A stretch of DNA of 56,342 nt from Peptococcaceae bacterium CEB3 (GTDB taxonomy: Bacteria > Bacillota > Desulfitobacteriia > Desulfitobacteriales > Desulfitobacteriaceae). Positions 1 through 56,342 of this stretch are shown piece by piece. The stretch covers positions 1 to 56,342 of the forward strand of contig LDXJ01000038.1 in the NCBI GenBank assembly GCA_001029295.1, in the 5' to 3' direction. The notes under the pieces are model-generated. The model saw nothing but the letters and a program-made list of their open reading frames with translations, searched no databases and was not told the origin of the DNA. A program made the position numbers and the translations under genes. Each line of letters begins with the position of its first letter. The first letter of the stretch is position 1.

Positions 1-292
1 ATGAATGCCGTTTTCTTTCATGAGCCGGTACACCCGATTGTGACCGCATTTTACCTTCTTGTTTAATTCATGGGTCATCGGTCGAACCCCATATAACCTT
101 CGCTTGCGCTCGTGAATCGTCTTGATCAGATCAAGCAACTCCTCATTGGCCCTTTGCCGGTTGCTCTTTGGGCGCTTAAGCCAGCCGTAATAACCGCTTC
201 GCGACACTTCAAGCACTTGGCACATCTTCACCACCCGGAATTCGAAGCGGTGTGCGTCAATAAATTGAAACCTTACTTCCGGGGGTTTATGA
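1..292 (-). CDS. IS3-family transposase OrfB, N-terminal part (cut by window edge)
   Basis: Read on the minus strand, this frame follows OrfA by a -1 shift at an A7G slippery run near 308-316, the usual way IS3 elements make the OrfAB fusion. The peptide contains the MCQVLEVSRSGYYGWLKRP block and then NRVYRLMKENGI, both typical of the start of IS3 OrfB before the DDE catalytic core. The catalytic part lies beyond base 1 and is not in the window. An independent start could be the ATG at 225. It acts in transposition of its own element. Family identity is secure; completeness cannot be judged. Confidence 0.85.
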
Positions 293-578
293 AGATGGCC
301 GCTGCTTTTTTTAGGATAGCATTTTCCTCCTCAAGATCAGCCAGCCTACGCTTCATTCGGCGCATCTCTTCATCTATGGGTTTTAATTTGCCGCTACCAG
401 GGAAGGCGTTGTTTGAGTCCTTCCGGAATGCCGCTACCCAGGCATAGAGGGTCTTCTCGCTAACGCCGAGATCTTTTGAGAGGCTGGGCACACTGCGGCC
501 CTTCTCAACAACGAGCTTTGCAGTATCCGTCTTAAACTCTTTGTTATACTTCCTACCATTATTGGTCATTTTAGGCAC
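273..578 (-). CDS. IS3-family transposase OrfA (HTH protein)
   Basis: A 101-residue protein with an N-terminal helix-turn-helix (about residues 12-50, including the SLSKDLGVSEKTLYAWV block) and a C-terminal leucine-rich coiled coil (about 70-92, ending EENAILKKA). This is the standard OrfA layout of IS3/IS911-like elements: DNA binding at the inverted repeats plus multimerisation. The lysine codons near the 3' end sit on an A7G run that can give the -1 frameshift into OrfB. It reads intact. The element has inserted next to, or into, an IS21 istA remnant at 633-761. Confidence 0.88.
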   Translation of the reverse strand: MPKMTNNGRKYNKEFKTDTAKLVVEKGRSVPSLSKDLGVSEKTLYAWVAAFRKDSNNAFPGSGKLKPIDEEMRRMKRRLADLEEENAILKKAAAIFINPRK

Positions 579-600
579 CTCCGACTGTTTAATATTATCT

Positions 601-630
601 CAGTTCGGAGTGTCTTTTAAACCGGGTACA
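601..630 (-). repeat. Probable left terminal inverted repeat of the IS3 element
   Basis: Read on the minus strand the segment begins TGTACCCGGTTTAAAAGAC, a typical IS3 terminal sequence starting TG, about 25 bases upstream of OrfA. Unrelated IS21 coding sequence begins directly outside it. The other end of the element is outside the window, so the pairing cannot be checked. Confidence 0.6.
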
Positions 631-632
631 AT

Positions 633-761
633 TCACTGCTTCTCCTTTGCCAGCCGAAGCGTTTGGATGACTGTAGTCCTCAAACACCCGCATGCTTCAG
701 CGATCTGGGTCTTGTTGAGTCCAAGACTATCAAGTCTCAGAATCCCGCGGTACTTGGTCAT
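633..761 (-). pseudogene. IS21 IstA N-terminal fragment
   Basis: A 42-residue reading frame starting at the ATG at 761 (MTKYRGILRLDSLGLNKTQI) shows the start of an IS21-family IstA transposase, including the first helix-turn-helix, and stops at a TGA beside the IS3 end. Full IstA proteins are about 400-500 residues, so only the beginning remains. Bases 762-900 upstream carry GTGTTCAACG/GTGTTGAATC-like repeats, which fit the multi-repeat end of an IS21 element. The simplest reading is truncation of an older IS21 copy by IS3 insertion. Confidence 0.7.
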
Positions 762-960
762 ATCGAGCTCCCTGTGTTGTATTCACGCGTTCGCGTGTAA
801 CAACATAGTACCGCGTATGTGGTGTTCAACGGCACTGGTAACCGTGTTGAATCTAGCCGGCTGAGTTCAACGTGTGCGGTCAAGGTCGTCAACCTAACGC
901 GGAATATTCATTACTGGCAAGCATCGTTATATTTTGACCTTCGATGTTGCCCGCTTCCAG

Positions 961-1665
961 GATGAAGAATGAATGGGTCAGGTTTTAGCATGGATTGATC
1001 GGAAGAATGAGAATCTGGCACAAGCCAAGAAAGCACGCCGGTAGGAAATTCTGGAACGTGAAATCCAAAGCATGCTGAAACGCAAACAAGTTAAGAAGTT
1101 TCTAACCATTACCATCGAACAAAAACCTCAGACGATCTCTAGAAAGAAGGGAATGACCCGGGAAGTTCAGTCTTTTAAACTTAGTTACGCTATTCATAAG
1201 CAAGCCTTAACTCTAGCAAGAGAACTCAGACAGCACGGAATCACCTCTTTCATAAGCAACTTAGCCGGAACGGAAATTTCATCGAGGGAGATCATAACCT
1301 GGTATCGCCGCAAAAACAATGTAGAGGAAGCCTTTCATAAAATCAAGTCACACCTGGAGTTACGCCCAGTTCACTTGACCCGGTCAAAACGTGTAAAGGC
1401 TCACGTTACAATTTGTACACTGGCATACTTCCTTTACAGCGACATGGAACGTCGATAAAGAGAAAACCACAGTAAACTCTCACCTGAAGATGCCCTGCTG
1501 GTGCTGGGCAGATGCCAACTGAGCAGAATAGGAGTTAAAGGTACTAACCAAAGACGCTTAAAATAACGAAGTTTGATAACGAACAAAGTCAACTGATAAA
1601 GGCGTTACAATGTGAGTACGCCGGTGAACCTAAAAAAGTTCTAAAGAAGGCTGAGCATCTGGTGT
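961..1665 (+). pseudogene. IS1634/IS4-type transposase remnant
   Basis: The longest open part (1072-1458, 128 codons) contains the block ITWYRRKNNVEEAFHKIKSH followed by ELRP and a VKAHVTICTLAYFLY segment. This is the region around the catalytic glutamate of IS1634-type DDE transposases. Similarity continues upstream in the same frame across a TAG at 1042 and downstream past TAA at 1456, then in another frame to a TAG near 1665. In-frame stops, a frameshift and loss of the N-terminal two thirds show that it is dead. Bases 1666-1788 hold no recognisable gene and may include the right end of the element. Confidence 0.72.
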
Positions 1666-1788
1666 AGTCCCCAAATTAAACAGGGGGAAACCCGGAAACC
1701 CTTGCTACGTCTGGGACTGGCAAATTTTTACGCCAAACTTGGGCTCTATGTTAAAAATAAGGGGGAGCGTAGTTATTTAATCTCTTAT

Positions 1789-3822
1789 TTAGGGCTTTTC
1801 TACCCCATCGGTCAATAGTGTAGGAGACAGCGGTTTCTCCAACCAGTCTTGCAGTAAATTTAATATTTTTTCCACTGTAAATCCGTACTTCTCCACAACC
1901 ACATCTCCGGGCCCTGAAGCGCCAAAGGTATCGATACCCAGTACTTTTCCATCCAAACCTACATATTTGTACCACGACACTGGGTGTCCCATTTCCACAG
2001 CCAAGCGTCGACGGCAGGCTGGGGGTAAGACCTCGTCCTTGTAGGCTTGACTCTGCTTGTCAAACAATTCCATGGAAGTAACATTGACCACCCGAACCGG
2101 TTGACCAATATCGGACAGTCTCTTACCCACTTTCAAAATCAAGTGAACTTCTGAACCGGTCCCCAGAAGAATCACTGGATAGTCACCGGGGTTTTCATAG
2201 AGGACATAGGCTCCCTTAGCAAAGTCATCTTCTCGGGATAGCACTCCGGATAATAAGGGCAACTTTTGACGGGTCAATACAAGCGCTACAGGTCCATGAC
2301 GGTTCTCAAGCGCGTAGCGTACGCTTTGCATTGTCTCATTGGCATCAACCGGTCTGAATACCGTTAACCCAGGAATGGAGCGCAGAGTACTGACCTGCTC
2401 GATCGGCTGGTGAGTGGGACCGTCTTCGCCAACCGCAATGGAGTCGTGTGTAAAAATGTACAGAGCAGGCTGTTTCATTAACACCGTCAAGCGAATAGAA
2501 GGCGACATGTAACCCGCAAACACCAAGAAAGTTCCCGCATAAGGAATCACCCCTCCGTGCAAGCAGATCCCACTCATGGCAGCTCCCATTGCATGCTCCC
2601 GTACCCCATAGAAAACATTCCTGCCAGCGTAATTTTCAGGGCCAAAGTGACCTTCACCAGCGAGCAATGTCTTATTGGAACTCGATAAATCGGCGGACCC
2701 GCCTAACAAGGTAGGTACATACGGGGCCACTGCATTGATCACCCTACCGAAGGCATCGCGGGTCGCCATACTCACATCAAACTCTGGATCTACCTTATCC
2801 CACTCTATAGTAGTACCTCCATCAATTACGTCGGCAAATTCTTCAGCCAGTTCAGGATAATCACGGCTAAAAGATTTTAAGCCATTTTCCCATTCCTCAA
2901 AAATTGTCAGGTTCCGGGTTGCTACTCTGGAGAAGAGTTCCCGGACTTCTGCTGGTACGTAAAACGGCTCATAGTCCCAGTGATAGCTTTGTTTAGCCTT
3001 TCTGGCTTCAGAAGGCCCAAGTGGGGACCCATGTGCCTCCGAACTCCCTTGCTTGCCCGGCGCTCCATAACCGATAATCGTTTTCACTTGAATCAGTGTT
3101 GGCTTGCTCACGCTGGTATGAGCAGTTCTGATGGCATTTTCGATTTCCTCCAGGTTATTTCCATCCTCCACCAGCAAAACGTTCCAGCCATATGCCTGAA
3201 ACCGCGACTTTACATCCTCAGTGAACGACCAGGCCGTAGGCCCGTCCAGAGAAATATCGTTTGAATCATAGAGCACGATCAGCTTTCCAAGCTGCAGGTG
3301 GCCTGCCAGCGATGCAGCCTCGGCAGCTACCCCTTCCATCAAGTTCCCATCTCCGCACAAGACGTATGTGCAGTGATCCACGACATGGCGTCCGGGACGA
3401 TTGTATTTTGCAGCCAAAAACTTTTCTGCCATAGCCATACCCACTGCCATACCAATACCTTGCCCTAGAGGGCCGGTTGTTGCCTCGACCCCATGAGTGT
3501 GTCCAAACTCAGGGTGCCCTGGCGTTTTTGATCCCCACTGACGGAAATCTTTTATATCCTCTATGGATACGTCATATCCGGACAAATGGAGAAGACTATA
3601 AAGAAGCATGGATCCATGCCCGGCAGAAAGGACAAAGCGATCTCTGTTTATCCAATCGGAATGATCCGGGTGATGTTGCAAAAACCGCGTCCATAGCACA
3701 TAAGCCATTGGTGCGGCCCCCATGGGTAACCCTGGGTGCCCCGAATTCGCTCTTTCAATCGCATCAATGGACAGCGTCCGGATCGTATTCACAGCCAATT
3801 GATCTATTTCACTAAAACTCAT
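1789..3822 (-). CDS. tkt: Transketolase
   Basis: Thiamine-diphosphate enzyme of the non-oxidative pentose phosphate pathway that moves two-carbon units between sugar phosphates. At 677 residues it has the full length of the family. Visible hallmarks are SGHPG (residues 27-31), the GDGNLMEG cofactor-binding motif (157-164), a central pyrimidine-binding domain with [14 protein letters not shown], and a C-terminal domain. The ATG at 3822 follows a GAGGAGACGC ribosome site. It lies about 70 bases downstream of transaldolase on the same strand, and the two would link pentose products of the ara genes to glycolysis. It is likely the last gene of the pentose block. No defect is seen. Confidence 0.96.
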
Positions 3823-3893
3823 TGACAGCGTCTCCTCTATTCTCTCGCGAACAACGTTGATGTCATCGATCTATCCAAATTGTCTCAGGAGAA

Positions 3894-4991
3894 TCATTTA
3901 TGCCGGAGAAGTTCGGACTTATCGCTTAAGTTCTGCAATAACGCAACAAATGATTTTTCAAACGCCTCAAGGCCCTCAGTGAGGAGTTTATCGGTAACAT
4001 CGGCAAACGAAATACCCTGCTTTCCCAATCGGTCAAAAAAAGCCTCGGCTTCCTGGACATTAACCTTTACGGTTTCCACGAACCCCTCGGTCTGACCCAT
4101 TACCGCCTCAAGTGTTCTAGGGGGCATGGTGTTTACCGTATGCCGGCCCACCAGTGATGAGACATACAGAAGCTCTGGATAGCGCGGATCCTTAACCCCG
4201 GTTGATGCCCATAGCGGGCGCTGTACCATCGCACCGTAGGAGCGCAGCTTCTCAAACCGAGGTCCTGCAAACTTCTCTTCAAATTTCTTGTATGCCATTT
4301 TGGCATTGGCAATACCGGCCTTCCCCAAAAGATCCTCGCCAAGTTGATTGCTCTTGATTAGATTATCCACAGCAGTATCTATGCGGCTCACAAAGAAACT
4401 GGCAACAGATGCGACACGGAGATCCAATCCATCGCGGAATCGGCTCTCTAACCCGGACAAATACGCTTCCGCGACCCGTTCGTACATATCAACGCTGAAG
4501 ATCAGAGTGGCGTTTACATTTATTCCCTCTTCAATTAACTTTTGAATAGCAGGAATACCTTCCTCCGTTGCAGGAACTTTAATCATTACGTTCGGTTTAT
4601 TAATACCTTTAAAAAGCCGAAGACCTTCCCGCACGGTTGCTTCCGTATCTCTGCACAGTCGTGGGGAAACTTCGATGCTGACGTATCCATCTGAATAATT
4701 CCTCTTCTCGTAAACGGGCAACAGCAAGTCGGTAACACGACAGATATCGCCAAAAGTGAGCTGATCATAGATTTCATCGATGGATTGATTTTCCTTCGAA
4801 GCGCGGAGGATTTCCTCATCGTAAGCGTTAGAAGCAGTAATTGCTCGTTCAAAGATGGTCGGGTTTGATGTGACACCGCTTACTCCCTCACCGATCAGCC
4901 TCTCCATTTCTCCAGAGTCTAAAAGTCCTCTTTCGACATTGTCATACCACACACTTTGGCCACATGCATTCAGATGCTCAACAGCGTTCAT
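3894..4991 (-). CDS. tal: Transaldolase
   Basis: Transfers a dihydroxyacetone unit between sugar phosphates in the pentose phosphate pathway through a Schiff base. The protein is of the long type (365 residues from the chosen start), with the TSNPTIF block (41-47) and the catalytic lysine in MIKVPATEEG (Lys138). The ATG at 4991 is preferred over the one at 5012 because a GGGGAGG ribosome site lies about 8 bases before it. It is followed closely by transketolase, forming a two-gene unit. Upstream is group II intron debris rather than a clean promoter, so transcription may come from araM read-through or from within that debris. Confidence 0.95.
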   Translation of the reverse strand: MNAVEHLNACGQSVWYDNVERGLLDSGEMERLIGEGVSGVTSNPTIFERAITASNAYDEEILRASKENQSIDEIYDQLTFGDICRVTDLLLPVYEKRNYSDGYVSIEVSPRLCRDTEATVREGLRLFKGINKPNVMIKVPATEEGIPAIQKLIEEGINVNATLIFSVDMYERVAEAYLSGLESRFRDGLDLRVASVASFFVSRIDTAVDNLIKSNQLGEDLLGKAGIANAKMAYKKFEEKFAGPRFEKLRSYGAMVQRPLWASTGVKDPRYPELLYVSSLVGRHTVNTMPPRTLEAVMGQTEGFVETVKVNVQEAEAFFDRLGKQGISFADVTDKLLTEGLEAFEKSFVALLQNLSDKSELLRHK

Positions 4992-5089
4992 TCTTTCTGC
5001 CTCCCCGGTCATGAGATCTCGTGTCTAAGCAGCACGTTCCATCGGCTCTTTTTGCGCCGTAACATGTTGACAAATAAGCCGATATCACT

Positions 5090-5600
5090 TTCGATTGTGG
5101 GTAGAAGGTACTTGGAAGGGCCGAAGTCACTAGACGTGCAGTTTTCCTCCATCCGGCGGCCCCAGGGCCATCCCCTAGCTGGGAGACTGAAAGGGCTTGA
5201 GTTAATGCTCCCACTCTTCTCTCTCCGGCTTCCGGTCGCGACACTCCGGTACCTGCTTGCAAGCTCTGGTCGTTTTCCTACCGGCCCGTCTGTCGTTCCG
5301 TTGAAACGCTCATCGGTCTCGTCCTTCCCTGGATGAATCCAGGGACTATGACGCCGCTGATTCCTCCCGCAGCATGCGGTTTCCCTATCACCTGCTCTTT
5401 GTCGGAGAGCCGCAAGAGATCTCGTTCGGTAACCCTATTTCGTTGTTCAGAGCCTCCCCATGCCTAATGACTTGCATCTCCCCAGGGATTCCTTACCTAG
5501 CTCCGGCTCGACCGCCTCCGGCCAGGCTGCAACTTCTGGGGCGGTCTCGAGTCCCGCTAGTATCACCGGTACAAATACACTATTCCGTCTGTAGCCAACG
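5090..5600 (-). mobile_element. Group II intron 5'-domain remnant, no ORF
   Basis: This gap between araM and tal holds no credible protein gene. Read on the minus strand it resembles the RNA part of a bacterial group II intron before its reverse transcriptase ORF: a GGGAGGCTCTGAAC block, then GGGTTACCGAACGAGA, then GTCATAGT, then an AACTCAAGCC block. A diverged copy of the same stretch lies at about 21110-21480. No reverse transcriptase and no domain V are present, so it cannot splice or move by itself. Identification rests on style and on the repeat, not on a folded model. Confidence 0.55.
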
Positions 5601-5624
5601 GGTTTTCCTTACAGAGTTATGCCC

Positions 5625-6944
5625 TTACTCCTCAAGGACTTGATCCACTGTTACTTCAAGCACCCCTTGCCCTTGCATAAAGTCGAACACTGTATAACGC
5701 GCCCGCAGTTCCTTCGCGTGCAAAAACGTATCTCTCAGAACCGGCTTGGCAAGCCCAACAAAGTTCAAGTCCTTTGAAATGCCTATCGTCTCCAGCGCTT
5801 GCTCCACCCGAGTCAACATGCTCAGGGTTGGCTGCAAGGCCGCGTGCAAAGCACCCATTTGAACCGATTCGCAGACCGCAGCGTTTGCGCTTAGCCAGGC
5901 GGCCTTGTCGCATTGCGCTTGAATCACTTCATCGGCACCCGCACCGTAGAATTCTTGAGCGTAATGTTTGAATTCGTCGGTCACTTGTAGTTCCAGCGGT
6001 TTACGCAGTACATCCAGTTCAGCTAACTTCCGGTAAAACCTCAACATCCAATACGTGGCATAACCGACCTGCAGGCCGTGGGAGGCGTGGTTCCGCTTGC
6101 CTTGATAGGCAAGCAGATCCCAATAGTGCGAACAGTGGTGCTCACTGCCGCTGCATGGGCGGGAGTTTCCTATCATGGCCATAGCGATTCCTGAATTGAT
6201 GAGCCCAACGAAAAGGCTTCTCACAACTTCCGGGTCCCGCTGGGTAAGCTTTTCAGCATTTTCTACGACATAGGCCAGGGGCCGAGCCACGATGTCATAA
6301 CTCTGCTGGCAAAAGTGCTCTCCGTAAAGCGTTCGAGCAAGAACCCAATCGGATAAAGAAATCACCTTACCAACGAGGTCCCCGAAGCCGGACTGTAGCA
6401 TTTCATAAGGGGATGCTGTCAAAACTGATAAATCCGCAAAAATCGCCTCGGGGGTTTGCGCCGCTGATGTAATCTTCAATCCCTCGAATTGCATTGCCGC
6501 CATATTTGAGGCATACCCGTCCATAGAAGGCGCCGTTGGCACCGAAATATATGACAAACTCTTACGAAAGCTGCTGTAACGAACCAAGTCATTAATAACG
6601 CCACTGCCTACAGCCAGAACAGACTGATACCCATCCGATTCGAGTTGCCCTACGACCGTAGCCACACTTCCTTCATCAGGCAACAAACCGTTTCGCCTTG
6701 GAAAAACGCAAAGGTCTACCCCAAATCCTTTGCCTTGCAGATATCTGAGCAGTGTCCGACCGAATGCATCGTACGTATTGGTATCTGCCACCAAAAGAAC
6801 CTTTAAATAGTGACTACGTTCGAGATACTCCGCAATGGCATACTGCGCATTGTTCACTACGGCGATTTTCTTAATAGGTACAACGTGCACCTTTCCACAA
6901 CTACATTGGATCGGCCCATTCAAAAAACAGGAAGGTACTTCCAC
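5625..6944 (-). CDS. araM: sn-glycerol-1-phosphate dehydrogenase (AraM-like)
   Basis: NAD(P)-dependent, metal-dependent reductase of dihydroxyacetone phosphate to sn-glycerol-1-phosphate in the iron-alcohol-dehydrogenase superfamily, as in Bacillus AraM. Visible are the nucleotide-binding AVGSGVINDLVRY block, the YISVPTAPSMDGYAS block, and the histidine cluster SGSEHHCSHYWD that would bind the metal. The GTG at 6944 (439 residues) is chosen because GGAGGTGAT lies 8 bases upstream. An ATG 21 codons earlier lacks such a site. In Bacillus subtilis araM sits in the arabinose operon with araL and araABD, and the same partners occur here. No break is seen. Confidence 0.9.
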   Translation of the reverse strand: MEVPSCFLNGPIQCSCGKVHVVPIKKIAVVNNAQYAIAEYLERSHYLKVLLVADTNTYDAFGRTLLRYLQGKGFGVDLCVFPRRNGLLPDEGSVATVVGQLESDGYQSVLAVGSGVINDLVRYSSFRKSLSYISVPTAPSMDGYASNMAAMQFEGLKITSAAQTPEAIFADLSVLTASPYEMLQSGFGDLVGKVISLSDWVLARTLYGEHFCQQSYDIVARPLAYVVENAEKLTQRDPEVVRSLFVGLINSGIAMAMIGNSRPCSGSEHHCSHYWDLLAYQGKRNHASHGLQVGYATYWMLRFYRKLAELDVLRKPLELQVTDEFKHYAQEFYGAGADEVIQAQCDKAAWLSANAAVCESVQMGALHAALQPTLSMLTRVEQALETIGISKDLNFVGLAKPVLRDTFLHAKELRARYTVFDFMQGQGVLEVTVDQVLEE

Positions 6945-7045
6945 GTATATCACCTCCAACCAGACTTGTCGCTCTTGTAGGAAGTCAACCGGGCAGGTGG
7001 TCTCCACTTGTCCCTTTATTTTCCTTGGTCCGTCGTTCGGCCACT

Positions 7046-7735
7046 CTACCGTTGACCATAGTACGCGTTGATACCGTGTTTTCTGAGGTAGTGTTTGTCC
7101 AAAAGGGCCTGATGTATCGACGTCAACGACGGATTCAGTATCAGAGAATGGTAAGCCATCTTGGCCACCTCTTCGAGAACAACGGCATTATGGACGGCAC
7201 CCAGAGCATCCTTTCCCCAACAAAACGGCCCATGGCTGTTCACAATAACACCTGGAACCTCCAAAGGGCTGCGGTCGCCTACCGTTTCAATAATAACTCG
7301 TCCTGTCTCCAACTCGTACTCCCCGCTAATTTCCGCATCCGTCATGTCTCGGGTACATGGAATAGTTCCATAGAAGTAGTCAGCGTGGGTGGTACCGAGT
7401 GCTGGAATAGACCGACCTGCCTGAGCCCAGATAGTGGCCCAACTCGAATGCGTGTGGACAATCCCGCCGATACTATTCATAGCTTTGTAGAGCGTTAGAT
7501 GGGTAGGCGTGTCCGAAGACGGATTAAGATGTCCCTCTACAACATTTCCGTCCAAATCTACCACAACCAAGTCCGTTGTGGTGAACTTGCCATATTCTAC
7601 ACCACTTGGTTTAATCACAAACAGACCTCTTTCGCGATCAATCCCACTAACATTTCCCCACGTGAAAATTACCAGTCCATGTTCCAGAAGTTGCAAATTG
7701 CCTTCGAGTACTTGTTCTTTTAGGTCTTCCAACAT
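7046..7735 (-). CDS. araD: L-ribulose-5-phosphate 4-epimerase
   Basis: Zinc-dependent class II aldolase-fold enzyme that converts L-ribulose-5-phosphate to D-xylulose-5-phosphate. At 229 residues it matches the usual length (about 231). The chosen ATG at 7735 gives the typical start [13 protein letters not shown] and has GGAGGT 7 bases upstream. An ATG 19 codons further up has none. The TWGNVSGID block (25-33), the zinc ligands in HTHS (94-97) and a downstream HADYFYG block are present. It lies between the deleted araA and araM on one strand, so it belongs to an arabinose operon. It reads intact. Confidence 0.95.
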
Positions 7736-7801
7736 GTTCGATACCTCCATGGCGAAAATAAGAATGGGTTTTTCCCTTGATCTGGCCATCACATCAATTT
7801 C

Positions 7802-8157
7802 TTAGCGGAACTTCCAAGCGGCTTCGCTCCAGCGCAATTTATTACGCAGTTCAGGCACCGAAGTATCTTTATCAATCACCACGCACTCGATGCCTACCAT
7901 TTCTGCCCAATCCACGATCTGTTCCACCGTGACATTGCACACATCTTATCGACATTTGCTGCAAGGCACACTTCTCGAATCTCAGCGGGAGTTGTCACCA
8001 GGGGCTTAAATTCGATAAAAAATGGGAGCGAATCGTCGACATTAAGACCGTCAACCATCTTTTGCACATGCTCTCTTGCTTGTTCAAGAGTCGCAGACCC
8101 GTACAAAGACTGGCTACCAGTTATGAAATAGAACGTATAGGGTTTCGTCCCCAACAT
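7802..8157 (-). pseudogene. araA: L-arabinose isomerase, internally deleted
   Basis: The first about 75 residues from the ATG at 8157 (good AAGGAGGG site) match the N-terminus of AraA (FITGSQSLYGSATLEQAREH, later VTTPAEIREVCLAANVD). The reading then jumps, in another frame, to the last about 44 residues of AraA (VEQIVDWAEMVGIECVVIDK, ending ELRNKLRWSEAAWKFR and a TAA at 7802). Roughly 350 central residues, with the metal-binding and catalytic part, are missing. AraA converts L-arabinose to L-ribulose, so this locus cannot supply that step. The neighbours araB and araD remain intact, which suggests either a recent loss or use of another entry substrate such as ribulose. Confidence 0.9.
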
Positions 8158-8214
8158 CTAGAACGCCCTCCTTCGTAGTGCTTTAAGAAGTAATGCAGCA
8201 GGGGGTTTCTCTTC

Positions 8215-9879
8215 TTAAACCGCACTGTTCATACGAATACCCTTTAATCTATGGAGAATATCTACCCTCTCAATCCCAAAGAAATCATGAATCTCTCGAT
8301 AGATTTGATAGAGTTCATTGTATTTTCGGTGAACCACTTCCTCTGGAAGGTAGGACTTCAATACGGGAGAAACAAGATGCTGGCTAGCTTCAGTGATGGA
8401 TTCGAATCCACCATGCTCCTTTCCTGCGGCAACAGCTCCAAACATTGCAGACCCGCGTGCCGGTATTTCAGTTGAACTTGCTACGGAAACCGGCAATCCA
8501 CAAGCATCCGCGTAAATCCGCATTAACAGCGGACTCCTTTGGGCAAGTCCCCCGCAGGCAACCAGTCGATCAATCGCTACACCATGTTCAGTAAAGTTCT
8601 CGACAATTCGGCGTGTACCAAACGCTGTCGATTCCAGCAAGGTCCGGTAGATAGCTTCTGGCGCCGTAGAGAGGGTGAAACCCAAAATGATACCGGACAA
8701 ATCTGCATCGCCAAGGATACTTCGATTCCCGTTCCACCAATCAAGTGCTATAAGACCGCTTTCCCCAGGCAAAAGTTTTGCAGCCAGGTTTTCCAGGTGC
8801 TCAAATATGGATACCTTGTAAGACGCAGCTGCTTTGAAGTATGCTTGTGGGACTAACTTTTTCACAAACCACTCAAACATATCACCCACAGCTGCCTGTC
8901 CGGCTTCGTAGCCGTAATACCCCGGTAAAACCCCATCTTTCACAACTCCGGTAATTCCCTCAAATCGACTTTCCTCTTTCGTCACAGCCAGATGGCATAT
9001 CGAGGTCCCCATCACCATGACTAACGCCCCAAGGCCCTTGACCCCTACACTAGGAACGGACACCATGGCGTCTACGTTTCCAACAGCCACCGCGACGCCG
9101 GAATGCAATTGTAATTTGTCAGCAACCGCCCCTTTCAGGTAACCCGCTCTAGTTCCTAACGGGTAAAACACCTCACCTAGTTTTTCTTTTGGATTCACGA
9201 ATTCCGAGCTGACAGATGCAAAAAATTCGGTTCCTGGAATGCCTTCATGTTCGGACCACATAGCTTTATATCCAGCTGTACATGAGTTACGTCGTTCTTC
9301 ACCTGTGAGATACCACACTATCCAGTCCGTAGCTTCCACAAACCGGTAACATGCGTTATAGACTTCTCGGTCTTCTTCGAAAACCTCAATGAGCTTGGGA
9401 AAATACCACTCAGCTGAAATCCTGCCCCCGTATCGCGATAGAAACTCCTCGCCACGACGTTCTGCAACCTGATTGATTCGATCCGCTATCGGTTGAGCCG
9501 AATGATGTTTCCATAGTTTCGGCCATGCGTGCGGGTGATTTTGCCAGCGTGACATTAAACACAAAGGCATACCATCCTCATTCACTGGCAGAACGGTACA
9601 AGATGTGAAGTCCACTCCGAGACCGATTACGTCTCCAGCATTGACTTTCCCCTCCCGCATTACCATCGGTATTCCCTCATGAAGCACTTCAAGATAATCT
9701 GACGGATCTTGTAAGGCCCAATCGACTGGAAGCTTGGTTCCTGTAGTAGGAAGCACACTATCAATCACACCATGCTTGTAGGGCACCACGGAAATCGCTT
9801 TTTCGTGGCCTGAATGTAGATCTAAGAGTATGACACGTCCAGACTGGGTACCGTAATCTACTCCTATTGCGTACGCCAA
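8215..9879 (-). CDS. araB: Ribulokinase
   Basis: FGGY-family kinase that phosphorylates L-ribulose (and often D-ribulose) to the 5-phosphate. At 554 residues it matches AraB. It opens with the phosphate-binding AIGVDYGTQSGR block, has the AraB-typical GLGVDFTSCTVLPV segment, a YYGYEAGQAAVGDMFEWF segment and the C-terminal VACGGLAQRSPLLMRIYADA ATP-site block. The start is the TTG at 9879, with GGGGGTG about 6 bases upstream. No in-frame ATG fits. It lies 57 bases upstream of the broken araA, so ribulose made elsewhere or taken up could still enter the pathway through AraB and AraD. Confidence 0.94.
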   Translation of the reverse strand: MAYAIGVDYGTQSGRVILLDLHSGHEKAISVVPYKHGVIDSVLPTTGTKLPVDWALQDPSDYLEVLHEGIPMVMREGKVNAGDVIGLGVDFTSCTVLPVNEDGMPLCLMSRWQNHPHAWPKLWKHHSAQPIADRINQVAERRGEEFLSRYGGRISAEWYFPKLIEVFEEDREVYNACYRFVEATDWIVWYLTGEERRNSCTAGYKAMWSEHEGIPGTEFFASVSSEFVNPKEKLGEVFYPLGTRAGYLKGAVADKLQLHSGVAVAVGNVDAMVSVPSVGVKGLGALVMVMGTSICHLAVTKEESRFEGITGVVKDGVLPGYYGYEAGQAAVGDMFEWFVKKLVPQAYFKAAASYKVSIFEHLENLAAKLLPGESGLIALDWWNGNRSILGDADLSGIILGFTLSTAPEAIYRTLLESTAFGTRRIVENFTEHGVAIDRLVACGGLAQRSPLLMRIYADACGLPVSVASSTEIPARGSAMFGAVAAGKEHGGFESITEASQHLVSPVLKSYLPEEVVHRKYNELYQIYREIHDFFGIERVDILHRLKGIRMNSAV

Positions 9880-10181
9880 TAAAACACCCCCATGGGCTAA
9901 CTGCCCTCGGCTTTAGAATTAGCTCTTACCTGTTCGGAAGAGTACGGTTGTGTTGGAAACCAACCCGAACGCTTCGCCACCGTGCCAAATACTTGCCACC
10001 TTATCTGATTAAGAAGCATCACTTCTCGCCCTTTTCCTTTTAAAGGCACTTTGACTGGCTGGTGTCTGTCCATTTTTTCCCACACCCGAACAAGTAAATT
10101 GATCTTATAAAACTAATGTGATATGGAGACATTCCGTATAGGAACAAAGAAGCAAATTCTAGGAAGTGCGTTCGGGCCACC
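9880..10181 (-). other. Leader region between corrinoid gene and araB
   Basis: About 300 bases without a supported gene. A 62-codon frame is present but has biased, non-protein-like composition and no known family. The stretch probably holds the promoter and leader of araB. No clear operator or riboswitch was recognised. Confidence 0.4.
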
Positions 10182-10805
10182 CTAGGAAGCCATTAATTGC
10201 TCAGCCTTTTCCACCGCTGTGGCCGCATCGGAGGCATAAGCGTCAGCTCCGATTTCATCGGCGAACTTCTGTGTCACCGGAGCACCCCCTATCATCACTT
10301 TGACCGGGTAGTCCTTCAGGCGTTCCATCGTATTTTTCATCTGAACCATAGTAGTCGTAAGCAGGGCGGAGAGCCCGACTATTTGCGGTTGATGCTCTTC
10401 GACTGCTTGGGCAAACTTGTCTGGCGCAATGTCTACACCCAGGTCGATCACTTTGTAGCCTGCACCCTCCAGCATCATGCGCACTAGGTTTTTCCCAATA
10501 TCATGCAGGTCCCCTTTAACCGTGCCGATCAAGACGGTCCCTTTGTCCTGTATGGCGCTGTCGGTCAAGAGCGGTTTGACCACATCCATCCCAGCGTGCA
10601 TCGCCCGGGCTGCAATGAGCACTTCGGGTACATAGACTTCGTTGTTTTTAAATCTAACTCCAACCACGTTCATCCCTGCAATTAAGCCATCATTGATAAT
10701 GCCTTGCGGTGCAAATCCCTCGGTTAAAGCCTTTTCGGCAAGCTCTTTGACCTTTTTGGCGTTCCCGCTGATAACAGCCTCGGCCATTTCTTGTAGTGTT
10801 GACAT
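10182..10805 (-). CDS. Corrinoid (B12-binding) methyltransferase protein, MtaC/MttC type
   Basis: Small corrinoid protein (207 residues) that carries a methyl group on cobalamin between a substrate methyltransferase and an acceptor methyltransferase. It has the helical B12-binding cap domain (about 1-85) and the Rossmann B12-binding domain with the cobalt-ligand motif D99-x-H101-x-x-G104 (KGDLHDIGKN), then GLSALLTTTM and GGAPVT for the nucleotide tail. The ATG at 10805 has GAGAGG upstream. An in-frame extension to 10898 lacks a site. It is unusual inside an arabinose cluster. The likely partners are the two URO-D family proteins at 13654 and 23351, which belong to the MtaA/CmuA superfamily. 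The substrate is unknown. Confidence 0.92.
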   Translation of the reverse strand: MSTLQEMAEAVISGNAKKVKELAEKALTEGFAPQGIINDGLIAGMNVVGVRFKNNEVYVPEVLIAARAMHAGMDVVKPLLTDSAIQDKGTVLIGTVKGDLHDIGKNLVRMMLEGAGYKVIDLGVDIAPDKFAQAVEEHQPQIVGLSALLTTTMVQMKNTMERLKDYPVKVMIGGAPVTQKFADEIGADAYASDAATAVEKAEQLMAS

Positions 10806-10914
10806 ATCTGTTACCTCTCTTTCTCTTGTGGATAGTATCCAAAACCGACTAACCTTCGGGGTGGAGTTGCAAATATGCAAAGAGTCATGGCACCGCATTG
10901 TTTAGGCTGTGGCT

Positions 10915-11277
10915 CTATCTCTGTGCAAAAGCGTTTCCGAAAAGGTACGCAAATTTCTCGTACATAGGAGAAATAACATATCTTGAAGCCAAAGTATCAC
11001 CTACCTGAACCACGTCTGCCCGATTCCTATAGATATAAAGATGGGTAGCTGTATCCACCGATGGTTTCCTGGATCCCTCAACCACCCGTCCAGATGGGCC
11101 CACAACAACCATGTCCTCTGGCGTCATCTTATCGTAAGAAGTGCCGCTCGGCTTAATAACCACATAGCCAGTTTTTTCGTCCCGCGCACTGACGTTCCCG
11201 CTGGTCATTGTGACCAGATTGTTCTTAGGCAATAGAACATTTAGCCTCTGTACCCTTTTCTTGAGTTCTTCCAGCAA
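10915..11277 (-). pseudogene. Class II aldolase/AraD-like gene, C-terminally truncated
   Basis: From a TTG at 11277 (AAGGAGG 8 bases upstream) the first about 93 residues match the N-terminus of AraD/FucA-type proteins (TMTSGNVSARD, VIKPSGTSYDKMTPEDMVVV, KPSVDTATHLYIYRNR). Just where the zinc-binding HTH motif should follow, the similarity ends and about 28 unrelated residues run to a stop at 10915. Zinc ligands and the catalytic part are absent, so it should be inactive. It may be the relic of the aldolase or epimerase that once worked with the adjacent corrinoid protein. The break looks like a deletion junction. Confidence 0.78.
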
Positions 11278-11449
11278 GCCAACCACCTCCTTGGTTGGTG
11301 CGATTCTTTCCGTCGCTTCTTCAGCGGTACCACTACGGCGTCTTAGAATGGACCCAGTTCCGAAAGCAGCGCCTAGGGGTGGCGACTCGCCTACGAGGCT
11401 TTTGGCAGAGTACAGCTAAGCATCTACCGTGTCTCACCCTATGGATCCA

Positions 11450-12262
11450 TTACACATCCCCTCCCGCCCTCACTACTTCCCGGCCGTCCTCCTGCAAGAG
11501 CTCAGCCAGCACATGGATAATGAAATCGGGTGCTGGCACGGAAGAGATCAGATCCTCCAGCCGTGTCACCCCGGTGAGCACAAGGGCGGTTTTGATTCCC
11601 GCCGCTGCACCCATCTTAATGTCTGTTTCAAGGCGGTCGCCGACCATTAGAATGTCTTCCCTTGGCAACCTCAGCCTGGACATGGCCGCATCCACCATCC
11701 ATGCCGAAGGTTTGCCGAGCACAGCCTCACATTTTCGCCCAGTGACAGCTTCCACTGCGGCAATCATGCCGGCAGCATCCGGTACAAGACCGTCTGGCAT
11801 CGGACAAGCCCGGTCGGCGTGGGTAGCAACGAGGCGGGCTCCGTTCAATACCGCGTGCATAGCATCGTTAAGCTTTTGGTAAGTGAAAGCACGGTCCCAG
11901 GAAACAACTACGTATTCGGCGTCGAGTGGGTTTCCCGTCACCATTAAGCCCGCCTTGGACAGTTCGTCAGCCAAGGGTTTTTCGCCGATCAGGTAAATAA
12001 GAGCGCCTTTCTTTTCTTTAGCCAGGTAACTGGCGGTTATCATAGCAGAATTTATTACGTCACCGTTAGCAACAGGCAAACCCATGGACCGTAATTTTTG
12101 CTGATATGATTCTACCGGTTCGATAGGCTTGTTGGACAAAAAAACGCAACGGGCACCACGTCGCTTCAACTCCAATATTGCGTTTACTGCGCCGGGGAGA
12201 GGGTCTTCGCCGAGATACACTGTTCCATCGAGGTCGAATATGTAACCTGCAAACAACCGCAT
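11450..12262 (-). CDS. HAD-IIA sugar-phosphate phosphatase (NagD/AraL-like)
   Basis: Haloacid dehalogenase phosphatase of the NagD/AraL type, 270 residues. The nucleophile motif DLDGT is at residues 10-14, followed by FLSNKP (motif II), the lysine in the VLGKPSAWMVDAA block (motif III) and MVGDRLETDIKMGAAAG (motif IV). The ATG at 12262 has GGGAGG upstream. In Bacillus the homologue AraL, a phosphatase with broad specificity for phosphorylated sugars, sits beside AraM in the arabinose operon. Here too it shares a locus with araM, which supports a clean-up role against toxic sugar phosphates. The exact substrate is not known. Confidence 0.9.
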   Translation of the reverse strand: MRLFAGYIFDLDGTVYLGEDPLPGAVNAILELKRRGARCVFLSNKPIEPVESYQQKLRSMGLPVANGDVINSAMITASYLAKEKKGALIYLIGEKPLADELSKAGLMVTGNPLDAEYVVVSWDRAFTYQKLNDAMHAVLNGARLVATHADRACPMPDGLVPDAAGMIAAVEAVTGRKCEAVLGKPSAWMVDAAMSRLRLPREDILMVGDRLETDIKMGAAAGIKTALVLTGVTRLEDLISSVPAPDFIIHVLAELLQEDGREVVRAGGDV

Positions 12263-12353
12263 AAGGCAAACCTCCCAAAGATAAAGTCAGCGCCACAACC
12301 CTTAACTACTTGACCATGGGCTCAACAACTTATCGTGCGGTACTAACCATAGT

Positions 12354-13337
12354 TCATTGACCAAGGTCCAAAACCGCACTGGCAGTAATGGTATCTGTCA
12401 CCAGGACGTCTACCAATCCAGCCCTTAAAGCACCAAGAATAGCAGGCGCCTTATATGCGCCGGACGCAAGTGATAACTTCACCGGAATGGCTTTGAATCT
12501 CTCGAGGCTAATGCCAATGCCGCACTTATAAAATCTATTAGTTACAGAGATTCTGCCGCTCTGGTCAAATAAAAATCTCCCGTTGAGTTCCCCAACCAAC
12601 GATTCTTCTTTTACCTCTTTCATGTCTTCATCAGTAAATACCTCGTTGAAAAGCAAGTTATTCTTGTCATATATATATCCAATCCCGGTTAGTGAAACAG
12701 TGCTTGCTTCTAGAACTCGTATAACCTGTTGAACACTTCTGCTGTCCATTAGCACATTCCTTTCCGCCTCCGTCTCCACGTAAGCCGGTGCGTACATAAC
12801 ATACCACTTCTTGGCCCCGAGGGCTTGAGAAAAGGAGCGCACCACATCACTCGGTTGCAGCTCTACGCTATGGTAGTTGATACCCCCCGTAAGTTGAGCA
12901 ACGGTTAAGTCAAAAGGTACCTTGTGTAGGTAATTGCTCATTAATAAAACCGTTGACCCCCAGAACAGACCTAGGACACAGGCCGGGCCTAGGTAGCGCT
13001 CTAATGTCGATGCGGCCGCTTCGGCCACATGTACTTTGGTTACATCTAGACTATCGTCCTTCTCCGCCGGAACGATCACCGCTTCCCGTATGTGAAAGGT
13101 CTCTTCTAAGCGCTTTTCCATCTCAACGCTAGAACGCGACGTACTGTGCATAATGATTTCGATTATTCCTTCGTCCCGGCTTTTCTGAAGCAACCGGGAT
13201 ACCGTAGGCCGGGATAGGTGAAACCTTTTAGCAACTTCTTGTTGGGTCAGATTTCCGATGAAGTATGCATATGCTATTTTTGTTATAAAATGCTTCTCAT
13301 CTTCCACAGCCTGGCACTTCCTCTTAACGTTTTTCAT
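12354..13337 (-). CDS. SorC/DeoR-type sugar-binding transcriptional regulator
   Basis: 327 residues with an N-terminal helix-turn-helix (about 28-55, including LTQQEVAKRFHLSRPTVSRL) and a C-terminal SorC sugar-phosphate-binding domain (about 60-325) with GLFWGSTV, LTGGINYHS and the SGAYKAPAILGALRAGLVDV end block. Regulators of this family sense phosphorylated sugars and act on neighbouring operons. It lies between the phosphatase and a URO-D gene on the same strand and probably controls the pentose or transport genes. The ATG at 13337 has only a weak ribosome site, which may mean low expression. Confidence 0.92.
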   Translation of the reverse strand: MKNVKRKCQAVEDEKHFITKIAYAYFIGNLTQQEVAKRFHLSRPTVSRLLQKSRDEGIIEIIMHSTSRSSVEMEKRLEETFHIREAVIVPAEKDDSLDVTKVHVAEAAASTLERYLGPACVLGLFWGSTVLLMSNYLHKVPFDLTVAQLTGGINYHSVELQPSDVVRSFSQALGAKKWYVMYAPAYVETEAERNVLMDSRSVQQVIRVLEASTVSLTGIGYIYDKNNLLFNEVFTDEDMKEVKEESLVGELNGRFLFDQSGRISVTNRFYKCGIGISLERFKAIPVKLSLASGAYKAPAILGALRAGLVDVLVTDTITASAVLDLGQ

Positions 13338-13653
13338 TGATGGATGTGTGTGGGGAAGTAGCTATACAACTTCCTGGCAAGTTAGTATAGAAATGGTTAT
13401 CGGGGCAATCCCTCCGGTCTAACAAACTCCCCTATAGACCTGATTTCCAAAGTCCGCTCAATAGCCACGTTTTCATACTTAGCGCAGAGCGTCGTCCCAC
13501 ATAACGATCCAATTTTCAGTGGTCACCCCTGGCGACAGATAAAGACTTTTTGATATTGTGCTTTTGCAAGTTAGCTCAACCGAGGGACCCCTAGTAAATT
13601 GGCTACCCGCCCGCCGTCCCTTGCTGCCTAGCCCTTACACCAGCCTCGTGGCA
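13338..13653 (-). other. Intergenic region upstream of the SorC regulator
   Basis: About 315 bases with no supported gene on either strand. It probably carries the promoter of the regulator and the 3' end of the URO-D transcript. No clear palindromic operator or terminator was recognised. Confidence 0.35.
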
Positions 13654-14676
13654 CTACACCTGTAGCGGGTAAGTGCCGAACTCCTTGACCGCATTGAGAA
13701 ACACTCTATAATTGACAGGGCTAATACCGGAATGTATAGAGTTACTAGAGGAGATAATATACCCCCCGCCTACCCCGGCTTTGCGGATACACGCCTTAAC
13801 TTCCCTCACCACGTGATCCGCGCTGGCGTCGACTAGAGTATGCACGCAATCAACATTGCCTTTCAGACAAACGCGATGGCCGTAAGTCTTTTTGACGTAT
13901 TCGATGTCCATTCCTGCCAACGGATCAATTGGGTCAAGACAGTCAATGCCGGTATCAATTAGATCCGTAACAACCTCCATAATATTACCATCGGTATGCT
14001 TAATAACAAACATCCCCGCAGCCTTGAGATTACGAATGAGCTTGGTAAAATGAGGTAAGACGATTCTTCTGTACATTTCTGGACTAATTAACAGTCCACT
14101 ATTACTAGCAATGTCGTCGCCGACAACCACAATTCTCACACCAAGTTCTTTGACATTTTTGGCAAGCCTAGTATTGTAGTCTACACTGATCTCCATGAGT
14201 CTTTCGATCAGGTCCGGCTGAGTGTAAAAGCTGACAAGGAAGTCCTCATAACCCAATAAGTCCCTAGGTTGGGCAAAAACATCCCTTAGGCGCACTATTA
14301 CGGCCTTATCCTCACCCACCTCTTTTATTACACGATTAATGTCATTAAACCTATACTCAGCGTCAGGATCTGGAATGGCGAGACTCTTCAAGTCTCTCTC
14401 GGACTTGATGGGAAAGGCAACCGGATTGGGATACTCGTCGTATGATACTCTGGTTATACCCCATTCATCCTTGTAGCAGCGATCATCAATCACCTCCTTT
14501 TTCATGTTGGGGGCAACTGCTATAGCATCAATGTCCATGGCCCGAATGAACTCGATTTCATCCCTCTGCCCAATCATCTTTTCGATAACATTGGGGTTAA
14601 TTATAAATTCAAAGGTCGGGATTCTATCCGGCTGACCCCCGCTCAGGGCGATCTTAACTCTTTCTTTGGCTTTCAC
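13654..14676 (-). CDS. URO-D family protein (MtaA/CmuA superfamily), HTDG variant
   Basis: A 340-residue protein of the uroporphyrinogen-decarboxylase superfamily, starting at a GTG after AGGAGG. Chromosomal heme-pathway HemE is excluded by the context and by the sequence around the active site. Methyltransferase relatives bind zinc through His-x-Cys and a later Cys. Here the matching place reads VIKHTDGNI (His227, Asp229 instead of Cys), followed by CLDPIDPLAG and LKGNVDCV. So it may be a variant with altered metal binding or a different reaction. It directly follows the ABC-transporter genes in transcription order, suggesting action on the imported compound, perhaps demethylation with the corrinoid protein (inference). 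Confidence 0.85.
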   Translation of the reverse strand: MKAKERVKIALSGGQPDRIPTFEFIINPNVIEKMIGQRDEIEFIRAMDIDAIAVAPNMKKEVIDDRCYKDEWGITRVSYDEYPNPVAFPIKSERDLKSLAIPDPDAEYRFNDINRVIKEVGEDKAVIVRLRDVFAQPRDLLGYEDFLVSFYTQPDLIERLMEISVDYNTRLAKNVKELGVRIVVVGDDIASNSGLLISPEMYRRIVLPHFTKLIRNLKAAGMFVIKHTDGNIMEVVTDLIDTGIDCLDPIDPLAGMDIEYVKKTYGHRVCLKGNVDCVHTLVDASADHVVREVKACIRKAGVGGGYIISSSNSIHSGISPVNYRVFLNAVKEFGTYPLQV

Positions 14677-14737
14677 GCACTCTACCTCCTCTTGCCATTC
14701 ATCTAGGGACCCCCTTCGTCAAGTAACTTTTGAAAAG

Positions 14738-14839
14738 CTAACTATATCGTTCTCGTAACGTCTGATATTTCCGAATGGTTTTACGGTGTTGACCAAACTT
14801 TTCAGCGAGCTCACTGAAGTTTAGAAGCAATGGCGATAA
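14738..14839 (-). pseudogene. Helix-turn-helix transposase scrap (possible IS21/IS481 type)
   Basis: A 33-codon stretch ends FSELAEKFGQHRKTIRKY then a few residues and TAG. This looks like the helix-turn-helix start of an IS21- or IS481-type transposase. No start codon or remaining part is present. It is short, so chance resemblance is possible. Confidence 0.35.
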
Positions 14840-14892
14840 CTTCACACTCGACAGACATTAAACTTTATGGGAGCCATGGAGCGTGCGAAATC

Positions 14893-15984
14893 TTAGTTCA
14901 GTCGCATGCCCGAAACCTTATCGAAGACAAATATACTTTCGCTGGGGATATCAATACTAAGCATGTCTCCTACGGTGAATTTGTGGGAAGAATCGGTTAC
15001 CACTACGATCTTTTGCCCTAATAAATCGCAAATCACATGCTTGCTATGGCCAAAATCCTCGTACGCAGAAATACGAACGGTAATCTCTCCGTCCCTCCTA
15101 ATCGTAACCGAAGTCGGTCTAACTCCTATCCTAACTTCAGTACCATCCCCAACGGACATTTTGGCTAAGCCAGGAAGACTTATAACAGAGGAAGACCCTT
15201 GCATGAGAAACGACATGCCTTCGGAGTCGTGGATCAGCCGTCCGGACAAAATGTTCATTGGCGGTTCACCGATAAAGCTCCCAACGAATTCATCCCTAGG
15301 GTTATCGAAGATCTCCATTGGTGTGCCATATTGTTGTAATACACCGTCTTTCATGATAGCTATGCGATCAGCTAAGGCCATGGCCTCCAATTGATCGTGA
15401 GTAACTATCACTGTCGTAGCATTAAGGGACACGATGATGCGTTTTATTTCAGTCCGCATTTCCTTTCTAAGAGTTCCATCCAGATGGGACAACGGTTCGT
15501 CCATTAATAAAATCTTAGGATCCCTTACTATGGCCCGGGCGATATTTATCCTCTGTTTCTCCCCGCCACCGAGCTTACTGGGTTTCATGTGGAGAATGTC
15601 GGATATTTTCATAAGTCCGGCGACTTCCACGACTTTCTGGTGGATTACCTTTTCAGCGACTTTTTTCGCCCTGAGATTAAAGGCAATATTGTCAAATACA
15701 GTAAGTGGTGGATATAGCGAATAATTTTCGAACACCAGCCCGATTTTGCGGTTCTTCGGGTCGACATCGTTTATTACTCGGTCATCGACCAAGATTTCCC
15801 CGTGCGTTACGCTTTCTAATCCAGAGATCATCCGGAGAGTGGTAGACTTTCCACAGCCCGAAGGTCCCAGCAACGCGACTACTTCGCCATCATTGCATTC
15901 AAGGTTCAGATCAGTGACCGCTCTTACTTCCTTGCGAGAATGGCGGTACACCTTGGTAAGGTTCCGTAATACTAGCTTTGACAA
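14893..15984 (-). CDS. Sugar ABC transporter ATPase 2 (UgpC/MalK-like)
   Basis: 363 residues: ABC ATPase domain (1-235) plus a C-terminal TOBE/OB regulatory part as in MalK and UgpC. Walker A is GPSGCGKST (40-48) and Walker B ILLMDEP (158-164), with the H-loop at VIVTHD. Two departures are seen. The Q-loop glutamine is glutamate (LVFENYSLYP, Glu86), and the signature is LGGGE (138-142) instead of LSGGQ. It starts at a TTG inside the end of the first ATPase gene (13-base overlap) with GGAGGG upstream, so the two are translationally coupled. CUT1 importers with two different ATPases are known, for example the glycerol system GlpSTPQV. Confidence 0.93.
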   Translation of the reverse strand: MSKLVLRNLTKVYRHSRKEVRAVTDLNLECNDGEVVALLGPSGCGKSTTLRMISGLESVTHGEILVDDRVINDVDPKNRKIGLVFENYSLYPPLTVFDNIAFNLRAKKVAEKVIHQKVVEVAGLMKISDILHMKPSKLGGGEKQRINIARAIVRDPKILLMDEPLSHLDGTLRKEMRTEIKRIIVSLNATTVIVTHDQLEAMALADRIAIMKDGVLQQYGTPMEIFDNPRDEFVGSFIGEPPMNILSGRLIHDSEGMSFLMQGSSSVISLPGLAKMSVGDGTEVRIGVRPTSVTIRRDGEITVRISAYEDFGHSKHVICDLLGQKIVVVTDSSHKFTVGDMLSIDIPSESIFVFDKVSGMRLN

Positions 15985-17117
15985 TTCAATCCCTCCAGGC
16001 GATCAGAAGCCGAATAGACCAGTTTCTTGGTATCAGGATCAAAAAGGAGACATTCCTCGGTAGAAACATTACAAGTTACGGTATCGTTAATCTTTCGGAC
16101 GATCGAGGCAGGTAAAACGACCTCCATGAATAGGTTTCTATTTTTTAGAGTCATAATATTGTTAATACCGCGTCGTTCAAATCCGTATACCAAGCCGCCG
16201 ACTGTTCCCTCCCCTCTCATCGTGTCAGTAACCGTTATATTGTGCGGCCTTATCCCCAGAAGAAACTCCCTCCCTGGATAGTTAGATAAAAACCTCGTTA
16301 GGTTCTCGTTTACTTTTAGACCTGGGTTTTTCAAGTCCTTAATATAAAAATGGCCATGTCCGCTTTTCTCGAGATATGTTACAGGCAGCAGATTTATCTG
16401 AGGATCGCTGAGCAGTGATGCGACAAAAATATCAGCAGGGCGATGATAGAGCGTTTGAGGGGTATCCACCTGGATAATTCTGCCTTTGTTCAAAACTGCT
16501 ACCCGATTACCGAGAGATAGAGCCTCTCGGTAATCGGGAGTAGCATATATGATCGTACTGGTGAGTGTTCCCTGCATTTCCTTAAACTCTATGCGCATCT
16601 CGTTGCGCAGCTTGGCATCAAGATGAGCCAACGGCTCGTCCATGAGAGAGACTGCCGGACTCCTAACCAAGGAACGACCGATAGCGACACGCTGTCTCTG
16701 TCCGTTACTAAGTTGCGACGGTTTCCGTTCTAAAAGTCCGTCGATCTGGAGTATTGCCGCAACGGATTTAACCGTTTTCTCAATTTTCTCCTTCGGCCAT
16801 TTTATCTTTGGACTCTTAAGTGGAAAAGCCATATTCTCATATACTGTAAGGTGAGGATATAGAGCATAGCTTTCAAAGACCATAGACACATTACGGTCCC
16901 GGATTTCTTGAGACGTGACATTTGTCTTACCCAAAAAAACATCACCTTGATCCGGGAGATATATTCCGCAAACGGTATTCAGCACAGTCGTCTTCCCGGC
17001 TCCGGAGGGACCAAAAAGCACGAAGAACTCCCTATCCGCAATTTCCAGAGAAACCTGGTGTAATGCCGTATTGCCATTGAACTGCTTACTGATGTTCCTT
17101 AATATCACGCTGGCCAT
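15972..17117 (-). CDS. Sugar ABC transporter ATPase 1
   Basis: 381 residues with an ABC domain and a C-terminal TOBE-like domain. Walker A is GPSGAGKT (36-43), the signature LSNGQ (136-140) and Walker B SLMDEP (157-162). The Q-loop again has glutamate for glutamine (MVFESYALYP, Glu82). In place of the usual TVIYVTHD H-loop it reads TIIYATPDYREALSL, so the switch histidine is replaced by proline. ATPase 1 therefore may be the less active partner of an asymmetric pair. It starts at an ATG with GGGAGG upstream, 13 bases after the permease gene, and is part of the importer operon. Confidence 0.93.
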   Translation of the reverse strand: MASVILRNISKQFNGNTALHQVSLEIADREFFVLFGPSGAGKTTVLNTVCGIYLPDQGDVFLGKTNVTSQEIRDRNVSMVFESYALYPHLTVYENMAFPLKSPKIKWPKEKIEKTVKSVAAILQIDGLLERKPSQLSNGQRQRVAIGRSLVRSPAVSLMDEPLAHLDAKLRNEMRIEFKEMQGTLTSTIIYATPDYREALSLGNRVAVLNKGRIIQVDTPQTLYHRPADIFVASLLSDPQINLLPVTYLEKSGHGHFYIKDLKNPGLKVNENLTRFLSNYPGREFLLGIRPHNITVTDTMRGEGTVGGLVYGFERRGINNIMTLKNRNLFMEVVLPASIVRKINDTVTCNVSTEECLLFDPDTKKLVYSASDRLEGLNCQS

Positions 17118-17130
17118 TTTTAATCCCTCC

Positions 17131-17952
17131 CTATCCTTTCACAGCGCCCAGACTTAATCCCCTTACCAAGTGCTTTTGAATAAGCACCGTTAAAGCTATC
17201 TCCGGAAGAGCCGAAATCACTGCGCCGGCCGCAAGCACACCGTAGTGAACAGTAAAGCCCCCGCCCATCATTTGCATAATTTGCACGGTAACCGTTTGAC
17301 TAACATTATTACTGAGAAGTAATGGCAGCGTGAAAGCGTTCCATGCAAAGATGAAAATAAGAAGAGTAGCTGCTACCAGCCCAGGACGAATAAGCGGCAA
17401 GAAGATTTTCATAAAGATCTGCAACCGATTATACCCGTCTATTGCTCCGGCATGTTCCAAGTCTGGCGATACATCCTCTAGGTAGGAGCGCAAAATCCAT
17501 ATAAAAAAAGGAAGAGTAATTAGTTGCAAAACCCATATTAATCCCGTATAAGTGTCGTACAGACCGAGGCGCTGATATATTACGAATAAAGGGATAATGA
17601 TCAGCATTGCTGGTGCAAATCTGAACGATAGAAAAGTAAAAGCTATATTTTCCCGTGCCCTGAACTTAAACCTGGAAAGGGCATAGGCAGCGGGTAGTCC
17701 AATTACGACTGACAAGCCAACGGCGCAAACACTAACAACGAGGCTATTGAAAAGAGTGTTGAGGTAATCGCTATTCATAAATATATCTCTATAGTTCCCC
17801 AATGTTGGGGAAAACACGTAAATAGTTGTAAACATCTGAGCGTCTGATTTGAAAGACATCAAAATCATCCAAAAAAAGGGGTATAGCGTAAACAGCGCAT
17901 AGACGCACAACAGAATTGGGTTCAATACGCGACCAAGCGTGCCTTTTCCCAT
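17131..17952 (-). CDS. Carbohydrate ABC transporter permease (MalG type)
   Basis: 273 residues with about six predicted membrane helices and the permease coupling loop EHAGAIDGYNRLQIFMKIFLP (quoted in two parts: EHAGAIDGYN and RLQIFMKIFLP), which matches the EAA motif for docking to the ATPase. It begins with a short cytoplasmic end and a first helix at about 10-32. The ATG at 17952 has GGAGG upstream. It lies 16 bases after the first permease and 13 before ATPase 1, so it is co-transcribed. It would form the inner-membrane channel as a heterodimer with the MalF-type partner. Confidence 0.93.
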   Translation of the reverse strand: MGKGTLGRVLNPILLCVYALFTLYPFFWMILMSFKSDAQMFTTIYVFSPTLGNYRDIFMNSDYLNTLFNSLVVSVCAVGLSVVIGLPAAYALSRFKFRARENIAFTFLSFRFAPAMLIIIPLFVIYQRLGLYDTYTGLIWVLQLITLPFFIWILRSYLEDVSPDLEHAGAIDGYNRLQIFMKIFLPLIRPGLVAATLLIFIFAWNAFTLPLLLSNNVSQTVTVQIMQMMGGGFTVHYGVLAAGAVISALPEIALTVLIQKHLVRGLSLGAVKG

Positions 17953-17968
17953 ATTGCTTCGACCTCCA

Positions 17969-18916
17969 TTAAATTTCCCCGGATGCCCTTTTCTGCGCCT
18001 TGAGCCAAAAGCTTACTAATAACTGACTCAGTACAAAAACTACTAGCCAGAGCAGAACCATATATGTTATGGCTTGGCCCATATTCATATACAGGAAGCC
18101 CTGCTCATATGCCAGAAGAGATAACGTCATCGTAGCATTTCCCGGGCCACCACCCGTTAGTCCATAGATTATAGCAAATTCTTGCAGAGAAACCATCAAC
18201 CTAAAGATAGCTGCTATGATGATAACCGGTGCTAACATAGGCAAAGTCAAGTTACGGAAAGTAAATAAGGTCCCGCCTCCATCTATCAAGGCGGCTTCAT
18301 AAGGCGCTATCGGTAGGGATTTTAGCCCCGCCAAAACCAGTAGAATGATAAACGGTGTGTAGATCCAAACATCGATCAAGACAACCGAGAACAAGGCCCA
18401 GTGGGGACTGGCTCCCCACTTGAAATTGTGTACCCCCAGCACGTTCAGGTAATGAGACAGGACACCCACAGAGGGATTGGTCATTAGTTGCCAAACTATC
18501 GTCGCAATAATAGGTGCTATCATTAGCGGGAAAATCAGCAAGACGCGCATCACCTTGACTAGCCGGTTTTCTTGGTTGAGAAGAAAGGCTATACCAATCC
18601 CCAAAACCGTTTCAACAGCCGTACAAACAAAGGCGTATTCCAGCGTTATAAGAAGGCTGTGCCAGAAATCAGGGTTACTAAACATGCTCGCATAATTCGC
18701 GATGCCAACGAAGTCAACCTTTGCTTTGTTAAAAGCAAAATCGGTAAAGCTATAATAAATCGCCAGGATGAACGGGTATAAGATACCTATTGTCACAACA
18801 AATGCCGGAGCAAGGATAAGATATGGTAAGCGAGCACGCTTTCTTCTTATCTTGCGCATCTCCCGCTGGTCGATGGATGGCATGCTGTCGGCACTGACTG
18901 TTTGCGTGTTATTCAT
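17969..18916 (-). CDS. Carbohydrate ABC transporter permease (MalF type)
   Basis: 315 residues. A basic cytoplasmic N-terminus (about 1-30) is followed by a first helix and five further membrane helices. The EAA coupling motif reads PYEAALIDGGGTLFTFRNLT, and the GLTGGGPGNATMTLSLLAYE loop is typical of CUT1 MalF-like permeases. It pairs with the downstream MalG-type permease. It is separated from the binding-protein gene by an 80-base gap holding a strong hairpin, which could lower permease output relative to the binding protein. No defect is seen. Confidence 0.93.
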   Translation of the reverse strand: MNNTQTVSADSMPSIDQREMRKIRRKRARLPYLILAPAFVVTIGILYPFILAIYYSFTDFAFNKAKVDFVGIANYASMFSNPDFWHSLLITLEYAFVCTAVETVLGIGIAFLLNQENRLVKVMRVLLIFPLMIAPIIATIVWQLMTNPSVGVLSHYLNVLGVHNFKWGASPHWALFSVVLIDVWIYTPFIILLVLAGLKSLPIAPYEAALIDGGGTLFTFRNLTLPMLAPVIIIAAIFRLMVSLQEFAIIYGLTGGGPGNATMTLSLLAYEQGFLYMNMGQAITYMVLLWLVVFVLSQLLVSFWLKAQKRASGEI

Positions 18917-18950
18917 TTTACCACTACCACCTATCCTACCAATTTGTCAG

Positions 18951-18986
18951 CCTAATTCCATCGGGGAAATCCCCGATAGAATTAGG
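18951..18986 (-). promoter_or_regulatory. Long hairpin between binding protein and permease genes
   Basis: A 16-base arm (CCTAATTCCATCGGGG) is followed by a 4-base loop and a matching 16-base arm with one mismatch. It sits just after the binding-protein stop codon and has no run of T. Such hairpins after binding-protein genes often stabilise the upstream mRNA or partly stop transcription, so that more binding protein than permease is made. The role is inferred. Confidence 0.7.
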
Positions 18987-18998
18987 CACCGCCGTAGC

Positions 18999-20411
18999 TT
19001 ACTTCACCGAAACGTCTTTAACCAAATTATCAACCTGTTGGGCCAGCGCCTTCATCCCCTGACTTGGGCTTGCCTGGCCGTTCACCATGTTTTGTATCGC
19101 AACTGCCCAATCGGTAGCTGTCTGGAAAAAATAAGGTTGGGGCGTAAAGTTCATTTTCGCGTGCGGGTAAAGAGCCTTCACCGTGTCATAATATCCCTTG
19201 GGGCCCTTAGTTTTGACGTAATTTATAAAGTCTGGGTTATTCCACACCGATGCCCTTACTGGGTCGATCAGGTAGCCATGGAGAGCGCCCCACGCCATTA
19301 GCTGCTTACCAGTAGCCCACTGGATAAACAACCAGGCAGCAGTCTTGTGCTTAGAGTATTTATTCATTGCTAAGGACCAAAGCCACTGATCGGAGGCAAT
19401 TTGACCATCTGGTCCTGCCGGCGGCATAGCTACGGCTAACTTTCCAGCTTCTGCAGAAGCACCTGGGAGATTCTCCCAGAATACCCCTGTATCGTCATCC
19501 CACATCATCGCCGCCTTGCCTGCACCAAAATCGGATAAAGTCTGCCAGTTTTGATAGTTAGCCCATCCAGGAGCGCCTCCGTCACGAAGTATAGCAGACC
19601 ACTGCCTAGCCCATTCGACAGCCTGTGGCGAACCGAAACCGCTCTTCAATTTACCATTTTCAACATTAAAGTCTTTGCCTCCTGCTGCGGTGAAAGAGGC
19701 AATGTCACCGGTGACTACGGCATCCCAGGACCTTGCACCTCTCACAACGAGACCGTAAGACCCCGGCCCGTTCCAGTCTTTAAGCTTGACAGCATCCTGG
19801 TATAGCTCCCGCAACGTCTTGGGTGGCGAAGTTATGCCCGCCTTCTTGAAGGCTTGCACGTTGTACGAAAGGGGATCCGTATCCATGCCCACCGGAATTG
19901 CCAGTAATTCACCGGTTCCTACTGGATCACCCGGCTTGAGATCCCACTTACTGTCACCCAACGCTGTGGGTAGGAAATCTGAGATATCAAAGTCCGGGGA
20001 TGTTAAACTGGGGTTATTGACAAAGGAGTTAAGGTCCTGAAAATAGCCGGCCGAACCATATTGCCAGGCTTGATAGGCGCCCGTCATGATTACGTCAGTC
20101 GACCCATTGCGCGCGCTCAGAACAGTGGAGACCTTATCGAAGTAACTTGATTCCGGGGCTTCGGTATATTTCACAGTAATGCCCGTAAGTTTCTCGAACT
20201 GTGAAATATGTTGAATTGCCGGCGTCATCCATGGGTGCTTTTCCAGAAGGACATTGATGGTTTGCCCTTTGGCACTAGTCCAACTGAAAGGACCGCTGGC
20301 GGATGTAGTCTCGTTGGTTGCCGACGTATTGCTGGTGCCACAGCCCGCTGCCACCAGGAAAAGCAGCGCAGATAGTGCGGTGACCAAAGTTATAACCTTT
20401 CTCTTCCTCAT
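18999..20411 (-). CDS. Sugar ABC transporter substrate-binding lipoprotein
   Basis: 470 residues from the ATG at 20411, which has GGAGGTGG 7 bases upstream. It starts MRKRKVITL, followed by a hydrophobic segment and the lipobox LVAAGC, so it is a membrane-anchored lipoprotein. The mature part is a CUT1-type extracellular binding protein (TAPESSYFDKVSTVLSARNG, later AMNKYSKHKTAAWLFIQWAT). It captures the sugar or polyol for the two permeases and two ATPases encoded downstream. Ligand identity cannot be read from the sequence. The context of pentose kinases favours a pentose, pentitol or a derivative. Confidence 0.93.
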   Translation of the reverse strand: MRKRKVITLVTALSALLFLVAAGCGTSNTSATNETTSASGPFSWTSAKGQTINVLLEKHPWMTPAIQHISQFEKLTGITVKYTEAPESSYFDKVSTVLSARNGSTDVIMTGAYQAWQYGSAGYFQDLNSFVNNPSLTSPDFDISDFLPTALGDSKWDLKPGDPVGTGELLAIPVGMDTDPLSYNVQAFKKAGITSPPKTLRELYQDAVKLKDWNGPGSYGLVVRGARSWDAVVTGDIASFTAAGGKDFNVENGKLKSGFGSPQAVEWARQWSAILRDGGAPGWANYQNWQTLSDFGAGKAAMMWDDDTGVFWENLPGASAEAGKLAVAMPPAGPDGQIASDQWLWSLAMNKYSKHKTAAWLFIQWATGKQLMAWGALHGYLIDPVRASVWNNPDFINYVKTKGPKGYYDTVKALYPHAKMNFTPQPYFFQTATDWAVAIQNMVNGQASPSQGMKALAQQVDNLVKDVSVK

Positions 20412-20519
20412 CAAGCGTCCACCTCCCAAAATACTTAGATGCCCTAAGCGTAGTAGTCTCTGAAGCCTTATCGTTTATTGTCCACTAAAAGTTCATTAGG
20501 CACCACCTCCTAATAATTA

Positions 20520-21060
20520 ATTTGTTCCTCCCCACTTGCTTCACGGTTGTACACCTTGGTTTATCTTCGTACCTTCGCAACCAGATGAGCTTTTGTCTCC
20601 CCTTGTTAAGCGTCCCTTGGATACTGTCCCTTTAGTTTTCCCCTCCAGACCCGTTACCGGCTTTCATTGGCTGTAGGTTCATCACTACAACGGACTCGTC
20701 TGCCAGTTGCATCATTTCTTCTCTCCCTTGCCTTTCGGCTTGTTCGAGCTTACCAAGGGTACAGGGTTTCCTCAGTTAAGTTCTCCTGCCTGAACATGAA
20801 CCCGTCCGTCCCAAATCCCCAGGTTATCCAGCCCTTGGGCTTTTCCACTTCTAGCAGGTTCCCACTTGAGGAGCCAATCTCGGTTCGCTCCCGCTACGTT
20901 CCACCCTCTTCCTTTAGCTTCCTTCAGACCTCGCTGTTATCAGCAGTGCCCTTGTCTTCCCACCCTGGTTAGGTGACAGGGTTTCTTGCAACCCTGCGGC
21001 TGAGCAAACATGCTAGGCAGACTAGAAGGCACCCCTCACGGGCTGCGAACCTCTGCTGTC
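20520..21060 (-). mobile_element. Group II intron remnant (pre-ORF part)
   Basis: Read on the minus strand the stretch contains GAGTCCGTTGTAGTGATGAA, then AAAGCCGGTAACGGGTCTGG and a GGAGGGG block. This order is typical of the RNA just upstream of the reverse-transcriptase ORF of bacterial group II introns. No reverse transcriptase frame and no domain V were found. It directly abuts another intron-like piece at 21090-21760. No protein gene is supported here. Confidence 0.5.
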
Positions 21061-21089
21061 ATCATCGGATGAATAGTTTTCCCGCATCC

Positions 21090-21760
21090 GCCTACCTTGA
21101 CTGTCCCCAGTGGGGAGATTCAAGGAGTTTGAGTTAATACTCGCACCCTTCTCTGTCCGGCTTCCGGTCACGAGTCCGGCACTGTTTGACCTGGCCCGTC
21201 TGTCGTTCCGAAGCGCTCGTCGGTTTCGTCATTCCCTGGATGAATCAAGGTACTATGACGGAGCTGACTCCTCCCGCAGCATGCGTTTTACCTATAACCT
21301 GCTCCCCGTTGGAGGCCGCAGGAGGTCTCGTTCGGTAACCCTATTTCGTTGTTCAGAGCCTCCCCATGCCTAAACACATATGTGCATCTCCCCAGGGATT
21401 CCTTACTTAACTTAGCCCCAGCTCGACCGTCTCCGGCAAGGCTGCAACTTCTAGCGCAGTCTCGCCTGACCATCTCGGCTTAATCAAATACCGTTGCCCA
21501 CCGCTTAGGTATTCAAAAGCGAGTCTGCTCCTCAACCTCAGGCCCTTTTCTGACCGCCTCACGCCGTGCCAAATAACCCAACTCTGGTCTGGACGGTTCA
21601 AGGGTTCGACCTTCAAGTGAACTCCCACAGTATCCTCGAATTTTCCCTCATTCCAGTGTAAGGGCTGGAACGGGAGGACAACACCTCACTAAACGAAATG
21701 GGGCTGCGAATCGCCCGCTAGTACTTGATTTTAGCAAGAGAATGCAGGGCATACATAACC
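21090..21760 (-). mobile_element. Second group II intron 5' remnant
   Basis: This is a diverged copy of the stretch at 5185-5560: the same order GGGAGGCTCTGAAC, GGGTTACCGAACGAGA, GTCATAGTA, TTAACTCAAAC on the minus strand, and it extends further 5' to about 21760. It lacks a reverse transcriptase. Together with 20520-21060 it splits the probable operon between the FGGY kinase gene and the binding-protein gene. Confidence 0.55.
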
Positions 21761-21801
21761 TCTCCAAACAAAGCTTTAACCTTATCATATTGATGGGAGA
21801 C

Positions 21802-23325
21802 TCAACTACCTTGAACAACCAATCTGGGAAAAGTATCTTTGAGGCTACTATAAAAACCTAAATATAAACTAAACATATGTTCGTAAATATGTCTATGAGC
21901 GAGATTGGGGGGTATAATTTCATGGATCTTAATCATCCTGCCAATAGCCTGGTCATAATCAGCAAAAACACCTGTGGCTATGCCCGCTAGGATTGCATTC
22001 CCCATCGGAGCGCCTAAACCATTCTTAAATAAGACAACCCTTTTTCCAGTTACATCCGCCAATATTTGCATCCAAACCTTGCTTCGCGAGGGCCCCCCTG
22101 TCACTTTTAGCTCAGGCGCCAATTCCCCCCCCTGTTCAAATATTTCGAGGTTATGCCTAAGGCTGTAGCAGACGCCCTCCATTATGGCGCGGATAATGTC
22201 GGCCCTACTGCTTCGCAAACTTAGGCCAATAAAACACCCTTTGGCGTGCATGTCCCATATAGGCGATGTTTCTCCGGCAAGGTAGGGCATAAATATTAAC
22301 CCATTACTGCCGGGCGGTGACGTGCTAGCCTGCTGGCTCAACAGATCATAAGACTGGATACCACATCTGGAAGCGAGGCTAACTTCCTCTTTGCCAAATT
22401 CCCTTTGAAACCATTCCAGGCAGGAACCCACATTATTCATTACAGCATCCAACAGCCATTCACCAGAGATAACATGAGGCAAAAGGTATGCCCCTTTATC
22501 GGGCTTTATCTGATCGATACACACACACAAGTTGCCCCCTGAGCCCATAGAGAAAAACGCCTCGCTAGGTGACTTGATCCCCACCCCAAGAGCGGCAGAA
22601 GCCGTATCGACACCCCCCGCTATAACAGGGACACCCGCGGGCAATCCTGTGATACTCGCGGCCTCCTTCGTTACGTGCCCGACAATTTGCGAACACTCAG
22701 ATGGAGACGGCAATTTGTCTAAAGGTATGTCCAACCTCGCAGCGACATCATCAGACCATCTCTGTTCGCCCATATCGAACAAGTGAATTAGCCCGGCTTC
22801 ACCCATATTTATACTATAGCATCCTGTCAGTTTGAAAATTACGTACCCTGATACCGTTAGTATTTTCGAAGCTTTGGCAAATAAATCAGGCTCATTTTCC
22901 TTGATCCAAATAATTTTCGGCAGTGGAAAGCATGGTTCAATCCGGTTCCCGTTTATCCTTTCAATAATCGATGCAGATTTCCCCATGAAGACGCATTGGT
23001 CACCGGCTCTATTATCCATCCAAATTATGGCGTTACGGAGTACCCGCCCATGCTTATCCACCAAAACTACACCAGATGATTGGGAACTTATCCCTATCCC
23101 AACAATTCTGCTACGATCAATGTTTTTACTGTAAACTATCTTTTTTATTCCACCAATAAAACTCTCCCACCAAATCTGCGGGTCTTGCTCGCTGGAAGCG
23201 GGGCCATGGGATGTCGGGTACTGTGTTAAGCTACTATCAAGCAGATTACCAAATGAGTCAACCAGGATCGATTTTACTCCCGACGTTCCAAAGTCTATGC
23301 CAAGGAGATATGCATTCTTTTCCAT
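21802..23325 (-). CDS. FGGY sugar kinase, xylulokinase-like
   Basis: 507 residues with the FGGY fold. The phosphate loop LLGIDFGTSGVKSILVD opens the protein, WMDNRAGDQ is the substrate-side block typical of xylulokinases, and the C-terminal block LKVTGGPSRSKVWMQILADV forms the ATP site. The likely reaction is D-xylulose to D-xylulose-5-phosphate, but related kinases act on other keto-sugars or polyols. The ATG at 23325 has GGGG upstream in a purine-rich leader. It lies between a URO-D protein and the importer operon, so its substrate is probably derived from the imported compound. Confidence 0.9.
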   Translation of the reverse strand: MEKNAYLLGIDFGTSGVKSILVDSFGNLLDSSLTQYPTSHGPASSEQDPQIWWESFIGGIKKIVYSKNIDRSRIVGIGISSQSSGVVLVDKHGRVLRNAIIWMDNRAGDQCVFMGKSASIIERINGNRIEPCFPLPKIIWIKENEPDLFAKASKILTVSGYVIFKLTGCYSINMGEAGLIHLFDMGEQRWSDDVAARLDIPLDKLPSPSECSQIVGHVTKEAASITGLPAGVPVIAGGVDTASAALGVGIKSPSEAFFSMGSGGNLCVCIDQIKPDKGAYLLPHVISGEWLLDAVMNNVGSCLEWFQREFGKEEVSLASRCGIQSYDLLSQQASTSPPGSNGLIFMPYLAGETSPIWDMHAKGCFIGLSLRSSRADIIRAIMEGVCYSLRHNLEIFEQGGELAPELKVTGGPSRSKVWMQILADVTGKRVVLFKNGLGAPMGNAILAGIATGVFADYDQAIGRMIKIHEIIPPNLAHRHIYEHMFSLYLGFYSSLKDTFPRLVVQGS

Positions 23326-23350
23326 TTTTTCTCAATCCCCTTCGTATTTT

Positions 23351-24472
23351 TTATACGCGAATGGGATACCGCCCGTACTCCCGAGCACATTCGAATAAAG
23401 TCACGATGTTTTCCGTAGGAACCTCTCCGAAAAGATTATGGGAGGGGGCCAAAACATAACCTCCGCCTGGGGCAAGATCCCTCACCCTAAGGGCTACTTC
23501 CCCTTTCACATCGTTTTCCGTTTTCAGCATCTTTTCTTGTACATCAATGCCACCCAAAAAACTTATCTGAGAACCAAACCTATCCTTTAGCACCTTTGAA
23601 TTCATGCCGTCCGCTAAAGGTTGAACCGGATTTAATATATCGAAACCCACTTCTATAAACTGATCGATGAATGCAGCTACGCTTCCGCAACTATGAAACA
23701 TGATTTTGGCATTTGGCGCTAGTTCCCTAATCCGCCCTATCAGCGTCTTGTGTTTGTCCGCGATCAGTTCCCGATAAAATGAGGGCGAAAACATCGGGCC
23801 GTGCTGAGTACCATAATCGTCCAGCATCTCCACAACCTGAACATATGGACCAATCTCTTTCAACTGTAACGTGTAAAGATCGAGATGCACTCTAAGAATC
23901 TTGCTCAGGAGAGCATCGGCAAAATCCTTATCGGCTATTAAATCCACCAAGAATTCTTCCGTTCCGCGCAGCATGCAGGCTTGCTCAAATAGGCCGCATG
24001 GAACCGGACGATACGCTACAATAGCGTAGCCAGTATGTTTATATAGATATTCGGCCTTATCCCTTATACCGTTGAGAATTCCAAGATTAGCTTCAGGCCA
24101 GACATACTTAAGGTAGTCCTCTTTTGCTCGTAATGGATGACCAACGGGCGCTGTAAAGTAGCCGTTGCTTTCAAAAGTGACTCCCCACTCATTGGTATAT
24201 ACATCGTGGGAAAATGGACGTGGATTAGCCAAATGCACGTAGCGAAAATCTGTGCCAAGCTTACCCAACAGCTCTTCGTCATAGCAGGTTTCGCTAATTC
24301 CCGTTAGAACCTTCTCGTATTGACTATCTGGGCATAATTTATTTCGTAATTTGAAATAGGCCTGATTAGCTAACTTGTGCCCCGTGCCACCCAAGGCAAG
24401 CGGTACTCTATCAGGTTCCTTCCGGTTTAAGGCCATGGTAACTCGCTCACGACTACTGATTTCGTTCTTCAT
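23351..24472 (-). CDS. URO-D family protein (MtaA-like), HSCG type
   Basis: 373 residues of the uroporphyrinogen-decarboxylase superfamily. In contrast to the copy at 13654 it keeps the His-x-Cys zinc motif (IMFHSCGSV, His260 and Cys262) used by cobalamin-dependent methyltransferases such as MtaA and CmuA. The C-terminus has the LGGIDVQEKM and GGGYVLAPSHNLFGEVPTEN blocks common in this group. It lies 26 bases upstream of the FGGY kinase and 77 bases downstream of a dehydrogenase gene, forming a catabolic operon. The best guess is methyl transfer to or from the corrinoid protein at 10182. The substrate is unknown. Confidence 0.86.
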   Translation of the reverse strand: MKNEISSRERVTMALNRKEPDRVPLALGGTGHKLANQAYFKLRNKLCPDSQYEKVLTGISETCYDEELLGKLGTDFRYVHLANPRPFSHDVYTNEWGVTFESNGYFTAPVGHPLRAKEDYLKYVWPEANLGILNGIRDKAEYLYKHTGYAIVAYRPVPCGLFEQACMLRGTEEFLVDLIADKDFADALLSKILRVHLDLYTLQLKEIGPYVQVVEMLDDYGTQHGPMFSPSFYRELIADKHKTLIGRIRELAPNAKIMFHSCGSVAAFIDQFIEVGFDILNPVQPLADGMNSKVLKDRFGSQISFLGGIDVQEKMLKTENDVKGEVALRVRDLAPGGGYVLAPSHNLFGEVPTENIVTLFECAREYGRYPIRV

Positions 24473-24548
24473 TTCTTTCCCAACCCTTCAATAACACTCT
24501 CTTTTCTCCGAGACCGAGCCCTGATCGCGCTTTCACCCTAAACCATAG

Positions 24549-25628
24549 TCAACCCTCCCGCAGACCCAGAACATCTTTTTTGTCGAACGCCGTATGCAGA
24601 ACCTCCGGGTTTTTGCAGTGGGCTACCGACAAGCCCAGAAGATACCTCCTAATGTCAGCTGCAAGGATCGCAACGGAACGATATGCGGTTTCCTTTGATG
24701 ATCCGCCAATATGAGGCGTAATGGTGATATTATCCAAATCGTACAGGGGATCTTCTTGGGGAAGGGGTTCCGTTGCGAACACGTCAAGCGCAGCGCCTGC
24801 AATGACTTTGCTTTTAAGCGCATGACGGAGGGCGTCATAATCAAGGAGACCCCCGCGAGCCGTGTTTATCAAGTAGGCTGTTGGCTTCATTAATCTGATT
24901 TTTTCCCCGGAAATCATATTGTGAGTATCGACCGTCTCGCGTGCGTGAAGGCTCACCACGTCCGACATCTTTAACAACTCGTCAAGGGAAACACTCTTGG
25001 CACCGCACTCGTCGAAAATATCGTCGGCTACGAAAGGATCATAGGCCAATATACTCATTCCCACGGCACGCAACAATTTTGCAACTCGCTGCCCAATTGC
25101 GCCTAGGCCTATTATCCCTGCAACCTTGTTCTCTAGTTCAAAACCGGAATCTTCATACACGTAAAATTGACCACTCCATTGCCGTTGCATCAGGCGAGCG
25201 TGGGCTCGAGCAATGTTCAAGACTTCGGACAGGATTAATCCAACCGTGAATTCAGCCACCACTGGCGCATTGCGACCGGGAGTATACAACACCGGGATAC
25301 CCTTTCGAGTGGCGGCGGTTACGTTGACATTGACTACGCCACCCCGGCAACAACCAATGACTTTAAGCCTAGCAGAAGCATTTATCACCTTTTCCGTTAT
25401 TGGTGCAACATTGGTTACCAGAATATCCGCCTCGGCGGCAAGCGATGCTACTGCGTCATCGTTCCCCACATATTCTCGTACTTCTCCACCGTTTTCTAAT
25501 GGAGTAGATGGCCAATCCAATTGATAGCCGGAGAAACTTAAATCCTCGATCCAATTGAGGTGGTTGCGAAGAACCTGATTAAAAATTTTATTTTTTACAA
25601 ACTTATCACCGATTACTGCGATTTTCAA
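24549..25628 (-). CDS. D-2-hydroxyacid dehydrogenase (SerA-like)
   Basis: 359 residues from a TTG start with GGGTAGTG upstream. It is an NAD-dependent D-isomer hydroxyacid dehydrogenase with GIIGLGAIGQRVAKLL (GxGxxG at 174-179), the arginine in LINTARGGLLDYDAL, the glutamate in ALDVFATEPLP and the histidine in ITPHIGGSSKET. There is no C-terminal ACT domain, so it is not a classical regulated serine-pathway SerA. It begins the transcription unit with URO-D and FGGY kinase, which suggests oxidation or reduction of a hydroxy-acid or keto intermediate of the same substrate. Confidence 0.88.
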   Translation of the reverse strand: MKIAVIGDKFVKNKIFNQVLRNHLNWIEDLSFSGYQLDWPSTPLENGGEVREYVGNDDAVASLAAEADILVTNVAPITEKVINASARLKVIGCCRGGVVNVNVTAATRKGIPVLYTPGRNAPVVAEFTVGLILSEVLNIARAHARLMQRQWSGQFYVYEDSGFELENKVAGIIGLGAIGQRVAKLLRAVGMSILAYDPFVADDIFDECGAKSVSLDELLKMSDVVSLHARETVDTHNMISGEKIRLMKPTAYLINTARGGLLDYDALRHALKSKVIAGAALDVFATEPLPQEDPLYDLDNITITPHIGGSSKETAYRSVAILAADIRRYLLGLSVAHCKNPEVLHTAFDKKDVLGLREG

Positions 25629-25954
25629 AGTATCACTACCCCTTTACCGAATGTGGGAGCACAAGCCAAAAGAAGGTTCGAAGGTTTGCAATTGTTCATG
25701 ACTGAACATCTGTAAATATTTTAAGACTCTTTTGTTATTTTGTCAATATTGCCAATAAAGAAATTACAATCTTTTTTTTGCGGCGAGGGTTAAAAAGTTG
25801 GTCACAATAGCGAGTGGGTTTCCACATTCACTGGCCGCTCGCTGGGGTAGCCTTAGCGAGTATTTTTGTGCCCTGTCGTCGGTATTTTTGGACATGGGGA
25901 TCCGTACCCAAATAGATTGGCCATTTTCAAGCCGTCCTTCACCCTAAGGGAACC

Positions 25955-26029
25955 CTAAACCAAAGCCGTCTGAAATTCTGCACCGTCAAAGCAATGACGT
26001 ATCTCTTCCTTAGCGTCTTCCTTGCCCAT
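25955..26029 (-). other. Short 24-codon frame in the gap after deoR
   Basis: The gap 25629-26036 holds no full gene. A 24-residue frame (MGKEDAKEEIRHCFDG...) starts at an ATG 7 bases after a very strong GGGAGGGAGG site that overlaps the end of the deoR gene, so it may be translated by coupling. It could be the first codons of a gene lost by deletion. No family was recognised. The rest of the gap should hold the promoter of the dehydrogenase operon. Confidence 0.35.
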
Positions 26030-26036
26030 GCTCGAT

Positions 26037-26824
26037 TCACCTCCCTCCCTGTCTACGGTGAACAATAACAACATTTATTCCCTCCGAACGATAACGCTTT
26101 ATCTCAGACACCGAGGTCTCGTTATCCGTAATCAATTTTTGCGCAACCGTAATGGGAGCAACAGTGGCTAAGGCCGCCCATCCAAACTTATCATGGTCCG
26201 CGAGAAGGAACACCTGTTTAGCTCCTTTAACGATCTCTTCCTTAATTTTTGCTTGCACATCGATCGATTCCGTGATTCCCTCTTCCACTGTGATCCCTTT
26301 GCACGAAATAAAAGCTTTCTTGATATTGTAGGTTGAGAGCGAATTCTCGGCCAAGGGACTGACAAAAGACATGGTTCTTTGTTGCGGGACCCCGCCGGTA
26401 CTGATGACGGTAATATCCGGGACGTCTGCCAAGGTCATGATGACTTTGAGCGCATGGGTAATAATGACCACATCCTTGATAGGTTTTTCCCTCAGCAGAC
26501 TAGCCACTTGAAGGGCAGTGGTACTGGCATCGAGAGCTATCACTTCCCCGTGTTCGATGAATTCCAGCGCTTTTTTGCCTATCGCCTGTTTTTCTTCACG
26601 GTTGCGCATATTGCGAATGTAAAAGGCGATTTCCTGCTGATCGAGCGTGCTCTTGACCGCACCACCATGGGTACGCGTCAGGTTGCCGTCTTTCTCCAAT
26701 TGCTCCAGATCCCGTCTGATAGTTTCCTCCGTCACCTGAAAAATGCCGGCGAGGTGGTTCACTCTGACACTTCCGCCCTCGTCCAGCATCTCCACGATTT
26801 TTTTCTTCGTTCCTCAGCTAACAT
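26037..26824 (-). pseudogene. DeoR-family regulator of the BMC locus, frameshifted at an A7 run
   Basis: The protein has a DeoR helix-turn-helix (VNHLAGIFQVTEETIRRDLE) and the sugar-phosphate sensing domain (GEVIALDASTTALQVASLL, later LLADHDKFGW). The natural start is the ATG at 26824 (MLAEERRKK...), with GAGGGTGG upstream. The frame breaks at a run of seven A residues at 26798-26804. One more A would join it perfectly to IVEMLDEGG. Without it, only a GTG at 26795 can serve, losing the first 12 residues. It may be truncated but working, slip-corrected, or dead. It overlaps the ackA 3' end and probably regulates the BMC operon. Confidence 0.85.
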
Positions 26825-28090
26825 GATCTTCCACCCTCAATCGTCTGTCTGGGCTTTTCCCCGAGTCCTTTCTTTTCGATCTACCTCGTCCTGTTACATA
26901 TATCGCATAAGTCTCCTTGGCAATAACGCTTTCTTCGTTCGTATCCACGACGAGGATCGGCGCGGAAGCGCCTGTCCGGGAAATGAGACCTTCCCCCTCA
27001 AGCTTAACTTTGAGCTCCGGATCAAGTTCTATGCCCAGAAACTCCAGACCCCGGCAAATTTCCGCCCTGATGGTGGCACTGTTTCCCCGACCCCTCCGGC
27101 GAAGAGGAGCAAATCCACTCCGCCCATGGCTGCGGCATAAGCTCCGATGTACTTTTTGGTCCGATAGGTGAAGACCTGGAGAGCCAACCGGGCCCGAGTG
27201 TTACCCTGCCCCGCAGCGTCTTCTACCAAGCGCAAATCATTGCTTACTCCGGAGATCCCCAGCCAGCCGCTGCGTTTGCTCAACACTTCATCCATTTGCT
27301 CAGGGGAGAGCCCTTCCTTGCGCATGATGTAGGTAATGACAAATGGATCGAGATCTCCGGAGCGAGTTGATTGGATCAAGCCTTCCGTGGGGCTTAACTC
27401 GGTGGAAACGTCGACCGAGTGTCCGTAAGCCAAAGCGTTGATGGTAGTTCCGCTGCCCAACATCAAAGACACGATTCGTTTTTGGCTGACATCCAGGTTG
27501 AGGAGTTTGGCCGCCCTCTCCGTCATGTATTTGAAGGAAATACCATGGAAGCAGTACCTGCGCACACCGTATTTCTCGTAATATTCGTAAGGCAAAGCGT
27601 AGATGTAGGCATAATCAGGCAGCTCCTTATGGAAAGCGTTATCGAATACCGCCACTTGGGGAATATCGGGCATCAGCCGGCGACACGCTTCTATACCCTT
27701 GATATTGGGCGGGTTGTGCAAAGGAGCCAATTCGCTGTGCTCACGTAAAGCCGCTAAAAGCGCCTCGTCGATCAGGAAAGTACCTCGGAACTTCTCACCC
27801 GCCTGCACGACCCTATGCCCGACCGCGTCTATCTCACGATAAGAAGAAAGGGAACCAATCTCGGGATCTACCAAAAGACTCAGAGCCTGCCTCAACCCTT
27901 CCGCATGGTCCTTGGCTTCAATCTCCTGCCTGAACGGAGGTTTTCTCGCGACATCGAACTTTAAGACGGCAAGCGGCTAGCCAATGTTTTCCACAGCTCC
28001 TTTGGCCTCAGCGACAGATTCGCCATTCCTTAAGGCAAACAGTTGATATTTTATTGAAGTCCCGCCGCTGTTAATCACCAGGATCCGCAC
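26814..28090 (-). pseudogene. Acetate/propionate kinase, amber stop and frameshift
   Basis: From a GTG at 28090 (GGAGG 8 bases upstream) the frame gives VRILVINSGGTSIKYQLF, the kinase N-terminus. It meets a TAG at 27977-27979 and then continues in the same frame with PLAVLKFD through the full central domain (VAVFDNAFHKELP, CFHGISFKYM, the LMLGSGTTINAL block). Near 27080 a one-base loss (AAA where AAAA is expected) shifts the frame after LLFAGGVGE. The rest (EICRGLEFLGIELDPE to SAPILVVDTNEE) is readable in the next frame, ending at TGA 26814. In BMC pathways this enzyme makes ATP from the acyl-phosphate supplied by PduL. Two lesions make it almost surely inactive. Confidence 0.9.
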
Positions 28091-28152
28091 TGCCAGTCCT
28101 CCCTCTCCCTTACTCTCCCAACAAGCCGCTCTCTCTTTGAACCGATCCTCGC

Positions 28153-28700
28153 CTACACCAATTTCCCCCATACTTCCAGGTGAGGAGCCGCCACGACCGC
28201 TTTATCCAAGAGGGTCCCCTCGGCCGCAAGCGCCTTGCTCGCAGCTTCCACCGCCATGGCCACCGAACCCACATCCCCGCAAAAGGTGACAAAGGACTTA
28301 CCTCCCAAGCCGTGGGCCAAGCGGATCTCGATAAGATCCACCTGAGCAGTCTTGACCGCGATATCCCCCGCAACGACGGCCGCGGCGGCCGTGAAGGTTT
28401 CAATCACACCCAGGGCGCCCTTGGGTTCGAGGAGTGAAGTGGGGACAGAGCCGGAAAGACGGCCTCGTGGACATTGGCCAGCAGAAAGCGATCGATAAGC
28501 ACCCCAGCACCCGCCGCGATCCCCGCTTCCATGGTGCTTTGAACCGAACCCACATCACCGGCGAACAAGACCAGGAATTTGCCCGGACAAACGGTAGCCG
28601 CCTCCAGGAACTCCACGCCGGCCGCCTTGACCACCGTGTCCGCTCCGACAATTCCCCGAGTCATGCTACAGTACTCCAATAAGCCAATGCCCTTCTTCAC
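28153..28700 (-). pseudogene. BMC-T shell protein (PduT-like), frameshifted between domains
   Basis: Two BMC domains in tandem form the trimeric shell protein. The first (GTG at 28700, KKGIGLLEYCSMTRGIVGAD to LLANVHEAVFPALSP) is followed by a one-base frame change near 28440. The second runs in another frame (KGALGVIETFTAAAAVVAGD to VVAAPHLEVWGKLV, stop at 28153). BMC-T trimers are thought to form gated pores and can carry metal centres. As written, only single-domain products would be made. It follows the aldehyde-dehydrogenase scrap and precedes ackA. Confidence 0.87.
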
Positions 28701-29017
28701 TTGCCGCACCCCGCGCAATTTTCTCTAACCTCACTCACACTCTTGCCCCACCTCGCGATCTCGATCTGAGGTGAAATCCCGAGCACGGTACCCGTGATAC
28801 TGGCGTGAAGGCGGGCCGGCCCCCCGGTCGCGACGATGAGATCAATGCCGCGGTGTTTGAGCACGGCCTTCAGATCGTCCATGTTGACCCGGTCCAAGAC
28901 CACCAGGAGGTTGGCCGGACCATCCTGATCCACTATGACCCGGTTGAAAGCCTGAACCACGGCCCGGGCGCAGCGCAATACCGGCACGACTTGCCCCCTC
29001 TGTGGCCGACACGTCAA
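28697..29017 (-). pseudogene. CoA-acylating aldehyde dehydrogenase remnant (PduP/EutE type)
   Basis: Residues 16-82 of this frame (28772-28972) read ARAVVQAFNRVIVDQDGPAN and DLKAVLKHRGIDLIVATGGP. They match the segment of PduP/EutE-like enzymes just before the catalytic cysteine. The N-terminal cofactor region, the catalytic cysteine and the whole C-terminal half are missing. The frame ends in unrelated residues at the BMC-T start. The full enzyme (about 460-500 residues) would be the central enzyme of the microcompartment, turning aldehyde into acyl-CoA. Only about 70 residues remain, so the organelle lacks its key enzyme unless a copy exists elsewhere. Confidence 0.72.
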
Positions 29018-29111
29018 ATCCGTACAGGTGGGATGCGCTTTGTTTCTGGGGAAACCCTACCCCTTCGGGTTTCGGGTGTGCGAGTATTTATGAGGCGTGC
29101 GAGGATGTTTC

Positions 29112-29477
29112 TCAATCCCGGTCCGCTATTCTCATACTGTCAATAATACCCACGATTGCCGCATCAACAGGGGCCTCCGGGCGGGACAAGGCTTTACGAG
29201 CCGCACTTCCCAGAGCCACCAACACCGTTTCCCCCACCCCGGCACCCACCGTATCGACCGCGACGACCATGTCCGGTGGAATAGCCTTTTCTGCCGCTCC
29301 AGCTTGGACCGATGGGGCATCCCGCTCCGGTGAACCTTCAGACACCGCGCCTTGTCCCAAAGCGGAATCCCGTTGCCGCAAAAAGACTAACGGCTGAAGC
29401 AGCAACAGTTTCCGACCGACCAAGGCGTCACTCTTCCTGGTCGCCACCACCGTGCCGATCACCCGGCCCACAATCAT
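29112..29477 (-). CDS. BMC-P pentameric vertex protein (EutN/CcmL family)
   Basis: About 121 residues from the ATG at 29477, with GGGGAG upstream. The MIVGRVIGTVVATRKSDALV start and the DMVVAVDTVGAGVGETVLVA block with GSAARKAL are typical of the pentamers that close the 12 vertices of the shell. A proline- and glycine-rich insert (about residues 45-68) lies between strands and is longer than in CcmL. The gene overlaps the end of pduL. It appears intact, unlike several neighbours. Confidence 0.9.
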   Translation of the reverse strand: MIVGRVIGTVVATRKSDALVGRKLLLLQPLVFLRQRDSALGQGAVSEGSPERDAPSVQAGAAEKAIPPDMVVAVDTVGAGVGETVLVALGSAARKALSRPEAPVDAAIVGIIDSMRIADRD

Positions 29478-29482
29478 CCCTC

Positions 29483-30153
29483 TCACTCCCCGTCCATGAT
29501 TTCGACCGTGCAGCCACAGGTTAAACCGACGGCGTTCGCGTCATCCGTATCGATGTGCATGACCAGTTTGAAGGTGTCCGCCACTCGGATCTGGACATCC
29601 CCGAGAACCGCCGGCCGCTCGCTTCGCACGCTGACCGAGACGCGCTGGTCATCCCTTAAACCCCAGGCCCGGGCCTGAACGGTGCGTGCCGGTTGGCCAC
29701 GATACAGCACTCCGGCAGGGTGATTGAACCCTGCGGGCCGACCAGAGTCAGAGTCGCCGCCCCTCCCAACTGTCCGGAGGCGCGTACCGGCACCTTGAGC
29801 CCCAGGGTAATGGCGTCCGTACGGGAAATCTCCACTTGGGTACGTTTGCGCACCGGACCCAACACCCGCACATTGCCGAGGGAACGCAATCTCGGACCGA
29901 CCAGAGTCACCACTTCCTCAGCCGCGAACTCGCCCGGCTGGTAGAGATCCCTCTGTTTATACAAGGCATATCCCGGCTCGAAAAGGATGTCAATCTCAGG
30001 TTGCGCCAAGTGAATGTGGCGGACCGAAACCGCCACGGGGACAATTTGGGCTCCCTGTCTCCGGCCTTCCTCCGCCGCTGAGCCGCCGGGCACTGGGTTT
30101 AACTGGGCCATCACTTCCCAGGTAATGTACTCCACCAAGGCTGCCTGATCCAC
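29483..30153 (-). pseudogene. PduL-type phosphate acyltransferase, frameshifted
   Basis: The first frame (GTG at 30153) carries the family blocks VPVAVSVRHIHLAQPEID, LYKQRDLYQPGEFAAEEVV, KRTQVEISRTDAITLGL and PECCIVANRHA. One base is then missing and the rest (QARAWGLRDDQRVSVSV..., FKLVMHIDTDDANAVGL) is in the next frame, ending at 29483. The zinc-binding histidines of both halves are present (VRHIHL and VANRHA, MHID), so the gene was once functional. PduL moves the acyl group from CoA to phosphate inside BMCs and feeds acetate kinase. The first about 25 residues resemble the targeting helix of BMC PduL proteins. Confidence 0.9.
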
Positions 30154-30284
30154 CGCCTGTCACTCCCTTATCTGCCACACTGACTCTTGCCTGACCCGAC
30201 CAACTCTTATTACGCTCTTACCTGCGCACACTTAAAAACGCGCTTTAGACCGCAACTCTTTCTCGCGATAAGCATTAGTAACTA

Positions 30285-30554
30285 TTAAGGCAGCATTTTC
30301 TCCAACTCGTTGTGCGGACGGGGAATGACATGCGCGGAAATTACTTCTCCCAAATTCTCGGCCGCTTGCGCGCCGGCCTCGGCCGCCGCTTTGATCGCTG
30401 CCACATCCCCGCGCAAGAGGACGCGCACCATACCGGAACCGATTTTTTCATAGCCAACCAAAACGACGTCAGCTGCTTTGAGAGCGACATCGGCAGCCTG
30501 CACCGCAGCCACCAGACCCTTGGTCTCAATCATTCCCAGCGCTTCACCGTTCAT
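30285..30554 (-). CDS. BMC-H hexameric shell protein 3
   Basis: About 89 residues, a single BMC domain ([56 protein letters not shown]) close to PduA/CcmK-like hexamers. The ATG at 30554 has GGGAG 9 bases upstream. A GTG two codons earlier overlaps the stop of the preceding gene, so the pair is translationally coupled. It forms sheets of the shell with a central pore. The pore loop region GSGM is intact. Confidence 0.94.
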
Positions 30555-30556
30555 GC

Positions 30557-30859
30557 TCACTCAACTCCCTTGGCTTTGGTAGTTTTCGCCCCGCCGGGCA
30601 GCATTTTTTCCACATCGGCATGGGGTCTGGGGATAACGTGGACGGCCACCACTTCTCCCACTTTTTGCGCGGCCTCAGCCCCGGCTTCGGTTGCAGCTTT
30701 CACAGCACCAACCTCTCCCCGCACCATAACGGTCACTAAACCGGATCCGATTTTCTCGGTCCCCACCAGGACCACATTGGCGGCTTTCAACATGGCGTCC
30801 GCCGCTTCGATCGAGGCTGTCAGCCCCTTGGTTTCGATCAAGCCTAAAGCACTGCTCAT
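30557..30859 (-). CDS. BMC-H hexameric shell protein 2
   Basis: 100 residues, a single BMC domain ([58 protein letters not shown]) with a short basic tail (KTTKAKGVE). It is very similar to the next shell protein, so the two likely arose by duplication. The tail could help interactions with cargo or with the inner or outer face. The gene is complete and overlaps the start of the next one. Confidence 0.94.
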
Positions 30860-30965
30860 AACTATCCTGGCCTCCGCCTCCTCTAAAAGTGTAAGTGGAA
30901 TCGTACTCGTTCGATCAACTTTGGAAGTCTTCTGTCAATTCCTGGTCTGCTTATGATAAGGCAAT

Positions 30966-31220
30966 TCAATTGCCAAAGTCCGCTGCCGGCTTGGCAATGA
31001 CCCGAGAAGCGTAGACCGAGTTCAGTGCGGATGCAGCCTCCGCGGCCGCGCTCACGGCTGCCTCAACGGCGGCCACTTCGCCGGTCAGTTTGAGCGTGAC
31101 CAGGCCGCTCCCCTTAGTGGGCTCATAGCCCAAAAGCGTGACATCTGCTGCTTTCGCCGCCGCATCCGCCGCCGCCAAAGCAGCGACCAGACCTTGTACT
31201 TCGATAATTCCCAGCGCCAT
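30966..31220 (-). CDS. BMC-H hexameric shell protein 1
   Basis: 84 residues, a single BMC domain (ALGIIEVQGLVAALAAADAA, GYEPTKGSGLVTLKLTGEVA, SRVIAKPAADFGN). It is more distant from the two other BMC-H proteins. The pore region reads TKGSGLV with an extra residue, as in some PduJ/RmmH relatives, and the end lacks the RPH motif, having AKPAAD. It follows the aldolase gene by about 115 bases and seems intact. Having three different hexamers suggests mixed pores. Confidence 0.92.
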   Translation of the reverse strand: MALGIIEVQGLVAALAAADAAAKAADVTLLGYEPTKGSGLVTLKLTGEVAAVEAAVSAAAEAASALNSVYASRVIAKPAADFGN

Positions 31221-31336
31221 TAGTGCCTGCCTTTCTGCCTCTGAGACCCGGCCCGCGCCGGAAAGTCCCCGGCGAAGTTCCCGCTCGGTTCAGTAGTTTC
31301 CTTGAGGGTTAAAGAGGGAGTACGCGGAGTACGTCT

Positions 31337-32185
31337 TTACTGCCCGCGCATCTTGAGCAGAACCGCCTGGGTCACCCGACTGACCAGGCCGCTTAGTTCC
31401 CCTTCGTTTAACTCCGCCTCGCCAGCCTTTTTCGTCTCGGGGTTACCGCCACAGCCACAGCCATCCGACCCGGAGGCCGTTGCCTTACCTGAACTGGTAC
31501 CATCCTTATAAGTATCGCAGTTGACACAGGTGGAGTTCTTCCCAGTCACCCCCAGTTTCTCCCGCACCTCCATGAGTTTGCCGATCTGTTGCCCATTCAG
31601 TTCGCGTTCATTGCCCAAAAGGCGAGCCGTAAGGCTAATCTTAGCGAAAATCTCCATGGACTCCATCTTGTAATAGGCATTGAAGGCATCGCTTCCCACG
31701 GTGAGGGCCCCATGATTTGCCAATAAGAAAGCGTCGTGGTCCTGAAGGTACTCCCGCACCGCTAAAGGGATCTCTTCCGTGGACGGAGTCCCATAAGGAG
31801 CAATGGGAATCGTTCCTAAGCTAATGATGATTTCCGGCAAGATATAACGGTCAAGGGGTATACCGGCGACCGCAAACCCGGTGGCCGTGGGCGGATGGGC
31901 ATGTACAACCGAACGCACATCCGGACGGTTCTTGTAGACATCCAGGTGCATTTTCAGTTCTGAAGAAGGCTTCATTTTCCCTGAGAGCACTTCACCGTTC
32001 ATATTGACTTTGATAATCATGTCCGGGGTCATAAAACCTTTGCTGACCCCGGTTGGCGTGGTTAAGACCTCATTTTCGTTCAACCTCACGCTGATGTTCC
32101 CGTCATTGGACGCCACAAATCCCTGCCGATAGATGCGCCTCCCGACTTCTACCATGTCTTGCTTAATCTGATATTCAGACGGCAC
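31337..32185 (-). CDS. Class II aldolase with BMC targeting tail (FucA/RhaD-like)
   Basis: 282 residues from a GTG at 32185 with AAGGAGGAG upstream. Residues about 1-215 form a class II aldolase (SNDGNISVRLNENEVLTTPT, zinc site HAHPP in SVVHAHPPTATGFAVA, ANHGALTVGSDAFNAY). Such enzymes cleave fuculose-1- or rhamnulose-1-phosphate to lactaldehyde and DHAP, the start of fucose/rhamnose BMC pathways. The C-terminus has a linker with five cysteines (CVNCDTYKD, GCGCGG) and then an amphipathic helix (ELSGLVSRVTQAVLLKMRG) of the kind that targets cargo into shells. It is the first gene of the BMC operon and reads intact. A pentulose-1-phosphate substrate giving glycolaldehyde is possible. Confidence 0.92.
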   Translation of the reverse strand: MPSEYQIKQDMVEVGRRIYRQGFVASNDGNISVRLNENEVLTTPTGVSKGFMTPDMIIKVNMNGEVLSGKMKPSSELKMHLDVYKNRPDVRSVVHAHPPTATGFAVAGIPLDRYILPEIIISLGTIPIAPYGTPSTEEIPLAVREYLQDHDAFLLANHGALTVGSDAFNAYYKMESMEIFAKISLTARLLGNERELNGQQIGKLMEVREKLGVTGKNSTCVNCDTYKDGTSSGKATASGSDGCGCGGNPETKKAGEAELNEGELSGLVSRVTQAVLLKMRGQ

Positions 32186-32430
32186 GGTTCAAACTCCTCC
32201 TTCGCCTATCTCTCTATGTCTTTAGGATTTTCATCCGCGATCATCGAATCCCATTCCATCCCTGTGCGGCATCTGTAGCATGATTCGGATCCTACCCGGC
32301 CCTACGGTTCAGTCCCACTAGACACAGACATGCTCGACACAACAGCCCCAGACACAGTCACGCTACACACAATCATGCTTCTCACTGTCATCTGTACCGA
32401 TAGGTAAGTAACCCCTCAGCATTACCTGTT
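32186..32430 (-). promoter_or_regulatory. Upstream region of the BMC operon
   Basis: About 245 bases with no gene. Bases 32310-32390 contain several imperfect copies of a GACTGTGTCT/TGTGTCGAGC-like unit that could be operator repeats. A clear promoter was not recognised. The group II intron remnant starts directly upstream and may have separated the operon from its original promoter. Confidence 0.35.
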
Positions 32431-32452
32431 TGGGCTCCTTTTCCCCCGGTTC

Positions 32453-32486
32453 GCACCGTGCGTGCGACTTTCACCGCACACGGCAC
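32453..32486 (-). ncRNA. Group II intron domain V hairpin
   Basis: A 34-base element on the minus strand of the form GTGCCGTGTGCGG, TGAAA loop, TCGCACGCACGGTGC. It has the length, bulge and GAAA-type tetraloop of the catalytic domain V of group II introns, followed by GAACC and a G-run. Confidence 0.85.
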
Positions 32487-32498
32487 TCCATCGAGTAA

Positions 32499-32759
32499 TT
32501 AACAACCTTGACTTAATCTTTCCCTGTATTTCAGAATCTTTTGGTTAATTTTTGTTCCAACCAGACATATTACGTCTTGGCCATTGTGGATGAAGTGGTG
32601 GCATGATTGATGTAGAGATGCTAGATTTGCCACTTTGTTTACCTTTTCTATGGGGAGATTAGGATTGATGTGATGTGTTTCAAGTTCGTATCCTATAATG
32701 GGTTCCCCACATATCTTACATTTACCTTTGTCTCGGTTAAACGCATATCCTCTATTCAT
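32499..32759 (-). pseudogene. HNH endonuclease end of the intron-encoded protein
   Basis: 86 codons with CKICGEPI, ETHHINP and SLHQSCHHFIH. These are the zinc and catalytic residues of the HNH domain that closes LtrA-like intron proteins. It stands alone without the reverse transcriptase and maturase parts, directly before domain V. The ATG at 32759 is probably an internal methionine of the former protein. Confidence 0.8.
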
Positions 32760-32772
32760 AAGGTATTCAAAG

Positions 32773-32973
32773 TTATATTTGGGTTCGGTTATGCCTTTGA
32801 CGATGAGATTCGATAGTTTTTAGAACTTCGGATTTTGCCAGTTCTAACAAGTCCTTGAATCCAGGTGTTTGGCTCTTTTCTAGTGCTTGTTTGGTTGTGG
32901 CGTAGAGTTCATCTAGGATGGATTTGAGTTCCGCTTCGTTTCTCAGATTCAGGTAGACTGATTTTTGAGCCAC
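32773..32973 (-). pseudogene. N-terminal fragment of the intron-encoded protein
   Basis: 66 codons (MAQKSVYLNLRNEAELKSIL...) following a GGAGGGATG-type site. The position after the intron pre-ORF region and the short helical content fit the start of a group II intron reverse transcriptase. The frame ends before any reverse transcriptase motif and the HNH piece follows, so a large internal deletion has removed the core. Confidence 0.6.
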
Positions 32974-33660
32974 AAGGCATCCCTCCTTTCGGAAAGATCT
33001 TGTGGGTTTAACCAGGAACGCACAACGGCTTCCCCGTCCGATTCAGTCTTTAGTCATTAGCTACTTGACTATGCCCCTTTGTTCCACGGGCATTACCCCG
33101 TTTCATCACTACTATGGGCTGACGCGTCCCGCATTGACCACTCCTTTCCTTGTGGTTAGGTTTCATGGCCCTTTAGGGGTTTCCACCTTGCGGGAGTCCG
33201 TTGTTCCGTGTTTCCTAGCCTTGCATACGTCTTTAGCCGCCTGCTATGACCCGTGGTTCAGCCTTTGCTCATGATTGGAGGGCGCGGCACGCTTCCGTTA
33301 TTGGAGAGCGTCAGTCTTGGCAGAACCAAATACCTTGACCGTTTACCATCCTACCGTTAAGTGGGCGATACAGTTTCCTGTACCTGGACATTTCGAGCCG
33401 TACAAACGCAGGTTCCTATGATGTGTCGGCATGGACGTTTTATGGCGACCCGACTACTTTACCAGCCATTTCACAGGCCGATGTTTCGCCGACTTTACCG
33501 AGCTTCATACCCGAATCACTTTCACTTTTTGTCGGGCATGTCGGAGTCTCAGTCTTTCTACGTAGCCAATCTCCTACGTACTAGGGAATTGCACCCTATG
33601 ATTTGGAAATACAGTTCAATAGGTATTGTACCTATTGTCCACTTTTTATTAGACATTACT

Positions 33661-34321
33661 GCCTAGCATTGTGTGGAAACAACGCGCGCTGGCTCTTGTC
33701 CTGTCCGCCCTTAACCGCCTTGAAGATGATCCCCTCGGCCGTTAATCGCTTGAAATTCTCCCTTAAGAAACTGTCCAAGGAATGTTAGGGGATGCAAGGA
33801 AATGTACGGGAACATAGGGGGAATCATTTTTGGTTTTTCTAGTAGCGGACTTTTTGCTTTTTTTCTGTCGTTGCCTTGTTTTCTATTTGTTTCACCTTCG
33901 TTTCAACGATTATCTCTTGAATATATTATTCATCCGGTCCCTCACTTCCACAAATCCAAAAATCGCTGGGTTTTCGCTCGGAACCTTTATTGTCCCTCAA
34001 TTCCTCCGCCAGACTCCGCTTCCCTTAAGATTATGGAAAAGTCAGATTTTTCCGCCTGGCTTCCCGCATGTTTGCGGGAAATAAAGAAACGGTCATGAAC
34101 CCCATCCACAAAGTAGAATGAAAATGTCACTGGGACGCACGACACATTTTGGTAACAAAACTCGGCCTCTGCTGCGATTGCTCCAATGGAGTAATCGGTC
34201 AAAGGCAGGAGCCGAGGTTCCCGTCAGCCAGCATGACAAGACCACCCCTGTTTTCGTTAACCGCAGATAGGGCTTCCTGCTTATCCCTGTAGTAGCCGAG
34301 ACATCTTGATTTATGAGACGG
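33661..34321. other. Region between intron and IS21, no recognised gene
   Basis: Two open frames here (98 codons plus, 71 codons minus) look like chance. A minus-strand piece near 33690-33780 (residues ENFKRLTAEGIIFKAVKGGQ) looks protein-like and may be a gene scrap. A perfect 8-base hairpin, TTCCCGCA-TGTT-TGCGGGAA, is at 34061-34080 without a T run. Nothing else is supported. Confidence 0.3.
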
Positions 34322-34327
34322 TGCTTA

Positions 34328-34402
34328 TTCCGGACTGATTCAGTCATGTAAGTCCGGATCAATCCAGTCAGATAAATCCGGACCAATTCAGTCACCTCAG
34401 GT
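34328..34402 (+). repeat. Triple terminal repeats at the left end of IS21
   Basis: Three copies, about 24-26 bases apart, of a unit like TCCGGACTGATTCAGTCA. The innermost copy with CACCTCAGG is nearly identical, inverted, to the right end at about 37519-37544. These are transposase-binding repeats of IS21. Confidence 0.75.
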
Positions 34403-34451
34403 ACAAATCCCCTTACAATTGGTTTGTAACTTTTGTAAGGAGGCCGAGTAA

Positions 34452-36030
34452 GTGAGGTGCGAAAGTCCAATGAAAATCCTTGAAATCCTCAGATTGTCCG
34501 AAATGGGGTATCCTCAGACCAAGATTAAGGAGAGTGCCAACTGTGCCCGTTCAACCGTCGGTGAGGTACTAAAACGATGCAGGGAGGCTAACCTCACTTT
34601 CGAAAAGGCGCAAAACATGACTACTGAGGAAATTACGGCATTGCTGTACCCGGCTGCAGCAAAAAAGTATGCCAAACAGGAGCCGAACTACGAATATATC
34701 TATAACCAAATCAAGAAACACCCTAATTTAAACCTGCGATTCCTTTGGACAGAATACAAGGAGGAAGCCCCAGGTGGCTTGGAATACAGCCAATTCTGCG
34801 AGCGGTTTAACCGCTGGCAGAATAAAACCGGTAAACATGTCACGATGCACCAGGAACGGGAACCGGGCAAAGACATGTATGTCGATTGGATGGGCGATAA
34901 ACTGCCTGCTGTCGTCAACCCGGAGACCGGGGAAGTGCATGAGGCTCATTTCTTTGTTGCCGCTTTAGGAAACAGCGGCTATCCCTATGCAGAAGCCTTT
35001 CCTGATGAAAAACTGGATAAATGGCTGCTCGCCCACACTCACGCCCTTCAATACTATCAAGTATAATTATCGGCGGGATTTTAGGTATCAAGGCATTCCC
35101 CGGATCGTCACTCCTGACAATTGCAAAGCAGCCATTACTAAGCCACAATACTATGATCCGGTCTTAAATCCAACTTATTGGGAATGGGCTAAACATTACG
35201 AAATAGCCGTTATTCCAGCGAGAGTGAGGGATCCCCAGGACAAACCTGTTGTCGAAGAAAGCGTCGGATGGCTGGAAACTTGGCTGTTAGGCTGGCTGCG
35301 TAATCAGCTATTCTTCAGCTTTGAGGAACTGAATAAGGCCATTTTAGAACGGCTCCAGACCCTCTGCCAGCAACCATACCGGAAACGCACCGGTTCACGT
35401 CTCAGCATCTTTCTTGAAGTCGACCGGCCGGCATTGCGCCCCTTGCCCGCAGCTCCCTTCGAGCTGGCAGATATTAAGGTTCGCATTGTCCCGGATAACT
35501 ACCATGTCGAATATGACGGCTTCTATTACTCGGTTTTTTACACCTATTACCGTCAACAAGTTACCATTCGAGCTACCTTAACGACAATCGAAATTTTTAA
35601 TAATAACCGGGAGAGGATTACGGCACATTGTCGTCGTTACACTGGGAGCCGATATGTTACCATACCGGAGCACATGCCCGAACACCACCGTAAATACTGG
35701 GAGTTCAAACAATTCAACGGTATCCGCTATCGGGACTGGGCTGCCAAAATTGGCGAAAACACTGCCTATGTCATTGACAAGATGCTAACCGCCCAAAGCG
35801 TTGAGGAACAGGCCTACAAATCCTGTATGGGAGTACTGCAATTATCTAAAAAGTATAGTGAGGAGCGCTTGGAAAGCGCCTGTGCCAAAGCACGGAGCAT
35901 CAATTCCTTCTCCTTCACCACTATCAGTAATATCTTAAAAAACGGGCAAGATCTGATTCCTCCGGTACCGCCAGCCCGTAAGGCCCTGCCTGCACACGAA
36001 AACGTCCGGGGCAATAAGTATTACCATTGA
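34452..36030 (+). pseudogene. istA: IstA transposase, disrupted by a 31-bp insertion
   Basis: The first part (GTG at 34452, AGGAGG upstream) has an N-terminal helix-turn-helix (YPQTKIKESANCARSTVGEV) and the first catalytic aspartate (MYVDWMGDKL). The frame runs into a stop at 35066. The rest (GIPRIVTPDNCKAAI with the second aspartate, VVEESVGWLE with the glutamate, and the C-terminal domain) is in another frame to 36030. Removing a 31-base segment at 35062-35092 joins the two in a perfect reading frame (ALQYYQGIPRIVTPDN). The transposase is thus interrupted by a very small, possibly recent insertion. Confidence 0.88.
35055..35092 (+). repeat. 31-bp insertion in istA flanked by TATCAAG repeats
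   Basis: TATCAAG occurs at 35055-35061 and again at 35086-35092. Deleting one copy and the 24 bases between restores the istA frame. The inserted bases show no similarity to the adjacent sequence that I can see, so it is not a simple tandem duplication. Confidence 0.8.
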
Positions 36031-36048
36031 GAGGAGAGGGAATAAACA

Positions 36049-36795
36049 ATGCTTAACAACCAGACCCTAGATAAGCTCTCCGGTATGCGGCTCTCCGCCA
36101 TGGCCAGGGAGTACCGCCGGCAGCTGGAATCTACACCCACAAATTCTTTAAGCTTTGAGGACCGGTTTGGTATGCTGGTTGATTCTGAATGGACGACTCG
36201 AAAAAACAACCAGCTGCAAAAGCTTTTAAAAATAGCCGGCCTCCGAATCCGAAACGCTTGTCTGGAGGACCTCGATTATGCTCCCCAACATAATCTGGAT
36301 AAAAACATGGTTTCTCGGCTTGTCGACTGCGCCTGGGTCAATAAGGGGCGAAATCTAATCATAAGTGGAGCCACTGGGACGGGAAAGACCTATCTGGCCT
36401 CTGCCTTTGGCAACGCTGTCTGCCGCCAGGGTTTCAAAGTCAAGTATTACCGGGTCAACCGCCTGCTGACTGACTTAACCATTGGTCATGGAGATGGCTC
36501 ATACAACAAACTGATGCGTGACCTTAAGAAGATTGACCTAATCATTCTGGATGACTTTGGCATGGCAATTCTTGACCCTGTATCCAGCCGGGATCTCCTG
36601 GAAGTCATTGAAGACAGGTTCGGAGCCAAAAGCACAATTATTGCCACCCAGTTACCGGTCACCAAATGGCACGACCTTTTCGAGGACAGTACGATTGCCG
36701 ATGCCATCCTTGACCGGGTGATCCATAATTCCCATCGTTTTGAACTCAAAGGCGATTCCAAACGGAAGGATAACAACCTGGAATCTCTCTCCTAA
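36049..36795 (+). CDS. istB: IstB helper ATPase of IS21
   Basis: 248 residues, AAA+ ATPase needed with IstA for transposition. Walker A is GATGTGKT (107-114) and Walker B LIILDDFGMAI. The arginine-rich C-terminal part (DRVIHNSHRFELKGDSKR) is typical. It starts 18 bases after istA with a GAGGAGAGGG site. It is complete, so it could serve another IS21 copy. Confidence 0.94.
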   Translation: MLNNQTLDKLSGMRLSAMAREYRRQLESTPTNSLSFEDRFGMLVDSEWTTRKNNQLQKLLKIAGLRIRNACLEDLDYAPQHNLDKNMVSRLVDCAWVNKGRNLIISGATGTGKTYLASAFGNAVCRQGFKVKYYRVNRLLTDLTIGHGDGSYNKLMRDLKKIDLIILDDFGMAILDPVSSRDLLEVIEDRFGAKSTIIATQLPVTKWHDLFEDSTIADAILDRVIHNSHRFELKGDSKRKDNNLESLS

Positions 36796-36915
36796 AAATA
36801 ATCTGGATAGACCTGTCCTCAGGCAGTCCAATTCTGTATCTAAAAGGATGAATCTGGTAATCAGAAGCCCTGCTAATGTAGTGCCCACCAACCATTTGGA
36901 ATAGGAGGTATAAAT

Positions 36916-37197
36916 TTGTTCATAAGATGGAAAGTAAAAGGTTGGTCCGATTATGCCTATCTGGAAAAACGGGTTAGGGATAAAGGGAAAGTATCAACAA
37001 AATTGGTTGTCTATCTTGGAAAACATCCATCTTCTAAACTCGAAGCGATGCTGCGTCTGGGTCAAATTACTGTAAAGGAGATCGCCGACCTTAGCTACAT
37101 TATTAAAAATGATCCCCCGGATTGGGAAGATATCCTGCTTGAAGGTCTAATAAGTAGATGTCGAGAAACTTTGTTAAATAGCGAGATTCAAATGTAG
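36916..37197 (+). CDS. Small passenger protein of the IS21 element
   Basis: 93 residues from a TTG with AGGAGGT upstream. It starts FIRWKVKGWSDYAYLEKRVR and has a VSTKLVVYLGKHP block. This resembles the beginning of IS1634-type transposases or small proteins carried by some IS21 elements. No active-site motif is visible. It lies inside the IS21 ends, so it is probably moved with the element. The function is unknown. Confidence 0.55.
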   Translation: MFIRWKVKGWSDYAYLEKRVRDKGKVSTKLVVYLGKHPSSKLEAMLRLGQITVKEIADLSYIIKNDPPDWEDILLEGLISRCRETLLNSEIQM

Positions 37198-37518
37198 TAC
37201 CTACACAAAAACAAAAACATCCTTGTTTGACTGCGCAACTGATTTAAACCGTCCATTTCTTATTCAAGTCAAAGGTTGTGGATAGTGCCGCTTTGTGGGT
37301 AACCCTTTTTCTGAAGTCAAATAATCCTGCCGGGTTATCCACAAAGCTTGGACAAGCCATTTGAGGTATTCCTTAAAAGAGCTTGTCCACACTCTCCACA
37401 ACCTCGACGACTAGAGGAACGGCTCTTGTTGTTGAACACTTCAGGAACTTCTGCAAGAAACACCCGAAAGAAGGTGATGACACGAGCAAATAATTCTGTT
37501 ATATTTATGTCAATCCTG
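37198..37518. other. Right-side noncoding part of IS21 with DnaA-box-like words
   Basis: About 320 bases without a gene. It contains a perfect TTATCCACA at 37335-37343 and a reverse near-match TGTGGATAG at 37277-37285, plus related repeats (AAGCTTGGACAAGCC and GAGCTTGTCCAC). Whether these have a role is unknown. Confidence 0.35.
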
Positions 37519-37585
37519 AGGTGACTGAATTACTCCGGATTAGTATGTCGGTTTTCCGGCGGATACCCTGCCGGAATTGACCGGA

Positions 37586-37969
37586 CTACGCATCATTATC
37601 GGGAAAAATCACTAAATCTGATTCAAGAAGGCCGGGATCAAAATAAATCTTTTGATTAATCGGGTACTTGCCAGGTTTAATGTTTTTAAGGATAACAACA
37701 AATTGTTGGGGATTGGTCTGGGTAATATGGGGATCGGAGTATTCAGTAGCCATATTGCCATGAGTGGTAATCAAATAGATTTCACCACCCAACACAAGCA
37801 TATTTTCAAGAGTTAAGGGTGACATTTGAATAGTATTTTCTTGCCCTACGGATGTCGCGGAGGTAGGTGGTTGGGTTACAGAAAAATTAGGTAAACTTTG
37901 CGGTGTCCCACAACCCGTAAGAAAAATGGCCACCAAAAGTAAAACTAAGCTTTTTCTCAACTTTGCCAT
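37586..37969 (-). CDS. Small lipoprotein, 3' end cut by IS21
   Basis: 127 residues with a signal peptide and lipobox (MAKLRKSLVLLLVAIFLTGC), so it is exported and lipid-anchored. The mature part is rich in beta-type sequence (MLVLGGEIYLITTHGN, QQFVVILKNIKPG) and has no recognised family. The last codons and the stop come from the IS21 end, so the natural C-terminus is probably lost. It has its own direction and no operon partner. Confidence 0.7.
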   Translation of the reverse strand: MAKLRKSLVLLLVAIFLTGCGTPQSLPNFSVTQPPTSATSVGQENTIQMSPLTLENMLVLGGEIYLITTHGNMATEYSDPHITQTNPQQFVVILKNIKPGKYPINQKIYFDPGLLESDLVIFPDNDA

Positions 37970-38637
37970 CCCCTAAATGTTTAAATCGACATAATACCAT
38001 TTTGCGCCATTCCACCAATATCAAGAATCCGCAAATCTGGATTCTCTCTTTAAATTTAGGATACCAACGGATCTCTAATAGAGTCTTTTTTTTGAAAAGA
38101 CTAAAGGACACAAGCGTGTGTTCTTTAAATAGAATAATAGTGAATAATAGTGCGATAACATAAAGGCGATGGGTCCAAATTATCACAGGAAGAGGCGTAA
38201 AATTTCAAAATTTCCATATTCAACTGGACATGTTCTCGCCCCTTTATTATACCACTTGGGTTTGGTGCTATGGTAAAACACTAAATTCGAGGTAACGGCT
38301 ACAAGAAAAGTGTAAGAAATGATCATGATAAAATCAAGGGGTAGCTGAGCGTTTTTGGGCAACACGGCACCAGGTTAACCGAAATCGGCGCTATTTCAGC
38401 CAATATCATCGATACCAAATCACCACGCTGGTCGCCCAGGTAAGTTCGAGAAGCCGCCTTGATTGCGCTAGGATAAGTCTGGTAAAGGGGAATGCCAATA
38501 GGCTGAAACCTTTATAGCAGGAACCTGCATGCAGGGGGAAGTGACCTGCCCGGTAAGAATAAATGGATGGGGCTGTTCCAAAAGTCAAGATGGTAAAATT
38601 TAGCGTCTAATATAAAAATTAGCTCAACAGCAATATT
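37970..38637. other. Intergenic region with no supported gene
   Basis: About 670 bases. It should include the lipoprotein promoter (near 37980-38100). Around 38345-38560 a plus-strand stretch (residues AERFWATRHQVNRN and LVAQVSSRSRLD) looks like a worn gene scrap, but no family could be assigned and stops interrupt it. Confidence 0.3.
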
Positions 38638-38676
38638 ACTCCCGCACCATATACTTAGGGTTGCGGGAGTTGTTTT
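38638..38676 (+). terminator. Rho-independent terminator-like hairpin
   Basis: ACTCCCGCA pairs with TGCGGGAGT over a 15-base loop and is followed by TGTTTT. No intact gene ends just before it. It may insulate the blaI promoter from upstream transcription. Confidence 0.6.
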
Positions 38677-38749
38677 GAGTAGTTTCAAAACCTAATTAAA
38701 GGCCAGTATACTATGGGCCAAAAGATTTTTAAGGATATTTATATTTATA

Positions 38750-38778
38750 TTGACAATGTCATTTACGCATGTTACACT
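38750..38778 (+). promoter_or_regulatory. Promoter of the blaI-blaR1-like pair
   Basis: TTGACA (38750-38755) and TACACT (38773-38778) are 17 bases apart, an almost ideal vegetative promoter. It lies 62 bases before the blaI start and the operator repeats follow at once. Confidence 0.85.
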
Positions 38779-38815
38779 AACTACAGATGTGGTTATAACT
38801 ACAGACGTGGTTATA
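38779..38815 (+). promoter_or_regulatory. Tandem operator candidate for the BlaI-type repressor
   Basis: Two copies of ACTACAGATGTGGTTAT / ACTACAGACGTGGTTAT start at 38780 and 38799, right after the -10 box. BlaI/MecI repressors bind TACA..TGTA-like sites at this position, so autoregulation is likely. A ribosome site AAGGAGGG follows at 38823. Confidence 0.7.
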
Positions 38816-38840
38816 TACAGCTAAGGAGGGACATCGTCTT

Positions 38841-39233
38841 ATGTCAAACATACCCAAAATATCTGAGGCCGAATGGGAAGTAATGAAGATTTTCTGGTCT
38901 AGGTCAGATCCCTGTACTGCTAACGAAGTTGTCGAGGCTTTGGGAGACTCTTGCGACTGGAAACCAAATACGGTAAAAACGCTAATTTCAAGATTAGTGA
39001 AAAAAGAGGCTTTAGGGTTCAAAGAGGAACACAGAATATACTTTTACTATCCTCTGGTCACTGGGGACGAATGTGTAAGAGCAGAAACCGAGTCATTTGT
39101 CAAACGGGTTTTTGGTGGGGCACTTAAGCCGATGTTGGTTACTTTTCTTCGTGACGAAGAACTGTCTGAGGATGAAATTCAGGAACTTAAACGCATCCTC
39201 GAAGAAAGGCAGGGGTTAAAGTGCCGCTCTTAA
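38841..39233 (+). CDS. BlaI/MecI-family transcriptional repressor
   Basis: 130 residues with a winged helix-turn-helix (about 1-75: ISEAEWEVMKIFWSRSDPCT, WKPNTVKTLISRLVKKEAL) and a C-terminal dimerisation helix. Family members are inactivated by proteolysis triggered by a membrane BlaR1/MecR1 sensor, which is the next gene (13-base overlap). No beta-lactamase or PBP gene lies nearby, so the target may be the pair itself or unlinked genes. Confidence 0.95.
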   Translation: MSNIPKISEAEWEVMKIFWSRSDPCTANEVVEALGDSCDWKPNTVKTLISRLVKKEALGFKEEHRIYFYYPLVTGDECVRAETESFVKRVFGGALKPMLVTFLRDEELSEDEIQELKRILEERQGLKCRS

Positions 39234-41317
39234 ACTTGGATTATCTTAGCCTATTTGACTGGGTTTGGAGTACGTCAGCTAAGGTCAGTGTGTTAATCGT
39301 TCTCCTGTTGCTTGTGAAGGTTGTGCTTAGAGATAAAATTGGAGCACGATTACATTATTTACTATGGTTTGTTGTGATTATCAGTTTACTTGTACCTTGG
39401 ACACCTCAAAGTTCATTTAGTCTTTATAATATCACAAACATACACACATCCCCAGTTATGAAGACAGGTACAAAAACAGCTTCAGTTTCAGCTATAACAG
39501 ATACTGGGAATTCGAACGAAACGATAGCCACTCGCCTTGAAAAGAGTAGCGTTATCCAGAATTATGGTAAATTACCGAAGGCCAACGCATCCCCAAATCC
39601 GAAAGAGAGTACCTTGATTTCTGTTGTTACTTCCTCATTTACACATAGACTTTTATTCTATATTTGGCTTATTGGTATCGCTGTTTTTATCGTAGCGAAC
39701 GGATTAGTCAATCTAAGGTTTATCCGGGGAATAAAAGGTGATCCCGTGGTTGAGCCAAAGTTGCTCACGGCTTTTTATGAGGCCAAAAATAAGTTTAATA
39801 TCAAGACCGACATTCCGCTAATTCAAACATCGCTAATAACAAGCCCATCCCTATACGGCGTATTTAGTCCCAGGCTTTTAATACCGCTAGGCATTTTGGA
39901 GGAATTTAGCTCCGAACAGCTTAATCACGTTTTTGTCCATGAGTTATTACACTTCAAGCGTAAAGACATATGGGTAAATTGGCTGGCACAAGGATTGCTT
40001 GTTGTTCATTGGTTTAATCCACTACTTTGGTACGGGTTTTATAATTTGCGGGAAGACCAAGAAATCGCTTGTGATGCACTAACTCTTAAACATATTGGAA
40101 TGAAAGACCCTAAGGAGTATGCCTACACACTCATTAAGCTAGTTGAAAATAACTCGCGAATAACAGAAATTGCCAGTTTAGCAAGTTTATCAGGTTCAAA
40201 TTCACAAATAAAGAGGAGAATAACAATGTTGAAAAATTTTCCCAGAGTACAATTTAAGTGGGTAGTATTAGTAATTACAGTAGTGGTCGCTCTGGCATTC
40301 GTAACTTTGACCAACGCTAAGGCAGACACTCCCAGTGCCGTTGGAACTTCTAATACAAACTCTTCCAGTATGGTTGCTGGGACAGGGGCGACAGCGACGA
40401 ATGTAGTTCCTAGTAGACAGACACCTCAGTCTAATCAATCCTCTTCTGCATCGGGAGGTATACAAACGGTCCAGCCTAATCAATCGTCTTCTGCACCGGA
40501 GGGGAGTTTTGATTACCACAACTATCTTCCATTCACCCCACTGCTTCCAAGTTATACGGCAGGGCAAAAGTTGACATATTCAAAGATCGATAGTTCTTTA
40601 AACAATCCGCAGGGTAATACCATTATTTATACTGCTAGATATGGCAGCCCTGGTGGTTCCATGTTCGTGATTATGGAGGGACGTCCCGACGAATTTCATC
40701 TTGCTACCAACTCAACGGCTAAAACTCCTATTCAAATTGGAGACTTACAGGCGTCGATGGAGAAAAGCAGGAGTGGCGTAAGCATTCAATTTGCCAAGAA
40801 TAATGTAGAATACAATGTTACAAGCTCCGGCGGAAATTTTACGCTCGATGACTTGCAGAAAATCAGCGAAAGTATTACTGTACCGGCGGTTAAGGCTCCA
40901 ACAGAAATTAATCTAGAAAATACCGGACTATCAAGTTTGAACGGATTAAGTTTTAAATCTATCCGACCTGGGGACTTTCTCATTCCACAGGGATATAAGC
41001 TTCAAGGTGTAAGCACAAATATCAATATCAGTGCAGATAAAAAGGTAGAGCTTGTTACCATGACCTATAAGAATGGGGCTTCATATCTCTCTATATATGA
41101 GAATAACGGAAATCTATACGGAGATTCTACAGGGAGTTCTGGTTTTGATACAAAACAAATTGGTGGTACCATTGTTAAAATGCGCAACTCATCAAACACA
41201 ATGTTACCTGCTGCCGAATTTACACTTTCTAGAAACGGTTTACAGTTTGCTATCTTTTCGGATTTACCGCAATCAGAAGTGGATAAAGTTGTGACTTCGA
41301 TTTTGCAAGGTTCTTGA
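39221..41317 (+). CDS. M56-family sensor peptidase (BlaR1-like) with DUF4367-like tail
   Basis: 698 residues. N-terminal membrane helices (about 21-37, 43-60, 144-162) flank the M56 metallopeptidase domain with the zinc site HELLH (240-244) and a downstream glutamate (REDQEIACDALTLKHIG). A fourth helix lies at about 346-366. The extracellular tail begins with a Ser/Gln-rich repeat linker (two NQSSSA units). It then has two beta-rich domains of the DUF4367 type (IIYTARYGSPGGSMFVIMEG, VTMTYKNGASYLSIYENN), not the penicillin-binding sensor of true BlaR1. Signal sensing therefore is probably not beta-lactam binding. Confidence 0.9.
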   Translation: MPLLNLDYLSLFDWVWSTSAKVSVLIVLLLLVKVVLRDKIGARLHYLLWFVVIISLLVPWTPQSSFSLYNITNIHTSPVMKTGTKTASVSAITDTGNSNETIATRLEKSSVIQNYGKLPKANASPNPKESTLISVVTSSFTHRLLFYIWLIGIAVFIVANGLVNLRFIRGIKGDPVVEPKLLTAFYEAKNKFNIKTDIPLIQTSLITSPSLYGVFSPRLLIPLGILEEFSSEQLNHVFVHELLHFKRKDIWVNWLAQGLLVVHWFNPLLWYGFYNLREDQEIACDALTLKHIGMKDPKEYAYTLIKLVENNSRITEIASLASLSGSNSQIKRRITMLKNFPRVQFKWVVLVITVVVALAFVTLTNAKADTPSAVGTSNTNSSSMVAGTGATATNVVPSRQTPQSNQSSSASGGIQTVQPNQSSSAPEGSFDYHNYLPFTPLLPSYTAGQKLTYSKIDSSLNNPQGNTIIYTARYGSPGGSMFVIMEGRPDEFHLATNSTAKTPIQIGDLQASMEKSRSGVSIQFAKNNVEYNVTSSGGNFTLDDLQKISESITVPAVKAPTEINLENTGLSSLNGLSFKSIRPGDFLIPQGYKLQGVSTNINISADKKVELVTMTYKNGASYLSIYENNGNLYGDSTGSSGFDTKQIGGTIVKMRNSSNTMLPAAEFTLSRNGLQFAIFSDLPQSEVDKVVTSILQGS

Positions 41318-41617
41318 TGTAAACTGAAGTTACGGTTGCGACCGAGCATAGGTTGTGTAGTTTAGCAGGCGTAAATCCTGTTTGGTAAGACGTAAGCCGC
41401 GTCACCAATAGCGAGTCTTGGATGGCTTCCCAGACCAACCTCACTGAATCAACTGTCCACGATTCACGTCGGATTGGGTTGTCACGCCCGGCTCCCCTAA
41501 ACCTAAATGAAAGTGGTCACGCCATTCGTTAATGTTCTTCCGCTTAGGCCGCCTGTTCGAAGTCAGGCGGCCTGGCGAATCTGACGTTTTGTCCGATCGT
41601 TCCCACCCTACTAATAT
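41318..41617. other. Intergenic region with a hairpin and intron-like words
   Basis: No gene. Bases 41340-41450 read like a group II intron start (GTTTAGCAGGCGTAAATCCT, GTAAGACGTAAGCCG) but no other intron part follows. A 10-base hairpin AGGCCGCCTG...CAGGCGGCCT is at about 41546-41574. Confidence 0.35.
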
Positions 41618-41668
41618 AGTTTTTCTGCCATGATGTAATTGACCTCTATTCTCTGGTTCGGCAGTTCG
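41618..41668 (+). repeat. Rearrangement junction: inverted 26-mer joined to direct 25-mer
   Basis: Bases 41618-41643 are the exact reverse complement of 50260-50285. Bases 41644-41668 are an exact direct copy of 50284-50308. Both belong to the same rlmD-type gene. The adjoining piece is thus flipped next to an unflipped one. Confidence 0.9.
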
Positions 41669-42140
41669 CGGGCTTAACAGGGAAAGAGCACGTTTGGGAC
41701 CTGTACTCAGGGGTCGGTACATTATCCCTGCTAGTTGCCGGCTCGCCCGCGATGTCTATGGGATTGAGGAGAATCCGTTCGCGGTCGAAGATGCGCGGAG
41801 AAATGCGGACTTGAACGGCTTCAGACATGTGCAGTTTCTGCAGGGCAAAGTAGAAGACAACCTGCCGAGGCTGCCTCTAAGGCCGGACGTGGTCATTATG
41901 GATCCACCCCGTGCCGGAGTCACGGCGGCCGTCATTGATCACATCCAACGCTCCCGGCCCGGGAAAATTATTTACGTTTCCTGTGATCCCGCAACCTTGG
42001 CCCGCGATCTATCCCGAATCGTCCGGGGCGGATACCAAGTGAGCTTTGTCCAGCCGGTTGACATGTTTCCTTGGACGAGGCACGTTGAGACGGTAGTATT
42101 GATGTCAAGGGCTTATAATGGGGCGTCTGGAAAGCCTTGA
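41644..42140 (+). pseudogene. rlmD: RlmD-type 23S rRNA (uracil-5-) methyltransferase, C-terminal part
   Basis: The C-terminal half of a TrmA/RlmD SAM methyltransferase: LYSLVRQFAGL, WDLYSGVGTLSLLVA (SAM site), then after a one-base frame change near 41738 VYGIEENPFAVEDARRNADL, PDVVIMDPPRAG, IIYVSCDPATLARDL (the catalytic cysteine region) and PVDMFPWTRHVETVVLMSR. It ends in nine foreign residues after the sequence shared with 44248-44278. The middle part of the same kind of gene lies 8 kb downstream at 49897-50311. The gene is broken, so 23S U1939-type methylation must be supplied elsewhere. Confidence 0.88.
42096..42111 (+). repeat. Putative att core, left copy
   Basis: GTATTGATGTCAAGGG, inside the last codons of the rlmD piece. 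It is identical to 44263-44278, and the repeat extends imperfectly 15 bases upstream on each side. The enclosed 2.17 kb has a methyltransferase and a serine recombinase relic, the layout of an integrated element. Confidence 0.7.
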
Positions 42141-42239
42141 TATAAGGATATTTCAGATTTTAGGTACCGGAAACGGGCACTTGAAAACGTGTTTTTTTGC
42201 TTCGTGGGAACATATCGAAACAAGCCTTAATGCTTGTGA

Positions 42240-42335
42240 CAGAGCGAGTTAGATGTCGGTGCTTGGCGAGTGGTCAGGTTAGATGTTTATCGGAAATTTC
42301 TCAGGTTGTGTGGTCAGGTTGGATGTAGGATAATT
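42240..42335 (+). repeat. Spaced repeats of a GTTAGATGT-like unit
   Basis: GAGTTAGATGTC at about 42247, GGTTAGATGTTT 30 bases later and GGTTGGATGTAG 40 bases after that. The same unit recurs with 30-base spacing at 44413-44484 and inverted at 47578-47627. It may be an IS21-type end or a recombinase binding array. The remaining gap 42141-42475 holds no gene. Confidence 0.5.
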
Positions 42336-42475
42336 AAGTTGTGAAATAGGCTAACCAACATAGACGAAATATGCTTATATGTTTATTAGTCGAGGTGCTG
42401 AGTGAAAAGATGGATTCAAGTTTATTGAGAGATTAAATAGTTTGGCTAATTTGAATGTTACGGGGGGAGTCAACA

Positions 42476-43162
42476 ATGGAGAATTACGATATTGTGAAAG
42501 CCGATTTCAATGAAATCGCTGAACTAGGCAGCGATCCAAAGTGGAATCATAATAATTGCTACTTTCCATATCTACTGCGGCAGATATCTTTAGGCACGGA
42601 AATCTGTCTCGATATCGGGTGTGGAAAAGGAGAACTTTCAGCCTTATTATCTAAAAGAGTTAACAGAGTAATTGCTGTTGATCTCGCCGATAAGATGATA
42701 GAATATGCTCGGTCCAACAATGCTGCAGAAAACATTGAATATATCTGCGAAAATATTCTGGATATGGTTTATGCTCCATCATCGTTTGACATCATAATTT
42801 CAACAGCTACTGCACATCATCTCCCATACGGTTGGCTGCTCGAGTTTGCAAAGGATAAGCTTCGCCCTGGTGGAAAGCTAATTATACTCGATCTGGCAAA
42901 ACCGGATTCAATAAGGGACTACATCGTTTGGGGATTTGCTGCAATTCCGAATATAATCATGAACTTAATAAAGAACTTAATAAAGAACGGCAAGCTGCAC
43001 AAAGACGATCCTCATACAGCTGATGTATGGCGAAAGCATGGAGAGCACGACAGCTATATGACTATTCGTGAGGTTCGTATTCTTGCCGCACAACATATTT
43101 CAGATGCCAAAGTGCAGCGTAAGCTATTTTGGCGGTATTCTCTTATCTGGGAAAAGAAATAA
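42476..43162 (+). CDS. Class I SAM-dependent methyltransferase
   Basis: 228 residues from the ATG at 42476 with GGGGGGAG 6 bases upstream (an in-frame start 7 codons earlier lacks one). SAM-binding motif I is ICLDIGCGKGELS (43-55), followed by VIAVDLADKMIEYAR, IIISTATAHHLPY and LRPGGKLIILDL. It belongs to the broad Methyltransf_11/25 group. The substrate is unknown. It is the only intact gene between the two att-like repeats, directly before the serine recombinase relic, so it is likely cargo of a small element. Confidence 0.88.
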   Translation: MENYDIVKADFNEIAELGSDPKWNHNNCYFPYLLRQISLGTEICLDIGCGKGELSALLSKRVNRVIAVDLADKMIEYARSNNAAENIEYICENILDMVYAPSSFDIIISTATAHHLPYGWLLEFAKDKLRPGGKLIILDLAKPDSIRDYIVWGFAAIPNIIMNLIKNLIKNGKLHKDDPHTADVWRKHGEHDSYMTIREVRILAAQHISDAKVQRKLFWRYSLIWEKK

Positions 43163-43209
43163 ACATATTCCAATTTGTTAAGTGCCCCTGCCATAAAGGA
43201 GGTTTTGTC

Positions 43210-44131
43210 GTGGCTGATAATAAAAGAATACACTATATCCCACCATTGCCTCCTAAGCGGGAAAAATGCGTAGGCATTTACTGTCGTGTAAGTACAAATA
43301 GTGCTGACCAGCTGAAAAGTCTTACCGCCCAAGTATCGGCGCCTACAAGATTGACGGCAGCTAACCCCAAATGGTTATTAGTAGATGTGTATATAGATAT
43401 TGCTTCAAGCAAGGCAGGTTCTTCCCGTAAAGAATTTACTCGTTGCTGCAGGATTGTAAGTCACGTGATATAGAAATTATCCTAACCAAAAATATAAGCA
43501 GATTTGGCCGAGAACAGTAGAAATTCTTGATGCTTTGAACCAGTTAAGGGTTCTCGGCGTTCGCGTTATATTTGAACAAGAAGTACTTGATACAGCCGAT
43601 ACAGATAACGACCTTATGATTTCAATAATAGAGTCAATTGCTCAGGCAGAAAATGAATCACGCAGCGATAATATTAAGTGGGGAATCAAACAACGTGCCG
43701 CACAAGGTATTTCAAAGCTTTACAATAGAAAATGTTAAGGATATTACAATGATAAAAATGGTACTCTGGCTATTGATGAGAAAGAGGCGAAAAATGTCCG
43801 CTTGATATTTAACCTCTATCTTCAGGGTAAGAGTGTTTTAGGTATTGCGAAGGAACTGGGGCGTCTGGGAATTAAATCGCCTACCGGAAAGGCTACATGG
43901 CCTAAGAGAACAATTGATGTAATGCTCAGCAACGAAAAGTATATGGGCAATGTGCGGTTGTTGGATAACGGAAAACACGACGCATACTATCTTGCGGAGG
44001 GTAACAATCCGGCGATAATCTCTAAGGAAACATTTCAATCGGTGTGGATTGAAAAACAGCATCGAAGTAATGTTATAGAGGGCGAAGTAGGAAGCCGGCG
44101 AAAAAGTAAAAAATACAGTTCAAAGAAGTGA
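43210..44131 (+). pseudogene. Serine recombinase/integrase 1, decayed
   Basis: From a GTG at 43210 (AAAGGAGG upstream) the N-terminal resolvase domain is readable, with the nucleophile serine in CVGIYCRVST. Frame changes occur near 43445 and 43520 (then LDALNQLRVLGVRVIFEQEV, SIAQAENESRSDNIKWGIKQ). An in-frame TAA at 43736 is followed by GYYNDKNGTLAIDEKEAKNV and the recombinase domain, ending around SKKYSSKK at 44131. Large serine recombinases carry more C-terminal sequence, which is missing. It was presumably the integrase for the flanking att-like repeats. Confidence 0.87.
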
Positions 44132-44247
44132 AAAAATAAAATTGCCTAATCGAGAGTAGTATTTTGAGAAGACAGGATAGATGTCAAACAAGCATAAACA
44201 CAGCGTTTCTACTGCGTTTATTAAAATGTGAAACAGCCTAAAAACTT

Positions 44248-44289
44248 CACGTGGAGTGCGTGGTATTGATGTCAAGGGTGGAGAAGTGA
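44248..44289 (+). pseudogene. Detached 3' end of the rlmD gene with right att copy
   Basis: Reads HVECVVLMSRVEK and TGA, the usual last residues of RlmD-type proteins. It contains GTATTGATGTCAAGGG (44263-44278), identical to 42096-42111. This is what is left of the target gene on the far side of an element inserted in the 3' end of rlmD. Confidence 0.75.
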
Positions 44290-44412
44290 ATGTGTGGAGA
44301 AAGCTTGAAATAAGGGGATTTGTGATTTTTGCTGGTTGAAAATCTGAAGCCGGAAACTGTGATTTTATCGGTCCACGGGAATATGTCCAAAGGGCATATT
44401 TTAGAGCGTACA

Positions 44413-44484
44413 GAGCCGATTGGATGTCAGGTGTTTGCGAGAGGGCAGATTAGATATCAGGGGTTGCGCACAGAGCAGATTGGT
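44413..44484 (+). repeat. Tandem repeats with 30-base period
   Basis: GATTGGATGTCAGGTGTTTG at 44418 and GATTAGATATCAGGGGTTGC at 44448 are one 30-base period apart. A third, GATTGG, begins at 44478 and is cut by the recombinase 2 sequence. The unit resembles the one at 42240-42335. The gap 44290-44412 has no gene. Confidence 0.6.
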
Positions 44485-44486
44485 AT

Positions 44487-45669
44487 TTTTCGAGAAAGAA
44501 AACATCAATTCCATGGCTTCCAAGGGCGAGGTTATGTTGACGATTATGGCCTCCCTCGCCCAGCAGGAAAGCCAGTCCCTGAGCCAGAACGTGAAGCTTG
44601 GCCTGCAACACCGCTACCAACAGGGTGAAATTCAAATCAACTGCAATCGCTTTCTCGGTTATACCAAAGATGAAAACAAGCATCTGGTGATTGTTCCGGA
44701 GGAAGCCGAAATCGTAAAGCGCATCTACCGGGAATACCTTGAAGCGCCAGCATGCTGAAAATTGCCCGTGGTCTGGAGGCGGACAGCATCCTAAACGGTG
44801 CCGGAAAGGAAAGGTGGCATACCAGCAACATCAATCAGATCCTACGCAATGGGAAGTACATCGGGGATGCCCTTCTTCAGAAAACCTATACGGTTGATTT
44901 CCTCACAAAAAAGCGGGTCAAGAACAACGGCCTTGTTCCCCAATACTACGTGGAAAACAGCCATGAAGCCATAATCCCGCGTGAAATTTTCATGCAGGTG
45001 CAGGAAGAACTTGTCCGCCGCCGTATCGTCCACACCAGCCCAAATGGGAAGAAGAGAACTTTCAGCAGCAACCATCCTTTCGCTCAGATAGTTATCTGTG
45101 GCAACTGCGGTGAGGTATTTCGCAGGGTCCACTGGAACAACCGTGGCAAGAAATCCATCGTCTGGCGTTGCGTCAGCAGGCTGGAGAACACCGGCCTGTT
45201 CTGTGATGCCCGGACGGCACTTGAAAGCATCATCGAGCAGGTGCTGGTCACCGCTATCAATGATACGCTGGTCGGAAAGGACTCTTTCCTTACCACCTTG
45301 CGGAACAACATCGAAATCGTTTTAAGTTATGAGAACGATAAAACACTGGCCGACATCGACAAGCGACTGGAGGAACTGCAAACGCAGCTTTTGAAGCTTG
45401 CCTGCCAACTCCGATGCGGATTATGAGAAAGTTGGCTATGAGATCTACCACTTGCGCGAACAGAAGCAGAAGCTGCAAGTTGAAAACGTTAACCGTGATG
45501 AGCTCAAAAAGTGCATGTTCGACATGAGCGGATTCCTCCAGGTCAGCCCACCACCATTACTGGATACGACGAACAACTTACCAGACGGCTGATTGAAAAG
45601 GTTATCATCTACGAGGACAAATTCACCGTGGAATTCAAGTCCAGCGTGACGGTGGATGTGAATGAGTAA
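44487..45669 (+). pseudogene. Serine recombinase 2, N-terminally truncated and frameshifted
   Basis: The relic begins within the catalytic domain ([40 protein letters not shown]). It continues with the recombinase domain, changes frame near 44755 ([14 protein letters not shown]...) and shows NINQILRNGKYIGDALLQKT, the zinc ribbon (ICGNCGEVFRR, later WRCVSRLENTGLFC) and a coiled-coil end in further frames up to a TAA at 45667. The nucleophile serine is missing. It is of the large, Tn-type integrase group found on conjugative elements of Firmicutes and is unlike recombinase 1 in detail. Confidence 0.87.
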
Positions 45670-45741
45670 GGACAAAAACGGGCAAGGCACTCTACTAAAT
45701 TTGACGTAATGTATATTGTTTCTACCGGAACTCAGTCCCTA

Positions 45742-45770
45742 TTGACAAGATCGAATGCATCCTATATAAT
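45742..45770 (+). promoter_or_regulatory. Promoter of the tetR-efflux operon
   Basis: TTGACA (45742-45747) and TATAAT (45765-45770) with a 17-base spacer: a perfect consensus promoter, upstream of the TetR start at 45799. Confidence 0.9.
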
Positions 45771-45791
45771 TTAACTACCGGTAATTTAATT
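45768..45791 (+). promoter_or_regulatory. Palindromic operator for the TetR-type regulator
   Basis: A near-palindrome AATTTAACT-ACCGGT-AATTTAATT overlaps the -10 box and transcription start. This is where an autoregulating TetR repressor would bind. Confidence 0.7.
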
Positions 45792-45798
45792 AGCGGAG

Positions 45799-46449
45799 AT
45801 GATAAAAATAGCACGCATTAAAAATAGAAAACCAGGTGAAGTGATTAAGAAAGAGATAATTAAGGCTGCTGTTGAAATAATTATTCTTAAAGGATTTTCA
45901 AATACCAGCATGACTGATATTGCCAACAGCATTGGGATTTCAAAACCAGCTTTATATTGGCATTTCAAAAACAAGGATGAGCTGTTTTTAGAGGTTGTAA
46001 ACTATGTAAGGGCAGAATATCTGGAGAAATTAGTAGAAATAAGTAAGCAGGAGAGCATGAATGCATATGAAAAGCTATTGCAAATTATCGGTTTTTCTTA
46101 TCAAAAAACATTTGATGACCTGAATATATGTGTTCTGCCTATGAAAATGCTGGTAGAGTTTTCAAACAAGAATGATGATTTTGGTGCGATACTCAGAGAT
46201 TTTTACGCAGATGGCATAGAAAGTATCAAGAGGGTTCTGGATGAAGGTGTTTTGGCAAAAATATTCAAAAGTAATATTGATACCTGGAGCTTTGCCATGT
46301 GCCTGGCAGGTTCAATGGATGGCGTACTTCATCAATGTATCCTGCATAAAAGGTGCAATACATTGGAGGAATGCAATGAGCAACTGTTTTTTAAAAGCAT
46401 TATAGAGAGTATTTTGATGAATGAAGGGAGAGGTAAAGATGAACAGTAA
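45799..46449 (+). CDS. TetR/AcrR-family regulator of an efflux operon
   Basis: 216 residues: helix-turn-helix (about 14-60, with GFSNTSMTDIANSIGISKPA and LYWHFKNKDELF) and an all-helical ligand domain. The annotated ATG at 45799 sits directly after GCGGAG, too close for a normal ribosome site. The protein similar to relatives would begin at ARIKNRKPGE, where an ATA codon stands 10 bases after GGAG. A weak or altered start is possible. It overlaps the next gene by 11 bases and probably represses the promoter in front of it. Confidence 0.92.
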   Translation: MIKIARIKNRKPGEVIKKEIIKAAVEIIILKGFSNTSMTDIANSIGISKPALYWHFKNKDELFLEVVNYVRAEYLEKLVEISKQESMNAYEKLLQIIGFSYQKTFDDLNICVLPMKMLVEFSNKNDDFGAILRDFYADGIESIKRVLDEGVLAKIFKSNIDTWSFAMCLAGSMDGVLHQCILHKRCNTLEECNEQLFFKSIIESILMNEGRGKDEQ

Positions 46450-46858
46450 GAAAATCATATTTGGTTTTAGCATTTTTACTGCTGTGGGAATTATTGCGTA
46501 TTGGACTCTCGTTTTTGCAGGATTGTTTCCTGTAGAGGATATCATACCCGGATATAAGAACTGGTTTATGTCCTTCCCGGCTGCCGATTTTTGGATTGCA
46601 GTGAACGCAATATTGCTGGCTGTTTTTATAAAAAAGGGAGACGAGGGAAAGTCCGCTATTTTTGGATTGATGGCCGCATCCGGCATGATTTTTCTTGGGT
46701 TGTATGCCTTGGTTTACGGAATAAATACAGGTCTTTTATTTAAATTAACAGCAGACGAGCTTATTGAAATTGTCATCAAGATATACTGCCTGTCGGTCGG
46801 AGCTTACTTTATTAAGCACTTTGCAAAACTATTAAACAGAATACCTTCAAAAGCATAA
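46439..46858 (+). CDS. Four-helix membrane protein of the efflux operon
   Basis: 139 residues from the ATG at 46439, preceded by GGGAGAGG and overlapping the end of tetR. Four membrane helices are visible (about 5-26, 45-66, 74-97, 110-130). It resembles small hypothetical membrane proteins that lie between TetR and SMR genes. The role is not known. It may be an accessory to the efflux protein. It is followed after 15 bases by the SMR gene. Confidence 0.82.
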   Translation: MNSKKIIFGFSIFTAVGIIAYWTLVFAGLFPVEDIIPGYKNWFMSFPAADFWIAVNAILLAVFIKKGDEGKSAIFGLMAASGMIFLGLYALVYGINTGLLFKLTADELIEIVIKIYCLSVGAYFIKHFAKLLNRIPSKA

Positions 46859-46873
46859 ACAGGAGTTGAGCAT

Positions 46874-47197
46874 ATGTATTGGCTTTTCTTAATTGCCGCC
46901 ATTGGCTTTGAAGTAATGGGAACTACCTCAATGAAGCTTTCAAATGGATTCACAAAATTAATTCCTTCGGTTCTTATGGGGCTATTTTATATATTGAGCT
47001 TATCAATGTTAACCATATCATTGAAAAAAATAAATGTAAGTACGGCATATGCCATTTGGTCGGGAATTGGAACTGCCGCAATCGCAGTAATTGGTTTTAT
47101 ATTTTTTAAAGAACAAATCAACATAATGAAGATTGCTGCGATTGCTTTGATCATATCAGGGGTTGTGATTCTCAATCTGGCGGGGGGTACACATTAA
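46874..47197 (+). CDS. Small multidrug resistance (SMR) efflux protein
   Basis: 107 residues with four membrane helices of the EmrE/QacC/EbrB type. The proton- and drug-binding glutamate is Glu13 (AAIGFEVMGTTSMKLS), and the AYAIWSGIGTAAIAVIGFIF block is the conserved helix 3. It starts at an ATG with CAGGAG upstream. SMR proteins export quaternary ammonium compounds or guanidinium by proton exchange. Which type this is cannot be told. Regulation is presumably by the upstream TetR. Confidence 0.93.
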   Translation: MYWLFLIAAIGFEVMGTTSMKLSNGFTKLIPSVLMGLFYILSLSMLTISLKKINVSTAYAIWSGIGTAAIAVIGFIFFKEQINIMKIAAIALIISGVVILNLAGGTH

Positions 47198-47639
47198 ATC
47201 GGCATCTCTTGTGTAGCCTCCCCCCGTTTTCACAATGGCGCGGTATAGCCACAGCAACGGCCGGATGTGAGGTTAAAACAAAAGGCTTGTATAACCTGAA
47301 AAGTCTCCGACAATCGCAAACCTAAACTGAAAGATTAGCAACAACTCCTCGGGAAATGTCAATATACAGCAACAACAGAATCAATGATTGATACCATTTT
47401 AAGTTTTGCCAATAGTGTCTTGTTGAAACGCTTATAATTGCTAAAGTGCCTACAGAAAAAATTACTGTTATCAGAAGCTCCATTGGTTCTGTTCTTTACC
47501 TGATAATTCCTGCAAATCTTTTTAGGATACGAATTTTATTGTTTATCATGCAAATCCCCGTATTTGTTTACCAAGTTAACATCCAACCTACTCTGTCAAC
47601 CTCGAATTTTAGCATCTAATCTGCGCGCTTTCTTTCGGC
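47198..47639. other. Noncoding stretch with inverted GATTAGATG motif
   Basis: About 440 bases with no gene. Bases 47578-47627 read on the minus strand contain CAGATTAGATGC and AGGTTGGATGTT, the same unit as at 42240 and 44413 but inverted. It could be the opposite end of a decayed element spanning 42.2-47.6 kb. Confidence 0.4.
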
Positions 47640-47798
47640 ATGAAAACCATGTTAACAACCACCATTTTGACCCTTGCCAACAACTCAAAAATCATCCTGC
47701 TTGACGAGCCGGTTTCGGGGTTCGACAAAGGATTGGCCAGCCGGTTTAAAAGAATCATGTTTCTGCCTTGGATCGTGTTAACCGGATTTGACGGCTAA
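47640..47798 (+). pseudogene. ABC-transporter ATPase scrap (Walker B region)
   Basis: 53 codons with MLTTTILTLANNSKIILLDEPVSGFD (the Walker B part LDEPVSGFD). The preceding block resembles the signature-to-Walker B stretch of an ABC ATPase. Walker A and the rest are missing, and the end is foreign. It is a gene fragment. Confidence 0.6.
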
Positions 47799-47810
47799 AT
47801 GTACAATAGA

Positions 47811-48205
47811 CTATAATGATCCTGACAGGTACGGGGTCGAAATTACATCATCGCTTTTGCATCGATGGCTCCGGAGAAAATGTGCATTCGGGCCAAGGGG
47901 CCATACTGTCCAGTCACCATAATGGAATGTTCCGCTTCCGTGATGAAGCTTTCCCTCTTGTTTGAGCTGCCGAAAAACGTCTCGCATTCGGATTAAGATT
48001 TCTGGTTGTATGTCCAAGCTGTGGTGTGCGGGGAATACCCACTTCGCCGGCAAAACAGAGATTCTTTCCAAGGATTCCAGATAAGCCGCAGGGCGTTTGT
48101 GACTACCATGGCTTTCTCCACCCGGTAATATGCCTTGGCCGCGACAATCTCCTGCACGGCTTTGTCGTCTACGGTTTTGGCATAGCAGATGAGAACTAGG
48201 GCCCC
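47811..48205 (-). pseudogene. Fused scraps: MBL-fold hydrolase end and Mrr-type nuclease
   Basis: Bases 47811-48060 (minus) encode FPAHHSLDIQPEILIRMRDV and GSGTFHYGDWTVW, the C-terminal end of a metallo-beta-lactamase-fold hydrolase. In another frame at about 48070-48200 the residues TVDDKAVQEIVAAKAYYRVE and KAMVVTNA match the catalytic core of Mrr-type restriction endonucleases. Neither is complete. Bases 48206-48420 hold no recognisable gene. The mosaic fits repeated deletions in a mobile region. Confidence 0.6.
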
Positions 48206-48420
48206 CCAATCCCGCGAATGGTTTGTCTACAGACCTTTCACCCGCATACATCCCCACCCAGTGGGCCACTAAATCCGTATCCCAACATTTGTCCTGGTGT
48301 TGATTTAGGGTATATCCAACCAATGAACAACTCAAGTCTCTTTCCCGTAACGGCTTCTGATGGAAACGGACGAACCGCCGCCCAATCAGGGGTCGGTACA
48401 TTAACCGGACGTTTTCTTCA

Positions 48421-48735
48421 TTACTCGATACGCTTTTGGGCCAGAATATATACCTCATCATGAGCTCTTGCGGAAACCACAACAATCTTCATGATGTTGT
48501 TTTCCCGCACTACCTTGTACACAACACGTAACCCAAGCTTTAAAAGCTTGATTTTGCAGTAACTTGCTAGATTGGTGCCGCTTTTGTTGCTCAGGGGTCT
48601 ACCATAGCCGCCTTCAGCCTGGGGCAGTGGGTTAACTGCAACTTTATTGATGGCTTTCACCACCTGCAAACGCTGTGAGTGGTCAAGCCGCTTAATATTC
48701 TCTAATGTTTCTCTTAAATATTCTATTTTCCACAT
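48421..48735 (-). CDS. RelE/ParE-type toxin
   Basis: 104 residues, a RelE/ParE fold (MWKIEYLRETLENIKRLDHS, LRVVYKVVRENNIMKIVVVS, ARAHDEVYILAQKRIE). The C-terminal arginine and histidine region fits the catalytic or partner surface of mRNA interferases of this superfamily. The start is one base after the antitoxin stop, so they are translated together. The pair sits in a mobile region, as is common for such modules. Activity cannot be judged. Confidence 0.85.
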   Translation of the reverse strand: MWKIEYLRETLENIKRLDHSQRLQVVKAINKVAVNPLPQAEGGYGRPLSNKSGTNLASYCKIKLLKLGLRVVYKVVRENNIMKIVVVSARAHDEVYILAQKRIE

Positions 48736-48736
48736 G

Positions 48737-48898
48737 CTATTCGAGTTCCACTTCTACATCTTTTAGATCTGCTTCAGTGATGCCCAGTTCCTGCATGGCT
48801 TGTTCTGGCGGAATAAAATCCTCTTTCTTGGCGTTTTCCAGGCGTTTTTCGGCTTCTACAAGCAGGCGGTAATTTTCAAGTGTTATTTTATGGTACAT
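48737..48898 (-). CDS. Antitoxin partner (RelB-like, short)
   Basis: 53 residues from the ATG at 48898 (MYHKITLENYRLLVEAEKRL, ending KDVEVELE). It is acidic and helical, with the middle part FIPPEQAMQELGITEADL typical of small antitoxins encoded before RelE. A longer frame (from 48979) adds unlikely residues. Neither start has a good ribosome site. It neutralises the toxin encoded one base downstream. Confidence 0.72.
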   Translation of the reverse strand: MYHKITLENYRLLVEAEKRLENAKKEDFIPPEQAMQELGITEADLKDVEVELE

Positions 48899-49158
48899 CA
48901 ATAAAAATTTCGAAATGTAAGAAGAGGCATTGAGGAGCCAATGGGTGAAATCCCACAAACTTGTGCAATTTGGGGGCATCAGAAAATCAATCTACCTGGT
49001 CCGAATTTCGGCATTATTCTATTGTGACTGGCGCATTTTTCTCATTACAAGGAATGTCATAAGATCCTGTCTTCTGCGCCTACTGGGTTATAACTACAAA
49101 TTTGCTTATATGAGTACCCCACGTGTGACTAAACTAATCATGGAGGGAGCTACAAGTT

Positions 49159-49878
49159 ATGATTATTGTAATATGTATAGGAGGGCTATTTTTAACATTA
49201 TCAGCCATCTTACTTTCTGGTAGAGGGAGTATGCTTATTGCCGGGTATAACACAGCCAGTAAGGAAGAAAAGGAAAAATACGATAAGGAAAAATTGAGTA
49301 GAGCAGCTGGCGTTATGCTATTGTTTGTGACAATAGCCTATATTTTAATGGCATACTATCACAATTTGTACGCGATCATTGGTTTTGTGTTTTTCGTTGG
49401 GATTGATATAGTTGTAGCTGGCGTGTACGTTAGGAAGAAATGTCAGAAAACTATCTCTGAAGAAGAAAAGAAAGGGTCTTCTCACGTAATAATTGGCATA
49501 TGTTTTACGGCTTTTTTCGTATTATTAGTCTCGATCCCACTTTACTTTTATAGTAGGCCACCTGTTTATAGGATAAGCGGTAAAACTTTTTCGATTTCTA
49601 CTGAATATGGTAAAACAGTAAACCTTTCGGACATTAAGAGAGTGCAGTTAAAAAATGATCTTCCTAAAGGTCTGAAAAAAGTTCTTGGTATTAATATGGG
49701 GACAATTCTCAAAGGACATTTCACTTCAAAAAATGGCGATTTAACGGTTTATATTAATACAGCACATCCGCCATTTATTTTTCTTAGTACAACATCTGGA
49801 CTAATTATCATTAACGATCGAACAAAAACCGATACTCAGTCCCTATACAACCAATTAGAAACCAAGATAAATCACTAA
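49159..49878 (+). CDS. DUF3784 membrane protein with PH-like domain
   Basis: 239 residues. The N-terminal half has the DUF3784 pattern GRGSMLIAGYNTASKEEKEK and three or more membrane helices (about 3-20, 53-70, 72-90, 112-132). The C-terminal half (about 137-239) looks like a bacterial PH domain (ISGKTFSISTEYGKTVNLSD, LIIINDRTKTDTQSLYNQLE). The start with TATAGG/GGAGGG words nearby is reasonable. Proteins of this type are common in Firmicutes, and the function is unknown. It is intact among fragments. Confidence 0.8.
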   Translation: MIIVICIGGLFLTLSAILLSGRGSMLIAGYNTASKEEKEKYDKEKLSRAAGVMLLFVTIAYILMAYYHNLYAIIGFVFFVGIDIVVAGVYVRKKCQKTISEEEKKGSSHVIIGICFTAFFVLLVSIPLYFYSRPPVYRISGKTFSISTEYGKTVNLSDIKRVQLKNDLPKGLKKVLGINMGTILKGHFTSKNGDLTVYINTAHPPFIFLSTTSGLIIINDRTKTDTQSLYNQLETKINH

Positions 49879-49896
49879 GGTTATTAAGTATGTAAA

Positions 49897-50311
49897 AGTT
49901 GTCCAAGTCGGGCTTTATCGAAACCGGAGTCACACTACGTTTGCCTCCCACGACTGCCTCCTTCTGAGTGAGCGCATGAATTCTTGGATTCGCGCCGTAT
50001 CCCGGGTTATCGATGATTTCCCGGAGATAGAAGACGTCATTTTTAGGGAGTCAAATGCAGGAGAAGGGCTATTGTTGATCAAGGATTCCGGTTCAGGGAA
50101 GGGTTCGACTTTCGCCGTGAAACGGGCTTTCTTTCCCGAAGTCGGAAGTGCCTGGGCGATGCGGGCAGAGGACACACCTCTGCGCCTTTGGGGACAGGAA
50201 ACGCTGGAGGTTCCTTTCTGGGAGCTCACTTTAGAGTTTCTCCTTTGGCTTTTCTCCAGGTCAATTACATCATGGCAGAAAAACTCTATTCTCTGGTTCG
50301 GCAGTTCGAGG
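49897..50311 (+). pseudogene. rlmD: RlmD-type methyltransferase, middle part
   Basis: Relic of the N-terminal to middle region: SGFIETGVT/SHYV words near 49910, then SERMNSWIRAVSRVIDDFPE, IEDVIFRESNAGEGLLLI, LRLWGQETLEVPF. After a frame change near 50205 it reads LGAHFRVSPLAFLQVNYIMA and EKLYSLVRQFE. The next residues of the protein family (AGLTGKEHVWDLYSGVG) are at 41665 onward, so this is the piece missing there. At 50311 it runs in frame into a TetR-type sequence. The N-terminal TRAM domain is not found. Confidence 0.85.
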
Positions 50312-50873
50312 CAGCCTTAAGAGCATTCAGTACCAATGGTTATAAAAAGGCATCTGCAAGTGATATTGCCAATGCTGGAGGGATTTCAAAAGCGATGGTC
50401 TTTCATTATTTTGGATCAAAAAAGGCACTTTATCTGTATTTGATTGAGTTCTGCAGCAACATGTTCAAGACCGAAATGAATGATAATCTTGATATAACGG
50501 TGACTGACTTCTTTGACAGAATCAAGATGATAACCGTATTGAGATTTCACTTATGAAGAAGCATCCTGCGATACTTAATTTCTTGGCAAGTATATATTTT
50601 GAAAATAATATGGAAGTTAAAGAGGATATTAAAGAGATATTATCACAAGGTCAAAATTTCAAAAACAACACTGCTTTTGTCGGCATGGATACTTCAAAAT
50701 TCAAGGGCTCTGTCAATCCGGAACTCGTGATGAAGATGCTCTTTTGGATTGGTGAGGGGTATGCGGCGCGGTCTTCGTATCAAACGGAGGTCGATTACGA
50801 CACCTTATCCATTGAAATGAACGATTGCTTAAATCTGCTTAAGAATAATCTTTACAAAGAAGAGTATTTATGA
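50312..50873 (+). pseudogene. TetR-family regulator, lost start and frameshifted
   Basis: The DNA-binding half (AALRAFSTNGYKKASASDIA, ISKAMVFHYFGSKKALYLYL) begins without its own start and is fused in frame to the rlmD piece. The C-terminal half (MKKHPAILNFLASIYFENNM to LYKEEYL) is in the next frame, joined at TTATGA (50551-50556), where the stop of the first overlaps an ATG. One missing base explains it. It lies 58 bases upstream of rph and would be expected to regulate it, so rph may now be unregulated. Confidence 0.85.
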
Positions 50874-50931
50874 GCGCTGTTAATTCATGGCTACAAAAAC
50901 AGGCTGCTAATAAATAAGGAGGTAAATATTT

Positions 50932-53562
50932 ATGAACACATATGTACTTGCTTTTCAGGAAATCGACAAAACAAAGCTTCCTATTGTCGGGGGCAAAGGC
51001 GCAAATCTGGGCGAATTATCAAGAATTGAGGGGATCAGAGTCCCGGAGGGCTTCTGCGTTACAACCGAAGCATATAAAAAGGCAACTGAGCTAACGCCGG
51101 AATTACCTGAGCTCTTAGAGCAGCTCTCCCATATAAAAGCGGTGGAAGACAAGGAAAGAATCAGTGAAATCAGCGGAAAGATCCGCCGCGCCATCGAAGA
51201 GACAGCTATCCCGGAAGAGATTGCCGAAGCGGTAACGCGCCATCTGATGAAGCTGGGAGATAAAGCCGCCTATGCCGTGCGTTCCAGTGCTACGGCGGAG
51301 GATCTGGCGACGGCCTCCTTTGCGGGTCAGCAGGATACCTATCTGAACATCATCGGAAAAGAAGCTATCCTCAAGAATATCAGCAAGTGCTGGGCATCGC
51401 TGTTTACCGACCGCGCAGTGATCTACCGCATTCAAAACGGATTCGATCATGGCAAGGTCTATCTGTCCGTCGTTATTCAGAAGATGGTTTTCCCGGATGC
51501 GGCGGGGATCATGTTCACAGCCGATCCGATCACGATGAACAGAAAGGTTACTTCCATCGATGCAAGCTTCGGGCTTGGTGAAGCCTTGGTTTCCGGTCTT
51601 GTAAACGCAGATAACTATAAGGTACGCGACGGCAGGATCATTGATAAAAAGATCTCCACAAAGAAGCTGGCGATCTATGCCTTAAAAGAAGGTGGAACGA
51701 AGGAGACGGTGATTGAGGCCGATCGTCAGAACAGGCAGACGCTGACAGACGAACAGATCTTGGAACTTGAGAAAACGGGTAGGCGGATTGAAGCTTATTT
51801 CGGCAGCCCCCGGGACATCGAGTGGTGTCTGTATGGAAATAAATTTTTTATCGTCCAGAGCCGCCCTATCACCACCCTATACCCTATACCGGACGTGAAG
51901 GATGGAAAAAACCATGTGTATATGTCCTTCGGCCATCAGCAGATGATGACCGACGCCATGAAACCATTGGGGTTTTCTTATTTAGAGCTAGAGTTTGGAG
52001 AAATTTCCTTTATTAATATCGGTGGAAGGTTGTACTTCGATTTGGCGCACGATTTGGCTTCTCCAATGGGAAAAAAAATAATACTCGCTACGGTGGGTAA
52101 AATCGATCCTCTCGTGCTTAACCCGGTCAAGGATTTAATAAAACGGAAAGACTTTATAAAATCATTGGCACGCGATGGCAAAGGATTCTCCAGTTTGAGT
52201 AAAGAGTATTTCTCATTGGCGCTACTCGTTCAGTTTATAAAGATACCCCGTAACAACGACGCATCCGTCGTTCAGACGCTGATGTCCCGGAACGAGGCGT
52301 CTAGCAGAGATCTGCAGCAAAGGATAGCAAAATTGTCTGGCGACGAACTGTTTGCCTTTATTAAAGAAGAGCAAAAACAATTGAAAAAAGCCGTGTATGA
52401 TCCACAAAGCATGGGAGTGGTTTATGCCGGAGCATTAGCGCTGAACTGGATCAATAAGAACATGGAAAAGTGGTTAGGCGAAAAAAACGTGGGAGATTCG
52501 CTTTCCAAATCGGTAGCCAACAACGTCACCTCCGAAATGGGGCTCGAACTGTTGGATGTGGCGGATGTCGTTCGGCAATATCCGGCGGTGATGGAGTATT
52601 TTAAGCACGCCAATGACGAAACTTTTTTTGAGGACCTGGCCAAGCTGGAAGGCGGCAATGCCGTCGGAAAATCCATACGGGCGTATCTTGAAAAATACGG
52701 CATGCGCTGCCCCGGTGAGATCGATATCTCCAGGCCCCGCTTCAGCGAACAGCCGACCGCGCTCGTTCCCATGATTCTCAGCAACATCAAAAACTTTGAG
52801 TCTGGTGCTCATAATGCTAGAACCGAACAGGGCCGGCTGGAAGCAAAACAGAAGGAACGGGATATCTTAAAGCGTTTGGAACAGTTGCCCGGCGGAAAAC
52901 AAAAAGCCAAGAAGGCCAGGAAGAAGATCAGCGTTTTGCGCAATTTTGTCGGCTATCGGGAATACCCGAAATATATCATGGTCGGGCATTATTGGATCAT
53001 CAAGCAGGCTCTGCTGAAGGAGGCTGCCCGGCTCGTGCAAAAGGGAGTGATCCGGGAGAAGGAGGATATTTACTATCTATCTCTTGAGGAACTTCGGGAG
53101 GCTGCTCGTACCAACCGGGTGGATTACGGCGTAATAGCGAAGCGAAAAGAAGAATACGAGGTTTATGAGAAGTTAACACCTCCTCGTATTATGACCTCTG
53201 AAGGCGAGGTTATGTCCGGTGAATACGACACCCGGAACATTCCGAAAGGCGCTTTGGCGGGCATTCCTGCTTCATCCGGAACCATTGAAGGCCGGGCACG
53301 AGTCGCTTTAAGAATGGAGGATGCCGCCTTAGAGAAAGGCGATATTTTGGTCACAACATTTACCGACCCAAGCTGGACACCGGTTTTTGTATCCATTAAG
53401 GGCTTGGTGACGGAAGTGGGCGGAATGATGACCCACGGTTCCGTAATTGCCAGAGAATACGGCCTGCCTGCGGTTGTAGGCGTGGAAAACGCTACCAGGC
53501 TGATTAAAGACGGACAGCGGATTCGGGTAAACGGAGCGGAAGGGTATGTAGAAATCCTGTAG
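50932..53562 (+). CDS. rph: Rifampicin phosphotransferase
   Basis: 876 residues, close in length to Listeria RPH (about 867). It consists of an N-terminal ATP-binding domain (VGGKGANLGELSRIEGIRVP, AYAVRSSATAEDLATASFAG, YLNIIGKEAILKNISKCWAS, AGIMFTADPIT), a central rifampicin-binding domain (VYMSFGHQQMMTDAMKPLGF) and a C-terminal swivelling His domain (VTEVGGMMTHGSVIAREYGL) with the phospho-histidine His835. It inactivates rifamycins by ATP-dependent phosphorylation in the cytoplasm. PEP synthase is excluded by the RPH-specific central domain. Excellent ribosome site AAGGAGG. It reads intact. Confidence 0.94.
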   Translation: MNTYVLAFQEIDKTKLPIVGGKGANLGELSRIEGIRVPEGFCVTTEAYKKATELTPELPELLEQLSHIKAVEDKERISEISGKIRRAIEETAIPEEIAEAVTRHLMKLGDKAAYAVRSSATAEDLATASFAGQQDTYLNIIGKEAILKNISKCWASLFTDRAVIYRIQNGFDHGKVYLSVVIQKMVFPDAAGIMFTADPITMNRKVTSIDASFGLGEALVSGLVNADNYKVRDGRIIDKKISTKKLAIYALKEGGTKETVIEADRQNRQTLTDEQILELEKTGRRIEAYFGSPRDIEWCLYGNKFFIVQSRPITTLYPIPDVKDGKNHVYMSFGHQQMMTDAMKPLGFSYLELEFGEISFINIGGRLYFDLAHDLASPMGKKIILATVGKIDPLVLNPVKDLIKRKDFIKSLARDGKGFSSLSKEYFSLALLVQFIKIPRNNDASVVQTLMSRNEASSRDLQQRIAKLSGDELFAFIKEEQKQLKKAVYDPQSMGVVYAGALALNWINKNMEKWLGEKNVGDSLSKSVANNVTSEMGLELLDVADVVRQYPAVMEYFKHANDETFFEDLAKLEGGNAVGKSIRAYLEKYGMRCPGEIDISRPRFSEQPTALVPMILSNIKNFESGAHNARTEQGRLEAKQKERDILKRLEQLPGGKQKAKKARKKISVLRNFVGYREYPKYIMVGHYWIIKQALLKEAARLVQKGVIREKEDIYYLSLEELREAARTNRVDYGVIAKRKEEYEVYEKLTPPRIMTSEGEVMSGEYDTRNIPKGALAGIPASSGTIEGRARVALRMEDAALEKGDILVTTFTDPSWTPVFVSIKGLVTEVGGMMTHGSVIAREYGLPAVVGVENATRLIKDGQRIRVNGAEGYVEIL

Positions 53563-53628
53563 GGTGCTGAGATGATATTTTTGAGTCCGAGAATCTCGGA
53601 AGAAAGGATGGGACAAATGAACGCTGAA

Positions 53629-53648
53629 TTGTTGCTTTCAAGCAACAA
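53629..53648 (+). other. Perfect hairpin between rph and the KTR gene
   Basis: TTGTTGCTT-TC-AAGCAACAA, without a T run. It may stabilise the rph mRNA or tune expression of the next gene. Confidence 0.5.
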
Positions 53649-53680
53649 CTGAATGACAGAGGTATGGCAGGGAGAACAGA

Positions 53681-53869
53681 ATGGCAAAAATCAAATGGAT
53701 ATTATGCCCTGTTTGCAACAACAAAACGCGATTGAAGGTCCGCGAGGATACAATACTTGAAAACTTCCCGCTATTCTGTCCGAAGTGCAAACGGGAAACA
53801 TTAATCAATGTACGACAATTAAATACGTCAGTTATCAAAGAGCCAGACGCTGAGACGCAGAGCCGATAA
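53681..53869 (+). CDS. Cysteine-rich KTR protein
   Basis: 62 residues with two CxxC pairs (CPVCNNKTRLKVREDT and CPKCKRET), a small zinc ribbon with the KTR motif. Proteins of this family often lie on conjugative and resistance elements of Firmicutes. The function is unknown; nucleic-acid binding is likely. The start has GGGAG upstream. It follows rph by about 120 bases and ends in a terminator hairpin. Confidence 0.88.
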   Translation: MAKIKWILCPVCNNKTRLKVREDTILENFPLFCPKCKRETLINVRQLNTSVIKEPDAETQSR

Positions 53870-53904
53870 CCGTGAGTGAAATCACAGTTGTCGGTTCTTT
53901 CTTT
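53860..53904 (+). terminator. Terminator after the rph-KTR unit
   Basis: GAGCCGATAACCGTGA pairs, with a few G-U pairs, with TCACAGTTGTCGGTTC over a short loop and is followed by TTTCTTT. It lies at the KTR stop codon. Confidence 0.8.
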
Positions 53905-54040
53905 ATATGATAACCCCCCGAGCTATATGATTGAGAACATTCTTAAAGTAAAAGAGTAAGAAACAATAATTAAGATGAGTGATGTGACATAGACGAACCC
54001 CAAAGATTGATTATAAGGATATATTTAAAATAAAATACAG

Positions 54041-54388
54041 TCAAGGGTTTACCAACCGTTGAAATTGTTGGGCAATCGCGAGTAGGAGCGCTCTCCACGG
54101 CATCCTCTCGTTGTTCTTCAAGCGATAAATCGTATCCTTTTTCATAGGGGTTATCCCTTGGCGCTTGCTTGTGTAGAAATCGCCCACACTTTTAAACATC
54201 AAGAAGGGCATGGTCAACATAAGCACGATGATTTGGGACGCCCTGTATCCATCCTGTTTCTTGAACCCGACACCGTGGCACAGCGTTTTTAGGTTGAAGA
54301 TTTTCACCGCATCCGCTATAATAATGTTAACTGAATAGCCATGACTTTGGAGGACACTTTCGATTTCTTTGATCGGTTTCCGCATGCT
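54041..54388 (-). pseudogene. IS4-type transposase, N-terminal piece
   Basis: About 115 codons from an ATG at 54388 (MRKPIKEIESVLQSHGYSVN, CHGVGFKKQDGYRASQIIVL, KKDTIYRLKNNERMPWRALL). This matches the N-terminus of IS4-type transposases of Clostridia, which are about 400-450 residues. All catalytic residues are missing, since the frame ends at 54041. It is inactive. Confidence 0.7.
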
Positions 54389-54578
54389 AACACCTCGTTT
54401 TTGGTTGATTTGGATTGACACCTTAATTATACCAAAAAACCAGTGTTCATACGGATTTTATTTGTCTCATGAGAGGTTTTGGGCCATGATTTCAAGCGGC
54501 TTTGCAGGGTGCGAAACGTCAGGGTAATGTATGAGGACTATAGTGAAAGTAGAACTTTAACATGAGGAGGAATAAAGT

Positions 54579-55232
54579 TTGGGTGTAACCAGCCCACAAA
54601 TATCAAAAGAACTGTCTCAAATAAATAATTTTTCTTCATTTGTACAGGATTTTCTATTGAATGAGACACCAATTTACGCGATAAAGAGCTATGCCGAACA
54701 GATCGAAGGCATGGGATTTTTTAAAATTGATATACGAACAAGCGTATTCGAGAATTGTACCTTTCACAATTGCAGCTTTGAAAATGCAAGCTTTATGGAT
54801 GTTATATTTCAATCTTGCGATTTCTCAAATAGCAAATTTACAGGTGCCTATTATAAACAATGCCAATTTATTAATTGTAAATGCGTTGGTGTAGATATGT
54901 GTGATACGGTTGTAAAGCAAACTACTTTTGAACAATCAAATTTTTCGTATTCAAATTTTGACGAAACAAAAATGACCGATGTTTTATTTGACCATATCGA
55001 CTTTACCGAATCGTCCATGGCTGAAGTAAAACTAAAAAAGTTTGAAGCAAGCGATTCCCGATTTGTTAAAAACAACTTCTTCAAAACAATGTTAGCTACA
55101 GTAGATTTTACTAATAATGAATTTGCCATGCCAACGGTATCATCCCCTCCTGTCGAGCTGAAAGGAGCTATTATTAATATGTTTCAAGCAGCAGATTTGA
55201 TTGGTCTTTGGGGTGTTATTGTTAATCGGTAA
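54579..55232 (+). CDS. Pentapeptide-repeat protein
   Basis: 217 residues from a TTG with GAGGAGG 8 bases upstream. Residues about 55-165 form repeats of the A/C(D/N)(L/F)xx type (FENCTFHNCSFENASF, FQSCDFSNSKFTG, FEQSNFSYSNFD), which build a right-handed beta-helix. Similar folds occur in DNA-mimicking Qnr/MfpA proteins, but many have unknown roles. There is no signal peptide or membrane segment. It is alone, with its own start, in a mobile region beside rph. Confidence 0.85.
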   Translation: MGVTSPQISKELSQINNFSSFVQDFLLNETPIYAIKSYAEQIEGMGFFKIDIRTSVFENCTFHNCSFENASFMDVIFQSCDFSNSKFTGAYYKQCQFINCKCVGVDMCDTVVKQTTFEQSNFSYSNFDETKMTDVLFDHIDFTESSMAEVKLKKFEASDSRFVKNNFFKTMLATVDFTNNEFAMPTVSSPPVELKGAIINMFQAADLIGLWGVIVNR

Positions 55233-55287
55233 TAAAATATTGGCTATTTAAATTATGAGCATAATGTTTGGCTGAGTTTAATGCATA

Positions 55288-55875
55288 TTACTCTTGGAAA
55301 TCACCCCTGCGGAGGCTGTGCCTTATGAGGATGCTATCCTTGCCGCCATCGCCCAGGAGAATCATCTCTTTGAAAACGACTGAGGGCTTGCAGATCTCTA
55401 CGTATTCAATGCCGTTCTTTTCACACAGGTACGCCAGAAACCGCCGGAATTTCCAGAAGGGGATCTGCACAAAGTTTTGATTGTTCACATGACCGATTTT
55501 GATTGCTTGCTTCCAGCCGGGATTCACACCCACCACTACCCGCCCGATCTTGTTGTCGAGGCAATGCTGCAAAATCAAGTGACCGGCTTTGCTCAGATAG
55601 TCGCGCATGAAGTTTTCCTGGTTGTAGGCGATCAACGCAAGTTTATTGGTTTCGCCTTTGATCCCTTGCAGGTCTTTCATTGATTGGAGTCTGGAGCGTT
55701 CCTTGTTATACCATTGATTGGCTGATTTCAGCCGCTTCCCGTCGATCAAAAACGCAGTTCCGGCGGTACTAATACCGGCTGCCAGAGTGTTTACCCCGAG
55801 ATCCAGAGCTAAAGTTTCCGGCTCCCCTACAGGCTGGGCCGTATCCGCTGTTTTGTACACAAACTCCGCTTCCAA
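55288..55875 (-). pseudogene. TnpB (IS605 OrfB) relic
   Basis: The RuvC-like part is present (LALDLGVNTLAAGISTAGTA with the first aspartate, RVVVGVNPGWKQ, IPFWKFRRFLAYLCEKNGIE). The zinc ribbon and last aspartate after the EYVEIC block are replaced by unrelated residues through a frame change. The N-terminal RNA-binding region upstream of 55875 is also broken. As a nuclease it should be dead. No reRNA/right-end structure could be recognised. Confidence 0.8.
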
Positions 55876-55937
55876 GAAGCGGGCATGGTGGAGGGGGTTT
55901 AGGCGAGAATAGGTATAGTGATTCCAAAGGATAATAC

Positions 55938-55974
55938 GTTACACCCTCATTTGTTGAAACAATGAGGGTGTAAT
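55938..55974 (-). terminator. Terminator-like long hairpin
   Basis: TTACACCCTCATTTGTT pairs with AACAATGAGGGTGTAA (13-16 base pairs, tiny loop). It lies 30 bases after the stop of the DUF4309 gene on the minus strand. The perfect stem also suits a bidirectional or IS-end structure. Confidence 0.55.
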
Positions 55975-56002
55975 ACGGTCCCGGTGTTCACGGATTAAGT
56001 GC

Positions 56003-56342
56003 TTACCATTGCCTGCCCGAAATCCCTGCCATTTGGTTAGCTGTGCCTTGAGGATAAAGGACATTATAATGCTCCATTGACGGGTTGGGGGTACTGGTTG
56101 TGGCTCGCGGGAATATGAATTCAATTTTAAATTGGGTTCCTGCAGTATAGCCAATAATTTCCTGAGTGTTGGATATTGTATCATAGGCTGGGGTTCCCAA
56201 AACCTCTTTGACTTTATTAATAGTGATGCCCACGAAGTGGCTACTTGCCAAAGACCTGATCTCAAATATTTGTCCCCCTTTATTGAAGCCAAATACGATG
56301 TGATGACTTAAATAGGTAGCATAGGTACCATTGGCAGCAGCC
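56003..56342 (-). CDS. DUF4309-like protein, C-terminal part (cut by window edge)
   Basis: The frame is open from the window end to the TGG-TAA type stop at 56003, giving about 112 residues with LSHHIVFGFNKGGQIFEI, GITINKVKEVLGTPAYDT and the tyrosine-rich IIGYTAGTQFKIEFIFP block. This matches the fold of YjgB/DUF4309 secreted proteins in which a beta-sheet domain follows a GIxxGMxxxEVxxxLGxP motif. Its start and any signal peptide are outside the window. Assignment is moderate. Confidence 0.6.
   Translation of the reverse strand, partial: AAANGTYATYLSHHIVFGFNKGGQIFEIRSLASSHFVGITINKVKEVLGTPAYDTISNTQEIIGYTAGTQFKIEFIFPRATTSTPNPSMEHYNVLYPQGTANQMAGISGRQW

Follow-up and report, generated by a model that had tools for sequence, protein, structure and literature searches.

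The closest described systems are the methoxyaromatic O-demethylases (Odm, Vdm, Mtv and Mto), which combine a methyltransferase I of the URO-D superfamily with a corrinoid protein, a methyltransferase II and a reductive activator, and the CdmBCA chloromethane system, which also joins a URO-D methyltransferase I, a corrinoid protein and a methyltransferase II but acts on a haloalkane (PMC13222342). The CdmBCA paper does not mention sugars, and its tree contains clades without known substrate (PMC13222342). O-methyl sugars are found in plant pectin, algal galactans, microbial glycans and RNA. The route for their demethylation that we met in the literature examined is a P450 monooxygenase; in marine bacteria a cytochrome P450 oxidatively demethylates 6-O-methyl-galactose, a sugar which occurs in porphyran (PMC10033563). 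Corrinoid-dependent demethylation of sugars was unreported in the titles and abstract openings we searched, a partial coverage that left most subscription papers outside.

Here we analyse a window of 56,342 nucleotides, the whole stretch of Peptococcaceae bacterium CEB3 DNA under study, and suggest that it likely holds a cluster for corrinoid-dependent O-demethylation of O-methyl sugars, with the methyl group passing into the Wood-Ljungdahl pathway. The gene families, the gene order, the fold, the corrinoid motif, the presence in the genome of RACo, ACS and pterin-binding methyltransferases, and the repeated coupling of the protein pair to sugar operons are established from sequence; the substrate, the methyl transfer, the metal and the order of steps are inferred, without biochemistry. 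The initial annotation stated that genes for a corrinoid protein, two URO-D proteins, a sugar importer, an FGGY kinase, a dehydrogenase and ara enzymes share one strand. Profile searches of the window ORFs confirmed this, and all of these genes lie on the minus strand:

1789-3822, minus strand, transketolase (TIGR00232 873 bits, cut-off 682)
3894-5012, minus strand, transaldolase (TIGR00876 342 bits, cut-off 234)
7046-7792, minus strand, AraD, L-ribulose-5-phosphate 4-epimerase, intact (TIGR00760 407 bits, cut-off 389)
7894-8157, minus strand, araA fragment, N-terminal, 87 aa (PRK02929 65 bits over residues 4-74 of 499)
8215-9879, minus strand, AraB, L-ribulokinase, intact (TIGR01234 621 bits, cut-off 583)
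10182-10805, minus strand, corrinoid protein (methyl carrier), MtgC-like (PF02607 and PF02310, B12-binding_2 and B12-binding; NF047996 236 bits, below cut-off 370)
10915-11286, minus strand, second araD-like copy, truncated (matches about the first 100 residues only of AraD models)
11450-12262, minus strand, HAD-IIA hydrolase (TIGR01460 142 bits, cut-off 100)
12354-13337, minus strand, SorC/DeoR-type sugar-binding regulator (PF04198 185 bits)
13654-14676, minus strand, URO-D1, URO-D superfamily, proposed second methyltransferase I (PF01208 115 bits; H-T-D-G variant of the metal motif)
14893-15984, minus strand, ABC ATPase (PF00005)
15972-17117, minus strand, ABC ATPase (PF00005)
17131-17952, minus strand, ABC permease (PF00528; best NCBIfam models the sugar permeases GlcU and MalG, below cut-off)
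17969-18916, minus strand, ABC permease (PF00528)
18999-20429, minus strand, extracellular solute-binding protein (SBP) of the importer (PF01547 117 bits; 33% identity to the SBP of locus L103)
21802-23325, minus strand, FGGY sugar kinase, xylulokinase-like (TIGR01312 362.3 bits, below the XylB equivalog cut-off 380.25)
23351-24472, minus strand, URO-D2, URO-D superfamily, proposed O-demethylating methyltransferase I (PF01208 71 bits)
24549-25628, minus strand, D-2-hydroxyacid dehydrogenase, role unknown (PF02826 196 bits; PGDH model 256 bits, below cut-off 454)
26037-26795, minus strand, DeoR-family regulator (AgaR and SrlR-type models, below cut-off)

The importer, with two ATPases, two permeases and the SBP, spans 14893-20429. 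On the scores above, the kinase does not reach the level required for XylB. The claim of ara genes in a pentose cluster needs one correction. A complete L-arabinose pathway (araBAD) was rejected, as AraB and AraD pass their cut-offs and AraA is merely a fragment, the sole PF02610 (AraA_N) match in the whole genome (completeness 98.5%). No intact sugar isomerase was recognised in the window. The dehydrogenase lies just beyond the end of the stretch first annotated (10182-24472). The demethylation reading offers no explanation for the HAD hydrolase, the hydroxyacid dehydrogenase or the second araD.

The structure of URO-D2 was predicted with confidence (AF2 pLDDT 93.9, pTM 0.93), and the best Foldseek match of the model was MtaA (4ay7, E 1.6e-15), its place in the URO-D superfamily resting on PF01208 and on Foldseek/VIA; phmmer against PDB sequences gave no match where the fold search did. 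URO-D2 and its relatives (alignment A2) conserve a motif H-x-[C/D]...H, with H259 in 47/47 rows, position 261 a C in 39 and a D in 8, and H344 in 39/47. The H-x-C part aligns with MtaA and is absent from HemE, while MtaA has a third cysteine where URO-D2 seems to have H344. Despite the shared fold and H-x-C, membership of the MtaA/CmuA family (TIGR01463) was rejected, URO-D1 and URO-D2 scoring 97.5 and 44.3 bits against a curated cut-off of 235.4. HemE (TIGR01464) was likewise rejected, with 32.9 bits for URO-D1 against a curated cut-off of 302.95 and no match for URO-D2 at E 0.001. The genome has 41 URO-D matches in all. The tree partner of URO-D1 is the URO-D of a PfkB, aldolase, importer, ADH and corrinoid cluster on contig C64 (SH-aLRT 91, 35% identity); it should be noted that our URO-D and corrinoid trees were quick searches with many forks unresolved. 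A tblastn search of plasmids returned six matching records; the strongest match (32% identity, 98% query coverage) lies on a Chloroflexota plasmid, next to genes annotated as Gfo/Idh, sugar isomerase, ROK and sugar ABC. In the literature searched we found no enzyme activity reported for the URO-D2 subfamily.

Domain and motif searches identified the window corrinoid protein as a standalone protein with a base-off motif, DLHDIG, 41 residues, SAL, 24 residues and GG (DxHxxG-x41-SxL-x24-GG). That it is the partner of URO-D1 and URO-D2 is inferred from its position. Unlike in the methoxyaromatic systems, methyltransferase II and the activator would be encoded outside the cluster. No methyl-corrinoid:tetrahydrofolate methyltransferase (MtrH-like, PF00809) was recognised in it; at other loci of the genome (L157, L164, L165) three PF00809 proteins adjoin corrinoid genes, and their pairing with the window corrinoid protein is undemonstrated. 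The reductive activator RACo has 8 matches (PF14574) in the genome and none in the window. ACS is present in this genome; against our reading, it had no match in 9/20 genomes with URO-D2.

In the pathway we propose, the ABC importer would take up a sugar bearing an O-methyl group, which may be a pentose, a pentulose or a polyol related to these. URO-D2 would act as methyltransferase I with a bound metal activating the methyl ether, and URO-D1 may play this role at a different position or on a different substrate. The methyl group would go to the Co(I) corrinoid protein, leaving the free sugar, which the FGGY kinase would phosphorylate for use by the pentose-phosphate enzymes. A methyltransferase II encoded elsewhere would then move the methyl group from the corrinoid protein to tetrahydrofolate and so to the Wood-Ljungdahl pathway, while RACo, also encoded elsewhere, would re-reduce the corrinoid. 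Such a pathway would resemble the P450 route in removing a sugar methyl ether to feed normal sugar catabolism, and that route too has an alcohol dehydrogenase gene nearby (PMC10033563); it would differ in having a corrinoid and no monooxygenase yielding formaldehyde.

The same pairing of a corrinoid gene with a URO-D2 relative is found in sugar operons of the same genome, whose sugars were read from enzymes above equivalog cut-offs. It occurs beside XylA (735 bits) and XylB (594) in L159, beside RhaI (612 bits) and a rhamnulokinase-like kinase in L049, with GalT (201 bits), GalK (463) and a GalE-like epimerase in L052, and with FucI (1087 bits) and a rhamnulokinase-like kinase in L155. The xylose and galactose cases recur in other genomes (L043 and L037, respectively). 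The corrinoid gene directly adjoins the URO-D2 relative in L043, L049, L155 and L037 and is one ORF apart in L052, where an antisense frame overlies the corrinoid gene. A rhamnose microcompartment locus of another genome (L199 and L042, which overlap on a single contig) holds two URO-Ds, a corrinoid gene, a pterin-binding PF00809 methyltransferase (methyltransferase II) and RACo; two methyltransferase I paralogues are also found in an Mto operon (PMC8630106).

The window corrinoid protein is 86% identical to that of the galactose operon, 71% to the rhamnose, 70% to the xylose and 60% to the fucose-type one; it shares 85% identity with its counterpart in the sugar operon L034, and identity to corrinoid proteins of MttB modules is 41-57%. 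Against our reading, the corrinoid proteins of L048 and L050 (at 16005), both with sugar importers, are only 52% identical to it, the fucose-type one falls outside the main group of the corrinoid tree, on which the URO-D2 label shows no clustering (155/500 shuffles as low).

With sugar importers, kinases and isomerases as neighbours, and a sugar methyl ether as proposed substrate, these loci differ from Odm, Vdm, Mtv and Mto. The substrates could instead be methoxylated aromatic glycosides, the sugar genes serving the glycosyl moiety while the URO-D/corrinoid pair demethylates the aromatic ring as in known O-demethylases, since the O-demethylases of the superfamily named in the literature examined act on methoxyaromatics (PMC13222342, PMC8630106). 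We consider this unlikely: a partial scan of neighbouring genes in the operons for xylose, rhamnose, galactose and the fucose-type sugar turned up no aromatic-ring gene and a single glycosidase, a GH16 in L052, the importers are sugar-type by label, and a nucleoside-type operon (L170) also contains a URO-D2 relative.

Neighbourhood counts also favour O-methyl-sugar demethylation. Seven of the 12 FGGY kinases of the genome lie <10 kb from a URO-D match, compared with about 9% of the genome (binomial p 3e-5, ignoring the clustering of genes), an association beyond chance, and in a control comparison FGGY was found within 10 kb in 16/75 vs 1/61. A sugar ABC importer was present within 8 kb of 7/9 corrinoid genes nearest a URO-D2 relative and of 0/8 nearest MttB/MtaB; a sugar ABC or kinase was found at 11/20 URO-D2 loci vs 1/20 other corrinoid loci of the phylum (p 0.001), while kinases alone were not significant (5/20 vs 1/20, p 0.18). 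Gene labels in the other two comparisons, and in part of the operon survey, were assigned with home-made profiles derived from URO-D2 neighbourhoods, which could overlook dissimilar sugar genes in control loci; the FGGY tests use Pfam and are free of this fault. Contig ends also cut several stretches in both groups of the 20-vs-20 comparison. Near a URO-D2 relative of the culturable Moorella stamsii (L133), RbsA and RbsC labels were seen within 10 kb. Against our reading, another 15 corrinoid genes of the fetched stretches lie nearest other URO-D types, and only 2 of them have a sugar ABC and 5 a sugar kinase. TRAP importers occur at several URO-D2 loci (L134, L141, L142, L146, L149), hence the family is not sugar-only.

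Also against our reading, 62/79 distant URO-D2 loci, many of them cut short, have no corrinoid gene within 8 kb; among those of 18 kb or more the count is 22/35. The sugar-operon URO-Ds might thus catalyse another reaction without need of corrinoid, such as decarboxylating a sugar acid or breaking one of its carbon-carbon bonds. The 2-hydroxyacid dehydrogenase adjoining URO-D2 would fit this. The motif shared with MtaA and absent from HemE, the corrinoid genes adjoining URO-D2 relatives, a corrinoid match in 47/47 URO-D2 genomes tested and RACo in 19/20 argue against it, and we find it improbable. The phylum-wide corrinoid test (24/24 vs 86/125) is weak because methionine synthase was counted. 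The initial annotation would have been refuted by URO-D genes always lacking a corrinoid gene; the neighbour is often absent, yet every genome tested has a match. Its core idea, importer, kinase, URO-D and corrinoid protein as O-methylated sugar catabolism, is supported by the sugar operons of this genome and its relatives, though not by biochemistry. Of the co-occurrence it proposed to check, a core set of SBP, two permeases, FGGY and URO-D2 was found to recur in L034, L058, L103 and L125, three of these from other genomes (Spirochaetota, Bacillota, Chloroflexota). Its substrate, an O-methylated pentose, pentitol or acid, is not shown for the window cluster, nor is the order of demethylation and phosphorylation.

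Further, we speculate, with as much reason to doubt as to believe it, that anaerobes of many phyla own a general modular O-methyl-sugar system. Closely related, partly interchangeable corrinoid proteins would be served by URO-D proteins that diversify fast, each of the latter specialised for one sugar and plugged into the ordinary operon of that sugar, with sugar and methyl both used; the sugars would be xylose, rhamnose, galactose, fucose or D-arabinose, pentulose and perhaps 2'-O-methyl nucleosides. For this anaerobic-type bacterium oxygen-free use of methylated sugars is suggested, of which we found no earlier description. If true, the corrinoid route would explain how O-methyl sugars are opened under anoxic conditions, give a function to URO-D superfamily clades without known substrate, and widen the range of methyl donors used by acetogens to include sugars. 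The idea is directly testable because several of the enzymes sit in operons that identify their sugar.

Finally, the gene arrangement could be due to chance or to decay, with a pentose cluster of the usual kind, on a contig with mobile elements, having acquired a methyltransferase module and its pathway now being defunct. The araA and second araD stubs, a shortened AckA, which adjoins fragmented microcompartment frames on the contig, and group II intron parts speak for this. We regard it as very unlikely, as every gene in 10182-25628 except the second araD has an open frame of normal length, and the core set recurs as described above. The group II intron parts, at 32394-33619, are the sole Rfam matches in 1-34000 at gathering scores.

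Every gene named in the initial annotation of the proposed O-methyl sugar cluster was found, all on the minus strand, in the order of transcription listed here.

Genes of the window cluster in order of transcription
(-), DeoR regulator, then 2-hydroxyacid dehydrogenase
23351-24472 (-), URO-D2, proposed methyltransferase I
(-), FGGY kinase
20430-21801, gap of 1.4 kb
(-), solute-binding protein (SBP), two permeases and two ATPases
13654-14676 (-), URO-D1, proposed methyltransferase I
(-), SorC-type regulator, then HAD hydrolase
10915-11286 (-), truncated araD
10182-10805 (-), corrinoid protein, proposed methyl carrier
(-), AraB
7894-8157 (-), araA stub
(-), AraD, PF13685 dehydrogenase, transaldolase and transketolase

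The claim of ara genes held only in part: AraB and AraD are intact and the set is incomplete, the araA stub being an 87-aa fragment and the sole AraA_N match of the CEB3 genome (5.3 Mb, completeness 98.5%). The truncated araD is a second copy in the same cluster as the intact AraB and AraD. In the 1.4 kb gap we recognised no gene, nor any Rfam match at gathering score.

The corrinoid protein carries both B12-binding domains and the motif DxHxxG-x41-SxL-x24-GG. URO-D1 and URO-D2 match PF01208; their assignment to MtaA/CmuA or HemE was rejected, as the scores fall far below the cut-offs of those families. A structure predicted for URO-D2 with 47 sequences as input (pLDDT 93.9) gave Methanosarcina mazei MtaA as its top Foldseek match (4ay7, E 1.6e-15). 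VIA-align, on the other hand, does not separate MtaA (Z 27.7, rmsd 3.3, 315 aligned) from uroporphyrinogen decarboxylases (up to Z 28.4, rmsd 3.1, 320 aligned) as the nearest fold, and the result is a tie. In the 47-row alignment A2, H259 is present in 47/47 rows, position 261 carries C in 39 and D in 8, and 39/47 rows show H at position 344; we interpret these positions as a putative metal site, by analogy with the zinc ligands of MtaA. The URO-D1 variant of the motif is H-T-D-G.

The CEB3 genome holds 41 PF01208 matches, 44 corrinoid matches (E 0.001, methionine synthase included), and eight matches to RACo, the reductive activator of corrinoid proteins, and it encodes ACS; three pterin-binding methyltransferases were checked. 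Four of its stretches combine a URO-D2 relative and a nearby corrinoid gene with the genes of a recognisable sugar.

Sugar loci of the CEB3 genome with a URO-D2 relative and a corrinoid gene
Xylose (L159): XylA 735 bits (cut-off 533), XylB 594 (cut-off 380), RbsABC-type importer, ROK regulator
Rhamnose (L049): RhaI 612 bits (cut-off 531), rhamnulokinase-like kinase 485 (below cut-off 528), importer
Galactose (L052): GH16, importer, GalT 201 bits (cut-off 102), GalK 463 (cut-off 385), epimerase (Pfam scan only)
Fucose type (L155): FucI 1087 bits (cut-off 775), rhamnulokinase-like kinase 450 (below cut-off), importer

FucI is also able to use D-arabinose as its substrate. Sugar and URO-D genes are mixed in five more clusters of this genome (L169, L047, L048, L050 and L160). 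Further, a nucleoside-type operon (L170, 7703-16509) joins a URO-D2 relative to a DeoD phosphorylase, a pseudouridine-kinase-like kinase (below cut-off), a PF04227 protein and an RbsABC-type importer, with no corrinoid gene in that stretch; it might serve the use of 2'-O-methyl nucleosides.

As an own-genome control, 34 corrinoid genes in the fetched stretches were sorted by the nearest URO-D, MttB or MtaB gene. A sugar ABC importer accompanied 7 and a sugar kinase 6 of the nine nearest a URO-D2 relative, against 2 and 5 of the 15 nearest another URO-D type, none of those nearest MttB (n=6) or MtaB (n=2), and 1 and 2 of the two near none of these. A URO-D gene is found no more than 10 kb away from 7/12 FGGY kinases of this genome, compared to about 9% of the genome so placed (p 3e-5). 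For other genomes of the phylum we compared the 20 best non-own URO-D2 loci (one partial match skipped) with 20 corrinoid loci away from URO-D2, taken roughly by score from URO-D2-bearing genomes, own genome excluded. Sugar ABC importers were found at 9/20 versus 0/20 (p 0.001), sugar kinases at 5/20 versus 1/20 (p 0.18) and either at 11/20 versus 1/20 (p 0.001). Pfam FGGY_N occurred within 10 kb of 16/75 URO-D2 genes versus 1/61 corrinoid genes (p 4e-4), and of 10/62 versus 1/53 with the own genome removed (p 0.01).

Similar loci occur in close relatives. Within the genus, L034 holds DeoR, an aldolase, an SBP, two permeases, FGGY, two URO-D2 relatives, an alcohol dehydrogenase and a corrinoid gene. 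In L037, three URO-D2 relatives and a corrinoid gene accompany an RbsABC-type importer, GalT, GalK and GalE (455 bits, cut-off 262), the last being the counterpart of the L052 epimerase. The galactose coupling is thus kept between L052 and L037 despite their unlike importer types. Within the family, L043 shows XylA (720 bits), XylB (605), an importer, URO-D2 and a corrinoid gene. A rhamnose locus of a relative, seen in two overlapping stretches of one contig (L199 and L042), contains RhaI (627 bits) with a rhamnulokinase-like kinase, microcompartment genes, an aldolase-family protein, an importer, two URO-Ds, a corrinoid gene, a PF00809 methyltransferase (methyltransferase II) and a complete RACo; the four components of an O-demethylase are all present at its end.

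A contig scan across genomes returned at least 504 URO-D2 relatives. The 80 top-ranked loci are spread over Bacillota, Chloroflexota, Spirochaetota, Atribacterota, Actinomycetota, Planctomycetota, Verrucomicrobiota, Thermodesulfobacteriota, Thorarchaeota and others. Gene calling recovered the relative in 79 of them, and the remaining locus was dropped. Within 8 kb we counted a sugar ABC importer in 22 of the 79, a sugar kinase in 17, either in 31 and a corrinoid gene in 17; the 35 loci that span 18 kb or more gave 9, 4, 11 and 13. The window SBP subfamily (>300 bits) is present in 6/102 loci (the window, L034, L058, L088, L103 and L125), each with URO-D2 and all except L088 with FGGY. The URO-D tree places URO-D2 in a clade of 18 rows from 16 loci (SH-aLRT 96); at 9 of these loci a sugar ABC importer or kinase lies no further than 8 kb away. 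The rows nearest to it in its fork (support 92) are from Chloroflexota (L055, L057 and L060), where ADH, URO-D2 and AraD stand, by eye, with PTS-like proteins; L055 adds a PF00215 enzyme. TRAP-importer labels were seen beside relatives in L134, L141, L142, L146 and L149, and these relatives probably act on other methylated substrates.

A corrinoid match was present in all 47 URO-D2 genomes tested (those of 45/80 loci plus G000 and G001), in 45 at E 1e-50 or better; the matches in G058 and G068, near 1e-41, are possibly something else. RACo was found in 19/20 URO-D2 genomes tested (no match in G068) against 1/14 control genomes. As ACS was found in 11/20 only, the methyl group may go elsewhere in the remaining URO-D2 genomes. 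The window corrinoid protein shares 86% identity with that of the galactose operon, 71% with rhamnose, 70% with xylose and 60% with the fucose type, compared to 41-57% with MttB-module proteins and only 52% with those of L048 and L050 (16005), which also lie beside sugar importers. In the corrinoid tree the window, galactose, rhamnose and xylose proteins share one 20-row fork (SH-aLRT 82) that is separate from the MttB-module proteins, with the fucose-type protein outside it; the URO-D2 label is unclustered over this tree as a whole (155/500 shuffles as low). The pattern is compatible with related carriers serving specific URO-D partners in trans, which we only infer.

Reported substrates of URO-D superfamily demethylases are methoxyaromatics or haloalkanes (PMC13222342, PMC8630106), MtaA-like gene clusters have been shown with sulfur and methionine genes (PMC10418091), and a sugar demethylation case is oxidative, by a P450 (PMC10033563). 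We did not find the present arrangement of URO-D and corrinoid genes with sugar genes reported in the literature searched. We propose that the window cluster is a variant of the corrinoid O-demethylase systems, new in its putative sugar substrate class. By chemical reasoning, a methyl on O2 of an aldose would have to be removed before the isomerase step. Since no intact isomerase was recognised in the window, the substrate there could be a ketose or polyol that carries a methyl group, and we make no choice between the options.

Elsewhere in the window, 27029-32185 carries microcompartment genes, a shortened AckA (288 aa, covering 82-341 of 405) and broken frames at 28110-29017, and resembles by eye the fuller rhamnose microcompartment locus L199/L042. 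Parts of a group II intron (Rfam) lie at 32394-33619, a BlaR1-type M56 peptidase at 39221-41317 and an 876-aa PPDK_N/PEP-utilising protein at 50932-53562.
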